Source: Ceratodon purpureus (Eukaryota; Streptophyta; Bryopsida; Pseudoditrichales; Ditrichaceae). Taken from it: a stretch of DNA of 64,000 nucleotides. The position numbers and the translations under genes were made by a program. The DNA lies in assembly GCA_014871385.1 (NCBI GenBank), contig CM026431.1, forward strand, positions 7,053,778 through 7,117,777. The letters are read 5' to 3'. Every line of letters starts with the position of its first letter. Positions within the stretch are counted from its first letter, which is position 1. Below, one piece after another: positions 1-64,000 of the stretch. The notes below the pieces were generated by a model, which saw only the letters and a list, made by a program, of their open reading frames with translations, searched no databases and was not told the origin of the DNA.

Positions 1-1048
1 CAAAACTTCAGCTTCTCATCCCATTCGGACCCAAACCCTTACCGTTCTCAAGATAATATATCACGAAACCCCTGAACGTCAGTCATAGGATGCTTACAAA
101 CATAAATTTCAGAGGACCATGATCAAACCTAGTTGCACCGACAAGTCCACGGTCCGCAACGAAGTGAGCTGCATTTGCACTACCAGTTTAAACACATGGT
201 TATCAATGGGTAATATGTTTACCTCCAGAAGTGCACCGAATCAGTGATTGTTCGTCGATTCGAATCTTCTTCAACAAGTTAACAACCCTGCTAACCATCG
301 TTGGACTCTACTTGTCCCGCCAAGCTTCGTAGCCAGGCAATGATCTGATTTTTAAGAAGCTTCACCGTCTGAAAAAATTATAGGCAACCCAGTTTATCAA
401 ATGAAAAATGGCCGTCAGAAGAGTCCTAAGACAATCCTTGCCCACACTCACCACCCACGTTCCGCAAATGTTCAAGCCATTCTCGTTCAGCACTTTGTTG
501 CGCACCAATCAGCCATTCACAGCATTCCACCACTACAAGGAAAACGCACTGCCCAGGAAGAGAAACTTAAGAGAAACGCACTGCCCTTCGAATCGCTTAA
601 AACCCTAAACCCTAGAAGACCTTGAAATCCGAGTAAGAACAAGGAAGGCGAATCGAATAATTACCGTCATTTCGCACTCCACATACTCGTCAGCTGCATA
701 CCCGCATTGAGCCTGCAATAACAATCATAGAATCAAGACAGAGAAAGAGAAACCCAAATTCCAATCACCAAATATCGCAAAAAAAAAAAAAAACAAAAAC
801 AACAAGAACCCCAGAGTAGAAAGTGCGACAGCCATACGCATTCCGAGAGACGGATGTTCCCAGGCGCATGATCCACATACACGGCTGCTACAGGAGTCCC
901 ACATGCACACATCGGTGACTCGAATGGTTGCCGGGAGAAGGGCGGCGCTGATTGACGGTGTTAGCTTTGGAGGGGAATGTTGAGTGAAAGGTTTAGTTTG
1001 TGAGGTTTGATGAAAATTTTGGGGTTTGGAGTGATTTTGTTGTAGATT
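1..1048. other. Flanking DNA with no supported gene
   Basis: No protein family is recognised here. A plus-strand reading frame at 408-608 starts with a residue run rich in Arg, Ser and Thr and almost free of acidic residues (MAVRRVLRQSLPT...), like the start of a mitochondrial or plastid transit peptide. It has no recognisable mature domain and no convincing splice continuation, so it is not called as a gene. A run of about 13 A residues lies near 779-792. The rest looks like ordinary intergenic DNA. Confidence 0.4.
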
Positions 1049-1051
1049 CCA

Positions 1052-2229
1052 TCATGTGACATCTACTAGTGCATATTTCAGAACCATATCTCCATAGGTC
1101 GGACATGGCTTTATGATGTACGCGTCCTGTGTCAAATCCAGCCACGGAAATCTATGAAATTGAGACGACCTCTTCTTCAGACTCCCACCCATGGTACTCT
1201 TGGAAGGCTCTCTTACTTTACAAGACATTTCAGCTGATCGAAACCCCCATTCTCTTGGTATGAACAGGCGGAACCCCAGTTCGCGGTCAGTTTGCGGTCT
1301 GCTCTTGATCCCAAGAATTTTCACTTGTTTTCTTCTTGATGGCAGGGGGTTTTCCTTGTAGTGTAATAAAGTATCAACTTAAGTAATCAAAACAGACATA
1401 AGGGACAGGGACATTGTGAGTGCCAGATACAGCACGACCTTGTCCTGGACTCCATAAGATGATCAACTACTATATTTCAGTAAGACGGTCAGGCGTTTGA
1501 CTCAACTAGCAGATGCAATAAGAGTGTCCCAGAGACAGTTCCGCTTACCTCTATCAGTCTCACTTGCTTCAGGTGAAACTCCCAGCTCCAAGATGACAGG
1601 CGTGGCCTCTGGGAACGGAACCTCATGGTCCAACCTCAGCTTCCCTTTAGGGTCGTTTGGCAGGGGCGTGGTCAAATCTATATTTGCAGCTTCGTCTTCA
1701 GTTTCAAGCCCGCCATTCCTGGCATGAAAGAGTTCACATTCCCGACTATTGAAGGGCTCAGGCGCCAGTTCAGCAACATTTGCTTCCTCTTCTACAGGTA
1801 CCATGACTGAGATGCAGAACTAGCAATATGAGAAAAATGAAATCATAATATCATGTAGGAAAGTGAATATTGATTTCAGAAAGCAATATATCATCAAGAA
1901 GAACTTTTTCCTGACATGCTGGAATGGCTACAACATTGTTCATCTTTCAGGATGAGATCCACATACCTGTCTCGTGCGACTCACTGGCTTCTACAGAAAC
2001 AAAGGGCTCCTCGTATTCTGTCTGACTTCTCGGTTGCATCACATTCTCGAGGTCGTATTTGTGCATTTCCCTCTCGAGATTGTACTTCTGCATCTCCCTC
2101 TCGAGATTCATTTCCTGCATCTCCCTCGGCCCCCTTCCTTTCCTGCATCTCCCTCTCGAGATCCTTTTCGTCCATCTTCCTGAATGTCTGTTCAAGATCA
2201 TCAAACTCGCTCGAGGACATCACTACCAC
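1052..2229 (-). pseudogene. Remnant of a spliced gene with LEREM-type repeats, function unknown
   Basis: Three minus-strand coding segments look like exons. The first (about 2229-1968) begins MVVMSSSEFDDLEQ and then has a short tandem peptide repeat of the type LEREMQKYN / LEREMHKYD. It ends at a good donor (cag/gtatgt). A second (about 1811-1549) follows an acceptor and ends at gtaagc. A third (about 1324-1227) contains KILGIKSRPQTDRELG and ends at gtaaga. Reading through the repeats requires a one-base change near the G-run at about 2130, so the copy seems damaged. Retro1 is inserted just upstream at 2491 and may have separated the gene from its promoter. No family is recognised. The repeats may form a charged helix. 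Exon joins are inferred from splice-like sites only. Confidence 0.35.
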
Positions 2230-2486
2230 AAACAGTGGTTTTTTCTAGGTAGGTTTTCCACTCAGAATCGGCTGGAACGGGACTGCTCGAGCGTACTAGA
2301 AATCTCGCGGGGATGGCGCACTGAGTATAATATGCCCGGACCAGACAACGAACTTCGTCGTTCTTCTCGGTTACCCTTCCGAGCTTTGCTACTCCGGTTT
2401 AATGCACATAGTTTACCCTGTTCGATTCAACTTTTTGGACTGGAAAAATATCTGCCCGTTATGTGAAACTCTATTTCTGTCTCGCG

Positions 2487-2491
2487 CATGT
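2487..2491. repeat. Retro1 target-site duplication, left copy (catgt)
   Basis: The five bases before the 5' LTR are catgt. The same five bases follow the 3' LTR at 33862-33866. A 5-bp duplication is normal for LTR retrotransposon integration and fixes the outer limits of Retro1. Confidence 0.93.
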
Positions 2492-2856
2492 TGTGGGATC
2501 CGAGAAACTCAGAATAACCCGGAAGAACCCCAGCCGGCGTAAGTATTCCATTAATTTTTCATTTTTTTTGGTTAATTAGGTAAAAACTGGCCAGACACTA
2601 GCAGTATTAATAGTTAACGCAAACCGGATACTCCAGAAACGTTAAAACAGTTAACGTAGGAAGTGTTCCCGGAACCTGGATTCCGAAACTCGGAAGATAA
2701 AACACGGAACGAGTGGACGATCCGAGTACTGACCGTTACTGTAACCGCGTCAAGGATCCGAAGCGACGCGGAAGTCATCATGACCCGGATAGGCGTTTAC
2801 CCCGGTACGTTGGCGGCTGCAATTACGGGCCGCCACAGCGTTTATTATGCCTGGGG

Positions 2857-2863
2857 TATATAA
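2857..2863 (+). promoter_or_regulatory. Retro1 5' LTR TATA box
   Basis: The heptamer TATATAA lies about 150 bases upstream of the ATG of the LTR ORF. It is the obvious core promoter of the LTR and has an identical twin at 30557-30563. It would drive the genomic transcript from the 5' copy and could drive the LTR ORF alone from either copy. Confidence 0.7.
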
Positions 2864-3015
2864 GCGAGGGTGTTAGGGTTTGGAGTTCCTTTTTGCGAAC
2901 TGGGAGTAGAGAGTGAAAGAGCGGTGAGGTGTTTTTGTCTTTTCCGATTCACCGGCAATTGGATTGCCGGGTTTCTTGCTGTCGGATCGTAGAGGGAGAG
3001 AAGTAAGGAGTAGAG

Positions 3016-5226
3016 ATGGCGCACGTGCAGTGTAGCATCCTTAGCCCCGGAACTCCAGTGAAGGAATCGGATATGGAGGAACTGATCACCGACCTCACTC
3101 GGATGAGGTGTGAGGGATTGTTGGCACGGCCGTGGTTACTGAAGAGTGAGGTGATGGTGAGGGAGGTCCTGGAAGGTCCGGACAACCGGTGGGATAATAC
3201 GATCCGAGGCAAGCCCACGCTGTGGAATGCGGAACAGTGGGCAGCAGCTTACGGTTTCGAGCAGACCGGACTCCTTTGGGCGACCCGGACGGATAAATAC
3301 GTGCAGGATAGGTTCCACGGGAAGATCCATAGGGACAACGGATACGAGATAGACGCCTGCAAGGATAGGAGGCAGAGGCAGGTCTTAGCTTTCCTCGTTC
3401 CGATCCTGTACCCGCAAAAACCGGCACAAGTTACCATTACGGTCGGGAATACCATCCTCGGAGCGTATTCAGGAGAACGTCCGGTGAATTGGGCCGCACT
3501 CATGGCGGAAGTGGTGCAGAAGATGGTGCCGACGATCGGAAAGAAGCCGACCCCACTCTCCCCTTTCCTCTTTCACCTTTACCATGCGTATGAATTGCTG
3601 AGCGATAAGGAGGACAAGACGTATACGCACGCGAAGAACTGCCTCAAATTCTCGGAGATTCCGCCCGGAATGGAACCCGATCCGCGAGGTGAGCTCTCGG
3701 ATACAACGTCCTCGGAAGATGAGGACGATACGAAGGAGGTTCCGAACCCTGGCGCTACTAGGGCTCAGTCCAGATCGCGATCGGAGCAGGCTGCGTCACG
3801 ACACGCGGAGCCGTCTACGGCCCGGGGAGATCCGGAACGGAGAGAGGTCAGTTCCAATCGGGGATTTCCGTTGGACCTATTTCGGGGGATTCGAGAGGAG
3901 ACTCACCGGGCGCAAGCTTCTTACGATCGGATCGAAACCCTGTTCCGGAGGGTCTGTACATCACTGGGAGGTTGCTTACCGGAAGAGGTGATCCGAGAAG
4001 TGGAGTTGTTGAAGGACGCCCCAAATCTCCGGAGTGAGAAGAAGCGGCTAGAGCTTCAGTTGCAGGAGCTGACAAAGGAACTGGCAGCCAAGAGTGATGA
4101 GATCCGTAAGTTCCACGCCGAGCAGGAGGAGACTTTGGGGGAGCTTCGGAAGTTGGTGGGAAGTTCGGGAGCGGTAATCAACAAGGCCCGGCTGTTTGAT
4201 GAGAACGTAGTGCAGCCGGCCGATTTTGGGGACAAGCAGAGGATCATCATGATCCTCTCCAAATGCGAGCACTCGATGATCATGATCCTGAAGAAGATCC
4301 GGCAGCTGCTCAATCCGAGTACCGGAAGTCCCAATCTCGGAGTCGCTGGTCGGAGCCTTCCGCTCCCCGGATCGCCCTCTCGGGCCGTTGTAGGAGAATC
4401 TCGTGGAGTAGGGTTCCGAACCCCGATAGGGAGTAACCTCCAAGTCGAGGAGCGGATGACAGTCGAAGAGGCCGCCATGACAAATCGGACTATCGCGGAG
4501 GTGCTCCGGGAACACCAAGCACAAGTGGCGTCACCCGGAACCAGCACAGTCCAGCAGAGCTGCGCGCTCCCCACAGGTCAGGTGGAGGTGACCGGAACGA
4601 CAGTCACCGAGAGGCGGATCGAGGAGAGGACGGTTTCGGAACAGGTGACTCGGACCGTGCAGCCGGATGCTCTCCCACGACTCGGAGAGGAGGTGATCAT
4701 TGCGAATTACCGAGGGGAGATAGCGGGACCGGAATGGGGACAAGCTAGTTCACCACCCGGACGGACCCGAGTGACTCAGGAGGGGGGATTGACCCCTTCA
4801 CCCACAGCCAAGACCGGAACGGTGACGCCTACTCCCACCGGAACGCCAGCAGCAGATTCCCCTCCGAACAGTGTCGGTGCTTACCGGAGGTTGCGGAAAA
4901 GGAAGGAGCCGACAGAGAAGGTCCCGATTACGATTTCAGAGTCCGACTCAGAGACGCACGAGAGCTCTCCGGTTGGGACCACCGGAACTGAAACTCGGAC
5001 TCCGACGTCCGGAACCCCTCCCGCACATATGATCCCAAAATCGCCCAAGTCCCCCAAGCCCCGGATCGTTACCCGGTTGTCCTTGGAGGCTCAGGAGAGG
5101 GAGTCAAAGGCGGAACGGAGTGCTAGGCGCAAGGCGGCACGAGCAGCAGGGGCGGGCGGATCAGAGCCACGGGTGACCAGGTCGAAGGATCGCGAGCAGG
5201 AGAGCCACAAGAAGCCAAAGAAGTGA
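3016..5226 (+). CDS. LTR-embedded protein of unknown function, 736 residues (5' copy)
   Basis: The frame opens at an ATG after tagag and closes with TGA, wholly within the LTR. Residues 1 to about 230 look globular (WAAAYGFEQTG, GERPVNWAALM, SPFLFHLYHAYELL). This loosely recalls the unnamed domain found in extra ORFs of plant Athila-type elements, a weak impression only. Residues about 220-290 are acidic then Ser/Arg-rich. A likely coiled coil follows (EKKRLELQLQELTKEL, about 340-390). The C-terminal half is Pro/Thr/Ser-rich and ends in a basic tail (RRKAARAAGAGG, SHKKPKK) suited to nuclear import or nucleic-acid binding. There is no Gag, Pol or Env motif. The 2211-base open frame is preserved in both LTRs, which argues for a real protein. 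Its role is unknown. Confidence 0.8.
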   Translation: MAHVQCSILSPGTPVKESDMEELITDLTRMRCEGLLARPWLLKSEVMVREVLEGPDNRWDNTIRGKPTLWNAEQWAAAYGFEQTGLLWATRTDKYVQDRFHGKIHRDNGYEIDACKDRRQRQVLAFLVPILYPQKPAQVTITVGNTILGAYSGERPVNWAALMAEVVQKMVPTIGKKPTPLSPFLFHLYHAYELLSDKEDKTYTHAKNCLKFSEIPPGMEPDPRGELSDTTSSEDEDDTKEVPNPGATRAQSRSRSEQAASRHAEPSTARGDPERREVSSNRGFPLDLFRGIREETHRAQASYDRIETLFRRVCTSLGGCLPEEVIREVELLKDAPNLRSEKKRLELQLQELTKELAAKSDEIRKFHAEQEETLGELRKLVGSSGAVINKARLFDENVVQPADFGDKQRIIMILSKCEHSMIMILKKIRQLLNPSTGSPNLGVAGRSLPLPGSPSRAVVGESRGVGFRTPIGSNLQVEERMTVEEAAMTNRTIAEVLREHQAQVASPGTSTVQQSCALPTGQVEVTGTTVTERRIEERTVSEQVTRTVQPDALPRLGEEVIIANYRGEIAGPEWGQASSPPGRTRVTQEGGLTPSPTAKTGTVTPTPTGTPAADSPPNSVGAYRRLRKRKEPTEKVPITISESDSETHESSPVGTTGTETRTPTSGTPPAHMIPKSPKSPKPRIVTRLSLEAQERESKAERSARRKAARAAGAGGSEPRVTRSKDREQESHKKPKK

Positions 5227-6171
5227 TAGATTCCTCTCACTGCCACTTGTCGTAACTTTCCGGATTTATAGGAGTAGATTCCGGATCGGGAGATCCGTCC
5301 TAGTCGTAAAGTAGAATTCTAGGTAGGAAGTTAGGGATTAGGGTTTTGATTGAACTGCCGGCGCCGCCGCTTTTGTGGAAACCCCTGCTTACTTAAACCA
5401 GGCAGGCGAGGCGGTCCGGGTCTTCGTTTTTGCATGTTTTCCCCCTATATTCCTTATCAGTAAAGTATTTGTGTTTTGTAAGTACTGTGCGTGATTTCCC
5501 GCTAAGTGTGAATGATCCGGGAAGGATATGAGAGTTCCGCTGTAGCTCGGATAGGAAGGTGATGGGAGTTGCGACGAGACCCGAACCGGAAAGGAAATGG
5601 GATTGAGCGGAAAGATTTAGCGGATTGTCGTAGGAGTGAAGCCTCACTGTTCCGTCCCCAAATCAACCTCATACGGAATAGCCGTCGCTAGGGTCGAAGC
5701 GGATCAAGAACTACTTGGTCGGGCTCCCTGAACTTCTGAAGAGGTTCCGTGCACAGTGAGAGGGGGAGTCGGAACGTGGTACGGGTCGCCTAGGGATAAT
5801 CGGATCCTGGTTCTCCCAGATCCGGATTGGTTTGTCGTTGTAGTCCCACGGATCGGAGAGGATCGTTTGTGTGACCTGCTGGCCAGAGTACTCTAGGACA
5901 GTTGTGAGACGGTAACTGATCCGAGACGTTGGGGTTTGTGGACGAAACACCTAATGAGAGAAGAATAGAGAAAGAGATAGTTCAGGAGTTACGTTCCGAA
6001 GACACTATCCGAGCGGTGGCAAGGCTCGGAACGATTAGAAGTAACTACTTGGTGAAACACTATTGAATCCCTGGATGATACTCGGAACCTAGTGACAGTA
6101 CGGAAGTTTACGCTCAATTAGAGCGCTATCCGGATGTTAGTTGCGTTTCCGTGTTCCGACACGTAAAAATC

Positions 6172-6194
6172 TGGCGCCGCTGCCGGGGATTCGA
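6172..6194 (+). promoter_or_regulatory. Retro1 primer binding site (tRNA-Asp type)
   Basis: TGGCGCCGCTGCCGGGGAT and the next bases start ten bases after the 5' LTR. They are nearly complementary to the 3' end of plant tRNA-Asp (ending CCCCGGCAACGGCGCCA), with one mismatch in the core. This is where the tRNA would prime minus-strand DNA synthesis. Athila and Tat elements commonly use this type of site. Confidence 0.85.
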
Positions 6195-6200
6195 TAAGCT

Positions 6201-8030
6201 GTGAACCAGGTGGATACTCGGAAGATAAGTGAGCGCAGATTTGAAGAAAAGTGGAGTCAGACCGTGAAGGCTTCATTTAGGTGGATATGCTGTAGGCGGA
6301 AATCTTACGTACAGATCTTGCCTTCCGAGGAATCGGAAGAAGAACTCCCAATCTCTTCCATGGTTGGGGCGCAACCGGAAGAGTTAGGGGGAAGAAGATC
6401 CACTCGGTTGCTACAGAAGAGGGGAAGAGTTTTGGTACACGATCTACCGGGGACGAATCTACTTCCCCGGATCCAGACTGCTGAAGAACGAGAAGGAGAC
6501 GTAATCGTGGTATCGTTGGCCGGAACCTCCACAGCCGGAGCAGGTACAGCTCCAGAACCGGAAGAAGAAGAAGTCGTAGCTGAAGAAGTCGAAGCCGACG
6601 CAGGAGTAGAGGAGGAGACCGAGGAAGAGGAAGAATACGAGAAAGACAATCCAATGGCACCCTCTACCCGACTGAAGTACAACAGATTCAAAGGAGACGG
6701 AAGTCAAGACGTGGACGAATGGCTCTGTGAGTTCGAATCCATCGCTCTGGCCAATCAGGAAGATCCGGATGCGAAGAGGAGGATATTCCAAGGTCTTCTG
6801 AAGGGAGAAGCTCTCCAGTGGTACCAAGACGTTCCGGAACGTACACGTAACGACTGGACCAGTTTCGTGACCTTGTTCCGACGTACGTTCCGTGAGGCCG
6901 GAGGAGAGGCTCGCGCACTCGGAAAGCTGAGTCGGATGACGATGAGATCTTCCGAGTCAGTACGGAAGTACAGTCAGAGAGTAAAGGCGCTCATACAGAA
7001 ACTCACTACAGCCATAGCTCCGAGTGTACAAGTGGAATGGTTTGTCGCCGGATTCCCAGAGGAGATGGGGTTTCAGATCCGACAAACCCGTCCCGCCACA
7101 CTTCAGGAAGCCGTGGAAGCGGCTCAGAACTATGAGAACTCGGCCCAATCTCTACGGAAGTCTCTGAAGCATACCGAGAAGCGGGGTAAGAAGATCCGGA
7201 AGGAGAGAGAGCGTCGGCGGAGGCACGAGTCCTCCTCGGAAGATTCCGACTCTACCAGTAAGAGCGATTCCACTTCATCTAGTTCCGATCAGTCGGAAGA
7301 GGATTCCAGGGGAGCCTCGAAACGCCGAGGCGGTTCCAGTAGAGACTCCCGGCCTAGACGGAACCGAGAGTTGATCAAGGTGAAGGTGGAGGATGACGAT
7401 TCTCGGAAGGTAATGAAGGAGATGAAGGAGATCCGAGAATCGATTGCCGAACTCAATGTCCACCTTTCCGAGAATCGGAAACCTCGTAAGATGATTCCCA
7501 CCAGCACAGCTAATGTGTGGTGTGCTAACTGCGGAAAGCAAGGACATTATCCTCCGGAGTGTACTGAACCCCGCCAGAAACGAATTCACTACGTCCATCC
7601 GGAAGAAGAAGTATACTTGGCCTATCCGGAAGAGGAAGAGTTTCAGATGGAGGAGTACCAACCTGTGTATCAGGTTCAGACCACTTACGGACCAGGGAAG
7701 GCTCCGATCCAGATAGCCCGTCCTCCCGCCGGATACCGGATCCCACAGAACGTTCCGGGTAGGCCGATGTACCAGAAGCCGACCCACGGGTACTGCTTCA
7801 ACTGTGGGAGCCCGGATCATTACGCACCTAATTGTTCGTTTGAGCGACAGGGGCAAGGAGCACCGCGGATCCTTCCGTGCCAAAATTGTGGGGAGTACGG
7901 TCATACGGCTCCTCAGTGTGCCAAACCGGCACAACCCCGCCCGACTTTCAAACAGGTGGAGGTCCCTCCGAGAGAGATGACTGGGCTAAACTATGGTCAC
8001 TCGGGTGGAATAGAAAACCCGGACAAATGA
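6201..8030 (+). CDS. gag: Gag polyprotein of Retro1
   Basis: This is the structural nucleocapsid precursor. The first in-frame ATG is at 6360, giving about 556 residues. The frame is open from just after the primer site, so an upstream non-ATG start is possible. Counted from 6201, residues about 100-150 are very acidic. A Retrotrans_gag-like capsid region follows (VDEWLCEFESIAL, GLLKGEALQWYQDV, FVTLFRRTF; about 170-300), then a Lys/Arg/Ser-rich linker. Three zinc knuckles of the CX2CX4HX4C type follow: CANCGKQGHYPPEC, CFNCGSPDHYAPNC and CQNCGEYGHTAPQC, at about 440, 533 and 560. Three knuckles is more than most Gag proteins carry. The frame ends at TGA (8028-8030) followed by CGG, and pol continues in the same frame. 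Confidence 0.92.
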   Translation: MNQVDTRKISERRFEEKWSQTVKASFRWICCRRKSYVQILPSEESEEELPISSMVGAQPEELGGRRSTRLLQKRGRVLVHDLPGTNLLPRIQTAEEREGDVIVVSLAGTSTAGAGTAPEPEEEEVVAEEVEADAGVEEETEEEEEYEKDNPMAPSTRLKYNRFKGDGSQDVDEWLCEFESIALANQEDPDAKRRIFQGLLKGEALQWYQDVPERTRNDWTSFVTLFRRTFREAGGEARALGKLSRMTMRSSESVRKYSQRVKALIQKLTTAIAPSVQVEWFVAGFPEEMGFQIRQTRPATLQEAVEAAQNYENSAQSLRKSLKHTEKRGKKIRKERERRRRHESSSEDSDSTSKSDSTSSSSDQSEEDSRGASKRRGGSSRDSRPRRNRELIKVKVEDDDSRKVMKEMKEIRESIAELNVHLSENRKPRKMIPTSTANVWCANCGKQGHYPPECTEPRQKRIHYVHPEEEVYLAYPEEEEFQMEEYQPVYQVQTTYGPGKAPIQIARPPAGYRIPQNVPGRPMYQKPTHGYCFNCGSPDHYAPNCSFERQGQGAPRILPCQNCGEYGHTAPQCAKPAQPRPTFKQVEVPPREMTGLNYGHSGGIENPDK

Positions 8031-10731
8031 CGGTTCGCCACGGAACTACAGGAGGGCGCGGAAGTACCAGTACACAGAGTATCAACCCGTAGTTCCGCTA
8101 GAGAACGTGCCCAGGAACCGGAGCTTCCGAAATCCCGGAAGACCAGAAGGAGGGTAAGATCCAGGAGAGTGGATTCGGATTCGGGATCCGAACCCTCTAC
8201 GGTAACCAGAGCTTTACCAGAAGAAAATGACCGTCCAAGAGCGGAAAATGGGGTGGAAGGAGGGAACCTCCCGGAAGACATCAGCGAGGAAGTTCGGAAA
8301 GAACTCACGGATCCCCCTGTCCGGAAGATCACCAAACCTTCGGTCCGGTTTGATGACGTTCCGGTGGTTATTCCTTCCGATCCTAGAGTGGACGAGTATG
8401 ACATTCTTGGGGACATCAAATCCCTCAAGGCAAATGTCACGATTGGACAGTTGCTCCATGACAATGTGAATTACCAGAAGGTAATCCGAGAGGCATGGAC
8501 GAAGCGGAGGCGCCGAGGGGTGAAACTTCCGTCTGTAGCTACTAATTTCTTACAGGTTGAGGATCACGGAGCCCCGGAACTGACGGTGCTAGTAGAAGGA
8601 TGTGCTATCCCGAAAGTTCCGGTGGATGGAGGATCCGGTGTGAACCTGATGTTGGAGGATACGGCCTTTGAACTCGGATACACCTCGTTCGAATCCACCG
8701 ATCAGGTGTTACGAATGGCGGATCAATCTAGAGTTAAACCCGTGGGAAGGTTGTCCCAAGTTCCGACCACGATCGGAGAGGTAACCTACCTCTTGAATTA
8801 CGTTATAATCCGAGTTAGTACGGGCCGTCCCTTCCCGATGTTGTTGGGGAGACCCTGGCTATACATGGCACGAGTCCTCGTTGATTGGGGAGCCAAGGAG
8901 TTCGTACTCGGAAAAACCAATCAGCGGATTCCGTGGAAGATGGATGGATATCTAGGGGAAACCAGTGGCTCGGATGGGTATACGTCGGATTGGTCCAACC
9001 CGGAAGAAGAGGATGACGAAGTATTTAGTTATTTCGTGAATCAGTTCTCGGAAGTTACCGAGGATGATTTCCGATTTCATAATCCGATCAGTGAGCAACC
9101 CCAACCAGCACCGGAGCGCGTGAAATTCCCGGTACTGGAGGATCGCTCTCTCGGAGAAGGAAGTGTCCCACTCTCAGCCGAATGGTTCCGACAACAGGTC
9201 GAGGAGGGAAACCTGCCCGCCATGGGTCTCGATCCGGACACCCCTGTCCGGGTGTGGAGCGCATGGACGGATCAGGGAGAGGAACAGGAATCGGAACGAG
9301 TCAAGAACGTTGTGAAACCATCCGACTATGAGAAGGTGGAAGTAGCCCCCGGAAAGACATTTCTGCTAGGGCGAAGCATGAGCAAGGAGCAGAGAACGGA
9401 GTATGTGGATTTACTAAAGGAATATTTAGACGTATTTGCTTGGTCACCATCCGACCTCAAGGAAATACCTCCGGAACTCGGCCAACATCATATAGACTTG
9501 GTTGACGGATCAGTTCCGGTCAGACAACGCCAGTACAGGCTCAATCCGAAGTATTCTCTGATGGTGAAGGAAGAAATCGATAGCCTCCTGAAAGCCGGAT
9601 TCATTTATCCAGTAAACAATTCCGAGTGGGTATCGCCCATAGTCGTCGTTCCGAAGAAAGTTGGCTCGGATGGGAAAGTCAAGATCCGAGTTTGTCAAGA
9701 TTTTCGGAAACTGAATGCGGCCACAAAGAAGGATTACTTTCCGTTACCTTTTACGGACATTATCCTTGATCACGTGGCAGGGCAGGAGTGCTACAGCTTT
9801 CTTGACGGATTTTCCGGTTACAACCAGGTGTCGATCCGGGAAGAGGATCAGCTGAAAACAACATTCACCACAGAATGGGGGACGTTCGCCTTCAACAGGA
9901 TGCCCTTCGGACTGTGTAACGCTCCCGGAACATTCCAAAGGCTGATGGTGGACATCTTCCGAGATTTCTTGAGACATTTTCTAGAAGTCTTCATTGATGA
10001 CTTCGCGGTGTTCAGTAAGTGGAAGGAACATCTTGAGTACCTCCGGAGGACCTTCCAGAGATGCAGAGAAACCGGACTGAAATTACACCCCGGAAAATGT
10101 TTTATGGGGATGATTTCCGGAATTCTTCTCGGACACATCGTAAGTCGGAACGGGTTGGAAGTTGATTCGGATAAGGTACGAGCTATCCTTATTCTAGTGT
10201 CTCCCACCAACGTCCGAGAGGTCCGGGGGTTCCTAGGATGCGTCGGTTACTATAGGAGGTTTATTATTGCGTATGCCAAATTGGCAGCCCCATTAACGGA
10301 ACTGTTGAAGAAGGAAGAAGAGTTTTTGTGGACGGAACGAAGACAACAGGCGTTCGAAGAACTGAAGAAGGCCTTGACCACCGCCCCGATTCTATCTGCA
10401 CCGGATTGGTCGAAGGAATTCCATGTGACAATCGACGCTTCCGGGTGGTGCCTAGGGGCGATTCTGTGGCAACAAGGGGAGGATCGGAAGGAGCATCCGA
10501 TCTATTACGCCAGCAGACAGATGAGCCTGGCGGAACGGAAATATACTACCACTGAACGGGAAGCCTTGGCGGTAGTATACGCCTGCAAGAAGTTCCGACA
10601 CTACCTTCTCGGGTACAAAATCGTGTTCCATACGGATCATGACTCCCTGAAGTATTTGGTGAACAAACCGGATCTCTCAGGGCGTATTGCACGATGGATC
10701 TTGCTGCTCCAGGAATTCAACTACGAGGTAG
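8031..10731 (+). CDS. pol: Pol of Retro1, 5' part: protease, reverse transcriptase, RNase H (interrupted)
   Basis: This frame is in phase with gag and opens directly after gag's TGA. No ATG is needed if the stop is read through. A basic linker comes first, then an aspartic protease with DGGSG as its active-site loop (about 8628-8642) and a later LLGRPWL. Reverse transcriptase follows (RVCQDFRKLN, FLDGFSGYNQ, MPFGLCNAPGTFQ, catalytic FIDDF near 9990). RNase H follows (TIDASGWCLGA, TTEREALAVVYA, HTDHDSLKYL). Coding is broken within RNase H after NYEV at 10731 by the MULE1 insertion. The translation after that point is transposon sequence and ends at 10778. The remainder resumes at 28696. Apart from the insert and a late frame break in the downstream part, no lesions were seen. 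Confidence 0.93.
10722..10731. repeat. MULE1 target-site duplication, left copy (tacgaggtag)
   Basis: Ten bases, tacgaggtag, end immediately before the MULE1 terminal repeat and recur at 28696-28705 after its other end. One more base (c) also matches, so the duplication is 10 or 11 bp. Removing one copy plus the element restores an unbroken RNase H frame, which proves this is an insertion. Mutator-like elements usually make 8-11-bp duplications. Confidence 0.95.
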
Positions 10732-10810
10732 GAGGGAAGCTTGTACGTGAGCGGAGAGCGCAGAGCGGAGAGCGGTGAGCGCAGATTTGGAGAGCGGAGA
10801 GCACAGAATG
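10732..10810 (+). repeat. MULE1 left terminal inverted repeat
   Basis: Built from repeated GAGCGGAGAGCG and GAGCGGTGAGCG blocks. It matches the complement of 28618-28695 with a few substitutions and one short indel. Internal repetition of this kind suggests clustered transposase-binding sites. A shortened relative of the same blocks marks the left end of MULE2 near 43265-43300. Confidence 0.9.
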
Positions 10811-11727
10811 GGGGACAGAACCTAAAAATAGCACTTTTTTTACTAAAAATAAATCATAAAATTAGAAGATCCGAATATTCTTAATTTATTTTTGGAAATT
10901 AACTAATTTTAGTAATTTAATTTACCCTATAACCGTGGACTAATTACAGTATTTTCATTGAATTTGTAGTTGATATTCTCTTTTCTTGGTGATTAATTTT
11001 TTATCGTGCACCAGTTACTATGCTCTAGCTCCTTCTAACTAGTTCAGGCGTACAGTAATTCCCCTTATCTCCTTAAATTTATATGCAAATTACTACTTAA
11101 AATGTATTGGTATTGAACCTCTGAACAGGGATCAAGTAACATTTAATTTCGTAATATTTTCTTAACATTGCTAGAATTCATCCACCATAGTCTACATGCC
11201 TTTCTCCTTTTTTTTATTTTTTTTTAAGTTTTTTGATATTTGTCTTGTATTTTTTATCAAATTCTGTTTATTCTATCTATCTTGTTAAAGGGGTCAAAAG
11301 CCTCCTTTCATTTAATTTTGTCCTTCATTTTATTTTCACAATCATTTTATTTTCACATTCAATTTGTTGATCTCCTTTATATTATTTTCAACCTTCATTT
11401 TAAATATTGCTATTCCTTTCTTTAATCTTTTTAATTTCAATAAATATATATGTTTTTTTTTTTTTTGTTTTTGTTTTTTTGTTTTTTTTTTTTTTTCTTC
11501 ATTCTTTAATTTTAAGAAAAAAATTTAAATGCTAAATGACCTCTGCTAAACCTTCATCTTTTTCCATTCGGTTTAGGAGGATGACAACTTTCAAATGAAT
11601 GAATAGCCGATTTTCAAGGGCGCCAAGCATCTTCTTCAGGGATATTTAAGATAAGAGTAGAGAATGTCTCTGCCTCTTTTGTGTTGGTGTTTTGTAAAGC
11701 TCTTTTCCGTAGTGCGGGACAGGAGCT
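10811..11727. other. MULE1 left subterminal region, no gene
   Basis: AT-rich, with long T runs around 11205-11225 and 11450-11500. A short block near 10924-10940 (ccctataaccgtggac) is repeated in inverted orientation near the right end and, in diverged form, near 43430 in MULE2. It is therefore probably part of the functional terminus. No coding capacity is supported. Confidence 0.6.
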
Positions 11728-12180
11728 ATGGAAGACGTCAGAGATATTGTTGTTTCACTTGCTGACGATGTTTGTCCATTTCAACCATATGTTGAGGTGG
11801 AAGACGACGAAGAGGTGATGGCCAACAGCCAAGGGCGTCCTTCGACAACGGATGTTGACGTACAACCGGATGTAAGAGCTGACCCCCCACGTTCAGAAAA
11901 TTCGGATGATATCAGAATGCTGGAGAAGGACGCAGATGTGCCTTTGCAACCACATGCATACTCGAAGGTTGGAAAGATCCCAAGGGGAACCTATTCCAGG
12001 GAATCAGTGAATCGGAGGCGGGGAGGTGGGGCATTGCTGAAACGTTCATACCAAGGACATTTGCCAAGTGTGGGAACGAAAGTGAATGCGACTGTAGTTT
12101 CTCCTGTAGAACAGTCAGCGGCTGGCAGTCCTGCTGATAGTGTAGTGGGCAACCCTAAACGTGTTAGGTTTGAAGATTAG
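11728..12180 (+). CDS. Small GTYSR-motif protein of MULE1, 150 residues
   Basis: A single-exon ATG-to-TAG frame. The N-terminal half is acidic (VEVEDDEEV). The centre has YSKVGKIPRGTYSRESV, followed by an Arg/Gly-rich stretch (NRRRGGGALLKRS) and a basic end (NPKRVRFED). The 152-residue protein at 49909-50367 in MULE2 has the equivalent YARVGVIKPGTYSR followed by an Arg-rich stretch. The motif YxxVGxIxxGTYSR is therefore conserved between otherwise diverged elements, supporting a real gene. It converges on the transposase here, while in MULE2 it lies upstream of the transposase on the same strand. No known family is recognised. A small DNA- or RNA-binding accessory protein is a guess from its charge. 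Confidence 0.7.
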   Translation: MEDVRDIVVSLADDVCPFQPYVEVEDDEEVMANSQGRPSTTDVDVQPDVRADPPRSENSDDIRMLEKDADVPLQPHAYSKVGKIPRGTYSRESVNRRRGGGALLKRSYQGHLPSVGTKVNATVVSPVEQSAAGSPADSVVGNPKRVRFED

Positions 12181-12434
12181 GACATCTAATAACAAGTATA
12201 TGTTTGCCGTAACAAATGGTACATGTCAGGGGATACGAGGTATATATTACACTTCTTCAAGATAGAATGTATTGAAATAGAGTGCAATCAATGCGAACGA
12301 CAAAGCCTTTAATATAATGAAAAAGTCAATACAGCTTCTGAATAGCTGACTTAGTACATGGTATATTACTAAAATCATTCACTACGTGACAAATGGCCAA
12401 TGTGGAAATGGCAGTTCTAAAGTAGGAGGGCTAC

Positions 12435-15400
12435 CTACTTCTTCGCCAAGGGGTGACGCAAGATTCCACTCTCTAAGAGTAGCTTGACCTCGTTGAAGCT
12501 GAAGGTAGGCGCATGGATGAAAAGCTCGGCTTCGGGATCACGGTTGCAGACCTTCAAGAGTATGTAGTATAGGTGCTTACAATACGTGAATTGAGTCTTG
12601 CCACGGAACGTAGTCATCGTCTTCTTGAATGTTGGGCAAGTGCAACCAGGGTAAGAACTGATGGTAATCTGGTACCGCGTGATGTGTGGAGTGACGCCCG
12701 AATCCAGCCCAATGATGCAACCGTGGCCCGGCTCAGGTATCATGGTGACGGAACGGAGGCGCGCTTTAAGAGACTCGGAGGAGCCCATGGAGAGTCGCTG
12801 CGCTTGATTGGGACGAGTGGCAGTGCGCTTCACCATCTTGCTGTCTCTCTTGCTTGGGTAGTGGTCAGCGTCTGCAGGGACTGGCACCGTGCTGAGATTT
12901 GCAGGGGGCGGGGCAGACGAGAACAGGCGTCTTGGGGAGACCGGTTTCTTCGGCGGAAGTTGAAAGCCAGCTGCTTCGAGGGCAAGAATCTTAGTAAGTT
13001 TTAGGTTAGTACCTAGTTTCACTGGCCACACCTCTGGAATGGAGGGGAATTCCTGGTCCTTTGAGTAGTGTGCTACCCACTTGCGCTTAGAGCCTTTCAC
13101 GCAACGCTCGATATCGTCGGAGCAGAAGAAGAACTCAGTCTTCTCCACTAGGTTCCTGCGATAGTTAGTCCAGAGCCCAGTGTAGGTCGGTGCAGCTGTG
13201 CAATGGGGCCCCCTGACGATTCTCTCAGTGCACTTCTTCTTCGTTTCAGCTCTTTGGGCCCAGCAGCACTTCGAAGAAAGTTTGTGAAGTCTAGAAATGT
13301 GCCACTCCTTCACGTCCACCTTGGTTTCTTCAACCGCGTTGACATGGCGAATGCCGCCCTTGTTCACAGGTGAAGGTAAAGGGGAATCAACTTCCTGGGC
13401 AGGAGGTTGGGTACATTGTACCTCGGTGTCGTGTTCGGAGTCGTCTTCCACAATGACGGGCATCTGCATAGGGCGAGCCCTGACGGCACGTCTTGGGCCT
13501 CTTGGGCGTGAGAAGTTGGTCTTATCCGGGCGATGAGACTCTTCGTCAGCTCCGATAAGGACGTCGGCTTTTTGCTTCTGTGAACCGAAGACTTCCGCTC
13601 CTGGCATGATAGGCTGACGGGTGCAGAACTCATCCGCGCCTGGCATATCGAGCATGGGCTTGTCGAGTAGTGTAGGATTTCCCCATTTCTTCGCGTTGCG
13701 TTCCGCCATCCGAAGCCTGAGTTCCTTCTTGGATGGTCCTGTTCCGCCGACGTCACCTTTGAGGAACTGGTAGTAGTTGACAACCTGTAGAAATGCCCGA
13801 ACGAAATCGTCCACGGTAGCAACGTAGAGGTCGTTCCCATTGTTTCCTGAAGCTTGGAGCCACTTGTTGTGAACTGTTTCGGCGAGGTTACAGGTGGGCA
13901 TCTCTGTGAGTTCTTCTTTCGTGAATTTCTGTAGATTTGACAGTAGGTGACGTTAGATTCAAGGATTAGAGTTCTGTAGGTTAGGGCTAGGAAAACAGTA
14001 TCAAAAACATCAAAACAGAGTGCAGAGATCATACCTCGGTCATGAATCCCCCCCACTGGCGGAAGCGGTGGTGCCAGAATGACAGCCACTGATCGAGTTT
14101 GATGAGCCCGCTCTTGCCAACGACCCCGGTGGATGCCCACCATGCTCGCAACGCGTGGTACAGAGTTTCCGCCTCTGCCATGCTGGTCGCATTCTTGTAC
14201 TGAGTGCACATCTTCTTGTGCTGTTCCCAGAGTTCTTCGGGGAATTGCTTCTGCGTATACGCCACCATATTCTGAGTCCAGTGGAACAAGCACGACCTCT
14301 CCCGGTCCTCCATTGGGTCTTCCTTGTTGCCATTGCCGTAAAGGATTCGCACTGCATTCCAATTCGCCTGTGCGTTATCCGCCATGAACCCCTTGAAGTT
14401 CGGCGCTGCAACGCCATTGATCTCCATGACCAGGTTCAGGTTTTTCCTGAAGACGAGCTGGGCCTCCGTGTCTTCGGACTGCATGTCGCAAGTGGCGATT
14501 GTCATCACGCGGCAGTAGGTGGCGTCGTACACATGGCACGCCATGGTCGACCAATCTTTGACGCGTTTTACATGGTCGAACATGATCCATGCGTTCTCCA
14601 AATCGCCACCAGCTTGCATACGGCTGACCAAGTCGACGCCACTGCCCGGCCCGACCTCCGACATCTTGAAGACAAAGACTTTGTCACGCATAGCTCCCTG
14701 ACCAGGAAACCTATTCTCCTGGACATACGCCCAGAGACTGTTACCACGGAGCTTGGTGATACCGTCCATGATTCCGTACCTTACGAATTTTTTGAAGGTG
14801 GCGACTTTGTTGCGGATGTTGGGCGACGCCATGTCTTTGCATCGATCCAGAACAGGAACCAGCTCCTCCATCGTCAGTTTCCTCGGTGGTGCATCCTCGG
14901 GCTGTAGAAGGTAGCTCCCGATGAGGAGTTTGCTCGCCTCCAGGACAACGGCGCTCTTTGTTGCTTTGTTGTTCATCTCTACCTGCTCTTCTATTAAGCT
15001 ACTAATCTCTGCTTTAGAGTCTCTGTAGTCTCCTACTTTCACTGGATGATCATGTGTTCCTATGTGAATACAAGCTCTAGTCTGATTCGGTTTGCCCACA
15101 ACGTAATAAATCTTAGCCTCGCATGTAGCTACACATGATGGAGGTTCTTTACATACCTTGCACACTAGCGTGGAGTCAGATGGAGGAGGCTGGTCCATGA
15201 CAAAAGCTTGCAGGGTACAGCCTTCGAACTCAGTCTCGTTGACCTCGAAGATCTTGGGAACACGCTTGAGGAAGTCACACTCCTGGTTGCTGCAGCGGAG
15301 CCATCCGACGCAGGTGGAACTTCGAAAAGAGAGTCCGAAGTCGTTTTTGATGTTTGTTGTGATGGTCTTGGTCCACAAGTGTCCGTCGTATCGTTTGTCC

Positions 15401-16113
15401 ATTCCCTGCATTGACTTGGCGGCGAGCTTAGAGGATCCTGCAGCAGCTGGGGGCAACTCAAAAAGAACCGGACCATCAAACTTCGCAGGCAAGTACTCTA
15501 CTCTCTCGTGTCTAATAGTGGAATAGTCTATCTTCTTCAAAATGTTTTTGGACCCACGCGTCTTAGCAATCTCTTTAAGGAGCGGAACAATGCTAACTGT
15601 GACCTGGGACAATGGAGGAGACACATTGGAAGGAGGAGCATCTGCGTGGACCTTAGGCACCAACTTGACGGGACTGACTTCGTCATCAGAAGAGAGAGAT
15701 ATGACGGTTGGAGGAGGTTTCTCTACATCTGAAGTCTCCGTTCCAGGCTCGACTTTGACCTTGACATCACGAGGTAAGGGAGTCTGAATTGTGCAAGTAG
15801 AAGAACGACGGGGGGTGAGGATCTCAGTGGATGCAGCCATAAGAGAATCAGTAAGACCATAGACTCTATAGGATCCAGGGAGGAGTCTCCACTGCAACAT
15901 GTTGTTCTCATCTCTCACTGAAGGTTGCCCGAGGGTGTGGGTAACCTCGGCAGTAACGTCATCAAAGATCTCCTCCTCTATACTGATGGAGTCCTCACGG
16001 AAATGGAATCTGAGACTCAAGCGAAGAGAGGAAACTGTAGCTAGACCATCGTCATCTACGCGAAATCTAAGAGGGATGCCCATGCCTTGGGCGTACAGAC
16101 AGACCATCTCCAT
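12435..16113 (-). CDS. MULE1 transposase, two exons, about 1190 residues
   Basis: Exon 1 runs 16113-14035 and exon 2 runs 13928-12435. The intron has gt (gag/gtatga) and ag (tctacag/) borders and phase 0, so the reading frame is intact. The first ATG in the open frame is at 16113. Features in order: a Cys/His-rich region (CVGWLRCSNQEC, VCKVC, TRACIHIGTHDHP) like the FLYWCH/WRKY-type fingers of MULE transposases. Next is the DDE core with YDATYCRVMTIATCDMQ, GFMADNAQANWNAV and CLFHW (the C-x2-H signature), and HHRFRQWGGFM. A SWIM zinc finger ends the protein (CTCPTFKK...YCKHLYYIL, CxCx(n)CxH). It would cut and paste the element by binding the terminal repeats. Exon structure and all motifs are shared with MULE2. 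Confidence 0.9.
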
Positions 16114-16753
16114 GATCGCAGGCAAATCACAAGTACTAGTGGAAGAAGGGAGAAGAGTGAATGTACTAGTGTAGCAGTATCGCGAGAGCAAAGTGAGAGG
16201 AATGATGCATCGCTGTTGATCATTTTATTCAGGTTGGAATGTCCATGCGGAGGTTTAGGTAATGATTCATTCTGTTAAGTAACGAATGTATGATTTCAGA
16301 GAGACGGCGCGAACTAATTAGAATGCCAGTTCCTGCTTGTCTAAGAATATCAGGGCAGATTTTTATAACTCTACTTTAATAGTTTGAATCGTGGAGCAGA
16401 TTCTATTTGTTATTATGTATTAAAAGATTAGGGTGAGCCGTCTTTTGAATTCTACATTTAAAGCAATAAATATAAACAGGAGCATGCATGAAAGTGCTTG
16501 ATTCAAATCTTATTAATTTATAGTGTGCTTGGATTTATTATTTATTCTTAAACGCTGAACTTTTCTAATTTTACTTCACAATGGAATTGTTATTCATACT
16601 CTTAAAATAAAGTAGGTACAGTATATGACACTAGTGAAGATGCTATATGTACTGAGGGTTGTATCAAAATAGTTGCAGCTGAAACGTATTTAAGCTGGTA
16701 GGAAGTTGTGCAGAGAGTCTTTTTGTGAGAGAGTTATTCTTGAGGTTAGACAC
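16114..16753. promoter_or_regulatory. Divergent intergenic region between transposase and ParB-methyltransferase gene (MULE1)
   Basis: About 640 bases separate the transposase start (minus strand) from the ATG at 16754 (plus strand), so the two genes are transcribed away from each other and may share control. The stretch is AT-rich, and no TATA box can be singled out with confidence. In MULE2 the same interval also contains the small GTYSR gene. Confidence 0.45.
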
Positions 16754-17194
16754 ATGAAGCAGAGTGGAGGGCCGTCTCCCTCCACTTATGTCACTCCTAG
16801 ACCTAGAAGAAAACCAGGTCGTACTGATTTTACGGATAGAAGAGCGAGGAAGAGGAGAGAGTCACGTAAGAAGGTAGTATTTAAGACTGACCATTTGAGT
16901 GCACCTGTGAAAAGGAGAGGAGCTGGTCTGCCTGTAGCTTTGAAGTTCTGTAGCATTCGTAAACTCATCCTAGACAGTATAGTTGAGGTGAAGGAAGAGA
17001 TCTTGGAAGACAGTGGAGCTGCAACTCAGGAGCACGATATACCATATAGTGAGGTACAACTTAAGGAGCAGATGGAAGACCTTGAATTTAATTGTAGTCA
17101 AAGAGTAGAATCTCCGCAGCCGTCTTTTGGGAAGAAGGATTCACGCTCAAGGGATATGCATTCAAAATCAGACGAAGATTGTCTCTCTGAACTG

Positions 17195-18496
17195 GTAAGT
17201 GTACGTCACTGTCTTAGCAAATTTTATTTTATGGTTGGGCAACAACTCCATGTTATGTTAAGCCAGTTATTTTAGAAAAAATCTGAACTATATTAAACAG
17301 TGATATAAGTTCAACACTTGAACCAGCTAATGAACGTAGATGGATATTATAGTGTACAATAGTGTACGTTGACTGAAAGTAGTTAAGTGCTTCTAAATGT
17401 CTGTACGACACCCATGTCATATCCAGTGAAGAGCATGTACAGAAATATGGTGTAATGTAATCGATAAGGGAGAGCGAAATAAAGGCACAAACTATTTATA
17501 TGAAGCCTGTCCTGGGTGTGGGCCGTGACCACCTACTTGGCAGTCGAGAGATGCCCGTAATTATGATGGAATGTTTAACTAAATCTATAGCTTTGAGAGT
17601 AAAAGTCAAAGGAGCTCGCTAAATTAACTTCGGCCCGGCCTGGCCTGGATAGATCTGATGCGACTTGCAATAGAATGCTTGGCCACTGTCGACCTGATTC
17701 TTTTTGTACTCAGAGGTTTCGAGTAGAGGGAGAGGAGGGTGAGGAATTGCGGGTTTGCGCAAGGAAGGTTCGGGCAGCGATTATGGAGGCAGCGAGCGAC
17801 TCAGCTGGCGAAGCGAGGCGAGACAACGAGCGGGAGCAAGATCTTGGTGTTGCAGAAGGAGCAGGGGGATTCGATGGGTTTGAAGAACCCACCGACCGCG
17901 AGGAATCTGGAGGAGGTGGGCAGGATGTGGGAGAGGAGATTGAGGTCGGTCGTAGAGACCAGGATGGAGATACTGACGACGACGACGAGGTACTTGAAAT
18001 GGTTGGTGGTTGGGAGATGCGGGGTGTTTGTGTGTGGGGTTTATTGCAGATTGCGTGTGGGTTTTTTGGGTTTGTCAAGTATGTAATGTTGTGGGTTCTT
18101 CTTGAGTATCGGATGCTTTGCTGGTTTCGGAATGTTGGAATCGTAGTCTTTGCGGACTTGCGTGTGGTTTGTGGATAGAGGGTCTTTGAGGATTGGCAGT
18201 GCCGAAGCTCAGTCAAGGGGACCTGCTTGCTATGAGGGTGTGATCTCCGAAGCTAGCACTTCCCCCCAGCAGCTGTCCTCGGTAGCTTGCGAGCAGAGGT
18301 GGCATTAAAGTAGTGTGGGTTGCGAGTGTTTATGGTTTGTATGATTTATGGTTGGTCATGGGTTTCATGTTGTTGGGTGCTTATGTTTTGTTTGCGGTTT
18401 GAGGTTGTTGGGTGCTTATGTCTTGGAACGAGTGGGTTATTCCGTTTCAGATGCGGAGGCTCACCCCGAGGGGTGGGCCGAGGATGCTCAAGAATT
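17195..18496 (+). other. Proximal part of the large intron in the MULE1 ParB-methyltransferase gene
   Basis: Begins at a strong donor (ctg/gtaagt). Reading frames at 17675-18178 on both strands overlap each other and match nothing recognised. They look like chance frames in a GC-richer, purine-biased stretch. At about 18470-18600 the sequence merges into the first unit of the 201-bp satellite. Confidence 0.5.
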
Positions 18497-21400
18497 TGGA
18501 ATTTATTTTTGAAAATATGGACCTTGCACCCTACTGTCGTTGCCGACAGTAGGGGAGCGGGTCACTTATTGTTATTTGATTTCGTGATGCTTGCTCGCAT
18601 GCTGCTGCCTTGGGCTGCTCGGCTTGGGGCTTAATGTTTTTTATTTCTTTTTTATTTTAATTTTCTTATTTTTTATTGCATTTCAATCATAAAAGTCTTG
18701 AATTTATTTTTGAAAATATGGACCTTGCACCCTACTGTCGTTGCCGACAGTAGGGGAGCGGGTCACTTATTGTTATTTGATTTCGTGATGTTTGCTCGCA
18801 TGCTGCTGCCTTGGGCTGCTCGGCTTGGGGCTTAATGTTTTTTATTTCTTTTTTATTTTAATTTTTTTATTTTTGATTGCATTTCAATCATAAAAGTCTT
18901 GAATTTATTTTTGAAAATATGGACCTTGCACCCTACTGTCGTTGCCGACAGTAGGGGAGCGGGTCACTTATTGTTATTTGATTTTGTGATGCTTGCTCGC
19001 ATGCTGCTGCCTTGGGCTGCTCGGCTTGGGGCTTAATGTTTTTTATTTCTTTTTTATTTTAATTTTCTTATTTTTTATTGCATTTCAATCATAAAAGTCT
19101 TGAATTTATTTTTGAAAATATGGACCTTGCACCCTACTGTCGTTGCCGACAGTAGGGGAGCGGGTCACTTATTGTTATTTGATTTCGTGATGCTTGCTCG
19201 CATGCTGCTGCCTTGGGCTGCTCGGCTTGGGGCTTAATGTTTTTTATTTCTTTTTTATTTGAATTTTCTTATTTTTTATTGCATTTCAATCATAAAAGTC
19301 TTGAATTTATTTTTGAGAATATGGACCTTGCACCCTACTGTCGTTGCCGACAGTAGGGGAGCGGGTCACTTATTGTTATTTGATTTCGTGATGTTTGCTC
19401 GCATGCTGCTGCCTTGGGCTGCTCGGCTTGGGGCTTAATGTTTTTTATTTTTTTTTTATTTTAATTTTCTTATTTTTTATTGCATTTCAATCATAAAAGT
19501 CTTGAATTTATTTTTGAAAATATGGACCTTGCACCCTACTGTCGTTGCCGACAGTAGGGGAGCGGGTCACTTATTGTTATTTGATTTCGTGATGTTTGCT
19601 CGCATGCTGCTGCCTTGGGCTGCTCGGCTTGGGGCTTAATGTTTTTTATTTCTTTTTTATTTTAATTTTCATATTTTTTATTGCATTTCAATGATAAAAG
19701 TTTTGAATTTATTTTTGAAAATATGGACCTTGCACCCTACTGTCGTTGCTGACAGTAGGGGAGCGGGTCACTTATTGTTATTTGATTTCGTGATGTTTGC
19801 TCGCATGCTGCTGCCTTGGGCTGCTCGGCTTGGGGCTTAATGTTTTTTATTTCTTTTTTATTTTAATTTTCTTATTTTTTATTGCATTTCAATCATAAAA
19901 GTTTTGAATTTATTTTTGAAAATATGGACCTTGCACCCTACTGTCGTTGCCGACAGTAGGGGAGCGGGTCACTTATTGTTATTTGATTTCGTGATGTTTG
20001 CTCGCATGCTGCTGCCTTGGGCTGCTCGGCTTGGGGCTTAATGTTTTTTATTTCTTTTTTATTTTAATTTTTTTATTTTTGATTGCATTTCAATGATAAA
20101 AGTCTTGAATTTATTTTTGAAAATATGGACCTTGCACCCTACTGTCGTTGCCGACAGTAGGGGAGCGGGTCACTTATTGTTATTTGATTTTGTGATGCTT
20201 GCTCGCATGCTGCTGCCTTGGGCTGCTCGGCTTGGGGCTTAATGTTTTTTATTTCTTTTTTATTTTAATTTTCATATTTTTTATTGCATTTCAATCATAA
20301 AAGTCTTGAATTTATTTTTGAAAATATGGACCTTGCACCCTACTGTCGTTGCCGACAGTAGGGGAGCGGGTCACTTATTGTTATTTGATTTCGTGATGCT
20401 TGCTCGCATGCTGCTGCCTTGGGCTGCTCGGCTTGGGGCTTAATGTTTTTTATTTCTTTTTTATTTGAATTTTCTTATTTTTTATTGCATTTCAATCATA
20501 AAAGTCTTGAATTTATTTTTGAGAATATGGACCTTGCACCCTACTGTCGTTGCCGACAGTAGGGGAGCGGGTCACTTATTGTTATTTGATTTCGTGATGT
20601 TTGCTCGCATGCTGCTGCCTTGGGCTGCTCGGCTTGGGGCTTAATGTTTTTTATTTCTTTTTTATTTTAATTTTCTTATTTTTTATTGCATTTCAATCAT
20701 AAAAGTCTTGAATTTATTTTTGAAAATATGGACCTTGCACCCTACTGTCGTTGCCGACAGTAGGGGAGCGGGTCACTTATTGTTATTTGATTTCGTGATG
20801 TTTGCTCGCATGCTGCTGCCTTGGGCTGCTCGGCTTGGGGCTTAATGTTTTTTATTTCTTTTTTATTTTAATTTTCATATTTTTTATTGCATTTCAATGA
20901 TAAAAGTTTTGAATTTATTTTTGAAAATATGGACCTTGCACCCTACTGTCGTTGCTGACAGTAGGGGAGCGGGTCACTTATTGTTATTTGATTTCGTGAT
21001 GTTTGCTCGCATGCTGCTGCCTTGGGCTGCTCGGCTTGGGGCTTAATGTTTTTTATTTCTTTTTTATTTTAATTTTCTTATTTTTTATTGCATTTCAATC
21101 ATAAAAGTTTTGAATTTATTTTTGAAAATATGGACCTTGCACCCTACTGTCGTTGCCGACAGTAGGGGAGCGGGTCACTTATTGTTATTTGATTTCGTGA
21201 TGTTTGCTCGCATGCTGCTGCCTTGGGCTGCTCGGCTTGGGGCTTAATGTTTTTTATTTCTTTTTTATTTTAATTTTCTTATTTTTTATTGCATTTCAAT
21301 CATAAAAGTTTTGAATTTATTTTTGAAAATATGGACCTTGCACCCTACTGTCGTTGCCGACAGTAGGGGAGCGGGTCACTTATTGTTATTTGATTTCGTG

Positions 21401-21680
21401 ATGTTTGCTCGCATGCTGCTGCCTTGGGCTGCTCGGCTTGGGGCTTAATGTTTTTTATTTCTTTTTTATTTTAATTTTCTTATTTTTTATTGCATTTCAA
21501 TCATAAAAGTGTTGAATTTATTTTTGAAAATATAGACCTTGCACCCTACTGTCGTTGCCGACAGTAGGGGAGCGGGTCACTTATTGTTATTTGATTTCGT
21601 GATGTTTGCTCGCATGCTGCTGCCTTGGGCTGCTCGGCTTGGGGCTTAATGTTTTTTATTTTTTTCTTATTTTAATTTTC
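18497..21680 (+). repeat. Tandem array of 16 units of 201 bp with palindromic core
   Basis: The phrase accttgcaccctactgtcg recurs at 18521, 18722, 18923, 19124, 19325, 19526, 19727, 19928, 20129, 20330, 20531, 20732, 20933, 21134, 21335 and 21536. The spacing is exactly 201 bases every time. Each unit contains the arms CTACTGTCG and CGACAGTAG around a four-base loop, plus TGCTCGGCTTGGGG and an AT-rich half. Units differ by only a few bases. Variants are shared by groups of neighbours: the stretches from about 19124 and from about 20330 repeat the same variant order, implying block duplication. Degenerate partial units follow at about 21790-21890 and 21945-22060. The array lies wholly inside an intron. 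Confidence 0.96.
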
Positions 21681-21702
21681 TGAAACTTGAAGGGGTAAGA
21701 TT

Positions 21703-22155
21703 TTTTCATAAAAAATTGAGGCCATCATTGCTAGAGCTTTCTAGCACTAGCTCCGGCCTGGGGGGATCGAACCCGATACTCTCTTCATACTGATTTGTTA
21801 TTTGAATTGGTGATGTTTGCTCGCATGCTGCTGCCTTGGGCTGCTCGGCTTCGGGGCTTAATGTTTTTTATTTTTTTTTATTTAAATTTTCTGATTTTAT
21901 ATTGCTTTTAGATAATTAAAGTTTTGAATTTTCATTTGTTTATATGGACCTTGCACCCTACTGTCTGTGACGACAGTAGGGGAGCGGGTCACTATTTGTT
22001 ATTTGAATTGGTGATGTTTGCTCGCATGCTGCTGCCTTGGTATGCTCGGCTTGGGGCTTAATGTTTATTACTTGAAGAGAGTATCGGGTTCGATTCCCCC
22101 AGGCCGGAGCTAGTGCTAGAAAGCTCTAGCAATGATGGCCTCAATTTTTTATGGA
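21703..22155. repeat. Inverted pair of about 83-bp arms flanking decayed satellite units
   Basis: The segment at about 21706-21787 (ending cgaacccgatactctcttca) is nearly identical to the complement of about 22072-22155. The two arms enclose about 285 bases of degenerate 201-bp repeat. The right arm contains GGTTCGATTCC (22087-22097), a perfect match to a tRNA-type RNA polymerase III B box. No matching A box or cloverleaf was found. It may be a duplicated SINE tail or a foldback element. Confidence 0.7.
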
Positions 22156-25100
22156 TAATTCTTATTTTGTGTTAAATTGATGGAGTTTCCTTGTTCTCTG
22201 GCTTGAGCTTCTGGTTATATGTTTTGTAGATTTGTCTTAAACCTTAATTTTGAATTGAGGTTTGATGGACGTTAATTCACATTTATTTGTCTTTACATTT
22301 GTCTTATTATTGATAGTAAATTTCTTTGTCTATGAACTAGGAGTCTTCTGAGGAAAATATGGGGAGCGACTGCAAGTTCCAACTCCAGCTGAGACCGAGG
22401 TACATTACAAATTCCTCTTACTTGTCTCTTATTTTTAATTTTTTGCTTGCACCTCTTTTAAAGGTGGAAAATAACCCTCTCTTCATTTCTTCTACTCTAG
22501 GTATATTCAGATGCTCCTGAGATGTCCGCGACCTCCCCCATTTCAGTTATCAATGTATCCGACCTCTCGGATTCATTTGATCAGCCTTATTGTACCTGTG
22601 ATGTAGCCAACCCTGTAGTTGGAGATAGTGGACCTCTCGAGGTCCACTCTCCACAGTACATGCCTACTTCTCCCGTGTACATGCCTACCTCCCCAGTGTA
22701 TGAGCCTACGTCTCCGGCCTACATGCCTACTTCCCCTCTACAGGGCTCACCGCCTATGTCTCCACCCTCTCCTTCATCGCCTATTAGAGTGAGAAGGCCA
22801 GCGCATGTGGTGTTCGCTCTACCGGCAATTCTGCCCTGCCCGGTTCAGCAAACCAGGCGGTTTTGGAGGAGGCGCCGTCACTGGAACTGTAGACAGTCTA
22901 AGGAGTACTATAGTCGAGCATCACGTAGATAGTTCCCCCAAGCGCAGATGAATTCTGACTTGTTACAAACGAGATGACAGTATGAAGATATATTGTTACT
23001 TTCTTTTATTACTTGTCTTCTTTGCATGACTTCCTTTGATTCTGATTCCTCTTTCAATTCGCACACCTCTTGGCAGGTTACTCAAACACAAGATGTGTTG
23101 GCAAAACCATCTTGCCCGTCTGACTTGAAGACTGCTATGGAAGGGGAGTTGCAGCATTGAATACAATTCAAGCTCGACTCCAACGCCGTCATCAACAACT
23201 GCAGGATCAAACCCACGCATAAGTCGCGAATGCTGGTGCCCCTATGCAGGATGATCCCAATGGCCAAGGTTAGACCAGTGGGTGAAATGGGGGTACAACA
23301 CTTGGAGCGAGAGTTTGTTAAGGGATATAGAGATGGGGACCGCGTCATGTACATCTCCATGTACAACACTGAAGAGCAAACGAAGAGTGTGACGGCTGAG
23401 ATCATGGCCACTTGGAGCCCTTTATGGACGGCAGCGAGTGATCGTTTTGATGATGAGATCTCTGGGGACGAGGAGTTGATGCAGTTCTCGCACAAGATGT
23501 TTTATGTCTGGGAGGGTAATCACCGCCTTTCCGCATGGCTAAGGCATATCAACGAGCATCATGCAGACGACCCATCCTGGCACATCTCTGTGCATTGCAT
23601 TGTACTTGACCCCCGTGGCCATGTGGGCAATCTCTTGCACGCCATGCACGACATCAATTGGTACGTTAAAAAATCTTGAGCATTTGTTATCCATTTGAAG
23701 TATTTTCCTACTATATATCTTGGCAATTACTTACTGATTAGATACTCAGGTCGACTGAGAATGACCACGTGAAGAATAATCTCCCAGCAAAACTGTTTCG
23801 AATCCGCTCATTCGGAATGATGAAGCTGGAGGACTTCAAGGACCTCCTGTACCCGGAAGAATACGATGCTTGTTTGAAGAACAAGCCACCGAACCCATCA
23901 TGGTTTCCCTTAACTACTCGAGTTTTCATCGCCTTTCTTTACCGAGTAAGTTTTACCTCCTCCCTCTCTTTGCTCGTTTTATGTCCTCTCATTCTTTGAT
24001 TGCTTTATCTCATTCATTTATGATTTCCCTAAAAAATGATTATCCTTCTACAGCGGGAAATTGCTGTAGCCTCCGATGAAGCAGCTAAGGCCTACAAGGA
24101 GAAGACACCGGCACATGAACAGACTGCATCAGCGGTTTGGGAAATCATGAGTGAAGCGTCTAGAAAATGGTGGACTCCATCAAGAATAAGGACTTCACCA
24201 AGTACTTGGCAATTGCAAATCCCAAGAACGGTGACGACTTCTTGAACGAGGTGACACCTTCATCTAGTTTCAGATAGTATTTTGAATTGTTACAACGTTA
24301 TGCAATTATAGTTTCTAATTCATTACTCCTGGCAGATCAATCGGCATTACAGTCAGAACTCAAAACCTGAGATGTCCCTTGATAAGCTTCAGAAGATCTG
24401 TCCGGCGGCCGTTGAGCCCAAATACAAGGTTCGGTGGCTGAGGTGGTGGAACTCATCTCTGAGTTCCAGACTATCATACAGATTTCCAAAGCCCGGATTC
24501 AAGGATACTGATTTCGACCCCTGGTTGAACAGGGCTTCATTCTGGGCTGGGGTATGGTTTCGAAATATGCCTTACCAATTAGAAAGTGCATTCTTAATTC
24601 TTCTCTCATTGGTACTTATTTGAATTCTGTATCACAGTTGGAGGAAGCCGTCGTCAACGAGGTCGAGGACATATTCAAGTCGGAGAACCTCAATATCGAT
24701 TGGAGGGCATTTCCTGATGTTCAACAGCCGGGCGACTTTGTCGAGAGTTCACGTATTATGTTATGGGACAAGGCCTTCCCTACATTCATTGGGAAGAACG
24801 CTGAGAAGCCCTTTGACAAGAAGTCCAACTTCGCTAAATTCCCTGGAACCGCTGAAGTTGTCAAGAGGGTTATATTCCGGTATGTCACGAAACTGTATTG
24901 CATTTGCATATTATAATTCGCTATTGCTTCTTATGCTACTAAGCTTCTAAATTTCTTCCCTTAGGTACTTCAAGCGAGAGCTTCTTCTGAAGGGGGCCAT
25001 CATGGTCCACCAGCTCCCCAACTACTTCCTTTCTTGGACGTAGACAACCTCGGACCAGTGTATCTATTCTCCACAGCAGTTGAAAAGGTACAAAGCTCCT

Positions 25101-27040
25101 CACTTGCTCAAGGGATGCTGGTACCTTGATTGTTCTCGCGGTTTCACAATTGACTCTGAGGTGGACATCAAGACTTTACACGATGGGGGTAAGGTGGTGG
25201 TCGAAGAGACGGTGGACGGTCCTGAAGATGACAATGGCCCTGAAGACCAATCATCGGCTCCTCCACCGAAGAAAGGGAGAGGAAGGCGACTGAAATCTTT
25301 GCGATCACATTCACAAGCTTCACAGCAAACTGGTGCGGCGTCTTCCGCTCCAGAGCAGACGGCTCCAGAACCCTCTCCGGGTAATGTGGTTACGAAGCCT
25401 TCTTCGACTTCTTCACCGGGTCCTTCCTCGATCAGTGCTTCGGAGATTACCAGAGGTCTCCTTGAGCAGAGGAAGGCCAAACTATATCCCCAAGCAACTT
25501 CTTCCGCTGGAGCTTCGATTTCCTCACAGGTTTCCGTCTTCAACTCATCTGTGGATTCCCTGTTGCGGCGAAATAGGAGACATGAGAGAAAAGGTGGCGA
25601 CCCGGATTGGATCAAGACTCAAGACTTCATTTGCAAGGTTTGTTCCTATATTTTGACATTTAATGGATTCTGCCACCTCTACTCGCTATGTAGTTACTAA
25701 CTCTCCTTTCTTGTTTCCTCAAGTTTGGAGCAGGCCGTGAAAACGAAGTTCCAGACCGCTGCAAACAAGAGAACCATCTGGGAGTCGACTTGATCATTGC
25801 CGACATCCCTGAGAATCTTCCCGTCCCATCCGTTTCCGTTCCCCCCACGAGTATTCCGCCTTGGAACTCTCGCTACAAGGATTATTTGTACGACATCTTC
25901 CATTTTGCAGATGAATTCATGCAGAAAGATGGTGCCATCTGCCTCATCTACAACACTGATCAGAAGCTGGCTAAGGATATCGAGGTAGAAGCTGCTGGTG
26001 GTGGATACGTGCTGTTCAAGGACTGGTGGGGTGTCAATGTACTCGGCCTGACTTCTCCAACGAACCCCGAGAAATTGGTAATTGACCTAAACATACCCTT
26101 CCCTTTACTGATTGATAACCCTTTCGCTTAATTTTACTCACTAGTTTTGCTTGACTGCAGACTATGCGGTTTTGGATTCGCGTCTACGTTCGTAGTGGCA
26201 GTACTTTCTCCTTCCAGACGAAGAAGGAAGACCTCATACATGGGCTCCTCAACATTACCGAGAGTGATGCCATTTTCAACTTCACCGATGTGGATTCGCA
26301 GCTCATGAATGGGGAGGTGCCGTGGAGAGGCGCAAGGGAGAAATCCATCGACATGATGCAGGGCATACTTGAGGAGCTGTCAAAGCCCGGCGACATAGTT
26401 GTTGATTGGAATGCTGGGACAGGTAACTATTCATGCATATCTTTGCTGAATTATTCTTCTCGTTTTTACCACAGTTTCTCATTTCTTTGTATCTCTCCGA
26501 GTTTCAGGAGCCTCCATCAAGGCTGCCCAGGCTACTGGTCGCCACATTCTCGCTTTTGAGGAGGACGAAGCCATATTCAACGCCCTTCTCAAACCATCCG
26601 CCATGGGCCCTCCTAAACATCCAAGGCCGGCAGCAGCAGGCGAAGCGCCTCCAAAGAGACCAAGACCTGATAAGTGGTGTAAGTCTTCTATTCTACGTTC
26701 AAATTATCCAAGCATTACTTCTCTTTGCAGCTCTACGTACTCGATGTAACCACAGTCGGTTCTCTATTGCAGAGTAGTTTCAGCATCACCGCCACGTGTG
26801 CCAAGTGCAGTGTCCACTCCATCGTGGCGTCTTCATTCCAGCCCGATTCAGCCTTTCATACTCCCGGACTACGCAGAGGACTTAGCACAGGCGTTTCAAT
26901 CTCGAGCCCTTACATATGTTCCTAGTCGGCCAACTACTTTTGATCCCAGAGCCCTTCTATTCGTCGATGACGAGGCGGTAGAAGGAGATTCGGAGTCATC
27001 TAGTTCTGAGAGTGAAAGTAGCGATTGTAGCATATTGTGA

Positions 27041-27553
27041 GGTTGAAGGAGGCTTCGGTCTACTGTTGTTTTCATTTGATTTGATTTGATTTAATTGGAT
27101 TTCATTGGGTAATCCTTCGTCTACTCTACTTCCCTAAACCTAAACTTGTTATAATTCTCATGTCCAATTTGTCTCCGTGTTTGTAAAGTATGAAAAGTCA
27201 CAACTGTAATGCTCAAAATATAATATGAAGAATGAAATGTTACAAAATAAAGGCTTAAATATAATATTGTGCTGTTAATTATATTTTACTCATTCAGAAT
27301 CCCACATTTGCATAGCCATGTTACCTATTCTCGAGTTGGTGTACATCTTGGTTTCTGCTACTCCATTATTGTACACGAACTCTGAAATATTCCACGGACT
27401 TCTAAGACCATTTCTTGTAGTTGCTTTTTCTTTTCTTATTTCTAGAATCATCTATATTATCTAAAACCATCATGCTGGAATACTCGTATCTAGATCCAAT
27501 GAATGACCAAATCTTAAGGATTGTATTGGAACACCCCACTAGACTTCATAGTA
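27041..27553. other. MULE1 region after the methyltransferase gene, no gene
   Basis: AT-rich sequence following the stop codon at 27038-27040, with short repeats of ttgatttgatt near 27075-27110. It probably holds the 3' ends of the convergent ParB-methyltransferase gene and the small minus-strand gene. Nothing else is supported. Confidence 0.5.
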
Positions 27554-28153
27554 CTAATCCTTCGAAGGATATACAGTCCAACTCTTGTCCATATCAAACC
27601 AGCAAGTTTCGCCATCCGATATCATCACTTCGGGCAGCTGAACAACTGGATTCTCATCGACGTTCGATAGCAAGGGATACGGGATTAGGGACAACTCCAT
27701 AATACGGAGAAGCTCATTGGTACAAAGCACTGTCCAACGCCATTCACCTTCACCAACATGGAGGCTTCCGATGTGCCTAAACGGTGGCAGGTCCAAGCCT
27801 CGTTTCCTGGCGCGCTCCACCTCTAGCAGCCACGGCCGCAGCTCCTCATAACTCGCCGGTGCCTTTGGGGGCAAACCTACAGCCGCTCTCGTCCTCCTGG
27901 ATCTCGCATTACACACCTTCGGCATCGCGCAACACACTAAATTGTTGTAGTCTTAAAACGTTCCACGCAAGCCTACAGATTGACCCCCCCGAACTCCATC
28001 GCTACCTTCGCATACAGCACAGAATGCCAAGGACTGTATGACTATCCTAATACGCCACCTCCAGACAAGCTCAAGAAACCAAGAGTGACCTCCTTCTCTG
28101 AAACCCAGCTTACCAAGTGTTGTTTCATGATGAAAATCTCCTACTTGTATCAC
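27554..28153 (-). CDS. Small spliced gene at the MULE1 right end, unknown function
   Basis: Minus-strand coding with two likely exons. The first starts at an ATG around 28153 (MIQVGDFHHETTL) and reaches a gtaagc donor. The second, about 27939-27554, follows a ...ttag acceptor. It is Arg-rich at first (KVCNARSRRTRA), then ordinary globular sequence (SYEELRPWLLEVERARKRG, WRWTVLCTNELLRIMEL), ending WFDMDKSWTVYPSKD and TAA. Its place next to a MULE end resembles that of the small ORFs near the left end of MULE2, but no sequence similarity is visible. No family is recognised and the exon model is tentative. Confidence 0.4.
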
Positions 28154-28617
28154 TCAAATGAAGATGCTTCGCTGCCTAGGAAGAGAGAGTAATCTTCGAT
28201 GAAGACAAAGACTCTTACAAGGTATATCTTGGTTTCAGCAGTCAAGATATTATACACGAATTTTGAAATATTCTAGGAAGTTTTCAAACCTTGCCTCCTT
28301 TATGTTCTGTGATATTTGTTTTTTTCCTTGTGCATTTACATAATCCTATGAAAGAATTATTTGTTTGATCTAAAACTGAACGCCTGATCATTGTATTTTG
28401 CCTAAACCCATGACAAATGTAAAGGAATGTATGCATGACGTCATCATGACATCAGCCCTAATTTGTATCTTAGAGAACAAACGTAATAAATTCTTACCGG
28501 AGAAAACCCTGATCTCCACGGTAATATACTCTTTTTCTAAATAAAGTGTCAAAATTAAGCCTTAATTTAGTAATTTTCCACGGTTATAGGGTCTATTTTG
28601 CTTTTGAAAATTTTCCT
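28154..28617. other. MULE1 right subterminal region
   Basis: AT-rich with no supported gene. Near 28573-28592 it carries the inverted counterpart (tccacggttatagggtc) of the left subterminal block at 10924-10940, so it probably belongs to the extended terminus. Confidence 0.6.
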
Positions 28618-28695
28618 AATTGTCAATTCTGTGCTCTCCATTCTGCGCTCACCGCTCTCCGCTCTACGCTCTCCGCTCACGTACGAACTTTCCCC
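28618..28695 (-). repeat. MULE1 right terminal inverted repeat
   Basis: The complement of this segment matches 10732-10810: GTACGTGAGCGGAGAGCG, then GAGCGGAGAGCGGTGAGCGC and GAGAGCACAGAAT, with a short deletion relative to the left end. It is followed directly by the second copy of the target duplication at 28696. Confidence 0.9.
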
Positions 28696-30069
28696 TACGA
28701 GGTAGTAGTGAAACCGGGTAAGGCCAATGCCAACGCTGACTACCTGTCAAGGATGCGTGGCCCGGAAGCAGTTTCGGATATCACCGCCACGTTTCCGGAT
28801 GAGTTTCCGGAAGAGGCGGAGGTATTTCACATTTCCGGAACGGAGGAATCCGATTATTCGGAAATTATTCAGTATTTAACACAACGGAGGTACCCGGAGG
28901 GATTTACGCGGGAGGAGAAGATGGTATTTCAGAATACAATAGCTCCTTTCACACTGATCCGAGGAGTACTTTTCCGGATGGGACCGGATGATGTATTACG
29001 GAGGTGCCTCGAGGAATCCGAAAGAAGGCAGGTCATGAGGGCCTTACACGCCGGACCCTCGGGCGGCCATTTCGCCTCGGAGACAACCATCAAGCGGATC
29101 CGATCAGCTGGATATTGGTGGCCTTACCCCTCCCGGGACGTGAAGGAATTTGTAGGGCAGTGTGATCAATGTCAAAGAACCGGGGCACCCTCGTTCCAGA
29201 ACCACTGGCCCCTCACTCCCATTATTCCCTTCGCTCCGTTTGAAAAATGGGGGATCGACTTTATCGGACCGATCAATCCGGTCACAGCCCGGAAGATGAG
29301 ATACATTATCCTGGCTACGGATTATGCGACCAGATGGGTAGAGGCAAGAGCAACGGTGAAGAATGACGCCGCAGCCGCAGCCACATTTTTCTTTGAAGAA
29401 ATAATGATGAGATTTGGACATCCGTTAGAACTGGTGAGTGACCGGGGAAAACATTTCCTGAACGATGTCATCATCAATATCACGGAACGGTATCTCATCA
29501 AGCACCGGAAGACGACCCCTTATAATCCGAAAGCGAATGGGCTGACGGAACGAGCTAATGGCATCGTCGGAAAGATTCTGAACAAGATGGTCTCGGCTCA
29601 TAAGACGGATTGGGATCGGAAGCTCCCTTCAGCTGTACACGCCTACAATACCAGCGAGAAGAAAACCATGGGTAAGAGTCCTTTCTTCCTAGTTTTTGGA
29701 CAATCCGCACTTCACGGAGTGGAGCTGGAGGTAGAAACCTTACGGGTTATGGCTGCCCGTCACGGGACGAGAGTCGAGGATCCGGGGTACCGGATCGTAG
29801 CATTACAGGATCTGGAAGAAGTCAGGAGGGGCGCTCTCCAGCAGGCTGTAGATGTCCAGGCAAAGCGTAAGGAGACCTACGACAAGAAAATTCCTAAGGA
29901 CAATAAGGTGGAAGAAGGAGGCTTGGTGCTCTTATACGATAATCGGCACCAAAAGTTTCCGGGAAAGTTACACACGAGATGGATGGGACCTTACCGGGTT
30001 ACGCGGATCTTTGAAAACGGATCATTACAACTGGCGGACCTCCAAGGAAATAGCTTCGAAACCGGGTGA
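28696..30069 (+). CDS. pol: Pol of Retro1, 3' part: end of RNase H and integrase
   Basis: Resumes the frame lost at 10731: the duplicated codons for YEV, then VVKPGKANANADYLSR, the usual RNase H/integrase hinge. The integrase has an HHCC zinc-binding region (LHAGPSGGH ... CDQCQRTG), then catalytic residues D in WGIDFIGP, D in SDRGKHF and E in NGLTERANG. A C-terminal GPYRVTRIFENGSLQLADL module follows. The frame stops at 30067-30069 just where the family normally has a VNG.R(V/L)K.Y ending. That ending (VNGSRVKSYNPEDF) is present in the next frame, so a one-base loss or two-base gain near 30065 has clipped the tail. No chromodomain is seen. Integrase inserts the DNA copy into the host genome. 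Confidence 0.92.
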   Translation, partial: YEVVVKPGKANANADYLSRMRGPEAVSDITATFPDEFPEEAEVFHISGTEESDYSEIIQYLTQRRYPEGFTREEKMVFQNTIAPFTLIRGVLFRMGPDDVLRRCLEESERRQVMRALHAGPSGGHFASETTIKRIRSAGYWWPYPSRDVKEFVGQCDQCQRTGAPSFQNHWPLTPIIPFAPFEKWGIDFIGPINPVTARKMRYIILATDYATRWVEARATVKNDAAAAATFFFEEIMMRFGHPLELVSDRGKHFLNDVIINITERYLIKHRKTTPYNPKANGLTERANGIVGKILNKMVSAHKTDWDRKLPSAVHAYNTSEKKTMGKSPFFLVFGQSALHGVELEVETLRVMAARHGTRVEDPGYRIVALQDLEEVRRGALQQAVDVQAKRKETYDKKIPKDNKVEEGGLVLLYDNRHQKFPGKLHTRWMGPYRVTRIFENGSLQLADLQGNSFETG

Positions 30070-30178
30070 ACGGATCCCGAGTGAAGAGCTACAACCCTGA
30101 GGATTTCACAGGATCCAAAGAAAGCGAAGGCCCGGAAGGGGAGGAAGAAGAATAGTGTTCGCGGGGACTCTCACATTT

Positions 30179-30191
30179 GAAAATGGGGTAA
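30179..30191 (+). promoter_or_regulatory. Retro1 polypurine tract
   Basis: gaaaatggggtaa lies directly before the 3' LTR and would prime plus-strand DNA synthesis. The same sequence, inverted, adjoins the Retro2 LTR at 43036-43048. About 20 further bases upstream (gcggggactctcacattt) are also conserved there. Confidence 0.75.
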
Positions 30192-33100
30192 TGTGGGATC
30201 CGAGAAACTCAGAATAACCCGGAAGAACCCCAGCCGGCGTAAGTATTCCATTAATTTTTCATTTTTTTTGGTTAATTAGGTAAAAACTGGCCAGACACTA
30301 GCAGTATTAATAGTTAACGCAAACCGGATACTCCAGAAACGTTAAAACAGTTAACGTAGGAAGTGTTCCCGGAACCTGGATTCCGAAACTCGGAAGATAA
30401 AACACGGAACGAGTGGACGATCCGAGTACTGACCGTTACTGTAACCGCGTCAAGGATCCGAAGCGACGCGGAAGTCATCATGACCCGGATAGGCGTTTAC
30501 CCCGGTACGTTGGCGGCTGCAATTACGGGCCGCCACAGCGTTTATTATGCCTGGGGTATATAAGCGAGGGTGTTAGGGTTTGGAGTTCCTTTTTGCGAAC
30601 TGGGAGTAGAGAGTGAAAGAGCGGTGAGGTGTTTTTGTCTTTTCCGATTCACCGGCAATTGGATTGCCGGGTTTCTTGCTGTCGGATCGTAGAGGGAGAG
30701 AAGTAAGGAGTAGAGATGGCGCACGTGCAGTGTAGCATCCTTAGCCCCGGAACTCCAGTGAAGGAATCGGATATGGAGGAACTGATCACCGACCTCACTC
30801 GGATGAGGTGTGAGGGATTGTTGGCACGGCCGTGGTTACTGAAGAGTGAGGTGATGGTGAGGGAGGTCCTGGAAGGTCCGGACAACCGGTGGGATAATAC
30901 GATCCGAGGCAAGCCCACGCTGTGGAATGCGGAACAGTGGGCAGCAGCTTACGGTTTCGAGCAGACCGGACTCCTTTGGGCGACCCGGACGGATAAATAC
31001 GTGCAGGATAGGTTCCACGGGAAGATCCATAGGGACAACGGATACGAGATAGACGCCTGCAAGGATAGGAGGCAGAGGCAGGTCTTAGCTTTCCTCGTTC
31101 CGATCCTGTACCCGCAAAAACCGGCACAAGTTACCATTACGGTCGGGAATACCATCCTCGGAGCGTATTCAGGAGAACGTCCGGTGAATTGGGCCGCACT
31201 CATGGCGGAAGTGGTGCAGAAGATGGTGCCGACGATCGGAAAGAAGCCGACCCCACTCTCCCCTTTCCTCTTTCACCTTTACCATGCGTATGAATTGCTG
31301 AGCGATAAGGAGGACGAGACGTATACGCACGCGAAGAACTGCCTCAAATTCTCGGAGATTCCGCCCGGAATGGAACCCGATCCGCGAGGTGAGCTCTCGG
31401 ATACAACGTCCTCGGAAGATGAGGACGATACGAAGGAGGTTCCGAACCCTGGCGCTACTAGGGCTCAGTCCAGATCGCGATCGGAGCAGGCTGCGTCACG
31501 ACACGCGGAGCCGTCTACGGCCCGGGGAGATCCGGAACGGAGAGAGGTCAGTTCCGATCGGGGATTTCCGTTGGACCTATTTCGGGGGATTCGAGAGGAG
31601 ACTCACCGGGCGCAAGCTTCTTACGATCGGATCGAAACCCTGTTCCGGAGGGTCTGTACATCACTGGGAGGTTGCTTACCGGAAGAGGTGATCCGAGAAG
31701 TGGAGTTGTTGAAGGACGCCCCAAATCTCCGGAGTGAGAAGAAGCGGCTAGAGCTTCAGTTGCAGGAGCTGACAAAGGAACTGGCAGCCAAGAGTGATGA
31801 GATCCGTAAGTTCCACGCCGAGCAGGAGGAGACTTTGGGGGAGCTTCGGAAGTTGGTGGGAAGTTCGGGAGCGGTAATCAACAAGGCCCGGCTGTTTGAT
31901 GAGAACGTAGTGCAGCCGGCCGATTTTGGGGACAAGCAGAGGATCATCATGATCCTCTCCAAATGCGAGCACTCGATGATCATGATCCTGAAGAAGATCC
32001 GGCAGCTGCTCAATCCGAGTACCGGAAGTCCCAATCTCGGAGTCGCTGGTCGGAGCCTTCCGCTCCCCGGATCGCCCTCTCGGGCCGTTGTAGGAGAATC
32101 TCGTGGAGTAGGGTTCCGAACCCCGATAGGGAGTAACCTCCAAGTCGAGGAGCGGATGACAGTCGAAGAGGCCGCCATGACAAATCGGACTATCGCGGAG
32201 GTGCTCCGGGAACACCAAGCACAAGTGGCGTCACCCGGAACCAGCACAGTCCAGCAGAGCTGCGCGCTCCCCACAGGTCAGGTGGAGGTGACCGGAACGA
32301 CAGTCACCGAGAGGCGGATCGAGGAGAGGACGGTTTCGGAACAGGTGACTCGGACCGTGCAGCCGGATGCTCTCCCACGACTCGGAGAGGAGGTGATCAT
32401 TGCGAATTACCGAGGGGAGATAGCGGGACCGGAATGGGGACAAGCTAGTTCACCACCCGGACGGACCCGAGTGACTCAGGAGGGGGGATTGACCCCTTCA
32501 CCCACAGCCAAGACCGGAACGGTGACGCCTACTCCCACCGGAACGCCAGCAGCAGATTCCCCTCCGAACAGTGTCGGTGCTTACCGGAGGTTGCGGAAAA
32601 GGAAGGAGCCGACAGAGAAGGTCCCGATTACGATTTCAGAGTCCGACTCAGAGACGCACGAGAGCTCTCCGGTTGGGACCACCGGAACTGAAACTCGGAC
32701 TCCGACGTCCGGAACCCCTCCCGCACATATGATCCCAAAATCGCCCAAGTCCCCCAAGCCCCGGATCGTTACCCGGTTGTCCTTGGAGGCTCAGGAGAGG
32801 GAGTCAAAGGCGGAACGGAGTGCTAGGCGCAAGGCGGCACGAGCAGCAGGGGCGGGCGGATCAGAGCCACGGGTGACCAGGTCGAAGGATCGCGAGCAGG
32901 AGAGCCACAAGAAGCCAAAGAAGTGATAGATTCCTCTCACTGCCACTTGTCGTAACTTTCCGGATTTATAGGAGTAGATTCCGGATCGGGAGATCCGTCC
33001 TAGTCGTAAAGTAGAATTCTAGGTAGGAAGTTAGGGATTAGGGTTTTGATTGAACTGCCGGCGCCGCCGCTTTTGTGGAAACCCCTGCTTACTTAAACCA

Positions 33101-33861
33101 GGCAGGCGAGGCGGTCCGGGTCTTCGTTTTTGCATGTTTTCCCCCTATATTCCTTATCAGTAAAGTATTTGTGTTTTGTAAGTACTGTGCGTGATTTCCC
33201 GCTAAGTGTGAATGATCCGGGAAGGATATGAGAGTTCCGCTGTAGCTCGGATAGGAAGGTGATGGGAGTTGCGACGAGACCCGAACCGGAAAGGAAATGG
33301 GATTGAGCGGAAAGATTTAGCGGATTGTCGTAGGAGTGAAGCCTCACTGTTCCGTCCCCAAATCAACCTCATACGGAATAGCCGTCGCTAGGGTCGAAGC
33401 GGATCAAGAACTACTTGGTCGGGCTCCCTGAACTTCTGAAGAGGTTCCGTGCACAGTGAGAGGGGGAGTCGGAACGTGGTACGGGTCGCCTAGGGATAAT
33501 CGGATCCTGGTTCTCCCAGATCCGGATTGGTTTGTCGTTGTAGTCCCACGGATCGGAGAGGATCGTTTGTGTGACCTGCTGGCCAGAGTACTCTAGGACA
33601 GTTGTGAGACGGTAACTGATCCGAGACGTTGGGGTTTGTGGACGAAACACCTAATGAGAGAAGAATAGAGAAAGAGATAGTTCAGGAGTTACGTTCCGAA
33701 GACACTATCCGAGCGGTGGCAAGGCTCGGAACGATTAGAAGTAACTACTTGGTGAAACACTATTGAATCCCTGGATGATACTCGGAACCTAGTGACAGTA
33801 CGGAAGTTTACGCTCAATTAGAGCGCTATCCGGATGTTAGTTGCGTTTCCGTGTTCCGACA
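30192..33861 (+). repeat. Retro1 3' LTR (3670 bp)
   Basis: The same length as the 5' LTR, with ends TGTGGGATCC and GTTCCGACA. Differences noticed: g at 31316 and g at 31556. It contains the second TATA box at 30557-30563 and the second copy of the 736-residue ORF. Sequence after the ORF (32927-33861) is again without a recognised gene. Confidence 0.96.
30716..32926 (+). CDS. LTR-embedded protein of unknown function, 736 residues (3' copy)
   Basis: A second copy of the protein at 3016-5226, differing by two residues: Glu for Lys in the KEDETYTHAK region and Asp for Asn in SSDRGF. Same globular front, coiled coil and basic tail. Because the 3' LTR also contains the TATA box, this copy could be transcribed independently of the rest of the element and of MULE1. 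With reverse transcription copying one LTR to both ends, the gene is doubled at every integration. Confidence 0.8.
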   Translation: MAHVQCSILSPGTPVKESDMEELITDLTRMRCEGLLARPWLLKSEVMVREVLEGPDNRWDNTIRGKPTLWNAEQWAAAYGFEQTGLLWATRTDKYVQDRFHGKIHRDNGYEIDACKDRRQRQVLAFLVPILYPQKPAQVTITVGNTILGAYSGERPVNWAALMAEVVQKMVPTIGKKPTPLSPFLFHLYHAYELLSDKEDETYTHAKNCLKFSEIPPGMEPDPRGELSDTTSSEDEDDTKEVPNPGATRAQSRSRSEQAASRHAEPSTARGDPERREVSSDRGFPLDLFRGIREETHRAQASYDRIETLFRRVCTSLGGCLPEEVIREVELLKDAPNLRSEKKRLELQLQELTKELAAKSDEIRKFHAEQEETLGELRKLVGSSGAVINKARLFDENVVQPADFGDKQRIIMILSKCEHSMIMILKKIRQLLNPSTGSPNLGVAGRSLPLPGSPSRAVVGESRGVGFRTPIGSNLQVEERMTVEEAAMTNRTIAEVLREHQAQVASPGTSTVQQSCALPTGQVEVTGTTVTERRIEERTVSEQVTRTVQPDALPRLGEEVIIANYRGEIAGPEWGQASSPPGRTRVTQEGGLTPSPTAKTGTVTPTPTGTPAADSPPNSVGAYRRLRKRKEPTEKVPITISESDSETHESSPVGTTGTETRTPTSGTPPAHMIPKSPKSPKPRIVTRLSLEAQERESKAERSARRKAARAAGAGGSEPRVTRSKDREQESHKKPKK

Positions 33862-33866
33862 CATGT
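33862..33866. repeat. Retro1 target-site duplication, right copy (catgt)
   Basis: Matches 2487-2491 exactly and marks the return to the pre-insertion DNA. Confidence 0.93.
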
Positions 33867-34928
33867 GAGCCCTAGGATTGCGTGACTGGTCATCGTAAGA
33901 TTTTCCACTTCTGAGCCGTGCGATTGTATCATTCTGGGCGGTCAGATTGGTTATTTTCTAGCCTGACACGTGTATTATCTAGAGCAATTACCGGTAGTTT
34001 GTGCAGTTCATCGATACCCGGCAGTCCATACATACCCGGAATTCCCTGCATACGCGGCAGTATACATATACCCGGAAATACTTGCATACCCGGCAATCAT
34101 ACCATACCCGGCTGTGCATGTAGATATGGAGGTACCAGTATACCCGGATTGACCGCTATACCTTGCAGTCGCTACATACCCGTAAGTTCAGGGTATACCC
34201 GGCAGTCACCCTCGTCGGTGGGGATGGAGACCACCACCGTTAGATCTTTCCTCGTAGATACTCACACGTGTCGCGTTGTATAGCTTGCGTTCAATTGATT
34301 TTCGACCGTCCGATCGAGGACTTCATCCATGGCCAGCAATGATCTGGATATCCGCGTTTTCTACGGGGTATTTTTCGACATATCCGGAATGCACCCATTA
34401 CTGCCATTATGCAGTAAATGCATAGCGGAGAAAGAGCTGGAGCGACATGATTCGGTATGTGTTTTATAAATCATCAACCGTGCTATTCGGGTTCCATGGA
34501 CAAGTGAGTTGAACCTGGCGACCTCGACGATCAATGTATCCAGTGCACCACGTTATCGAGATTGGACAAAACATTACATACTAACCTGTTCATCGTTGTC
34601 TCTCTGCCACCCGAGCAATGGATAGACACGATTTCAGGAGAGTAAACCAAGGTAACCCTCTGTGGATAAAACTTTATTCATATCTGACACAAGATATCCA
34701 GAAATCGGTGTACATCTCATTCCACACATGCACACTGCTACAATGTGACGCAGTTTCCGGTTATGATAGCCCAGCTAACCACTTCCGGGCCAATGCTTCT
34801 GATCCTGGTCCATGCGACCATCAACTGCGTCCTCGGACATGGTCCGGCAACGACGTCGTCCTTCCTCTGCATCAATCTTCCCGGTCCTGTCAACGACCAC
34901 GGAATAGCGACGCCTTTCCCCGGCGACG
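33867..34928. repeat. Degenerate ATACCCGG repeats and non-coding DNA
   Basis: From about 34010 to 34205 the motif CATACCCGGCAGT, or parts of it, recurs roughly ten times at irregular spacing near 20 bases. This is a decayed minisatellite. Short open frames over it are by-products of the repeat. The rest, to 34928, shows no supported gene. Confidence 0.6.
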
Positions 34929-37914
34929 TTACATGATCTCCAAGAGATAGTCTGTGTTCCACATTACCCAGGCCATGCCCTCTGTAGTGGAACTAATAGC
35001 ATCTTCCATTACCTGTATGTGTGTCTGCTTTGCAGCGTACATGGGGGTCACCCCTTGGACGAAGACGTCTTCGATCTGCACCCACTGCACCCCAACTTCG
35101 CAGGGTCGGTTCGAGGGCTGTTTCGACTTCTGCACTTTGTATTGCGTACCCGCCCGCCCTTTCGCCACGGCAGTTCCATGATGCTCTGGGTGCAATACCC
35201 ATACATCTTTGTGTACCCTCACGGGGTCCTGGACATGGAGAATGTGTCCATCGTTAGAGTATAACGCCATTGTGGAATGTCTACTGTAGTTGAGCCATGC
35301 TATTAGAGTTAGCGTTGCTTCGCATAGAGAGATCAACTTCAATATATGTACGCGGCATGAATTGAAACTAAAGGAGTGCCATAATGTGGTACCTGTCCTG
35401 ATCGAGGCGACAGGTTCTGCGTTGAGGCGTTCTCTGCCAACCGTCGGGGCTTCCGCTTCTGGCGCGACATCTTCTGCTGCAGATCGGTTTTAGCACCTTC
35501 TACATCACGACACCCGTCACCATGCACCACCCCGACCTCTGAATCGTCGTCGTCGTTACGGCTTTGCCTCCTTCTTTTTATAATATTTGTGTTCGGGTCC
35601 CGAGGAGGCACCGATCTCGCGAAGCCTGCACCCACATATAATGTCGTTCAAAGTCATCCCGTCATTAGTATTAACTTTATACTGGCGTAGGCACATCAAA
35701 GCGAATAGGATGTCGCGGATAAAACACAAACGTCCTACCTGCCGAGAGAGGGTGATCGCCAATGTCTTCACTGTCTGGGGTGGTCATATCGACATGAGAG
35801 AGGCAAGATGCTCTACCTGAATTTCGAACTGGTTAATTCGCGGCGGCACCGTCTTCTCCAGACTCGGATGTTCTCCTAGTGACAGAGACGTCCTCATGTG
35901 ACAACTCCTCGTTCGGCAGATTCGTTCCACCGTCTGTGATTATGACCGACTCAACTACTGCGGTCGCCGATGTGTGTGCTTCGTCCTCTGCTGCAACAGG
36001 TGATTGGGCTGGGACAGTCGATGCGACTTTGTATTTTTCTCCCATTCCCAAACTTCCTGTACCAGCCCCCCCCTTTGTAAGACTCAGCTTGTACAGTTCT
36101 AAGGTTAGGGACTCTACCTGCCTTTTCATCGCGGATACCTCCACTATCTTCAATGACATGGCCTCTTTGGTGATTTCGCTTTCCTTCTCTAAGGCAGCTA
36201 CTTTCATCTTTGTCCTCGACATGTCCAGTAGAACATTTTGTAGTCCACGTCGTAGAGTGTGAACTAGCTCATCTAGCCCGTCGTCCATACCGTCGGCGAG
36301 AACAATGTTTCCAGTCTGCTCTGACGTGGGAGGGGTCTCCAGCCGCTCATCGAGAAGGGACGTTGATACATGCAGAGTGCGTGACGTTCCCACTCCCTGG
36401 GGGATACTATCAGACCATCTGTCCACCATGTCCGTGTTCATGTCGCTGTGAGAGGCGAGGTCTGCATTCTCCTGCGCAAACATGATCACATAATTCTCAT
36501 CCAGAAATCGTACACATGCACTCGCATTAACATCATAATACCCTTCTCTGTAGTAAGTCATGGCTCCAAAAAAGTGAATTGAACCTATTTGCAATCAATG
36601 CATGCTATAGACAGAGATTGGACGACTATGGACCACAGTCAAGTATGCATGCCGATAAAGGCATGCGGACTGCGAGTCATCTTATGCAGGAGCGAAGACA
36701 AGCCGTACCATCGCGGCCTCGGGGTTATAACCGGAGCCGACGTTGGATCCCTCAGAATTGGACGTTACGCCACTGTCTCGCATCAAATCCACAGGTCGTC
36801 TACATCCTCTCGCCCTTGTCATCCTTTCGCTCTCTTCGATGACTGGCTCGGACGTCCACTGCGCTACCAATGCAGGGTAGCGTTTTATCGGACAATTTGG
36901 ATGGCGCGTCTTGTTCTTTATCCAGTACTTCTTCCATTGATACCGTGTCCAACTCAGCGCTTCCTGTAAGTATGACTTTATGTAATCTTGTCGCAGGGGC
37001 GGGTCGAAACTAAAGCTGGCGTGAATATCGTGCTCTATAAGCTGGAACGCCGAAGGTGGGTGCAGGTTGAACTCCTTCAAGCTAACGTCTAATACTCTTC
37101 CCGCTGTGTCCCTTATAGCCCTGTTTAGAATCGACTTCAGTGATGTTACATTCCCATTGGCATCAGTCGGAATTCGAGGAAGCGCAGCAGCCGCGTTGGG
37201 GCCACGCTGGTTCCTCATGAACTCGTTTCTCTGACGGCGCATGAGGTTCCGTCGATGATGCGGGCTCCCTTCCACTCCGCCAGTAGTCGCAGATACTACC
37301 GGGGATGATATCGACGACGGCGACATCATCTGCTGTGAGAAAGGTACGCGGCCCTGGGGTGAGAAACGTTCTACTCCACCGAGCATAGGTTGTCTATCCG
37401 GCATCACACCATGGTTGGCGGGGCGGGGTGCATGCGTGGGAGGCGGCCGCGCTTGCTGTGACAGTATGACAGTGCAACCTGGTCCGTCCAAAATTCCAAC
37501 GTCGCCGGCGGACCTCGAAGTCATCGCCGCCGGTGATATAAGCACAGGCGAGTTTTCCAAGCACATATCTCCGTCGTTTGAATGACCTCCCGAACTCTCC
37601 CCGACCATGAACGTGCTCTCCCCGCCCAGTAACGACCTCCGTGCATTCGGCAAAGGGGTTACGTCGGCGCCAACCACGGTTTTCCCCTTCGCCTGTCTTT
37701 GAGTCTCGACATACGCTTCGTACGCCCGTTGGAACATAGGATGTTCCATGAATGCCATGCGTGACGCTCCTGAATTCGACGTCGTCTCTTGGTACTCTGG
37801 GGTCGACGGGGGCACGTGAGGGGTCCGTGGGATGCCTGAAATTGCTGTTCCGGACGACGGAAGGAGAGTATGAATACTCTGTAGCAAATCAGCGACATCT
37901 CCACCCTGCAACAC
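34929..37914 (-). pseudogene. TNPA-like second protein of a CACTA (En/Spm) element, three coding blocks
   Basis: Minus-strand blocks at 37914-36682, about 36561-35833 and about 35342-34929 are probably exons of one gene. The first has a Ser/Pro-rich start (FMEHPMFQRAYEAYVETQR), a basic patch (RRNLMRRQRNEFMRNQRG) and then DYIKSYLQEALSWTRYQWKKYW and YPALVAQWTS. These resemble the plant Ptta/En/Spm Transposase_24-type region. The second has a coiled-coil stretch (RTKMKVAALEKESEITKEAM). The third ends WVQIEDVFVQGVTPMY and GMAWVMW. Family resemblance is by eye. The relation to the TNP2 fragment nearby on the other strand supports a CACTA origin. Starts are not at clear ATGs, so the copy may be decayed. 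Confidence 0.45.
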
Positions 37915-38838
37915 ATCGCACCACTAGGCATACCGCATGAGACCTGCACTGAAGCTGTCATGCAACTGGACAGGCAAAACAAGGAAACGACGAAGCAGAT
38001 GTAGCAATGGCACAACCGGATGCTGTCATGCCCGAAGATAACACACGTACCATGGCCCAACCTTCCACGCCCTCCATCTCCACTGCAGGACTGAACGAGG
38101 TGATGACGGCTGCTACGAGGAATGTATGAATCGGTTCCGCCTCTCACAGAGTGCTTGTGAGTAGAGTGATGAGACAATGGAGACCAAAGGATGTTGAAGG
38201 GAAGAAGGAGTTCACTTGGCGTCGACCACGTTCAGGACCCGTGAGAACTGCAGTTAGTCAAACCCCACTCGCCTTCCATTGCGGGAGAACTGCTGTTCTA
38301 ACATCGCCATATCCGGGGTACAATAGCGAGGAGATACACAAGTTGACAATGACCCTATCATCCCACGGCAAACGGCAACCATCTGAGGGGATGTCACGAC
38401 GATATACCAACATGTGTCCTCTCAAATTCGGTGGCAGCGCGTTAGGTTCGGGACGACAACATGTCCACATGCGTTGATTCGGACGGCGTCTACGTAGTAC
38501 CTTTTGGGCATGGTATCGTTACATGAACACAAAACCTGCTTAATTTCGCTCATTTTCATTCCGAGTTTCAACGCTGTTGAGGTACGTTTTTTTCCTTCAC
38601 ACTCTGCTGTGCATTGCTCCTATGTCGCACCTGAATTGTGAAATTGCGCCATGCTCCTGCTCCATTCGAGATAGACAAATGTTTTTTCACTGCACAGACG
38701 TAGTTTAGTTGCGGAATTAAGCGAACTGTCCCTATTGATCCATACTTCACGTGCATTCAATCAGATATCATAGTTCAGGTACATTTACTTTGCATTATCG
38801 CAATATTGAGGTGTACCGAGGTATAGCGTCAGAGTTGA
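37915..38838. other. No gene recognised between the CACTA-related genes
   Basis: About 0.9 kb without supported coding. Probably the shared upstream region of the minus-strand TNPA-like gene and the plus-strand ORF that follows. No CACTA-type terminal repeat was found. Confidence 0.4.
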
Positions 38839-39348
38839 ATGAGGAGCAAGTCTTCCCTGATGGCCATCGAGAGTCACTCTTGCGAGGGTGAATACGAGGA
38901 CTGGTTGATCGGGGACGGCCAGGCGGCTGTGGAAGACTACCTCCGCATAGCACACGAGCACAACGCCGCATTAGCGATGAGAGACGCCGGAGTACCCCTC
39001 CCTCCGGGTCATTTCTCCGGATACCTCCCCGTTTCTACTCTGACCGTCCTTCACGCTCTGCCTCTAGACGTTGTTTCGAAAGTAATATGGCCATTGCTGA
39101 TGGAGTCACGATGCCACTTGGAGAATTATAGGCTATGCTCCACTTTACGTTGTGTTTCAACCGGCTGGAAAGAGTACGTCGAACGTCAGAGGGAGTGGAC
39201 GCTAGGCATGGTCGCCCATGCTCGGCATAGACAGCAACGATTAGAAGAGGAGGCCTCCGATGATTTCCACAGAAGCACTGATTCGGAGACAGACTCGGAA
39301 TGGCAAGACAACGACGCCTTCGACTACTGGGACGATATGGCGCCATAG
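38839..39348 (+). CDS. Possible F-box-like protein, 169 residues
   Basis: ATG-to-TAG frame in one exon. The middle (LPLDVVSKVIWPLLME ... YRLCSTLRCVSTGWKEYV) has the spacing of an F-box: LP at the start, hydrophobic helix positions, then V-S-x-x-W. The C terminus is strongly acidic with Ser/Asp clusters (DSETDSEWQDNDAFDYWDD). F-box proteins link substrates to SCF ubiquitin ligases. Here only the box-like part is visible and there is no substrate-binding repeat. It could instead be a chance resemblance in an element-encoded protein. Confidence 0.4.
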   Translation: MRSKSSLMAIESHSCEGEYEDWLIGDGQAAVEDYLRIAHEHNAALAMRDAGVPLPPGHFSGYLPVSTLTVLHALPLDVVSKVIWPLLMESRCHLENYRLCSTLRCVSTGWKEYVERQREWTLGMVAHARHRQQRLEEEASDDFHRSTDSETDSEWQDNDAFDYWDDMAP

Positions 39349-40278
39349 TTTGCTTTCCGAATAGGCTTCTGCTTAAGTCGTAGTTAGTACACTCTGAATA
39401 TGGAGTGTTCTGATATGGATGACTTCTATTACCCCCGCTATGCTCCCTCCTGTCGAGGGAAACTAGGATGGATGGATAGCAAGCTGTAATGCTGTTTTTT
39501 TAATATCGACGAATGACTTTTAGAATTCCTGCGTGTGCTGTTTTTTTCACTATATCTCAAATTAGGGCATATTGAATATGAAAGGTCGTCTTCCATTTCT
39601 GTGTGTTTTTACTCTAGCTTTGCTGTATCGCCTTCGCTTTCGTTAGGTTCCACTATGCCCGATTTAGGGGTTCAGGTGGCGTGGGTTGTAAGCGGAAACA
39701 TGCCTGCCTCCTTTAGTCGTTAGTCTTGGTCGGCCTCTCCGTGGCTAGAGCAGTTGTGGAATAATAGCTACGGTTTAACCCGCTATTGTATGGGGATCGA
39801 ATTGGATTCTGTAGCTCCTGCCTCTTCTAGTTATTTCACAGACACGCGTATCACGGCATAGCTGAATGCCTATGTGTCCTGTACTATTCGCGTTAGCTTG
39901 CGCTGAGCCCGCGATCTTTGTTGTCGACTTCGCGATGCGAGAGCTTAGACCGATTACCAATCGACGGCCCATTCTCCCAATTTCAACACGCTTTCGATTC
40001 AGATCCCAACATACTGATTATGGCTAGTTTCGAAGGCACCGTTGTCAACTCGGGTTATGTAGCCTCTCTCTCCCAACCTGCACATAGTCTGTGTGACGTC
40101 TGCATTCCCCAAGTCACGAAGCGATTGATACGGAAGTGTTGCCGGAACACAGGTTTTTAGGGTTCTAAGTGTTTCAAAACCTTACCGATTTTCAATTTTT
40201 GTGCGACAATTCTCTCACGTACAGTTAATGGTTGTGCTTATCCTAATCAGGGAGCCCTATGACAAACTTGGAGTCGCC
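39349..40278. other. No gene recognised upstream of the TNP2 fragment
   Basis: About 0.9 kb with no supported coding region, likely the promoter side of the TNP2-like gene. Confidence 0.4.
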
Positions 40279-41424
40279 ATGCCGTACCGTCGCCCCCAAG
40301 GGAGGTTACCTATAGATCATTTGGGAAGACAGCGTGACCGGGACGCAAAGCTCTTAAGGAGGGAGATGGCCAGAGCCCGAACACAAGGTCTAGCTCGTGT
40401 GAGATGTCCGTGCCGGGTATGCAACCGGGGTGTTTGATCGTGGTACTCTATCAAGACTGTGTCCCAGCACATCAGTGACTACGGCTACCATCCTTGGCAG
40501 CGTGGAAGCTCTGAGGTGCAATCCTATACTATTTTGTATTTCAATGTTCTACTTTACCCCATAAAATCTCGGTTGCTATCACCCCATACAATCTTCCAGA
40601 ATACTCTTATACTACAACGTAGGTCTGTTCAGCTTCTTACCACTTACCCCGAGTTCTGCAGGGATTTGAGGGAGACGAGTCCGATGGGGAGTGGGATGAG
40701 CACATTGCTAGAGAATACGGTGAGGCAGCCAGACGAAGTAGAGCGATAGTGCGGGACCCTGAAGTCGCTGGAGTGGACGTCGTAGAGGTTTTAAGGCAGA
40801 CATTCGGGCTCTGGGATGATCTCCGGGGCACTGTGACAGACGATGCAGAAGCGCGTGGAGCAACACAACAGGAACAAGCTCTTGAGGACCAGGGCGATGA
40901 CGGACATCCTCTGGGTGCACAGAGTTTGCCGAGCAGTCCACAGGAATCACCTTTCCATGGCATGGAGTTCGGATATGATAGTGGAGATGATCTCGACTGG
41001 GGAGACCCAGACGCAATGGACGAGGCCACCGCTGCTCAACTAGAGCAAATTCAGGAAGTTGCACGAGTGCCTCTATACGAAGGGTCTCATTTATCGAGCC
41101 TGGAGGCGGTGATTCTGTTGCTCAACCAGCTAAGAGGGAACAATGCTACTAACGTCCAGACAGACCAGTTATTTGCTCTCCTTCACAGGGTGATTCTGCC
41201 GCAGCCAAACACTCTACCCGATTCGGAGTATGCTGCGTCGCAGATGCTCGGAAAACTTGGGTTGGAATTCAACTGCATTGACGTGTGTCAAAACAACTGC
41301 GTGCTTTTTAGGGGGGAGTACGCAGATAATGTTCTCTGCCTTAGCTGCGGTTCTCCTAGACGACGAAGGCACGGCAACTCCATGGTACCGGTGAAGATCC
41401 TCCGGCATTTTCCACTTGGAGAGC
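40279..41424 (+). pseudogene. TNP2-like CACTA (En/Spm) transposase, N-terminal part, truncated
   Basis: Exon 1 (40279-40515) has the basic start and RCPCRVCNRG typical of plant TNP2, then HISDYGYHPWQ, which corresponds to the family's HL...GF...Y..W. An in-frame TGA at 40435-40437 lies between them, probably CGA changed by CpG decay. Exon 2 (40662-41424, cag/ acceptor, phase 0) carries GYDSGDDLDWGD, LPDSEYAASQMLGKLGLEF and the signature DVCQNNCVLFRGEY ... CLSCGSPRRRR ... VPVKILRHFPL. Similarity stops at 41424, where Retro2 begins. The catalytic part is absent. The family excises CACTA elements. This copy cannot do so. Confidence 0.82.
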
Positions 41425-41644
41425 TGTCGGAACACGCGTTGTACGAAATATCCCCCTTGGGTGTTCAAAAGTGATAAAACACCTTAAAAGTGACTCGTGT
41501 ATCGTTCCTGGGATTCTGTGAAGTGAGCAGAGTAGAGTGAATCTAGTGGAGGTGTCAAACCACCCAAAACGTAAGCAAAACCGGAGGTTTAAACTACCTC
41601 CTATAAGGTTTTCCGGAAAGTCAAATCCGGATCCTTTCCTTTCC

Positions 41645-41768
41645 GGATCCGGAAACTCGGATCTTGCAAACCCGGATCCGGAAACTCGGATCTTGCAAAC
41701 CCGGATCCGGAAACTCGGATCTTGCAAACCCGGATCCGGAAACTCGGATCTTGCAAATCCGGATCCGG
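41645..41768. repeat. 29-bp tandem repeat in the Retro2 LTR
   Basis: Four units of ggatccggaaactcggatct plus tgcaaaccc at 41645, 41674, 41703 and 41732, then a broken fifth. GGATCC and TCCGGA palindromes are embedded. It may be an LTR enhancer repeat. Confidence 0.93.
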
Positions 41769-42012
41769 TTCACAACAAGTTAACACAAAATGAAGTTTAA
41801 CCTCTATATCAGAGGGTGCCGTTGGTATTTAGGAAGGATGGCTCCTACCCTTCTAGAGATTTGAGTGGCTGAAGTACCACTATCAAGACAATAAAACAAC
41901 AACAAACACAAAGGATGCAGTTACTTCCTCACAACTATTCCGGGTTGACAATCCGGTCCAGCAGGTCACACAGGAAATCCCCACAATCCTACCAATACTA
42001 CAACGACGAACC

Positions 42013-42165
42013 TATCCGGATCCGGATCTTTCCGGATCCTTCCGGATCTTTCCGGATCCTTCCAGATCTATCCGGATCCTTCCGGATTTATCCGGATCTT
42101 TCCGGATCCTTCCGGATCCTTCCGAAACTTTCCGGAACTTTCCGGATATCCGGATCTGGATCTGG
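42013..42165. repeat. TCCGGATCTT/TCCGGATCCT simple repeats in the Retro2 LTR
   Basis: About a dozen 10-base phrases of the form TCCGGATCYT in near-perfect succession, fading into TCCGGAACTT. Derived from the same TCCGGA word as the 29-bp repeat. Confidence 0.9.
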
Positions 42166-42589
42166 TTTTGGAGGGGAGTTTGGTGACCAGATAACTAGGC
42201 GACCCGTACCACTTGCTGTCTACTCCTTTCAGATACTGTGGAACCTCTTCAAAAGTTCGGTTGGCGCTTCCTAGGCTCTTCCCGGATCATACCCAACCTA
42301 GCAATGGCTATCCCACATGAAAGTTATACAAGCAAACACACCCAGTGAGGCTTCACTCCTACTACACGTAGTCTTTCAACCAGCTCTTAAACCAACCCCA
42401 AAACTAGACCCTAAGATAGATCCGGGTACTCTCCTAAGCTCCTCCCTCCAAGTGGTCCTCTCAAAGCTCACTCACACGTCTATAAGGAACTGTGGAATCA
42501 ACACTTGCAGCAAAACTCTAGATGAGACTTTACTTCATAGAGAAAAGGAAACAAAGAAAGAGGACCAGGGAGAACCGGAAGTCCCCCCC

Positions 42590-42599
42590 CCTTATAAAC
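42590..42599 (-). promoter_or_regulatory. Possible Retro2 LTR TATA box
   Basis: On the minus strand the sequence reads gtttataagg next to a G run, a plausible TATA box for this LTR. Position alone supports it. Confidence 0.4.
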
Positions 42600-43244
42600 A
42601 TAATGCCAACCCTAACCCTAACTCAAGTCAGGCGGCCACGCGCCCTCAGCACCGCCCATTTGGCGCTCCACGGAAATCTCGGAATCCTATCCCTTCCGTG
42701 AATTTTGGATCTCAGATCCACAATTTTCGGATCTCAGATCCTCCAGCCCGGAACTTGCACCCGGAACATGAACCCGGAACATGAACCCGGAACCTCCAAC
42801 CCGGATCATGAACCCGGATCTTTAAATCCGAATCTTCCAATGTGGTCTTTGGCTGAAATGCAACTCTTTTCCTTAACCCTTTTAGCATCTTAGCCCTTTC
42901 ACACTTGGCTCTATGTGCTAATTTATCTACCACTATTACTTTTGTGCTATCTAACTAAAAAATTAACACTAAAACAATTTTCCTAACCTACTTCTACTGC
43001 TATCTAGCTAAAAACTAACTTTGCAGGTTCCGACATTACCCCATTTTCAAATGTGAGAGTCCCCGCGAACAATCTGAATGAGGAATGTGAGTTGCTTCCT
43101 AGTACATACCTTTCTCATCCAATTCCGGATCTGTCATCCAAGGATGACTTTCGGATGTGGAGTTTGCAATCCGGATCTTGTACCTCGTGTCTCACTTGCT
43201 CATTGTTGTCCTTGAGCATCCCACTCGTTCCTACCCCATTTTCT

Positions 43245-43345
43245 GAGGGACGTCGCTATTCTGCGAGCGTTGAGAGGCGAGCGGAGAGCGGTGAGCGGTA
43301 ACTTTTCGGATATTTTGATGAAAAGATGATTTAGAGCGGTGAGGA
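43245..43345 (+). repeat. MULE2 left terminal repeat region
   Basis: Contains GAGCGTTGAGAGGCGAGCGG, GAGAGCGGTGAGCGG and, slightly further in, agagcggtgagg. Shares the GAGCGGAGAGCGGTGAGCG block with both ends of MULE1. The outermost base is uncertain because the other end is not in view. Confidence 0.7.
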
Positions 43346-44075
43346 TACGGTATTTTATGGATTGACAACTTTTTTTAGTTTTTAAAATTCTAAATATAGT
43401 TCGTAATGTGACCTATGGCCGTAGACAATTTCAGTGAAATGACTGGAGGACCTGGATCTATGGCCGTGGAAAATGTTGGTTTAGGGTTTAGGGCTGTACG
43501 GGCTTGCATTCGTGGAACGTTGACAGTTGAGACTTTGTATCTTTTTATACATGCTAAAGTAACCTTTCATATTACAACAACCTTTCAACCGGTCACCTCC
43601 TCAGATGCCTCCAACGATTCAAAACATCAAACTTCAATTGTTGATCACTTTTTGCCTTGATTCAACTCAGACTTCAGTGAATGACTGCTTGAGCTTGAGT
43701 TGAATACACCGTGATCCTCTTTTGAACACAACATGTGTCTGCTAATAATTTTTCTGTCAGAATTTCCAGGATCAAAATATAACATTGTTGCACATAGTAA
43801 TAGTTCTCAACCATTCGAATAGAGGATCGAAATCAGGTCTCTAGCAATCAACTTTGTTCTCTGATTTTCTTAATGTCTTCAGTTTCTCATTGCGTACATG
43901 CTTTGCGACCGAATACATGTAGTCCCCTGCAGATTCAAAACGCATCTCTTTATCTGGTTATACTGAATTCTGCCGAAAAGAAAGCCGTCAAAGGATTGGT
44001 TAGAATGGATTATACTTTCTCTCAAGGCCTAGTCCGAATTCGGTAGCTCTTCTTGGTTCTCCGCTTCGACAACGT

Positions 44076-44894
44076 ATGAACTCGAAAATGTTCAGAAACA
44101 ATCTTCTCTGCAAATTATTGTACGAAACACGGAACTGTTGGAATTGCCAGGAATCCTATATAGTTGAACCCGTCTGCATTTATGAAAATCTGAAAGTGCT
44201 CAGCAAGCGAAACAAGTTGGCAGGATACTCGGACGATGACTGTCAAATTTCTGATGAATGGCCGCATACTGAGGAACCTCAGTGTCGTTGGAAGATTCAA
44301 GAAGATGGACTATATGTCTCTCAGTTCAGTCCTCCTCGAGGTTTAGGGTTTCTTTCTGCAGAAGGGCCAGTTGAAGAGAAATCCATACATCTCGGGACTA
44401 ATTGATTGACTTGGCGACTACTCTGTTTCAATACTTAATGAGCTTCACCACAAATTGATGCTGCTTTACAGACTGGTAAATGGTGCTACAACAGTCAGAA
44501 CACTTCCATCCCGTCTTCAGAGAGAAGCGGAAAATGAACGTACAACATGAGTTATTTTAAGAAGAGCTACACATCCACATTTTATTACGAAATAGACTCA
44601 TGCAAGTTCATTCTCATAGCAACAAGGCAATTCCGCAAGGATGTATTTCTATAGATGCCTCCTGATGACCCAAATGATCCCATGATGTATATTGATTGCG
44701 CTTGGAAAGCAAATGACAGTGGTATTTTTCTAGATACAAGAGGCTGTAATCAAAACAACCCTAAGTGGATAAAACAATTTGATTGGGTTACACGTCGTGA
44801 GCCAGTACTGGATGTGGAGGGCTGTCAGCCAACAGCCAATGTGGATAATAGAAATCCTAGCAAGCGTCCAAAACTGGAAGACAATGGACTGTGA
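44076..44894 (+). CDS. Small gene near the MULE2 left end, one or two exons, unknown function
   Basis: Two plus-strand frames that may be exons of one gene. 44076-44405 (109 residues, ATG) has paired cysteines (NCWNCQESYIVEPVC) and an aromatic stretch (EWPHTEEPQCRWKIQEDGL). 44655-44894 (79 residues, ATG) has DPMMYIDCAWKANDSGIF and NPKWIKQFDWV, ending with a basic patch (NPSKRPKLEDNG) like a nuclear localisation signal. No clear splice pair joins them. No family is recognised. The position mirrors the small gene at the other terminus of MULE1, but the sequences do not visibly match. Confidence 0.35.
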
Positions 44895-45114
44895 CTACTA
44901 TGCACACTAAGGAAGTCATTAGAACATACATGTGCAACGTAACAAACACACCTACGCACGTACAGCAATCGAAGACAGAAAAACCCTCGTGGTCGGTGTG
45001 ATGTGGTCAAAAGCTTTTACCCTAATCATTAACCTCCAACAAAGGTGGGTCATTAGTAGACCTCCCTCTCAATGAGAGTGCCGTAAAACTCTGATTGGTT
45101 TAGGGAGTCTGTAA

Positions 45115-45530
45115 AAAGGTTTGTTCGGGTCCGAGCACACTTAGGTGACTCCCTTCTAGACCCTGGAAAAGGTTTGTTCGGGCCCGAGCACACTTAGGTG
45201 ACTCCCTTCTAGACCCTGGAAAAGGTTTGTTCGAGCCCGAGCACACTTAGGTGACTCCCTTCTAGACCCTGGAAAAGGTTTGTTCGGGCCCGAGCACACT
45301 TAGGTGACTCCCTTCTAGACCCTGGAAAAGGTTTGTTCGGGCCCGAGCACACTTAGGTGACTCCCTTCTAGACCCTGGAAAAGGTTTGTTCGGGCCCGAG
45401 CACACTTAGGTGACTCCCTTCCAGACCCTGGAAAAGGTTTGTTCGGGCCCGAACACACTTAGGTGACTCCCTCCTAAACCCTGTAAAAGGATTGTTCGGT
45501 CCCGAGCACACTTACGTGACTCTTTCTTAA
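45115..45530. repeat. 53-bp tandem repeat with TTCGGGCCCGAGCAC core
   Basis: Units start at 45121, 45174, 45227, 45280, 45333, 45386, 45439 and about 45492, spaced 53 bases. Each holds the palindromic TCGGGCCCGA followed by gcacacttaggtgactccc. The core belongs to the same word family as the palindromes in the large intron at 51536-55031. It lies downstream of the transposase. Confidence 0.95.
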
Positions 45531-45749
45531 ACACGATTTATCGGACCTCCTCAGGAATTAAATAGTTCTTTACATTGCTTTCTTAACAGTTTCTACAATG
45601 CTTCTGCGTATTCAGAGCGAATTTCACACCAAAATGGAGAAATGGAATCCAGTGCTACTGCAAATTTTGAGTAGTGGCCCTTTTAGTCTCACTACTTCAC
45701 CATTGAAATAAATAAAGGTTTAGGTGTGCAAACAACGATTCAGATATCA

Positions 45750-48700
45750 CTAGTTGTCCAAGTACTTCAGAAGGCCACTCTCCAGGACTCGCTTCACCTC
45801 GTTGAAGCTAAAACTAGGTGCATGAATGAATGTATCCGACTCTGAGTCTAGAGCGCAAACTACACTGAACAAATAGTACAAGTGCTTGCAACTAGCCCAC
45901 TGACCCCGCTTCCCAAGTGCCTGCATTGCCATCTCCTTGAAATACGGGCAAGTGCAGGCAGGGTGTTGCGAAATCGTCAGGTAATACTGCTGTACCTTTG
46001 GAAGCTTCCCAGAGTCCAATGTGACGATGCATCCCAGGGCTGGGGCTGGCAGCATGCACAACTTGCTCACCTTCGCATTCAACGACAAGGCAGAGGCACA
46101 ATTATTGCTATGCTTCGTTGACGGGGCCTTCTTGTTCCGTCGGATAAGCTTTCCTGATCGTCGGGTAGGGAATTCATCCGGATTTGCCGGCGTAGGGTAG
46201 GCCGAGAAGTCCACTGCCGGTGCCCGGTCTTGAAAGAGTCTTCTTGGTGACATCTCCTTCTGCTGTGGGAGTCTAAAGCCTGCACTCTCTAGAGACAAGA
46301 TCTCTTTCTTCGTGAGCTTGGTCCCAAGCTTCACGGGCCAAACCTCAGGTACCTTTGGCACCGATAAGACCCACTTCCGTCTACTACCCTTGACGCACCT
46401 GTCAATGTCGTCATTGCAGAAAAAGAACTGATGAGTCTCTACTCTGTCTTTTTTGTAGTTCTTCATGGGGCCCGTGTATGTCGGCGCAGCAGTGCTCTTT
46501 CCCTTCTGCACAATCCGTGCAACGCATTTTTTCTCAGTCACGGCATGCTGGGCGAAGCAGGCCTTGGCGGATGTCTTAGGAAGTCGTGCAATGTGCCACT
46601 CGGAAGGGTTGCAGGCGCTCTCCTCAACTGAAGTGACGTGATGGTAGTCAACTGGAGGTGGAGAGTGGTTGGGGTGAAGGTCGGCTTGGTTCTCTTCGCT
46701 GCTTGTAGGGGACTCTGGTATTACCACAGTAGGAGGATAGTCGCTCTCCCGGCGTGCGGCTCGGGTCTGGACACGAGGTCTTGACACGCTGATCTTATCT
46801 GGCCGATGAGACTCCCGTTCATCTCCGAAGGCAACATCAGGTTTTCTTTTCAGAGAGACACAGACCTCCTCCCCTTCAAGATGCGGGTTCCTGGTGCACC
46901 ATTCCTCTGCTCCTGGCATGTTCAGAATCGCTTCATGTAGAACTTTTGGGTTTCCTGTTCTTGCTGCAGATCTCTGTGCCCGTCGGAGCTTCAGCTCCTC
47001 TTTTGACGGACCTTTCCCAGGTCGCTCCCCCTTCAGGAACTGGAAGTAGGCAACGCATTGCATGAAGGCCCGTACAAAGTCGTCCACAGCGGCGACATAT
47101 AAGTCGCTGCCCCGATCTCCGGACTGCTGCTTCCACCTGTTGTGGATTGATTCAGCAAGGTTGCAGGACGGCATCTCCGCGAGCTCATCTTCGCTGTGAT
47201 TCTGCACACATTGGTGGTTAGGTTAGATAGCTAAGTGTTCAGTAAGTGACTGTAGAGCAAGTTGCATTAGATGCGACAAAGATTGAAAGGACGCAAGTTT
47301 GATTACCAATTCCATGAAGCCTCCCCATTGGCGATAGCGGTGGTGCCAGAACGCGAGCCACGTTTCCAGATTTGAGAGCCCTTTTTCTGTGGCAGCGCCG
47401 GATGACATCCACCATGCTCGGATTGCCAAAAACTTCGTTTCAGCTTCTTCCATTGTCGTCGCGTTCTTGTACTGCTGGCAGAGCTTGATGTGCTGACCTC
47501 GCAGGTCCGGTCGAATGTCAGCCTTTGTATGTTGCTCCAAAGACTGCCTCCAATGGAACAGGCATGTCCTCTCCCTATCAATCATCCTCTCCGAGGCGTT
47601 ACCGCTCCCATAAATTATGCGAACTGCATTGAAGTTCGCTTGGGCACCGTCCGCCATGAAGCCCTTAAAGTTTACCTTCACAACCCCGTGGGTCTCCATG
47701 ATAGCATTCAGATTCTTCCAGAGGACGGACTGGGCTGCCGTGTCCTCTGACTGCATGTCGCACGCTGCGATTGTCATTATCCGACAGTAGGTGGGGTCAT
47801 AGACGTGGCAGGCCATCGTTACCCAGTCCCTGACTCGCCTCACGTGGTCAAACATGATCCACGCGTTCTCCAAGTCACCGCCACTCTGCATACGCTTAAC
47901 TAAATCGACTCCACTACCGGGCCCTACCTCAGACATCTTGAAGACATACACCTTCGCAGCGTCATCGCCTTGCCCCGGAAACAAGTTGTTTTGGATAAAC
48001 TTCCAGTTGCTGAAGCCTCGCAGCATTCTGATGCTATCCATGGTCCCAAAGCGCCTAACAGCCTTGAACGACGTAATGCAATTCCGGATGTTTGGGGAAG
48101 AAAGGTGCTTACAGCGGTCGAAGATTGGTTCCAGCTCCTCCAATCCCAGAATCTTCTGCGGTTCACCCTCCTTGGCCAGAAGTAATGGCCCAAGCAACTC
48201 CTTCGCTGTTTCCAGGACGATGGCGGAATTGGTGGCGGACGGAGTACGCTCCACCTGCTCCCTGATTAAGTTCTCTGTGTGTTCGACGAAGTCGCGGTTC
48301 TCGCCGGATTTCACTGGGTGGTTGTGAGTTCCCAAGTGAACGCACGCTCTCGTCATGTGAGGTCCTGCAGTGACATAGTAAATCTTTGCAGGGCAAAGTG
48401 CAATGCAGGTCGGTGGCGTACTGCAAGATTTACAAACTACAGTTGAACTCTGCGGCGCAGTGAATCCGACTTCGAACAGTTTCTCGGAAATTCCATCCCA
48501 CTCTGTCTCGTTCACTACCGCAGTCCTATTTTCACGTGACAGGTACTCACATTTGACATTGTCACAGCGGAGATGGCCAAGGCACGACGAAGATCGGAAT
48601 GTCAGGTTGAGGTCGTTCTGAATATTCGAGGTAACTGTTCGAGTCCAGGGGTGGCCGTCATACTTCCTATCCATTCCACGTAACTGCTTCGCACCAGACT

Positions 48701-49481
48701 GATGGCCGTTAGCACCAAGGGGTGGGAACTCAAAAATCACATCGCCGTTGTACACTGGTGGGAGGAACTGAACTTCCTGCAATCTAATTGCATTAAAATC
48801 AATGCGCGACAGAACACTCTTGGACCTCTTACGGATGCTAAGCTTCATGAGGCACTGAACGACACTCTCTGAAGGGGTGACAGCAACAGTAGACGCAACC
48901 GAGGACTTCGCAGAGACAAGCACTTCCTCACGATTATCATTTGGAATTGGCACTGTCCTCTCCTTGCTCTCATGGATTGCAGTCTTCTCTATGGTCTCAT
49001 GGATTACACTCTTCTCCTTGCTCTCATGGATTACACTCTTCTCCTTGCTCTCCTGGATCTCAGTGGTCTCTTCTGCGTTTTCACTATCGGAGTCATCACT
49101 CAACTCATAGATTGTTTGAAGACCTGGCTCGGCTTTGACCTTCCTCAACAACGGTTCAGGCTCAATGCACACTGTTGTGGACGACCGGGGAGTAAGCAGT
49201 TCAGTAGACGCACCTAGCCTAGACTCCGGAACTCCGTAAACTCTATACTTCCCAGGTTTCAGCACCCAAAACGTTCCAATCTCATTTTGAGTTGACAACT
49301 GACCCACTGCATGCGAGAGTCCACCAGTAATGTCGTCAAGAAACTCCTGTTCTACATGCAGAGAGTCCTCCCGAAACCGAAATCGAAGACTCAGAGTTGT
49401 GGAACTTATCATAGCACACCCATCTACACCCAATGGAAAGGTAATCGGGACAGAGTGCGAGTCAGCACAAAGGTAGGCCAT
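45750..49481 (-). CDS. MULE2 transposase, two exons, about 1208 residues
   Basis: Exon 1 is 49481-47307 (first ATG at 49481) and exon 2 is 47201-45750. The intron has gt (ttg/gtaatc) and ag (tgtgcag/) borders and phase 0, at the same place as in MULE1. No stops interrupt it. Motifs correspond one for one: CLGHLRCDNVKCEYL, VCKSC, TRACVHLGTHNHP, YDPTYCRIMTIAACDMQ, GFMADGAQANFNAV, CLFHW, HHRYRQWGGFM, then the SWIM finger CTCPYFKE...SCKHLYYLF. The region after the N-terminal domain has an extra tandem peptide repeat (HESKEKSVIHESKEK..., about 48960-49055) not seen in MULE1. The two transposases are clearly homologous but well diverged, so the elements are separate subfamilies. Confidence 0.9.
48957..49060 (-). 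repeat. In-frame tandem repeat within the MULE2 transposase
   Basis: A 30-base unit (ctcatggattacactcttct and tccttgctct on the plus strand) is repeated about 3.5 times. It codes for a charged peptide of the form ESKEKSVIH. It lies in the linker between the N-terminal and zinc-finger regions and probably adds a flexible acidic/basic spacer. Confidence 0.85.
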
Positions 49482-49908
49482 TCCGGGCAGATTAAGTGGC
49501 ACTCGCAACAATGACCCGAGTTAGCAGAAAGTAAGCGCAGGAGATTACACATAAACAAATAAGCACAGAAGCATCACAGAAACAATTCTGTTCGAAACCT
49601 ATTAACAATCAAAAGTTCAGAGAGTGAGAAGCATCATCATCGTGGCTTTAACTTTAATCATTGCTGAACTGTATCTACCTGTATTTGAATTAATGAGTTG
49701 AGAAGTACTATAGCTCTGGACGTGGCGGTCGATTAGGCTGGCCTAATCACAATACTAATGATAAAGGCTGCGATAACAGAGCCATGACATATTATGACGG
49801 CAAACCTACAATCAATAACAGCATCTTGGATAAAATCAAACAGTGAGAAGTACATTGGAACCATCTACATCTTCATGATGTAGAAGTATCTAATTACTGC
49901 ACTGCCCA

Positions 49909-50367
49909 CTAATGTATATCAGACTTGGCGACTGCGCTTTTTAGATCTCTCAGCACTGTTCGTGTCTTTGATACTATTTTCTTCTGGCCCTTCCATGCTC
50001 TCAACTGCATAGCATCCACTACTCTTAGCTTACGTCCTCTAGGGCGGGGGGTACTTCTTAATAAAAGCCTAGAGTACGTTCCAGGTTTGATGACCCCTAC
50101 TCTTGCATAGCCATGGGATGCTTTACTTGAATTGCCCTGGCTGCGCTCAACATTAGCCAGAGCTGGTTGAAGCGACTCACCACAGCCTTTCTCATCCACA
50201 GTATGGACGTGATCGATGGGGGCATCTAGTTCGCTGCAGTCAGGAAAGTTGCATTCCGGAACTGGTTCAAAAGGACCTTGGAATTCATCTAAGGACACGC
50301 GCTCATCTCCCTCCTGCTGTGAACCTGAAGCTAGGTGAGTCGAGGACTGGAGCTGGTTGCTATCCAT
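49909..50367 (-). CDS. Small GTYSR-motif protein of MULE2, 152 residues
   Basis: ATG at 50367, stop at 49909. An acidic N-terminal half with CNFPDCSELDAP precedes GYARVGVIKPGTYSR. A basic tail follows (STPRPRGRKLRVVDAM, RAWKGQKKIVSKTRTV). It is the counterpart of the MULE1 protein at 11728-12180, sharing the YxxVGxIxxGTYSR core and a following Arg-rich stretch, with little else alike. It lies between the transposase and the divergent ParB-methyltransferase gene. Conservation of just the core suggests it is the functional part. No known family is recognised. Confidence 0.7.
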   Translation of the reverse strand: MDSNQLQSSTHLASGSQQEGDERVSLDEFQGPFEPVPECNFPDCSELDAPIDHVHTVDEKGCGESLQPALANVERSQGNSSKASHGYARVGVIKPGTYSRLLLRSTPRPRGRKLRVVDAMQLRAWKGQKKIVSKTRTVLRDLKSAVAKSDIH

Positions 50368-50766
50368 CTCGTCCGAAGCTTACAAGTATCTACACGGGCA
50401 TGGAAAGTCTGATAGTGAATTCTGATACTGGATGAGGCCTTCACTTCACTTATATAGAGAATGATAGTACCAAGCGTGGAGTTGCCCTCTTCCAAGATTT
50501 GTTTTTTTAAAGTGCGTTACATTGATGGACGCCGCTAATAGAAGTCGGCGGTTTTTTAATAAGGTGGTTAACATACAGTAAGTTACTGACAGTATGGAAG
50601 TTGAACTAACTTTCTGGGTCCAACAATGAAGTCCTAGATATTAAAATCTTACCACATTAATGTCATAGTGCATTCGAGAAAATTTGAACATTTAGTCTAT
50701 TCATAGATTGTTGTGTCGAAGGAAGTCATGGATTAAAAAGAGGCTCTCATACTAGCATTCAGAGAG

Positions 50767-53700
50767 ATGATAACCAGGTCGAGTGCGAAAGCTAAGCTCG
50801 AATTTAGTCGGGCAGCTGGAAGAGAGCGACGTCAAGAGAGGTTACGGAGGTTAACGTTTAGGGACGGTTTAGGTACGCCATACAACTTGCGTTCAGCAAT
50901 GGGAAGGAAGGGAGGGAGGTCTAATCAAGCAGGTGTCAACAAGGAAATGGATGACGGCGTCGGGTTTGACGATGGAGAGGTTCAGCCAATTAAACTATCG
51001 TTTCTAGATGCAGATGGTTCTTCACCTAAGAAACAAACTACAAGAGAGGTAAGCCAAAATGATGTCCCCAATTATTATTCTAGTCAGACCATAGATTTTA
51101 TGATGGAGACTCTAGGTAGTTATCGAGTTGGTGGTGATTTACATCCGAAATCTAGGGTTTAGCTTTCGAAAGCACTTGGTGCACCTCGCAGATCCTATCC
51201 CTGTCTCTTCGAACCCTCAAGCACTCTGAATGCTCGTACGCTCCCACTCATTCTCGTGCCTGCATTCCTCCCTGAACTGTGTCCTATGTTCTCGAATTTA
51301 CAAGTACCGGAATGAGCAAACCCAATTTGTATCTTGTGGATTGTTTGCGCAGGAAGGGGGATCACAGTCGAGTGAGTCCTCTTCGGGTCAAGCGAGGCTG
51401 CTGCGGCAGAGCAAGTACCCTTCAAGGGGACTGAAATCTGTAGCGGAATCCTCTTCCGGTTCGAAGAGTCCGAGGATGGCAGACACGACACCATCATGCG
51501 GCGTTGGAGATGAAGATCGGATGCAAGCTGAGCAGGTAATTCAGCCACCCACACTTCTATTTCTGTTGGGTTGGTGGGGAGCAGTGTTGTAGGATTGTGA
51601 GACTTCGAACATTGGAGAAGCGTGGATGAGTCTGCTCGGCAAGGAACTAACTGTAGGGAGAGTAGAGTTGGCGTCTTCAACTGATAGTAACTCTCTTCTT
51701 GTAATCTGCAATTCCGCAAGCGAATGAGATCATCTGCTCCTGGAGCAATCCGTATTTCTAATTCCATCGTACCTCTAATTCATTCTTTTATTGAATTACA
51801 TTATGAGACGAGTCGCAGTCTCAAAGATACCGGTACGTCCCTTGGTTCCCTTTGACCAGGTACATGGTGGTAGTTTCTCCATCGTAGGATGTGTTTATTA
51901 GTGAGAATGTCGATGATGCAATGTAAGATGTGGCGACTTAATCGAATTTGCATTAACCCGAACAATGTCCAGCATATTGAGACGTGTACCTATTTCGAAG
52001 AATAGAGTGATCAGTGACGACCTCTACACCTTGGTAGGCTCCGAGCAGAGCTGCTGGCAATGGTCGGTTGACTAGTGGCAGGAGTTCAGGTTTAAAAAAA
52101 TGAAGAGTGGAGAGCATCGTTAGGGTCCGAGCAGAGTTCTTAGAAGCTCATCTTGAGTCTAGTTCTTGATGAGATCTAGCCACGTCGTCCGTCTATATTA
52201 GTCTACTATGGTAACTTAGTTGCCTATGTCAAGATTGTTCGGTGGGGACCTATGTTCTGAACGCCACAAATTAAGAGAACGAGACTGGGTAGCCATGACC
52301 TGTTTGTAATTGCATAGCCCAAAGCAGACTTTAAAATTCTTCTGTGGAATCTATATATCACTGTACGAACCCAAGTTAAGAAGGCATACTGTTTTTGTAG
52401 ATAAGGTGGAACAATTATTACTCAATATGACGAAGATGCACTGTAAGCTGTGGCGACTTAAGCAGATCAGCTTTGGACCGATCTGGCTCTGGCTTTTTGA
52501 GACGTCCACCTATCGAGAGCACTAGAGTGATAAATGTTAACCCCCTCACTATGATAAATGTTAACCCCCTCACTTCGAGCAAAGCTGCTAAGCGTGGTCA
52601 GCCGATTACTGGCTAGAGTTCAGAGGGAAGTTATGTAGACTGGAGAACAGAGTTAGGGCCCGAGCAGAGTTCTGAGAGGCTGCTGTTGAGTCTGATTGTC
52701 GTTGAATGTGAGCCATGCCATTTGACTATGTTGTGTTGACTAGAGCGAACGTTGTTGACCCCCAGAGTTTGTTAGGCTCCGAGCAGAGCTGCAAGCAGTG
52801 AATCGTCATTAAGTTCAAAGAGTTTCGTGGGATGAATTTTAGAACGAATTGGGTTCCTCGGCACCGATCACAGTTGCTGAAGCAAGCTGGAAGGTTATGA
52901 ATGGTAACTTTGTTTTGTGTACTGGAGCTAACGTTGATGACCCCCAGAGTGTGTTAAGCTCCGAGCAGAGCTGCAAGCAGTGAATCGTCATTAAATTCAA
53001 AGAGTTTCGTGGGATGAATTTTAGAACGAATTGGGTTCCTTGGCACCGATCACAGTTGCTGAAGCAAGCTCAAGCCTCAAAGGGATTTTAATGGTAACTT
53101 TGTTGTGTGTACTAGAGCTAACGTTGATTACCCCCAGAGTGAGTTAGGCTCCGAGCAGAGCTGCTAGTGCTGGTTTCTCATGACGTTCCAAGAGTTTCGA
53201 AGCATTAATTTTAGGGTGAGGAGGGTTGCTTGGCCCCGATCAGAGTTCGAGAAGCCAGCTCAAAGAAATTTGAATCGTAACTTTGTTGTGTCTACTAGAG
53301 CTAACGTTGATGACCCCCGGGGTGTGTTAGGCTCCGAGCAGAGCTGCTAGTACTGGTTTGTTATTAAGTTACAAGAGTTTTCAGTGATGAATTTTAGAGC
53401 AAGGAACGTTGTTCGGCCCCGATCAGAGTTGAAGAAGCAACCTCCAAGGGATTTGAATGGTAACTGAGGAAGAGTGATCGGGCCAAACCAGAGCTGCTAT
53501 CGGCAGTTGTTACAATGCTTAGCTTCAGATCATAGGAATTAGATGTGTACAGAATAACAGTGCTCGGGCCCGAACAAAGGGTTCACGTATCTCTCATCTG
53601 TTACGTTTTTAGGTAAATGTTGACCATTACCCCTTTAAAGCTAACTTCGTGCTGAAAAGTGATAGAATGGTTAGTAAGATTAGGTAAAAACCAACATGAC

Positions 53701-56700
53701 AGACATAACTTGCAGAAAAAGTCATGTGCAATGCTTGCTCCTGCAACTCTGATCGGAGCCGAGCAGAGTTCGGATGAACAGTCGGTTCAGTTCGTTAAAA
53801 AAAAAAAAACGTATGAGGGGTACCCCAAACTCTGTTCGGCTCCGATCAGAGTTGCAGGCGCAAGCTTTTCACACGCTTCGAAAGTTCTATGGGGGCATAT
53901 AACACTGGACAACAGGACTGCTCGGGCCATAGCAGAGTTTTATGCCTCTCTCCCTCAATTAGAGTTGCCATATATTCTGTATTTAATATTTTAACATGGA
54001 CTCTATCCTATGACTTAGTCGGCTCTGCTTGGGCCCAGGACCCCAAACTCTGTTCGGCTCCGATCAGAGTTGCAGGCGCAAGCTTTTCACACGCTGCGAA
54101 AGTTCTATGGGGGCATATAACACGGACAACAGGACTGCTCGGGCCATTGCAGAGTTTTCATGCCTCTCTCCCTCAATTAGAGTTGCCATATATTCTGTAT
54201 TTAATATTTCAACATGCAGTCTATCCTATGACTTAGTCGGCTCTGCTTGGGCCCGAGACGTCTACTTATTTCAAAAAATAGACTGACCTCAGTGATGACC
54301 GCCACAATTTCCTAGGCTTAGTGCAGACGTGCTAACAATGGTTGGTTGGTTAGTCGCAGGACTTCAGGAAAGAAATGTGGACCTAAGAATACCGTTATGG
54401 CCCGAGCAGAGTTCTTAGGGGCTGTTGTTAAGTCTAGTCCTTGATGAATGTGGACCACGCTATTTGTCTATCTTAGTAACTTAGTTGCCTATGTCTAGAC
54501 TGTTCGGTGGGAAGCTAAGTTCTGAACGCCAGAAATTCAGAGAAGGAGAGTTTATAAGCATGACCTATTTGTAATTGTAGAGCCCCGAGCACACTTTAAA
54601 ACAGTTCCATGGTATCTAAATATTATTGCTTGAACCCAAGCTAAGAGGGTTACGACGTAGATGAGGTAGCACAATGTTACGAGGTCATCGTATCAGTTAA
54701 CTAGATCTTACGATTCCTCGGAATGTTTGTGCAATTAAGTAAGGAATCAGATGGCAGAATTCTATCTTGGGGGAATGCGTGATGCCGGCCTCAGGTCTTG
54801 CATGAGCTGTTTACTGCTTAGCTGCAACTCGATGCGAGGAAAGGTGACTGAAGAGAAATGGTTTCTATCCCGGCTTAGGCGTTGTAGATGCCGCACACTT
54901 ATCTTGCTCAGTACTCTTTTAATACAAGGCTTTGTGCTCTGCTCGGTGCAGATCAATGTCGATGTGCATCTCTGTCATGCAAATTATCAATTGTCATTCA
55001 CTTACTAACGGTCGGGTTTAAATGTTCGTAGGACCAGCTTCCTCCAGTCGAGGATATTCACGACGAGAATGCGCTGGTCTTGACTCAGAAATCAGGTGGC
55101 CGAGAGGAAGATTCAGATGGCGACGAGGACTCGCTTGGAGATGCATATGCTGGAAACGAGGACGACATTCGAACACGACAGAAGCTCAACTCTGTGTCGA
55201 CAATTGCAGATATTCGGCTGCAGCCACTTAGAGCATCCAGATTCAGCATTCCGCTGTGTCGAATGCAGCCCATGCCGATGGTCCGCCCAACCTTACATAG
55301 TGATCTTTCAAAACTCGAGCAGGAGTTTGTTCACGGATATCGCGAGGGTGCATCAGTATTCTACGTGTCAACTACTGACGAGGATGGTAAGACCAGAGAG
55401 GTTACCGAGGCTGACACGTGGAAGTGGGGACCAATCTGGACTAAAAAAAATGAGGAGTTTAATAACTTCCTTTTGACAGTTCCAGAGTTAGCTTGCTTTA
55501 CAAACATGATGTTTTTTGTTTGTGATGGAAACCATCGATACCAAGCCTGGATGAACCATATTGATCGATTGCACAAGACGGAGGAGTCCTGGCATTACTT
55601 GGTTGACTCAATTCTCCTAGACACTAAAGGGAGAATTGGTCTAGTCATGCAGTTGATGCACAATATCAACAAGTAAGTATTGCCTTACAGTGAGATCATC
55701 TTAAGCAAGTAGAATATTGTTCCAATACTTTCCTATGCAAGTGATTTAGGGTGTTTCTTTGTATTTGAACTTGTTTAATACTGTCTCATGTGATAGGCAC
55801 ACGGAGGACTCTCATGTGAAAACCAATCCAGTTCATACCCTCTTTAGGGTTCAAAAATACGGCTTGATGCCTTTGGAGCAATTCAAGGATATCTTGTCGG
55901 ATTCTGATTTAAAAAGATGCAAGAAAACAAAGCACAATACATGGCAGACTTTGCCGATTAAAGTGTTTACTAGTTTTATCTTCCAGGTATGTTTGGGATA
56001 CAGCAGATCAGATTGGGCCAGTTCTAAGTTGCGCTGCAATATAGTCCCAGCTACAATGTTAAAATAGGAATGAATGCAGCGATTCAATTGTAACATGTTG
56101 ATTCTCGTGGTGGCTATAAGGCAGGCTTGAACATTCGACTTTGTTTCCATTCGATTTGTCTCAGGGAATTCTTGCAGATGTTTCCCCACGTTCTTGCCTC
56201 CTTTAGTAAAGCAGGTGCAGCTGACTTGTTCTCATGTACCTTTACTGTCTTTGTTTTAGCATGAGATTAGCCGTGCGGCCGACGATGGTTTAAGATGTTT
56301 CTTGGAGCAGAACGATCGTGACGTAACCGAAGCGGAAAAAGTATTTGCCATGAAAGCAGCCGTGAAGAAGGTAACGGAGAAACTCAGGCAGAAGATGAAT
56401 AAACTTGTTGCCGTCGCGAATCCCGAGTTGACACCAGCTTGGTTACGTGAGGTAACTAATTCTTGGCCTCTTCCATAATGCAATGTGTTGAGACTGTACA
56501 TGGCATTTACCCAACACTTTATAAATATATGCTATGATCCACTTGCTTCATATATGCACAATTTCAAGTACAGCTCTCAATGTTGGGCACTCGGCCTCTC
56601 ACGAACTGCTTGGTACCGAGCGGGTTCACATTTGGTCTCTGTGGTGGAGGACTGCCCAGACAAGTGTGTTCGGCCCCTACTAGAGTTGATTACGAACGAA

Positions 56701-59700
56701 TTCTGTTATTGCTTCAACTTCTCATCCGGCACCTTCGTTTACCTGGACGGAGTCCAATGTGGACTGCCTAAGGAAGTGTGTTCGGCCCCGATCAAAGTTG
56801 GATTCTACCAGTAGCGCATCGCCTTCTGGTGACGGCACCAGTTACATCCCTCGTCCTGAATTTATGTTCGTTGGAATGTAGCGCAAATCAGTTTGCCACA
56901 GCAAGTGTGCTCGGTACCTACGAGAACCAGAAGGCCTTACTGCGACTGCCGTCATCTGTCACTTTTTAAGTGTTGCAATGTGTTGATTGGGGTGTAGTTT
57001 GGCTGGGTGGGATAAAGCAGGTCTCCTTGGCACCTAACATAGGTGGTTGTGACCAACACCTGAACACCTTGCCACTGCATCTGTGATGCCTTCATTCTAC
57101 TTCGTACAATTAAGTTCAGCATTGTGACTGCAATGGAGCTGGGCACCGAACACACTCATATCCTCATGTTCAGTCTGAGTCGAAGGAAGTTCTAACCAGG
57201 ACATCCAAGCCGAATTCAAGGCCGGGGTGCTCCTATTTTGCGCAGTTACGTCTCTTAAAATTTTATGATTCACCGTGCCACTCTATGTATTGCAGGTGGA
57301 GCGACATTATTCTTTCAACTCGAGCAATACGGAGTTGACTATGGAAAAGCTGCAGCTCATTGTGACCGCAAAGGCCACGGCATCAGCTAAGATTAAGTGG
57401 CTCGAATTCTTCAATTCCTCTGCTGCTACCCGCGAGGCCCGGAAGATCCCTCCAAAGCCTGTCAACGAAGAGAAGCTTACCCTTTGGCTGCATAAGGCCA
57501 CATTCTGGGCAGAGGTACCTTTATAAACTGGATAACTCCTCGTTATTCATGGATTTTGGTCAAGCAAAAAAGGTGTTGAGATGCATAGCTAGGTTGATTA
57601 TGAATTCAACAGGGGTGAGTCTAGCCCTAACTTACAACTTGTATGGAAATTGGACAGCTATCAGATCAAGCCACGGCAGCCTTTGACGAGATCGTGCGTC
57701 AAGACCGTATTACCATTGATATGTCCGTATCAACCGGCCCGGTGCTGCTGCCTGCTTATGTGGAGGACTGTCGGATGAAGCTGTGGGACAATGTCTTTTA
57801 TTCTTACTTCCGCGGAAATGAAGCCTTCCAAAAAGGACACGAGTTTCGCGAGTTGAAGGGATCAGACCTGATCGTCAGGCGTGTCCTCTACCGGTTCGCA
57901 TTATTTACATCTCATTCTGTTTGTGAACATAACAATGTCATTTATATACGTGTTGTCTTATTGTTGTCGATAGCATGATCGTGTGCTCACTGTTCATTTC
58001 GTAAAAACTAGAAAGTCTGCTGCAGTTGTAAAATGTTGGATTACAGTCGCTTGTTTTAATGGCATTGGTCAAGGGTGTGTTTTACTTGTGACTAAACCTG
58101 ATGGAAGAGGGTGTCTTTTACTGATGGAAGATGCGTAGAGGTGGTCCTGTGGAGAAATTGAGTTCCAGAGTCCGATGACTCAATTTCTCCACAGGACCAC
58201 CTCTACGCATTCTTCTTCATGAACTGTTTAATCTGTTATCTTTTATTTGCTATAAGCTAATTGGTTTCTTGTGTGTTGGTATTCCTGCAAAGGTATTTCA
58301 AATACGAGCTCTTAGCGAAGCAAGCAATTTCAAAGGAAAACCTTCCTGTATTTCTTGCAGCCTGGGTCGATCGATCGAGTCCAGCATGCATGTTCTCTGC
58401 TTTGCAGCAGCGGACGTGGACCACTTCACACCTGACCGCAGGTGCATGGTACTTGGACTGTGTGCCGAGCTTTACTCCATCGTTTGAGATCGAGCTCAGG
58501 AAGTCGAGGGACGCAATTGGGGAGTCTGGTATAGAAATGGTTGATCTTATTGGAATAGAAGACGAAAATGAGAGAGCGAAGGCGCTGAAGAGAAGGGTCG
58601 AAGAAGACCGTAAGAAGGCCCAGAAAGTGAGAGAAGCCGAGCAGAAGGCGGAGCAGAAGGAGCTTGAGAAGCAACAGAAGGCACAAGAGAAAACAGCAAG
58701 AAAAGGCAAGAAGAAGGTCAGTACCCCGGGTCAGGAGGATATAGAGAGTCCCACTAATGACTCCGGGCAGAGAGAGCAGACGGCCTCGAGGAATAGAAAA
58801 AGGAGAACAACCTATGATGAACTTAACCAGCTTCTCGAATTTCACGATGCCGGGGACTGTGGGAAAAATGAAGAAATGATCCTGAACTCATCTGTCGAAG
58901 ATGTTCTAGCAGGCAGCGATGATGACTACACACCAATGTACCTGGAAATCAAAGATTTCCTACTTAAGGTAAAGCAGCTCACATCCCTTTGATTCGAGTC
59001 ATGCTTGAAATGGCAGCAGAGGTGACTCCACTTTGAAACCAGTCGGTCAGTTCACTTCATCAATTTACTATTAGCCTAGGTTACAGCACCTAGTTAGTCC
59101 TTTACGAGAGAATGATATACGTGTAATTTTAACTCATACCATGGTGGGTCGGAACCATGGGGACTGTGGCGCGGCCCGAGCAGTCACATACACATCTCTA
59201 AGAATCGAGACTGACTGGGCCTTTGTGTGTTCAATTTATTTTTAATTCTCAGTTTCTAATGTCTGTATAGCTCTGCTCGGTGGCAACCGTAGTCAAAGAA
59301 GTCTTACCAGTGGGTTTCAATACTTTGGAATGGTGTCCGATTGGCCCTTTTTACATGTGCTCATCTGTGACTTCTAATGGTGACCGTGATGTTCACTCAG
59401 CTCATTTGTGCATTGAGTTTAATTATACTATTCCCTTTCCATTGTTTGTACTGCTCTGCTATAGTGTCATAGAATACCTGATCGGTCGCGGATGCTATGA
59501 CCTTTGCATTTGTCCAGCTGCAACTTTATCCTTGTACTTAAAGGGGAGCTCATGTGTATCGACTTATTAATTGCGGATGTGACTAGGACCTCACCTTATT
59601 GAGAGGCCTCCAGAATTTGAGTTAATATGCTGCGTATAATTCACTTCATTGTATTTACTTTATGTGCAGGTCACTAAAGGGAGAGCCCTGCATTTGAAGG

Positions 59701-61378
59701 GAGAACAAGTGAGTCACCCGTTTGTCGACCTCATCATTGCTGACTTACCAGAGAACCTCCCTGTCCCAGGCGTCTCAGACCCTCCTAGATCCATACCCGC
59801 TTGGAATGAGGGAGCTTCTGATTGGTTGCAGAGCATTTTTGACTTCGCTGAGAATCACCTCCACGATGATGGGGCGATGATACTTTTTCATCCTTTTCGT
59901 GCAACAACGAAATCTGAAATTCTAGGTTACTGTGACGTGTATGGAATGAAAGTCCGCAAGGAATGGTGGGCAATGAACCGACTCCACCTGACATCACCCT
60001 TGGATCAGTCCGTTACTGTAAGTTCTAGCTAAACATTACGCCCCTTCTTTTGTTTCGTAGTCACCCCCGTTTTGCAAATTTTCTCTCGAGATAACCATTG
60101 AGAATCAGCTTAAACTTATGCTCGTAGCCAAGGACCACGAGCCTGTCTGGATAACTTAGTAGCAGTCCCCTTGCAGTACCAAGTGGTCACGGCCTGGGCG
60201 GACAGCCATGGAGAAAGAGCCATTGAAAGAAGCGTTTTCAGAATTAAACTCCTCATCTCTTGAGCAGTCACTCATGATTGCTCTGGCCCTATGAGAGTTC
60301 GAAATCCCTCCATCTGAATGCAATCACAGAGTCCTCATGAATTATTACTAACTTACTGTTTCAAATTGGGATGCAGACACTGCGGTTCGGGATCACCCTG
60401 GCAGTGAAGAGTGGAGTTCCTGCATCAAAGTTTGCTTTCAGGCCTGTGCCTAAGCTGCTTAGCCGGCACGGTGTAGACGTGGGCCGTGATGACTGCCTAC
60501 AGAACATTGTTCTGCCCGAGAACCAGATGTGTGATGGTCAGAGGCCATGGAGAGGCCCCCGGGAGAAATCAGTGGTCCTCATGGAGATGTTGATTGAAGC
60601 TGCATCAGATCCGGGCAACGTCATATTAGACTGTACGGCAGCAACCGGTTAGTTTCCTGTACCTAAAAAATCTTTGTACTCTATGTTGCAGTACGTCTCC
60701 TATTTGTCCACGAACACTTATACCACTATATAAATTCATTGGGTTGTATTTCAGGTTCATCAATCCATGCCTGCCGCAACATTGACCGCCACATTGTGGC
60801 CTTGGAGGCCGATGCAGCCATTTTCAAGGCTTTGTTGGAACCATTGATTCGGAATACTTCGGTTCCTGAAGGCAGCATCGCACAGCATGTCATCTCTGAG
60901 GATCCTGAGGGAGAAGTTCCTGTCATGAAGATTGTGAAGAGATCTCGATTCAAGAAGTGAGTTTAGACTCTTTTTCTCTAGTGTTACCTCTCATATACAC
61001 GCATTCAATGTAAAGTGGATTTATAAACAACTTGCCATTTACATTTGCAGATGCAATAACATGAGGTCTCCCGTGCATCGTCCATTTTTTTCTGATCCTA
61101 ATTTCCACCCGAGCCCTCCACAATCTTGGAATCTTCCATGTTATGCAAACGATGCAGCTATCCAACTAGCTCGTGGTTCGTACCGTTACTTTAGATCCAG
61201 AAATGCACCAAGTAGATCGTTGGAGTTTCTTGATATTGAAGCCGATGAGTCAGACGACCATCTCTCAGATATGAGCCCCTCCTCAATCACTCTATCGTCC
61301 TCTGATCAGTCCGACCTTGAAGAAGAGTGCCGTCTAGAACGCTCTGTCAATACTTTGAAGGACATTTTGGAAATGTGA
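50767..61378 (+). CDS. MULE2 ParB-like/DNA methyltransferase-like fusion, 12 exons, 1255 residues, intact
   Basis: Exons: 50767-51048, 51353-51535, 55032-55672, 55797-55986, 56260-56451, 57296-57514, 57658-57893, 58293-58968, 59670-60017, 60377-60647, 60755-60956, 61051-61378. All borders are gt/ag, phases agree and the sum is 3768 bases. N terminus basic (MITRSSAKAKLEF, RERRQERLRRL). ParB/sulfiredoxin-like domain, residues about 225-370: PLCRMQPMPMVRP, LEQEFVHGYREG, FVCDGNHRYQAW. Helical middle section, then a Lys/Glu-rich coiled coil (58560-58700). C-terminal beta-class methyltransferase-like region: DLIIADLPENLPVPG (motif IV place), HDDGAMILFHP, WRGPREKSVVLMEMLI (motif X-like), VILDCTAATGSSIHA (motif I-like), IVALEAD. 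The usual D/N/S-PP-Y/F/W is DLPE, so activity is uncertain. Bacterial and phage ParB-methylase fusions exist; this one is spliced and element-borne. Possible role: modifying or marking element DNA. Confidence 0.85.
51536..55031 (+). repeat. Large intron of the MULE2 ParB-methyltransferase gene, filled with palindromic repeats
   Basis: Between a gtaatt donor and a cgtag acceptor. Many copies of a word of the form gctccgagcagagctgc, ggcccgagcagagttct or tgttcggctccgatcagagt occur across about 52030-54600. Longer units are repeated as well. A block of roughly 190 bases starting aggctccgagcagagctgc recurs near 52790, 52970, 53150 and 53330. A block of about 220 bases repeats at about 53824 and 54042. 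A 23-base phrase (gataaatgttaaccccctca) is doubled at 52531-52576. No real coding frame is present. Confidence 0.85.
53745..54071. repeat. 26-bp near-palindromes at 53745, 53828 and 54046
   Basis: Each site has a left arm AACTCTG-N-TCGG, two central bases and a right arm CCGA-N-CAGAGTT. Positions are 53745-53770, 53828-53853 and 54046-54071. The arms are complementary except at the single variable base, so each is a nearly perfect two-fold symmetric site of the kind bound by a protein dimer. Half-sites are scattered through the rest of the intron and downstream introns. Confidence 0.88.
58131..58210. repeat. Perfect 32-bp inverted repeat with 16-base loop, inside an intron
   Basis: 58131-58162 (beginning atgcgtagaggtggtcctgt) is the exact complement of 58179-58210. 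The spacer is ttccagagtccgatga. Located in the intron between exons 7 and 8 of the ParB-methyltransferase gene. On transcription it would fold into a long perfect hairpin. No duplication flanks it that would make it a clear MITE. Confidence 0.95.
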
Positions 61379-61998
61379 GTTAGGGCAGTTAGTGAGTTGA
61401 TAGAGAACTTGCATGTACTGAAGGGCCTAGCCAAAGCTCTGTATATGAATTCCCTTAATTCGCAGTTGCATAATATATTTTTTGTTCTTTTCTCCATTCC
61501 AGCCATTATCTGCATATATCCTTTCCAGTCGAATTGTCCATTTTCATTCACATCCCTCCCCCCAAATTTTTTATTTTTACCGTTCCCTTTTTTATTTTTT
61601 GTTTATTCCTTCTTCTCGGATCTTTCTTCTTCATTAACATCCCATTTTTTTGTTGCTTCAATTTTCATTCCTTTTTTAATATGTCATTTATCCTCTCTAC
61701 TCGCACCTTCGTTTTTCATTAACATCATTTTTACTTTTCTTTTTCCATTCCGTCCAATAATTTCACTTATCCCTTCCACTCCAACTATCCACTCTCATTC
61801 CTATCCCCGTTATTAGTTTTTTCTTTCCTTTTCTTGCATTTCCATTTTGTTATTTTGTATATCCCTTCCATTCGCACTTTTCCTTTTCTTAGACATATGC
61901 TTTATTTTCTTTCTAGGTTTTGGCACTCCACCCCCTACTTTCATTCATCTTTTCCTCTCCCACTCTACACTGTCATTTCCATCCCCGTTATCATTTTC

Positions 61999-62000
<2 letters not shown>
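61379..62000. other. Pyrimidine-rich non-coding DNA after the methyltransferase gene
   Basis: Strong T/C bias on the plus strand (tttttatttttaccgttccc). Long open frames here translate to Phe/Pro/His/Ser strings and are artefacts of composition. No gene is supported. Confidence 0.7.

Positions 62001-62002
<2 letters not shown>

Positions 62003-62055
<53 letters not shown>
62003..62055. repeat. (AT)n microsatellite
   Basis: About 25 consecutive TA/AT dinucleotides with no interruption. Confidence 0.98.
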
Positions 62056-62059
<4 letters not shown>

Positions 62060-62074
62060 AATTTTTCATTTATG

Positions 62075-62740
62075 CCTTCCATCCGCTCCGTTCCTCTTCA
62101 TTAACTTCTCCTTGGTCCTTTTTATTTGCTTCTGCATTCCATCCCCTATTTTCATTCGTCTTCTCCACTCCAACTATCCACTCTCATTCCCATCCCCGCT
62201 ATCATTTTTTTATTTTTTTTCTTTTTTTTTCTTTTTTTTCATTTATGCCTTCCATCCGCTCCGTTCCTCTTCATTAACTTCTCCTTGGTCCTTTTTATTT
62301 GCTTCTGCATTCCATCCCCTATTTTCATTCGTCTTCTCCACTCCAACTATCCACTCTCATTCCCATCCCCGCTATCATTTTTTTATTTTTTTTCTTTTTT
62401 TTTTCTTTTTTTCATTTATGCCTTCCATCCGCTCCGTTCCTCTTCATTAACTTCTCCTTGGTCCTTTTTATTTGCTTCTGCATTCCATCCCCTATTTTCA
62501 TTCGTCTTCTCCACTCCAACTATGCACTCTCATTCCCATCCCCGCTATCGTTTTTTTATTTTTTTTTCTTTTTTTTTCTTTTTTTTCATTTATGCCTTCC
62601 ATCCGCTCCGTTCCTCTTCATTAACCTCTCCTTTGTCCTTTTTATTTGCATTTGCATTCCATCCCCTATTTTCGTTCGTCTTTTCCACTCCCACTCTACA
62701 CTGTCATTCACATCCTCGTTATCATTTTTTTTTCTTTTAC
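62075..62740. repeat. Tandem repeat of about 173 bp, four copies, pyrimidine-rich
   Basis: The phrase cattccatcccctattttc recurs near 62135, 62308, 62481 and 62655, a spacing of 173-174 bases. Each unit has ccgctccgttcctcttcatt and a variable T run. The last copy is more diverged. Non-coding. Confidence 0.95.
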
Positions 62741-64000
62741 CGTTATTTTTTTATATTTTTCATTTATTCCCTTGTCATTCAAACATGAAATGCATAATTG
62801 CATTCATAATTTTCATGTGAGCAAACATTATGCCCACAGTGGCCATCCACAGGACTCTGCTCGGCCCCGACCACTCTTGAATTGCATTGTTAAAGTCCTC
62901 ATTACAGCTCACACAATATCCACGCGTCTTGGCCAGGGAGTCTGCTCGGCCCCAACCTGTGCTGAATATCACACTTAATCTCCTCATGCGAGCTCACATG
63001 AGGGGATCAATATGTACAAGTGCTCCACAACTTTGTTCGAAGGAGGTCAACCCAGGGGTTGGCATCCCCTAAACCGCTTTTCTTTTTAGAATTGTTTCTC
63101 CATTATAATGCATTACTCTTATTGGAACTCTCGGGGTTCCAGTTTCGTATTATGATTCTGTAATGTATCCAACTCTTTGCATTACATTTTTTTAATCCAA
63201 GTTTCTAGTCATAAATATCCCTCTGAAATTTACAGATTGCTAGGACCCTAAACCTTATCTTATTCAGCACAAAATCCAGGCTACCCACCCTCTATAGAAC
63301 TTATACAATCTTGGTCCGGAATTTTACTCTATGCTTCTCTTTTCTTTCTTTGATGCCTATTCTTTTTTTTAGTTCTTTTTCCTTTCTTTCGTAAATGTTA
63401 TAGAACTTATTCCATTTTTTTCTTAAATTGTGTTCCTCTTCATGCTTACTTAATTTGAATCAGAAAATCCTTAATTGAATCACAAAATCTTTAATTGAAT
63501 CACAGAATCTCCATTCTCACAGGTTTGAGACAACAAGTAATCTCATTCGCAATCACAGTAATTATTTTTTTTTATAACCCATGCAGTGACACTAATTAAT
63601 GCAATCACAGTAATTATTTTTATTTATAACCCATGCGTTCAAACTAATTATCGCAATCACACTAATTTTCGGTTCAAGAAGTTTGCACATAAGGACTCTC
63701 GAGATCACAGCACTCTGAGTATTGAATACATTATTAACACGCTGGCCTAATCAGACATTACCTCGAGACCGCAATGCATTATCAAACCACATTATCCCAT
63801 AAGCATTGGCCTAATCACACATTACCTCGATATAACCAAACCACCAACATTATATTTGTGTCACTTGGGCAGTGGCTTTGGTGAGTTATACTTCTCGAGA
63901 GAAAGCAATGGACGTCGTACCTCGCAAAGGATAATCGCTGGAGCCATTCCCAAACTGACATAAACAAACTCAAATTGGATAAAAGAAAAATCTGATAAAT
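62741..64000. other. Window end: no gene; motif half-sites and a short duplication
   Basis: Two copies of ctgctcggccccgacc-like words at about 62855 and 62940 link this stretch to the MULE2 repeat family, so it is probably still inside MULE2. A phrase of about 50 bases (gcaatcacagtaattattt ... ataacccatgc) is repeated at about 63549 and 63601. The phrase aattgaatcacaaaatct recurs near 63450-63510. No coding region or terminal repeat is recognised. Confidence 0.55.

Follow-up and report, generated by a model that had tools for sequence, protein, structure and literature searches.

Why does a moss transposon carry a gene in which a ParB/sulfiredoxin-like block is joined to a methyltransferase-like block? 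The gene lies in a 64,000-nucleotide stretch of Ceratodon purpureus DNA (the window), and a sequence-only reading had claimed for it 12 exons and an intact frame of 3768 bases. Splicing of the window sequence reproduced this exactly, giving a product of 1255 residues with GT-AG borders at all 11 introns and no internal stops. The exons of this gene, ParB-MTase, are as follows.

50767–51048, plus strand: exon 1, ATG conserved in the L029 family
51353–51535, plus strand: exon 2, GT-AG borders and open frame, apparently the least secure
55032–55672, plus strand: exon 3, predicted ParB/Srx-fold block with FVCDGNHRYQAW
55797–55986, plus strand: exon 4, end of the ParB block
56260–56451, plus strand: exon 5, from spliced alignment to diverged copies
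57296–57514, plus strand: exon 6, from spliced alignment to diverged copies
57658–57893, plus strand: exon 7, from spliced alignment to diverged copies
58293–58968, plus strand: exon 8, charged linker block
59670–60017, plus strand: exon 9, MTase motif IV region, VDLIIADLPEN
60377–60647, plus strand: exon 10, MTase PWRGPREKS and start of motif I, ILDCTAATG
60755–60956, plus strand: exon 11, downstream of motif I, VALEAD
61051–61378, plus strand: exon 12, acidic tail and stop

A conserved gene paired with a transposase

Protein-to-genome spliced alignment recovered exons 3–12, with corresponding junctions and no stops, in all three diverged copies L031, L030 and L029, whose exon 8 is 87%, 79% and 68% identical to that of the window gene, respectively. 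The dN/dS ratio was 0.148 against L031 (1095 codons) and 0.112 against L030 (1100 codons), with dS saturated in the L029 comparison; within the MTase block it was 0.14–0.19. These ratios indicate that the gene is under purifying selection, and together with the conserved junctions they rule out a chance chaining of exons. Five near-identical copies were also spliced: c5, c12 and c11b retain all 12 exons with no stops, and c2 and c11c carry two stops each.

Exon 1 has a counterpart in the L029 family from the ATG on (43% identity over 85 residues, E = 3e-19). Exon 2, which we consider the least secure exon of the model, gave no significant match in that family (best E = 0.089), and neither exon was found in the stretches of L030 and L031 examined. 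Genome-wide, exon 8 matches at least 150 scored places. Among relatives in the protein collection, exons 3 and 4 are fused in one frame in P0137, as they are in the family fam35, and exons 8, 9 and 10 form a single frame in P0010 and P0013. That the two blocks belong to one gene, as had been proposed, is upheld by their linkage: exon 8 lies 3' of the ParB block, on the same strand and within 10 kb, at 59 of 72 ParB places, against none on the 5' side and one on the opposite strand (the first 72 of 151 ParB matches, with part of the exon-8 matches). Two unrelated genes are thereby ruled out.

The gene sits in a transposon of about 21.2 kb, element A, which extends from 43247 to about 64475, its right end lying some 475 bp past the window.

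43247–64000 (part within the window), unstranded: element A, left 9 bases ATTTTCTGA then GGGACGTCGCTATTCTGCGAGCG
43247–43320, plus strand: left terminal inverted repeat, matching the right end in copy c12
45750–47201, minus strand: transposase exon 3, NLAE and SWIM-like C-x-C...C-x-H (motifs by eye)
47307–49501, minus strand: transposase exon 2, DGAQAN...C..H block
50034–50367, minus strand: probable transposase exon 1, starting MDSNQLQSS

The left end at 43247 is common to copies c5, c12 and c6, and the right end to seven copies. Both the target duplications and the terminal inverted repeats by which a MULE is recognised were found: duplications of 9 bp flank c5, c12 and c6, and the ends of c12 align over 66 bases with 60 identical, corresponding to 43255–43320 in the window element. 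The range given for MULE target duplications is 8–11 bp (PMC6446971). Transposase exon 3 is 93% identical in L032 (with one stop) and L033. For exon 1, L032 shows 56% identity between the ATG and about residue 115, where a GTAAGC donor is found, and the spliced transposase frame is open over 1326 residues; the minus-strand open reading frame at 49912–50367, considered as a third gene, is on these grounds more likely the first transposase exon. The 1208-residue product of exons 2–3 matched no Pfam family at E ≤ 10, and its D...D-C..H...E and SWIM-like motifs were recognised by eye only. The proposed placement of the gene inside a plant-type MULE thus stands as regards the termini and the 9-bp duplication, but not as regards a Pfam MULE/SWIM match for the transposase, which we therefore call MULE-like.

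Exon 8 lies divergently upstream within 15 kb in 36 of 59 transposase copies, the three other arrangements accounting for 0, 1 and 0, and nine of the 59 have no listed exon 8 inside 80 kb. This count covers 59 of 74 transposase matches (15 short second pieces having been dropped) and 122 of 150 exon-8 matches. The MULE-like family, which includes near-identical copies, has ParB-MTase as its second gene, divergently paired with the transposase. Silent-site divergence differs between the transposase and MTase genes. An Rfam search of the window at gathering thresholds returned no matches.

The ParB and methyltransferase blocks

Models moderately support a ParB/sulfiredoxin fold for the block encoded by exons 3–4, in agreement with the sequence-only reading, which had singled out VCDGNHRYQAW. 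Within it, DGNHR is near-invariant, with 119 of 120 listed relatives (of 622 matches) having it; in element B, a diverged relative also lying in the window, it is EGNHR. We take the GxxR in this motif to be the nucleotide-binding signature of the ParB/sulfiredoxin superfamily. Profile matches to the block fell below significance (DUF1015, E = 0.15; phrog_38268, named unknown, 0.022; the ParB-like phrog_1033, 0.49), and DUF1015 and the other weak profile names were set aside. There were no matches among PDB sequences at E ≤ 10 and no close relative of the block in phage records and viral contigs. A protein search with residues 195–1180 of the whole spliced product found no matches, and profiles of the single blocks found 29 and 622. 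No HTH was recognised in ParB-MTase.

For the second block the models strongly support a beta-class amino-methyltransferase fold, which is Rossmann-like, and this bears out the earlier assignment. The product of exons 9–11 matches PF01555 (E = 7.2e-7, 29.8 bits, cut-off 26.7), the whole protein scoring just below the cut-off at 25.3 bits, and the MTase block matches phage methyltransferase families (phrog_3008, E = 6.2e-10, 4 of 4 members). The motifs run in the order IV–X–I, with VDLIIADLPE at about residue 892, PWRGPREKS at about 1046 and ILDCTAATG at about 1072, and all four aligned members retain motif I and the acid that follows it (VALEAD). At the catalytic [DNS]-P-P-[YFW] motif the window copy reads D-L-P-E. 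Of the four aligned members, L029 has Lys at position 4 and the other three have Glu; among 16 relatives that cover this position (P0002–P0024, read by eye) the residue is Glu in 14, Lys in two and aromatic in none. More distant copies in the same genome have D-Q-P-Y (L035) and D-Q-P-F (L034), and the PF01555 relatives P0025 and P0026 have ADIPYN and ADVPYN. In the bdelloid N4CMT, replacing the catalytic Ser and Tyr of SPPY by Ala abolished 4mC addition (PMC8885841). As DPPY is D-L-P-E in the window copy, methylation by this copy is doubtful, and since position 4 is Glu or Lys rather than aromatic we do not class the protein as a proven active methylase.

Palindrome arrays

A 16-bp palindrome, TGYTCGG-NN-CCGANCA, is arrayed both between the genes of these elements and within their introns, a feature newly recognised here. 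One candidate form is TGTTCGGGCCCGAGCA, and the sites in the window element (≤2 mismatches in both arrays) are distributed as follows.

45122–45508, unstranded: 53-bp minisatellite 3' of the transposase, eight TGYTCGG-NN-CCGARCA-type palindromes
52032–54955, unstranded: intron 2 array, 17 palindromes, many in 182-bp and 218-bp tandem repeats
56607–57152, unstranded: scattered palindromes in intron 5, one each at 56607, 56779 and 57137
62858–62873, unstranded: lone palindrome 3' of the gene, from the motif search

Allowing two mismatches, the window element holds 29 palindromes against a Markov mean of 0.2, with 43 against 0.6 in fam66, 4 against 0.1 in L030, 29 against 0 in L031, 8 against 0 in L032 and 9 against 0.2 in fam35; the motif's degenerate positions were chosen after inspecting several loci, and palindromes within one array are non-independent repeats. 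The 43.2 kb of the window left of element A has none (Markov mean 1.2). Exact 16-mers number 13 in the window element, 0 in fam66, 1 in L030, 23 in L031, 6 in L032 and 1 in fam35. The window's own strict 7-mer, CCGAGCA, occurs 52, 24, 27 and 13 times in fam66, L030, L031 and L032, and 0 times in fam35, which carries a CCGAACA form. In L030 half-sites dominate, an inverted partner being present in two of 21 contexts. Of 57 matches to the core CCGA[GAT]CA in element A, two fall inside its 7749 coding bases.

Genome-wide, the palindrome was counted 543 + 499 times against 9 + 9 for the reversed pattern, a control that rules out a host satellite as the source of the motif. Of 16 clusters among the listed sites, 14 have a listed gene of the ParB-MTase element family no more than 15 kb away, as does about 2.8% of the sequence of those contigs (listed motif matches on C1 and part of C2 with strands merged, listed genes on C1 and C2, C1 length rounded).

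Element B has no palindromes. Its 201-bp satellite contains TGCTCGG half-sites, and another inverted repeat is present; 18 of the 36 core matches left of element A fall in this satellite, and these were excluded from the background for half-site contexts and retained in the core and palindrome counts.

Possible roles of ParB-MTase

We give about an even chance to the reading that ParB-MTase is a self-recognition, probably anti-silencing, factor of its element, comparable to VANC of VANDAL elements and in line with the role suggested by the sequence-only reading. The protein would bind the arrayed palindromes and use its nucleotide-binding ParB fold to load at them, and element DNA would be kept open, marked or spared host silencing, with expression of the transposase as the outcome. 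Because it has Glu in place of the catalytic aromatic residue, the MTase fold of the window clade would probably act as a DNA- or SAM-binding module and be inefficient as a methylase. Methylation may be retained by more distant relatives with D-Q-P-[YF]. VANC targets are tandem repeats of short motifs in non-coding VANDAL DNA (PMC5735166). As in the Arabidopsis VANDAL/VANC system, a plant MULE carries an extra element-encoded protein and non-coding tandem arrays of short motifs that vary between related elements; unlike VANC, which as far as PMC5735166 and PMC6446971 describe it is not given as a ParB or methyltransferase protein, the moss protein has both blocks, and its candidate target is palindromic, 16 bp long and built on a shared core.

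A ParB–parS-like mode, in which a nucleotide-driven clamp would load at the arrays, spread and shield or mark the whole element while diverging variants keep families separate, appears rather unlikely. parS is likewise 16 bp (PMC8494293), with the sequence TGTTTCACGTGAAACA (PMC8367383). A ParB fold and clustered 16-bp palindromes are common to both systems, and the form TGTTCGGTGCCGAACA has the same outer TGTT...AACA as parS; the centre of the palindrome differs from parS, the moss palindromes are candidate sites from sequence alone, and the likeness may be coincidental.

We hold it similarly improbable that the protein is an active amino-methyltransferase whose 6mA or 4mC, written on the element or its palindromes, serves to license transposition or to counter the 5mC of the host. 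The beta-class fold and motif order, the retention of motif I and VALEAD under the low dN/dS of the block, and the aromatic residue in L035, L034, P0025 and P0026 speak for it; against it stand the non-aromatic position 4 in all 16 covering relatives and the loss of 4mC in the N4CMT mutants (PMC8885841). The palindromes could instead be bound by the transposase or by some host factor, or be no more than spreading minisatellites, with ParB-MTase serving something unrelated such as RNA modification. Mutator-type transposases do bind DNA repeats, and many of the sites lie in the introns of ParB-MTase itself. However, when eight array units were compared, extended homology was confined to the two 53-bp units, and one other pair shares 21 bp, which is the palindrome; moreover, the palindrome recurs in fam35, where the ParB-MTase is 24–42% identical to that of the window and no transposase was found in about 6.5 kb upstream, a short stretch. 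We regard this explanation as unlikely.

Nicking has been reported for a bacterial ParB-methylase fusion (PMC5512222), and with GNHR almost invariant the ParB block might be an NTP-regulated nuclease or nickase that aids excision or integration, positioned by the MTase fold. The palindromes are internal, away from the element ends. MULE transposases, moreover, normally need no such partner for movement, and we rate this role as quite improbable. MULEs are documented to capture host genes (PMC6446971), but a captured fragment with no function in the element is very hard to reconcile with a gene that, across several subfamilies, keeps its position and direction next to the transposase, with the dN/dS of 0.11–0.15 and the many scored exon-8 places, and we give it hardly any weight.

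Searches of open-licence papers listed no ParB-methyltransferase gene in a MULE or in a moss. Bacterial and mobile-element ParB-methylase fusions share the union of a ParB/Srx domain with a DNA amino-methylase (PMC5512222); in contrast, the moss gene has 12 exons, a long linker and an altered catalytic motif, and resides in a eukaryotic transposon. Like the DNA methyltransferases of retrotransposons, it is a methyltransferase-fold gene retained by a transposable element under purifying selection (Ka/Ks < 0.2 in Klebsormidium), but the Symbiodinium, Klebsormidium and DIRS enzymes are C5-type or Dam-like and belong to retroelements (PMC5890265), and here a beta-class fold is joined to ParB in a DNA transposon. 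The bdelloid N4CMT, with SPPY and a chromodomain, and the Marchantia 4mC methyltransferase are host genes (PMC8885841), unlike this transposon-borne gene with its ParB block.

How transposons tell their own DNA from that of the host and escape silencing is little understood beyond the VANDALs. The present family is large; every one of its several clades has a conserved protein as the candidate for recognition and a cis motif as the candidate target, and co-evolution of protein and target is therefore directly testable. If the proposed role is true, the ParB fold and clustered palindromes would here be put to use in a eukaryote. The variation of the MTase site between D-Q-P-[YF] and D-L-P-E, in a domain still under selection, would provide a natural experiment. 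A 4mC methyltransferase of bacterial origin has been reported in a liverwort (PMC8885841), which makes the abundant methyltransferase-fold genes of moss transposons worth study.

A selected ParB-methyltransferase gene

The exon model of the sequence-only reading proved exact: the ParB-methyltransferase (ParB-MTase) gene of element A, a MULE-like transposon, has 12 GT-AG exons (3768 nt, 1255 aa, stop-free), encoding a ParB/Srx-fold block, a charged linker (exon 8) and a beta-class MTase-fold block. A diverged relative, element B, lies in the same window.

Features of the two elements (window coordinates)
50767-61378, plus: ParB-MTase gene, element A
50034-50367, 47307-49501, 45750-47201, minus: transposase gene, element A (3 exons, 1326 aa, open frame)
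10734-28693: element B, a diverged counterpart of element A, with transposase, ParB-MTase and inverted ends
12453-16107, minus: element B transposase, stop-free over 1183 aligned aa at ~50% identity
23170-27019, plus: element B ParB-MTase, with EGNHR, ADIPEN and one in-frame stop
18499-22066: 201-bp satellite, ~17 copies, between element B's two genes

Genome searches covered a 362.5-Mb assembly of 151 contigs (C6, 110.5 Mb; the window is C11:7053778-7117777). Exons 3-12, with corresponding junctions and 0 stops, were found in 3/3 diverged ParB-MTase copies (L029, L030 and L031). Over these exons dN/dS is 0.148 against L031 and 0.112 against L030; by block, the latter comparison gives 0.082 (ParB), 0.056 (exons 5-7), 0.074 (exon 8), 0.141 (MTase) and 0.342 (tail). 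Exon 1 is kept from the ATG onward in fam66, the family made up of L029 and L033, in which exon 2 is not conserved. When five near-identical copies were spliced, all 12 exons were open in three and the other two carried two stops apiece; copy c5 is 100% identical to the window over exons 3-12. The closest named proteins in the protein collection, KC19_5G032000 and M758_UG251900, are both from Ceratodon purpureus.

Motif IV of the window MTase reads D-L-P-E. Sixteen relatives cover the site; read by eye, 14 of them have Glu and 2 have Lys at the fourth position. Two more distant copies in the same genome have D-Q-P-Y (L035) and D-Q-P-F (L034). A search with the L035 exon listed 150 matches, 58 of them at least 46% identical (self included), among which motif IV was read in L035 and L034 only. 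The L035 copy has the window's architecture (ParB block, 42% identical, exons 5-8, MTase), with no transposase in the ~6.5 kb upstream. A PF01555 profile search of the genome found at least 150 places. An additional MTase clade, at ~32% identity to the L035 query, is represented by open frames ~550-586 aa long (for example C2:18543807 and C13:7514009). Within the window clade the MTase block has a dN/dS of 0.14-0.19, which says that it has some function, methyl transfer or otherwise; efficient methylation by the window copy is not supported.

The transposase partner and movement

By eye, the transposase has MULE-type features (DGAxAN...C..H, NLAE and a SWIM-like finger); it matched 0 Pfam families. 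Among the matches listed, ParB-MTase exon 8 lies divergent to a transposase within 15 kb in 36/59 copies, within 30 kb in 40/59 and within 80 kb in 50/59; the three other gene arrangements account for 0/59, 1/59 and 0/59 transposase copies within 15 kb. The L032 transposase has one stop in the aligned gene. That of fam66 has none, yet its alignment takes an extra 40-base gap, and because this coincides with a frame change the copy may be frameshifted. Silent-site divergence between the window and fam66 (transposases L032 and L033 were set against the window) is far lower in the transposase (dS 0.51) than in the ParB-MTase (saturated, pS 0.82), a difference suggesting a possible exchange of modules between element lineages or families.

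The left ends of copies c5, c12 and c6 coincide at window 43244-43248, and these share a right end with c2, c4, c11b and c11c, which in c12 corresponds to ~475 bp beyond the window end. Within the stretches compared, the latter four gave no left-end alignment; the nearest listed transposase is 40 kb from c2 and 30 kb from c11c. The inverted-repeat ends are 60/66 identical in c12, and 9-bp duplications flank c5, c12 and c6. Copy c5 is inserted within an older relative of element A, whose empty site is equivalent to window 47683-47690. Long alignments to c5 and c12 (98.6-99.7% identity over ~20 kb) lead us to infer recent movement. The nine bases left of element A (ATTTTCTGA) recur at the right end of c11b, ~24 kb downstream, in either a tandem or a composite arrangement.

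Element B has 52-bp inverted ends (92%) and an 11-bp direct repeat, CTACGAGGTAG, on either side, two bases off the left end. Its flanks contain matching pairs at 2492-2791/30192-30491 (100% identical) and 5757-5793/33457-33493; their constant 27,700-base spacing suggests a flanking duplication. Two 57-bp stretches in inverted orientation (88%), at 30156-30212 and 43015-43071 and separated by 12.8 kb, possibly belong to another TIR element immediately left of element A.

Palindrome arrays

Repeats of CCGAGCAGAG were spotted by eye in intron 2 of the ParB-MTase gene, and CCGAGCAG was the top-ranked k-mer in element A. These belong to a 16-bp palindrome of the TGYTCGG-NN-CCGANCA type, shifted in fam66 to GCCTCGG-NN-CCGAGCA.

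Motif counts: strict CCGAGCA (~1-2.4 expected per locus from base counts, by hand); core CCGA[GAT]CA, fixed only after inspecting the five loci other than the window element (uniform expectation in brackets); 16-mer with up to 2 mismatches (Markov mean in brackets)
Window element: core 57 (7.6); 16-mer 29 (0.2)
fam66: strict 52; core 57 (7.3); 16-mer 43 (0.6)
L030: strict 24; core 25 (3.6); 16-mer 4 (0.1)
L031: strict 27; core 56 (3.6); 16-mer 29 (0)
L032: strict 13; core 19 (3.6); 16-mer 8 (0)
fam35 (L035 locus): strict 0; core 11 (4.4); 16-mer 9 (0.2)

Only 2 of the window element's 57 cores fall in its 7749 coding bases. Left of element A, element B included, 36 cores occur in 43.2 kb where 15.8 would be expected, a single satellite accounting for half of the 36; 16-mers number 0 there against a Markov mean of 1.2. 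The 201-bp satellite unit of element B combines a TGCTCGG half-site with the inverted repeat CCTACTGTCG-TTGC-CGACAGTAGG. An inverted partner stands beside the core in 76/149 distinct contexts from five loci against 2.1 expected from flank shuffles, repeats inside one array not being independent; the figures for L030 and fam35 are only 2/21 and 2/11. Neither the length (53, 182, 218, 107, 108, 65 and 149 bp) nor the sequence of the array units is uniform: homology is confined to the two 53-bp units, and another pair has just 21 bp in common, the palindrome. Beyond the 3' end of the gene, at 61643-62759, lies a ~173-bp tandem repeat rich in pyrimidines, whose unit lacks the core.

Across the genome there are 543+499 occurrences of the 16-mer TGYTCGGNNCCGANCA, compared with 9+9 of the reversed pattern. 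Among the places listed, 14/16 palindrome clusters have a listed gene of the element family no more than 15 kb away, against a background of ~2.8% of those contigs; near the other two, C1:143161 and C2:4061854-4066798, no such gene is listed.

Candidate self-recognition by the element

Passages in earlier papers describe transposons carrying DNA methyltransferases (PMC5890265), bacterial ParB-methylase fusions (PMC5512222) and extra genes in MULEs (PMC6446971). The sequence-only reading held that a ParB-MTase rich in introns is not known to have been described in a plant-type MULE, and our literature search, covering open-licence papers, likewise found no report of the combination. In VANDAL MULEs, VANC proteins are described as binding short motifs tandemly repeated in the non-coding parts of their own elements, with related VANCs differing in their motifs (PMC5735166). 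Element A and its relatives have the same anatomy, with ParB-MTase in VANC's place. ParB itself is described as working at 16-bp parS sites and spreading with CTP (PMC8494293, PMC8367383, PMC7053999; parS sequence from PMC8367383). Because of this anatomy and this mode of ParB action, we propose that ParB-MTase may be a self-recognition protein that would load at the palindromes of its own element, presumably with nucleotide use, and, once loaded, would protect or mark the element and might act in anti-silencing. Such a recognition mechanism is possibly new.
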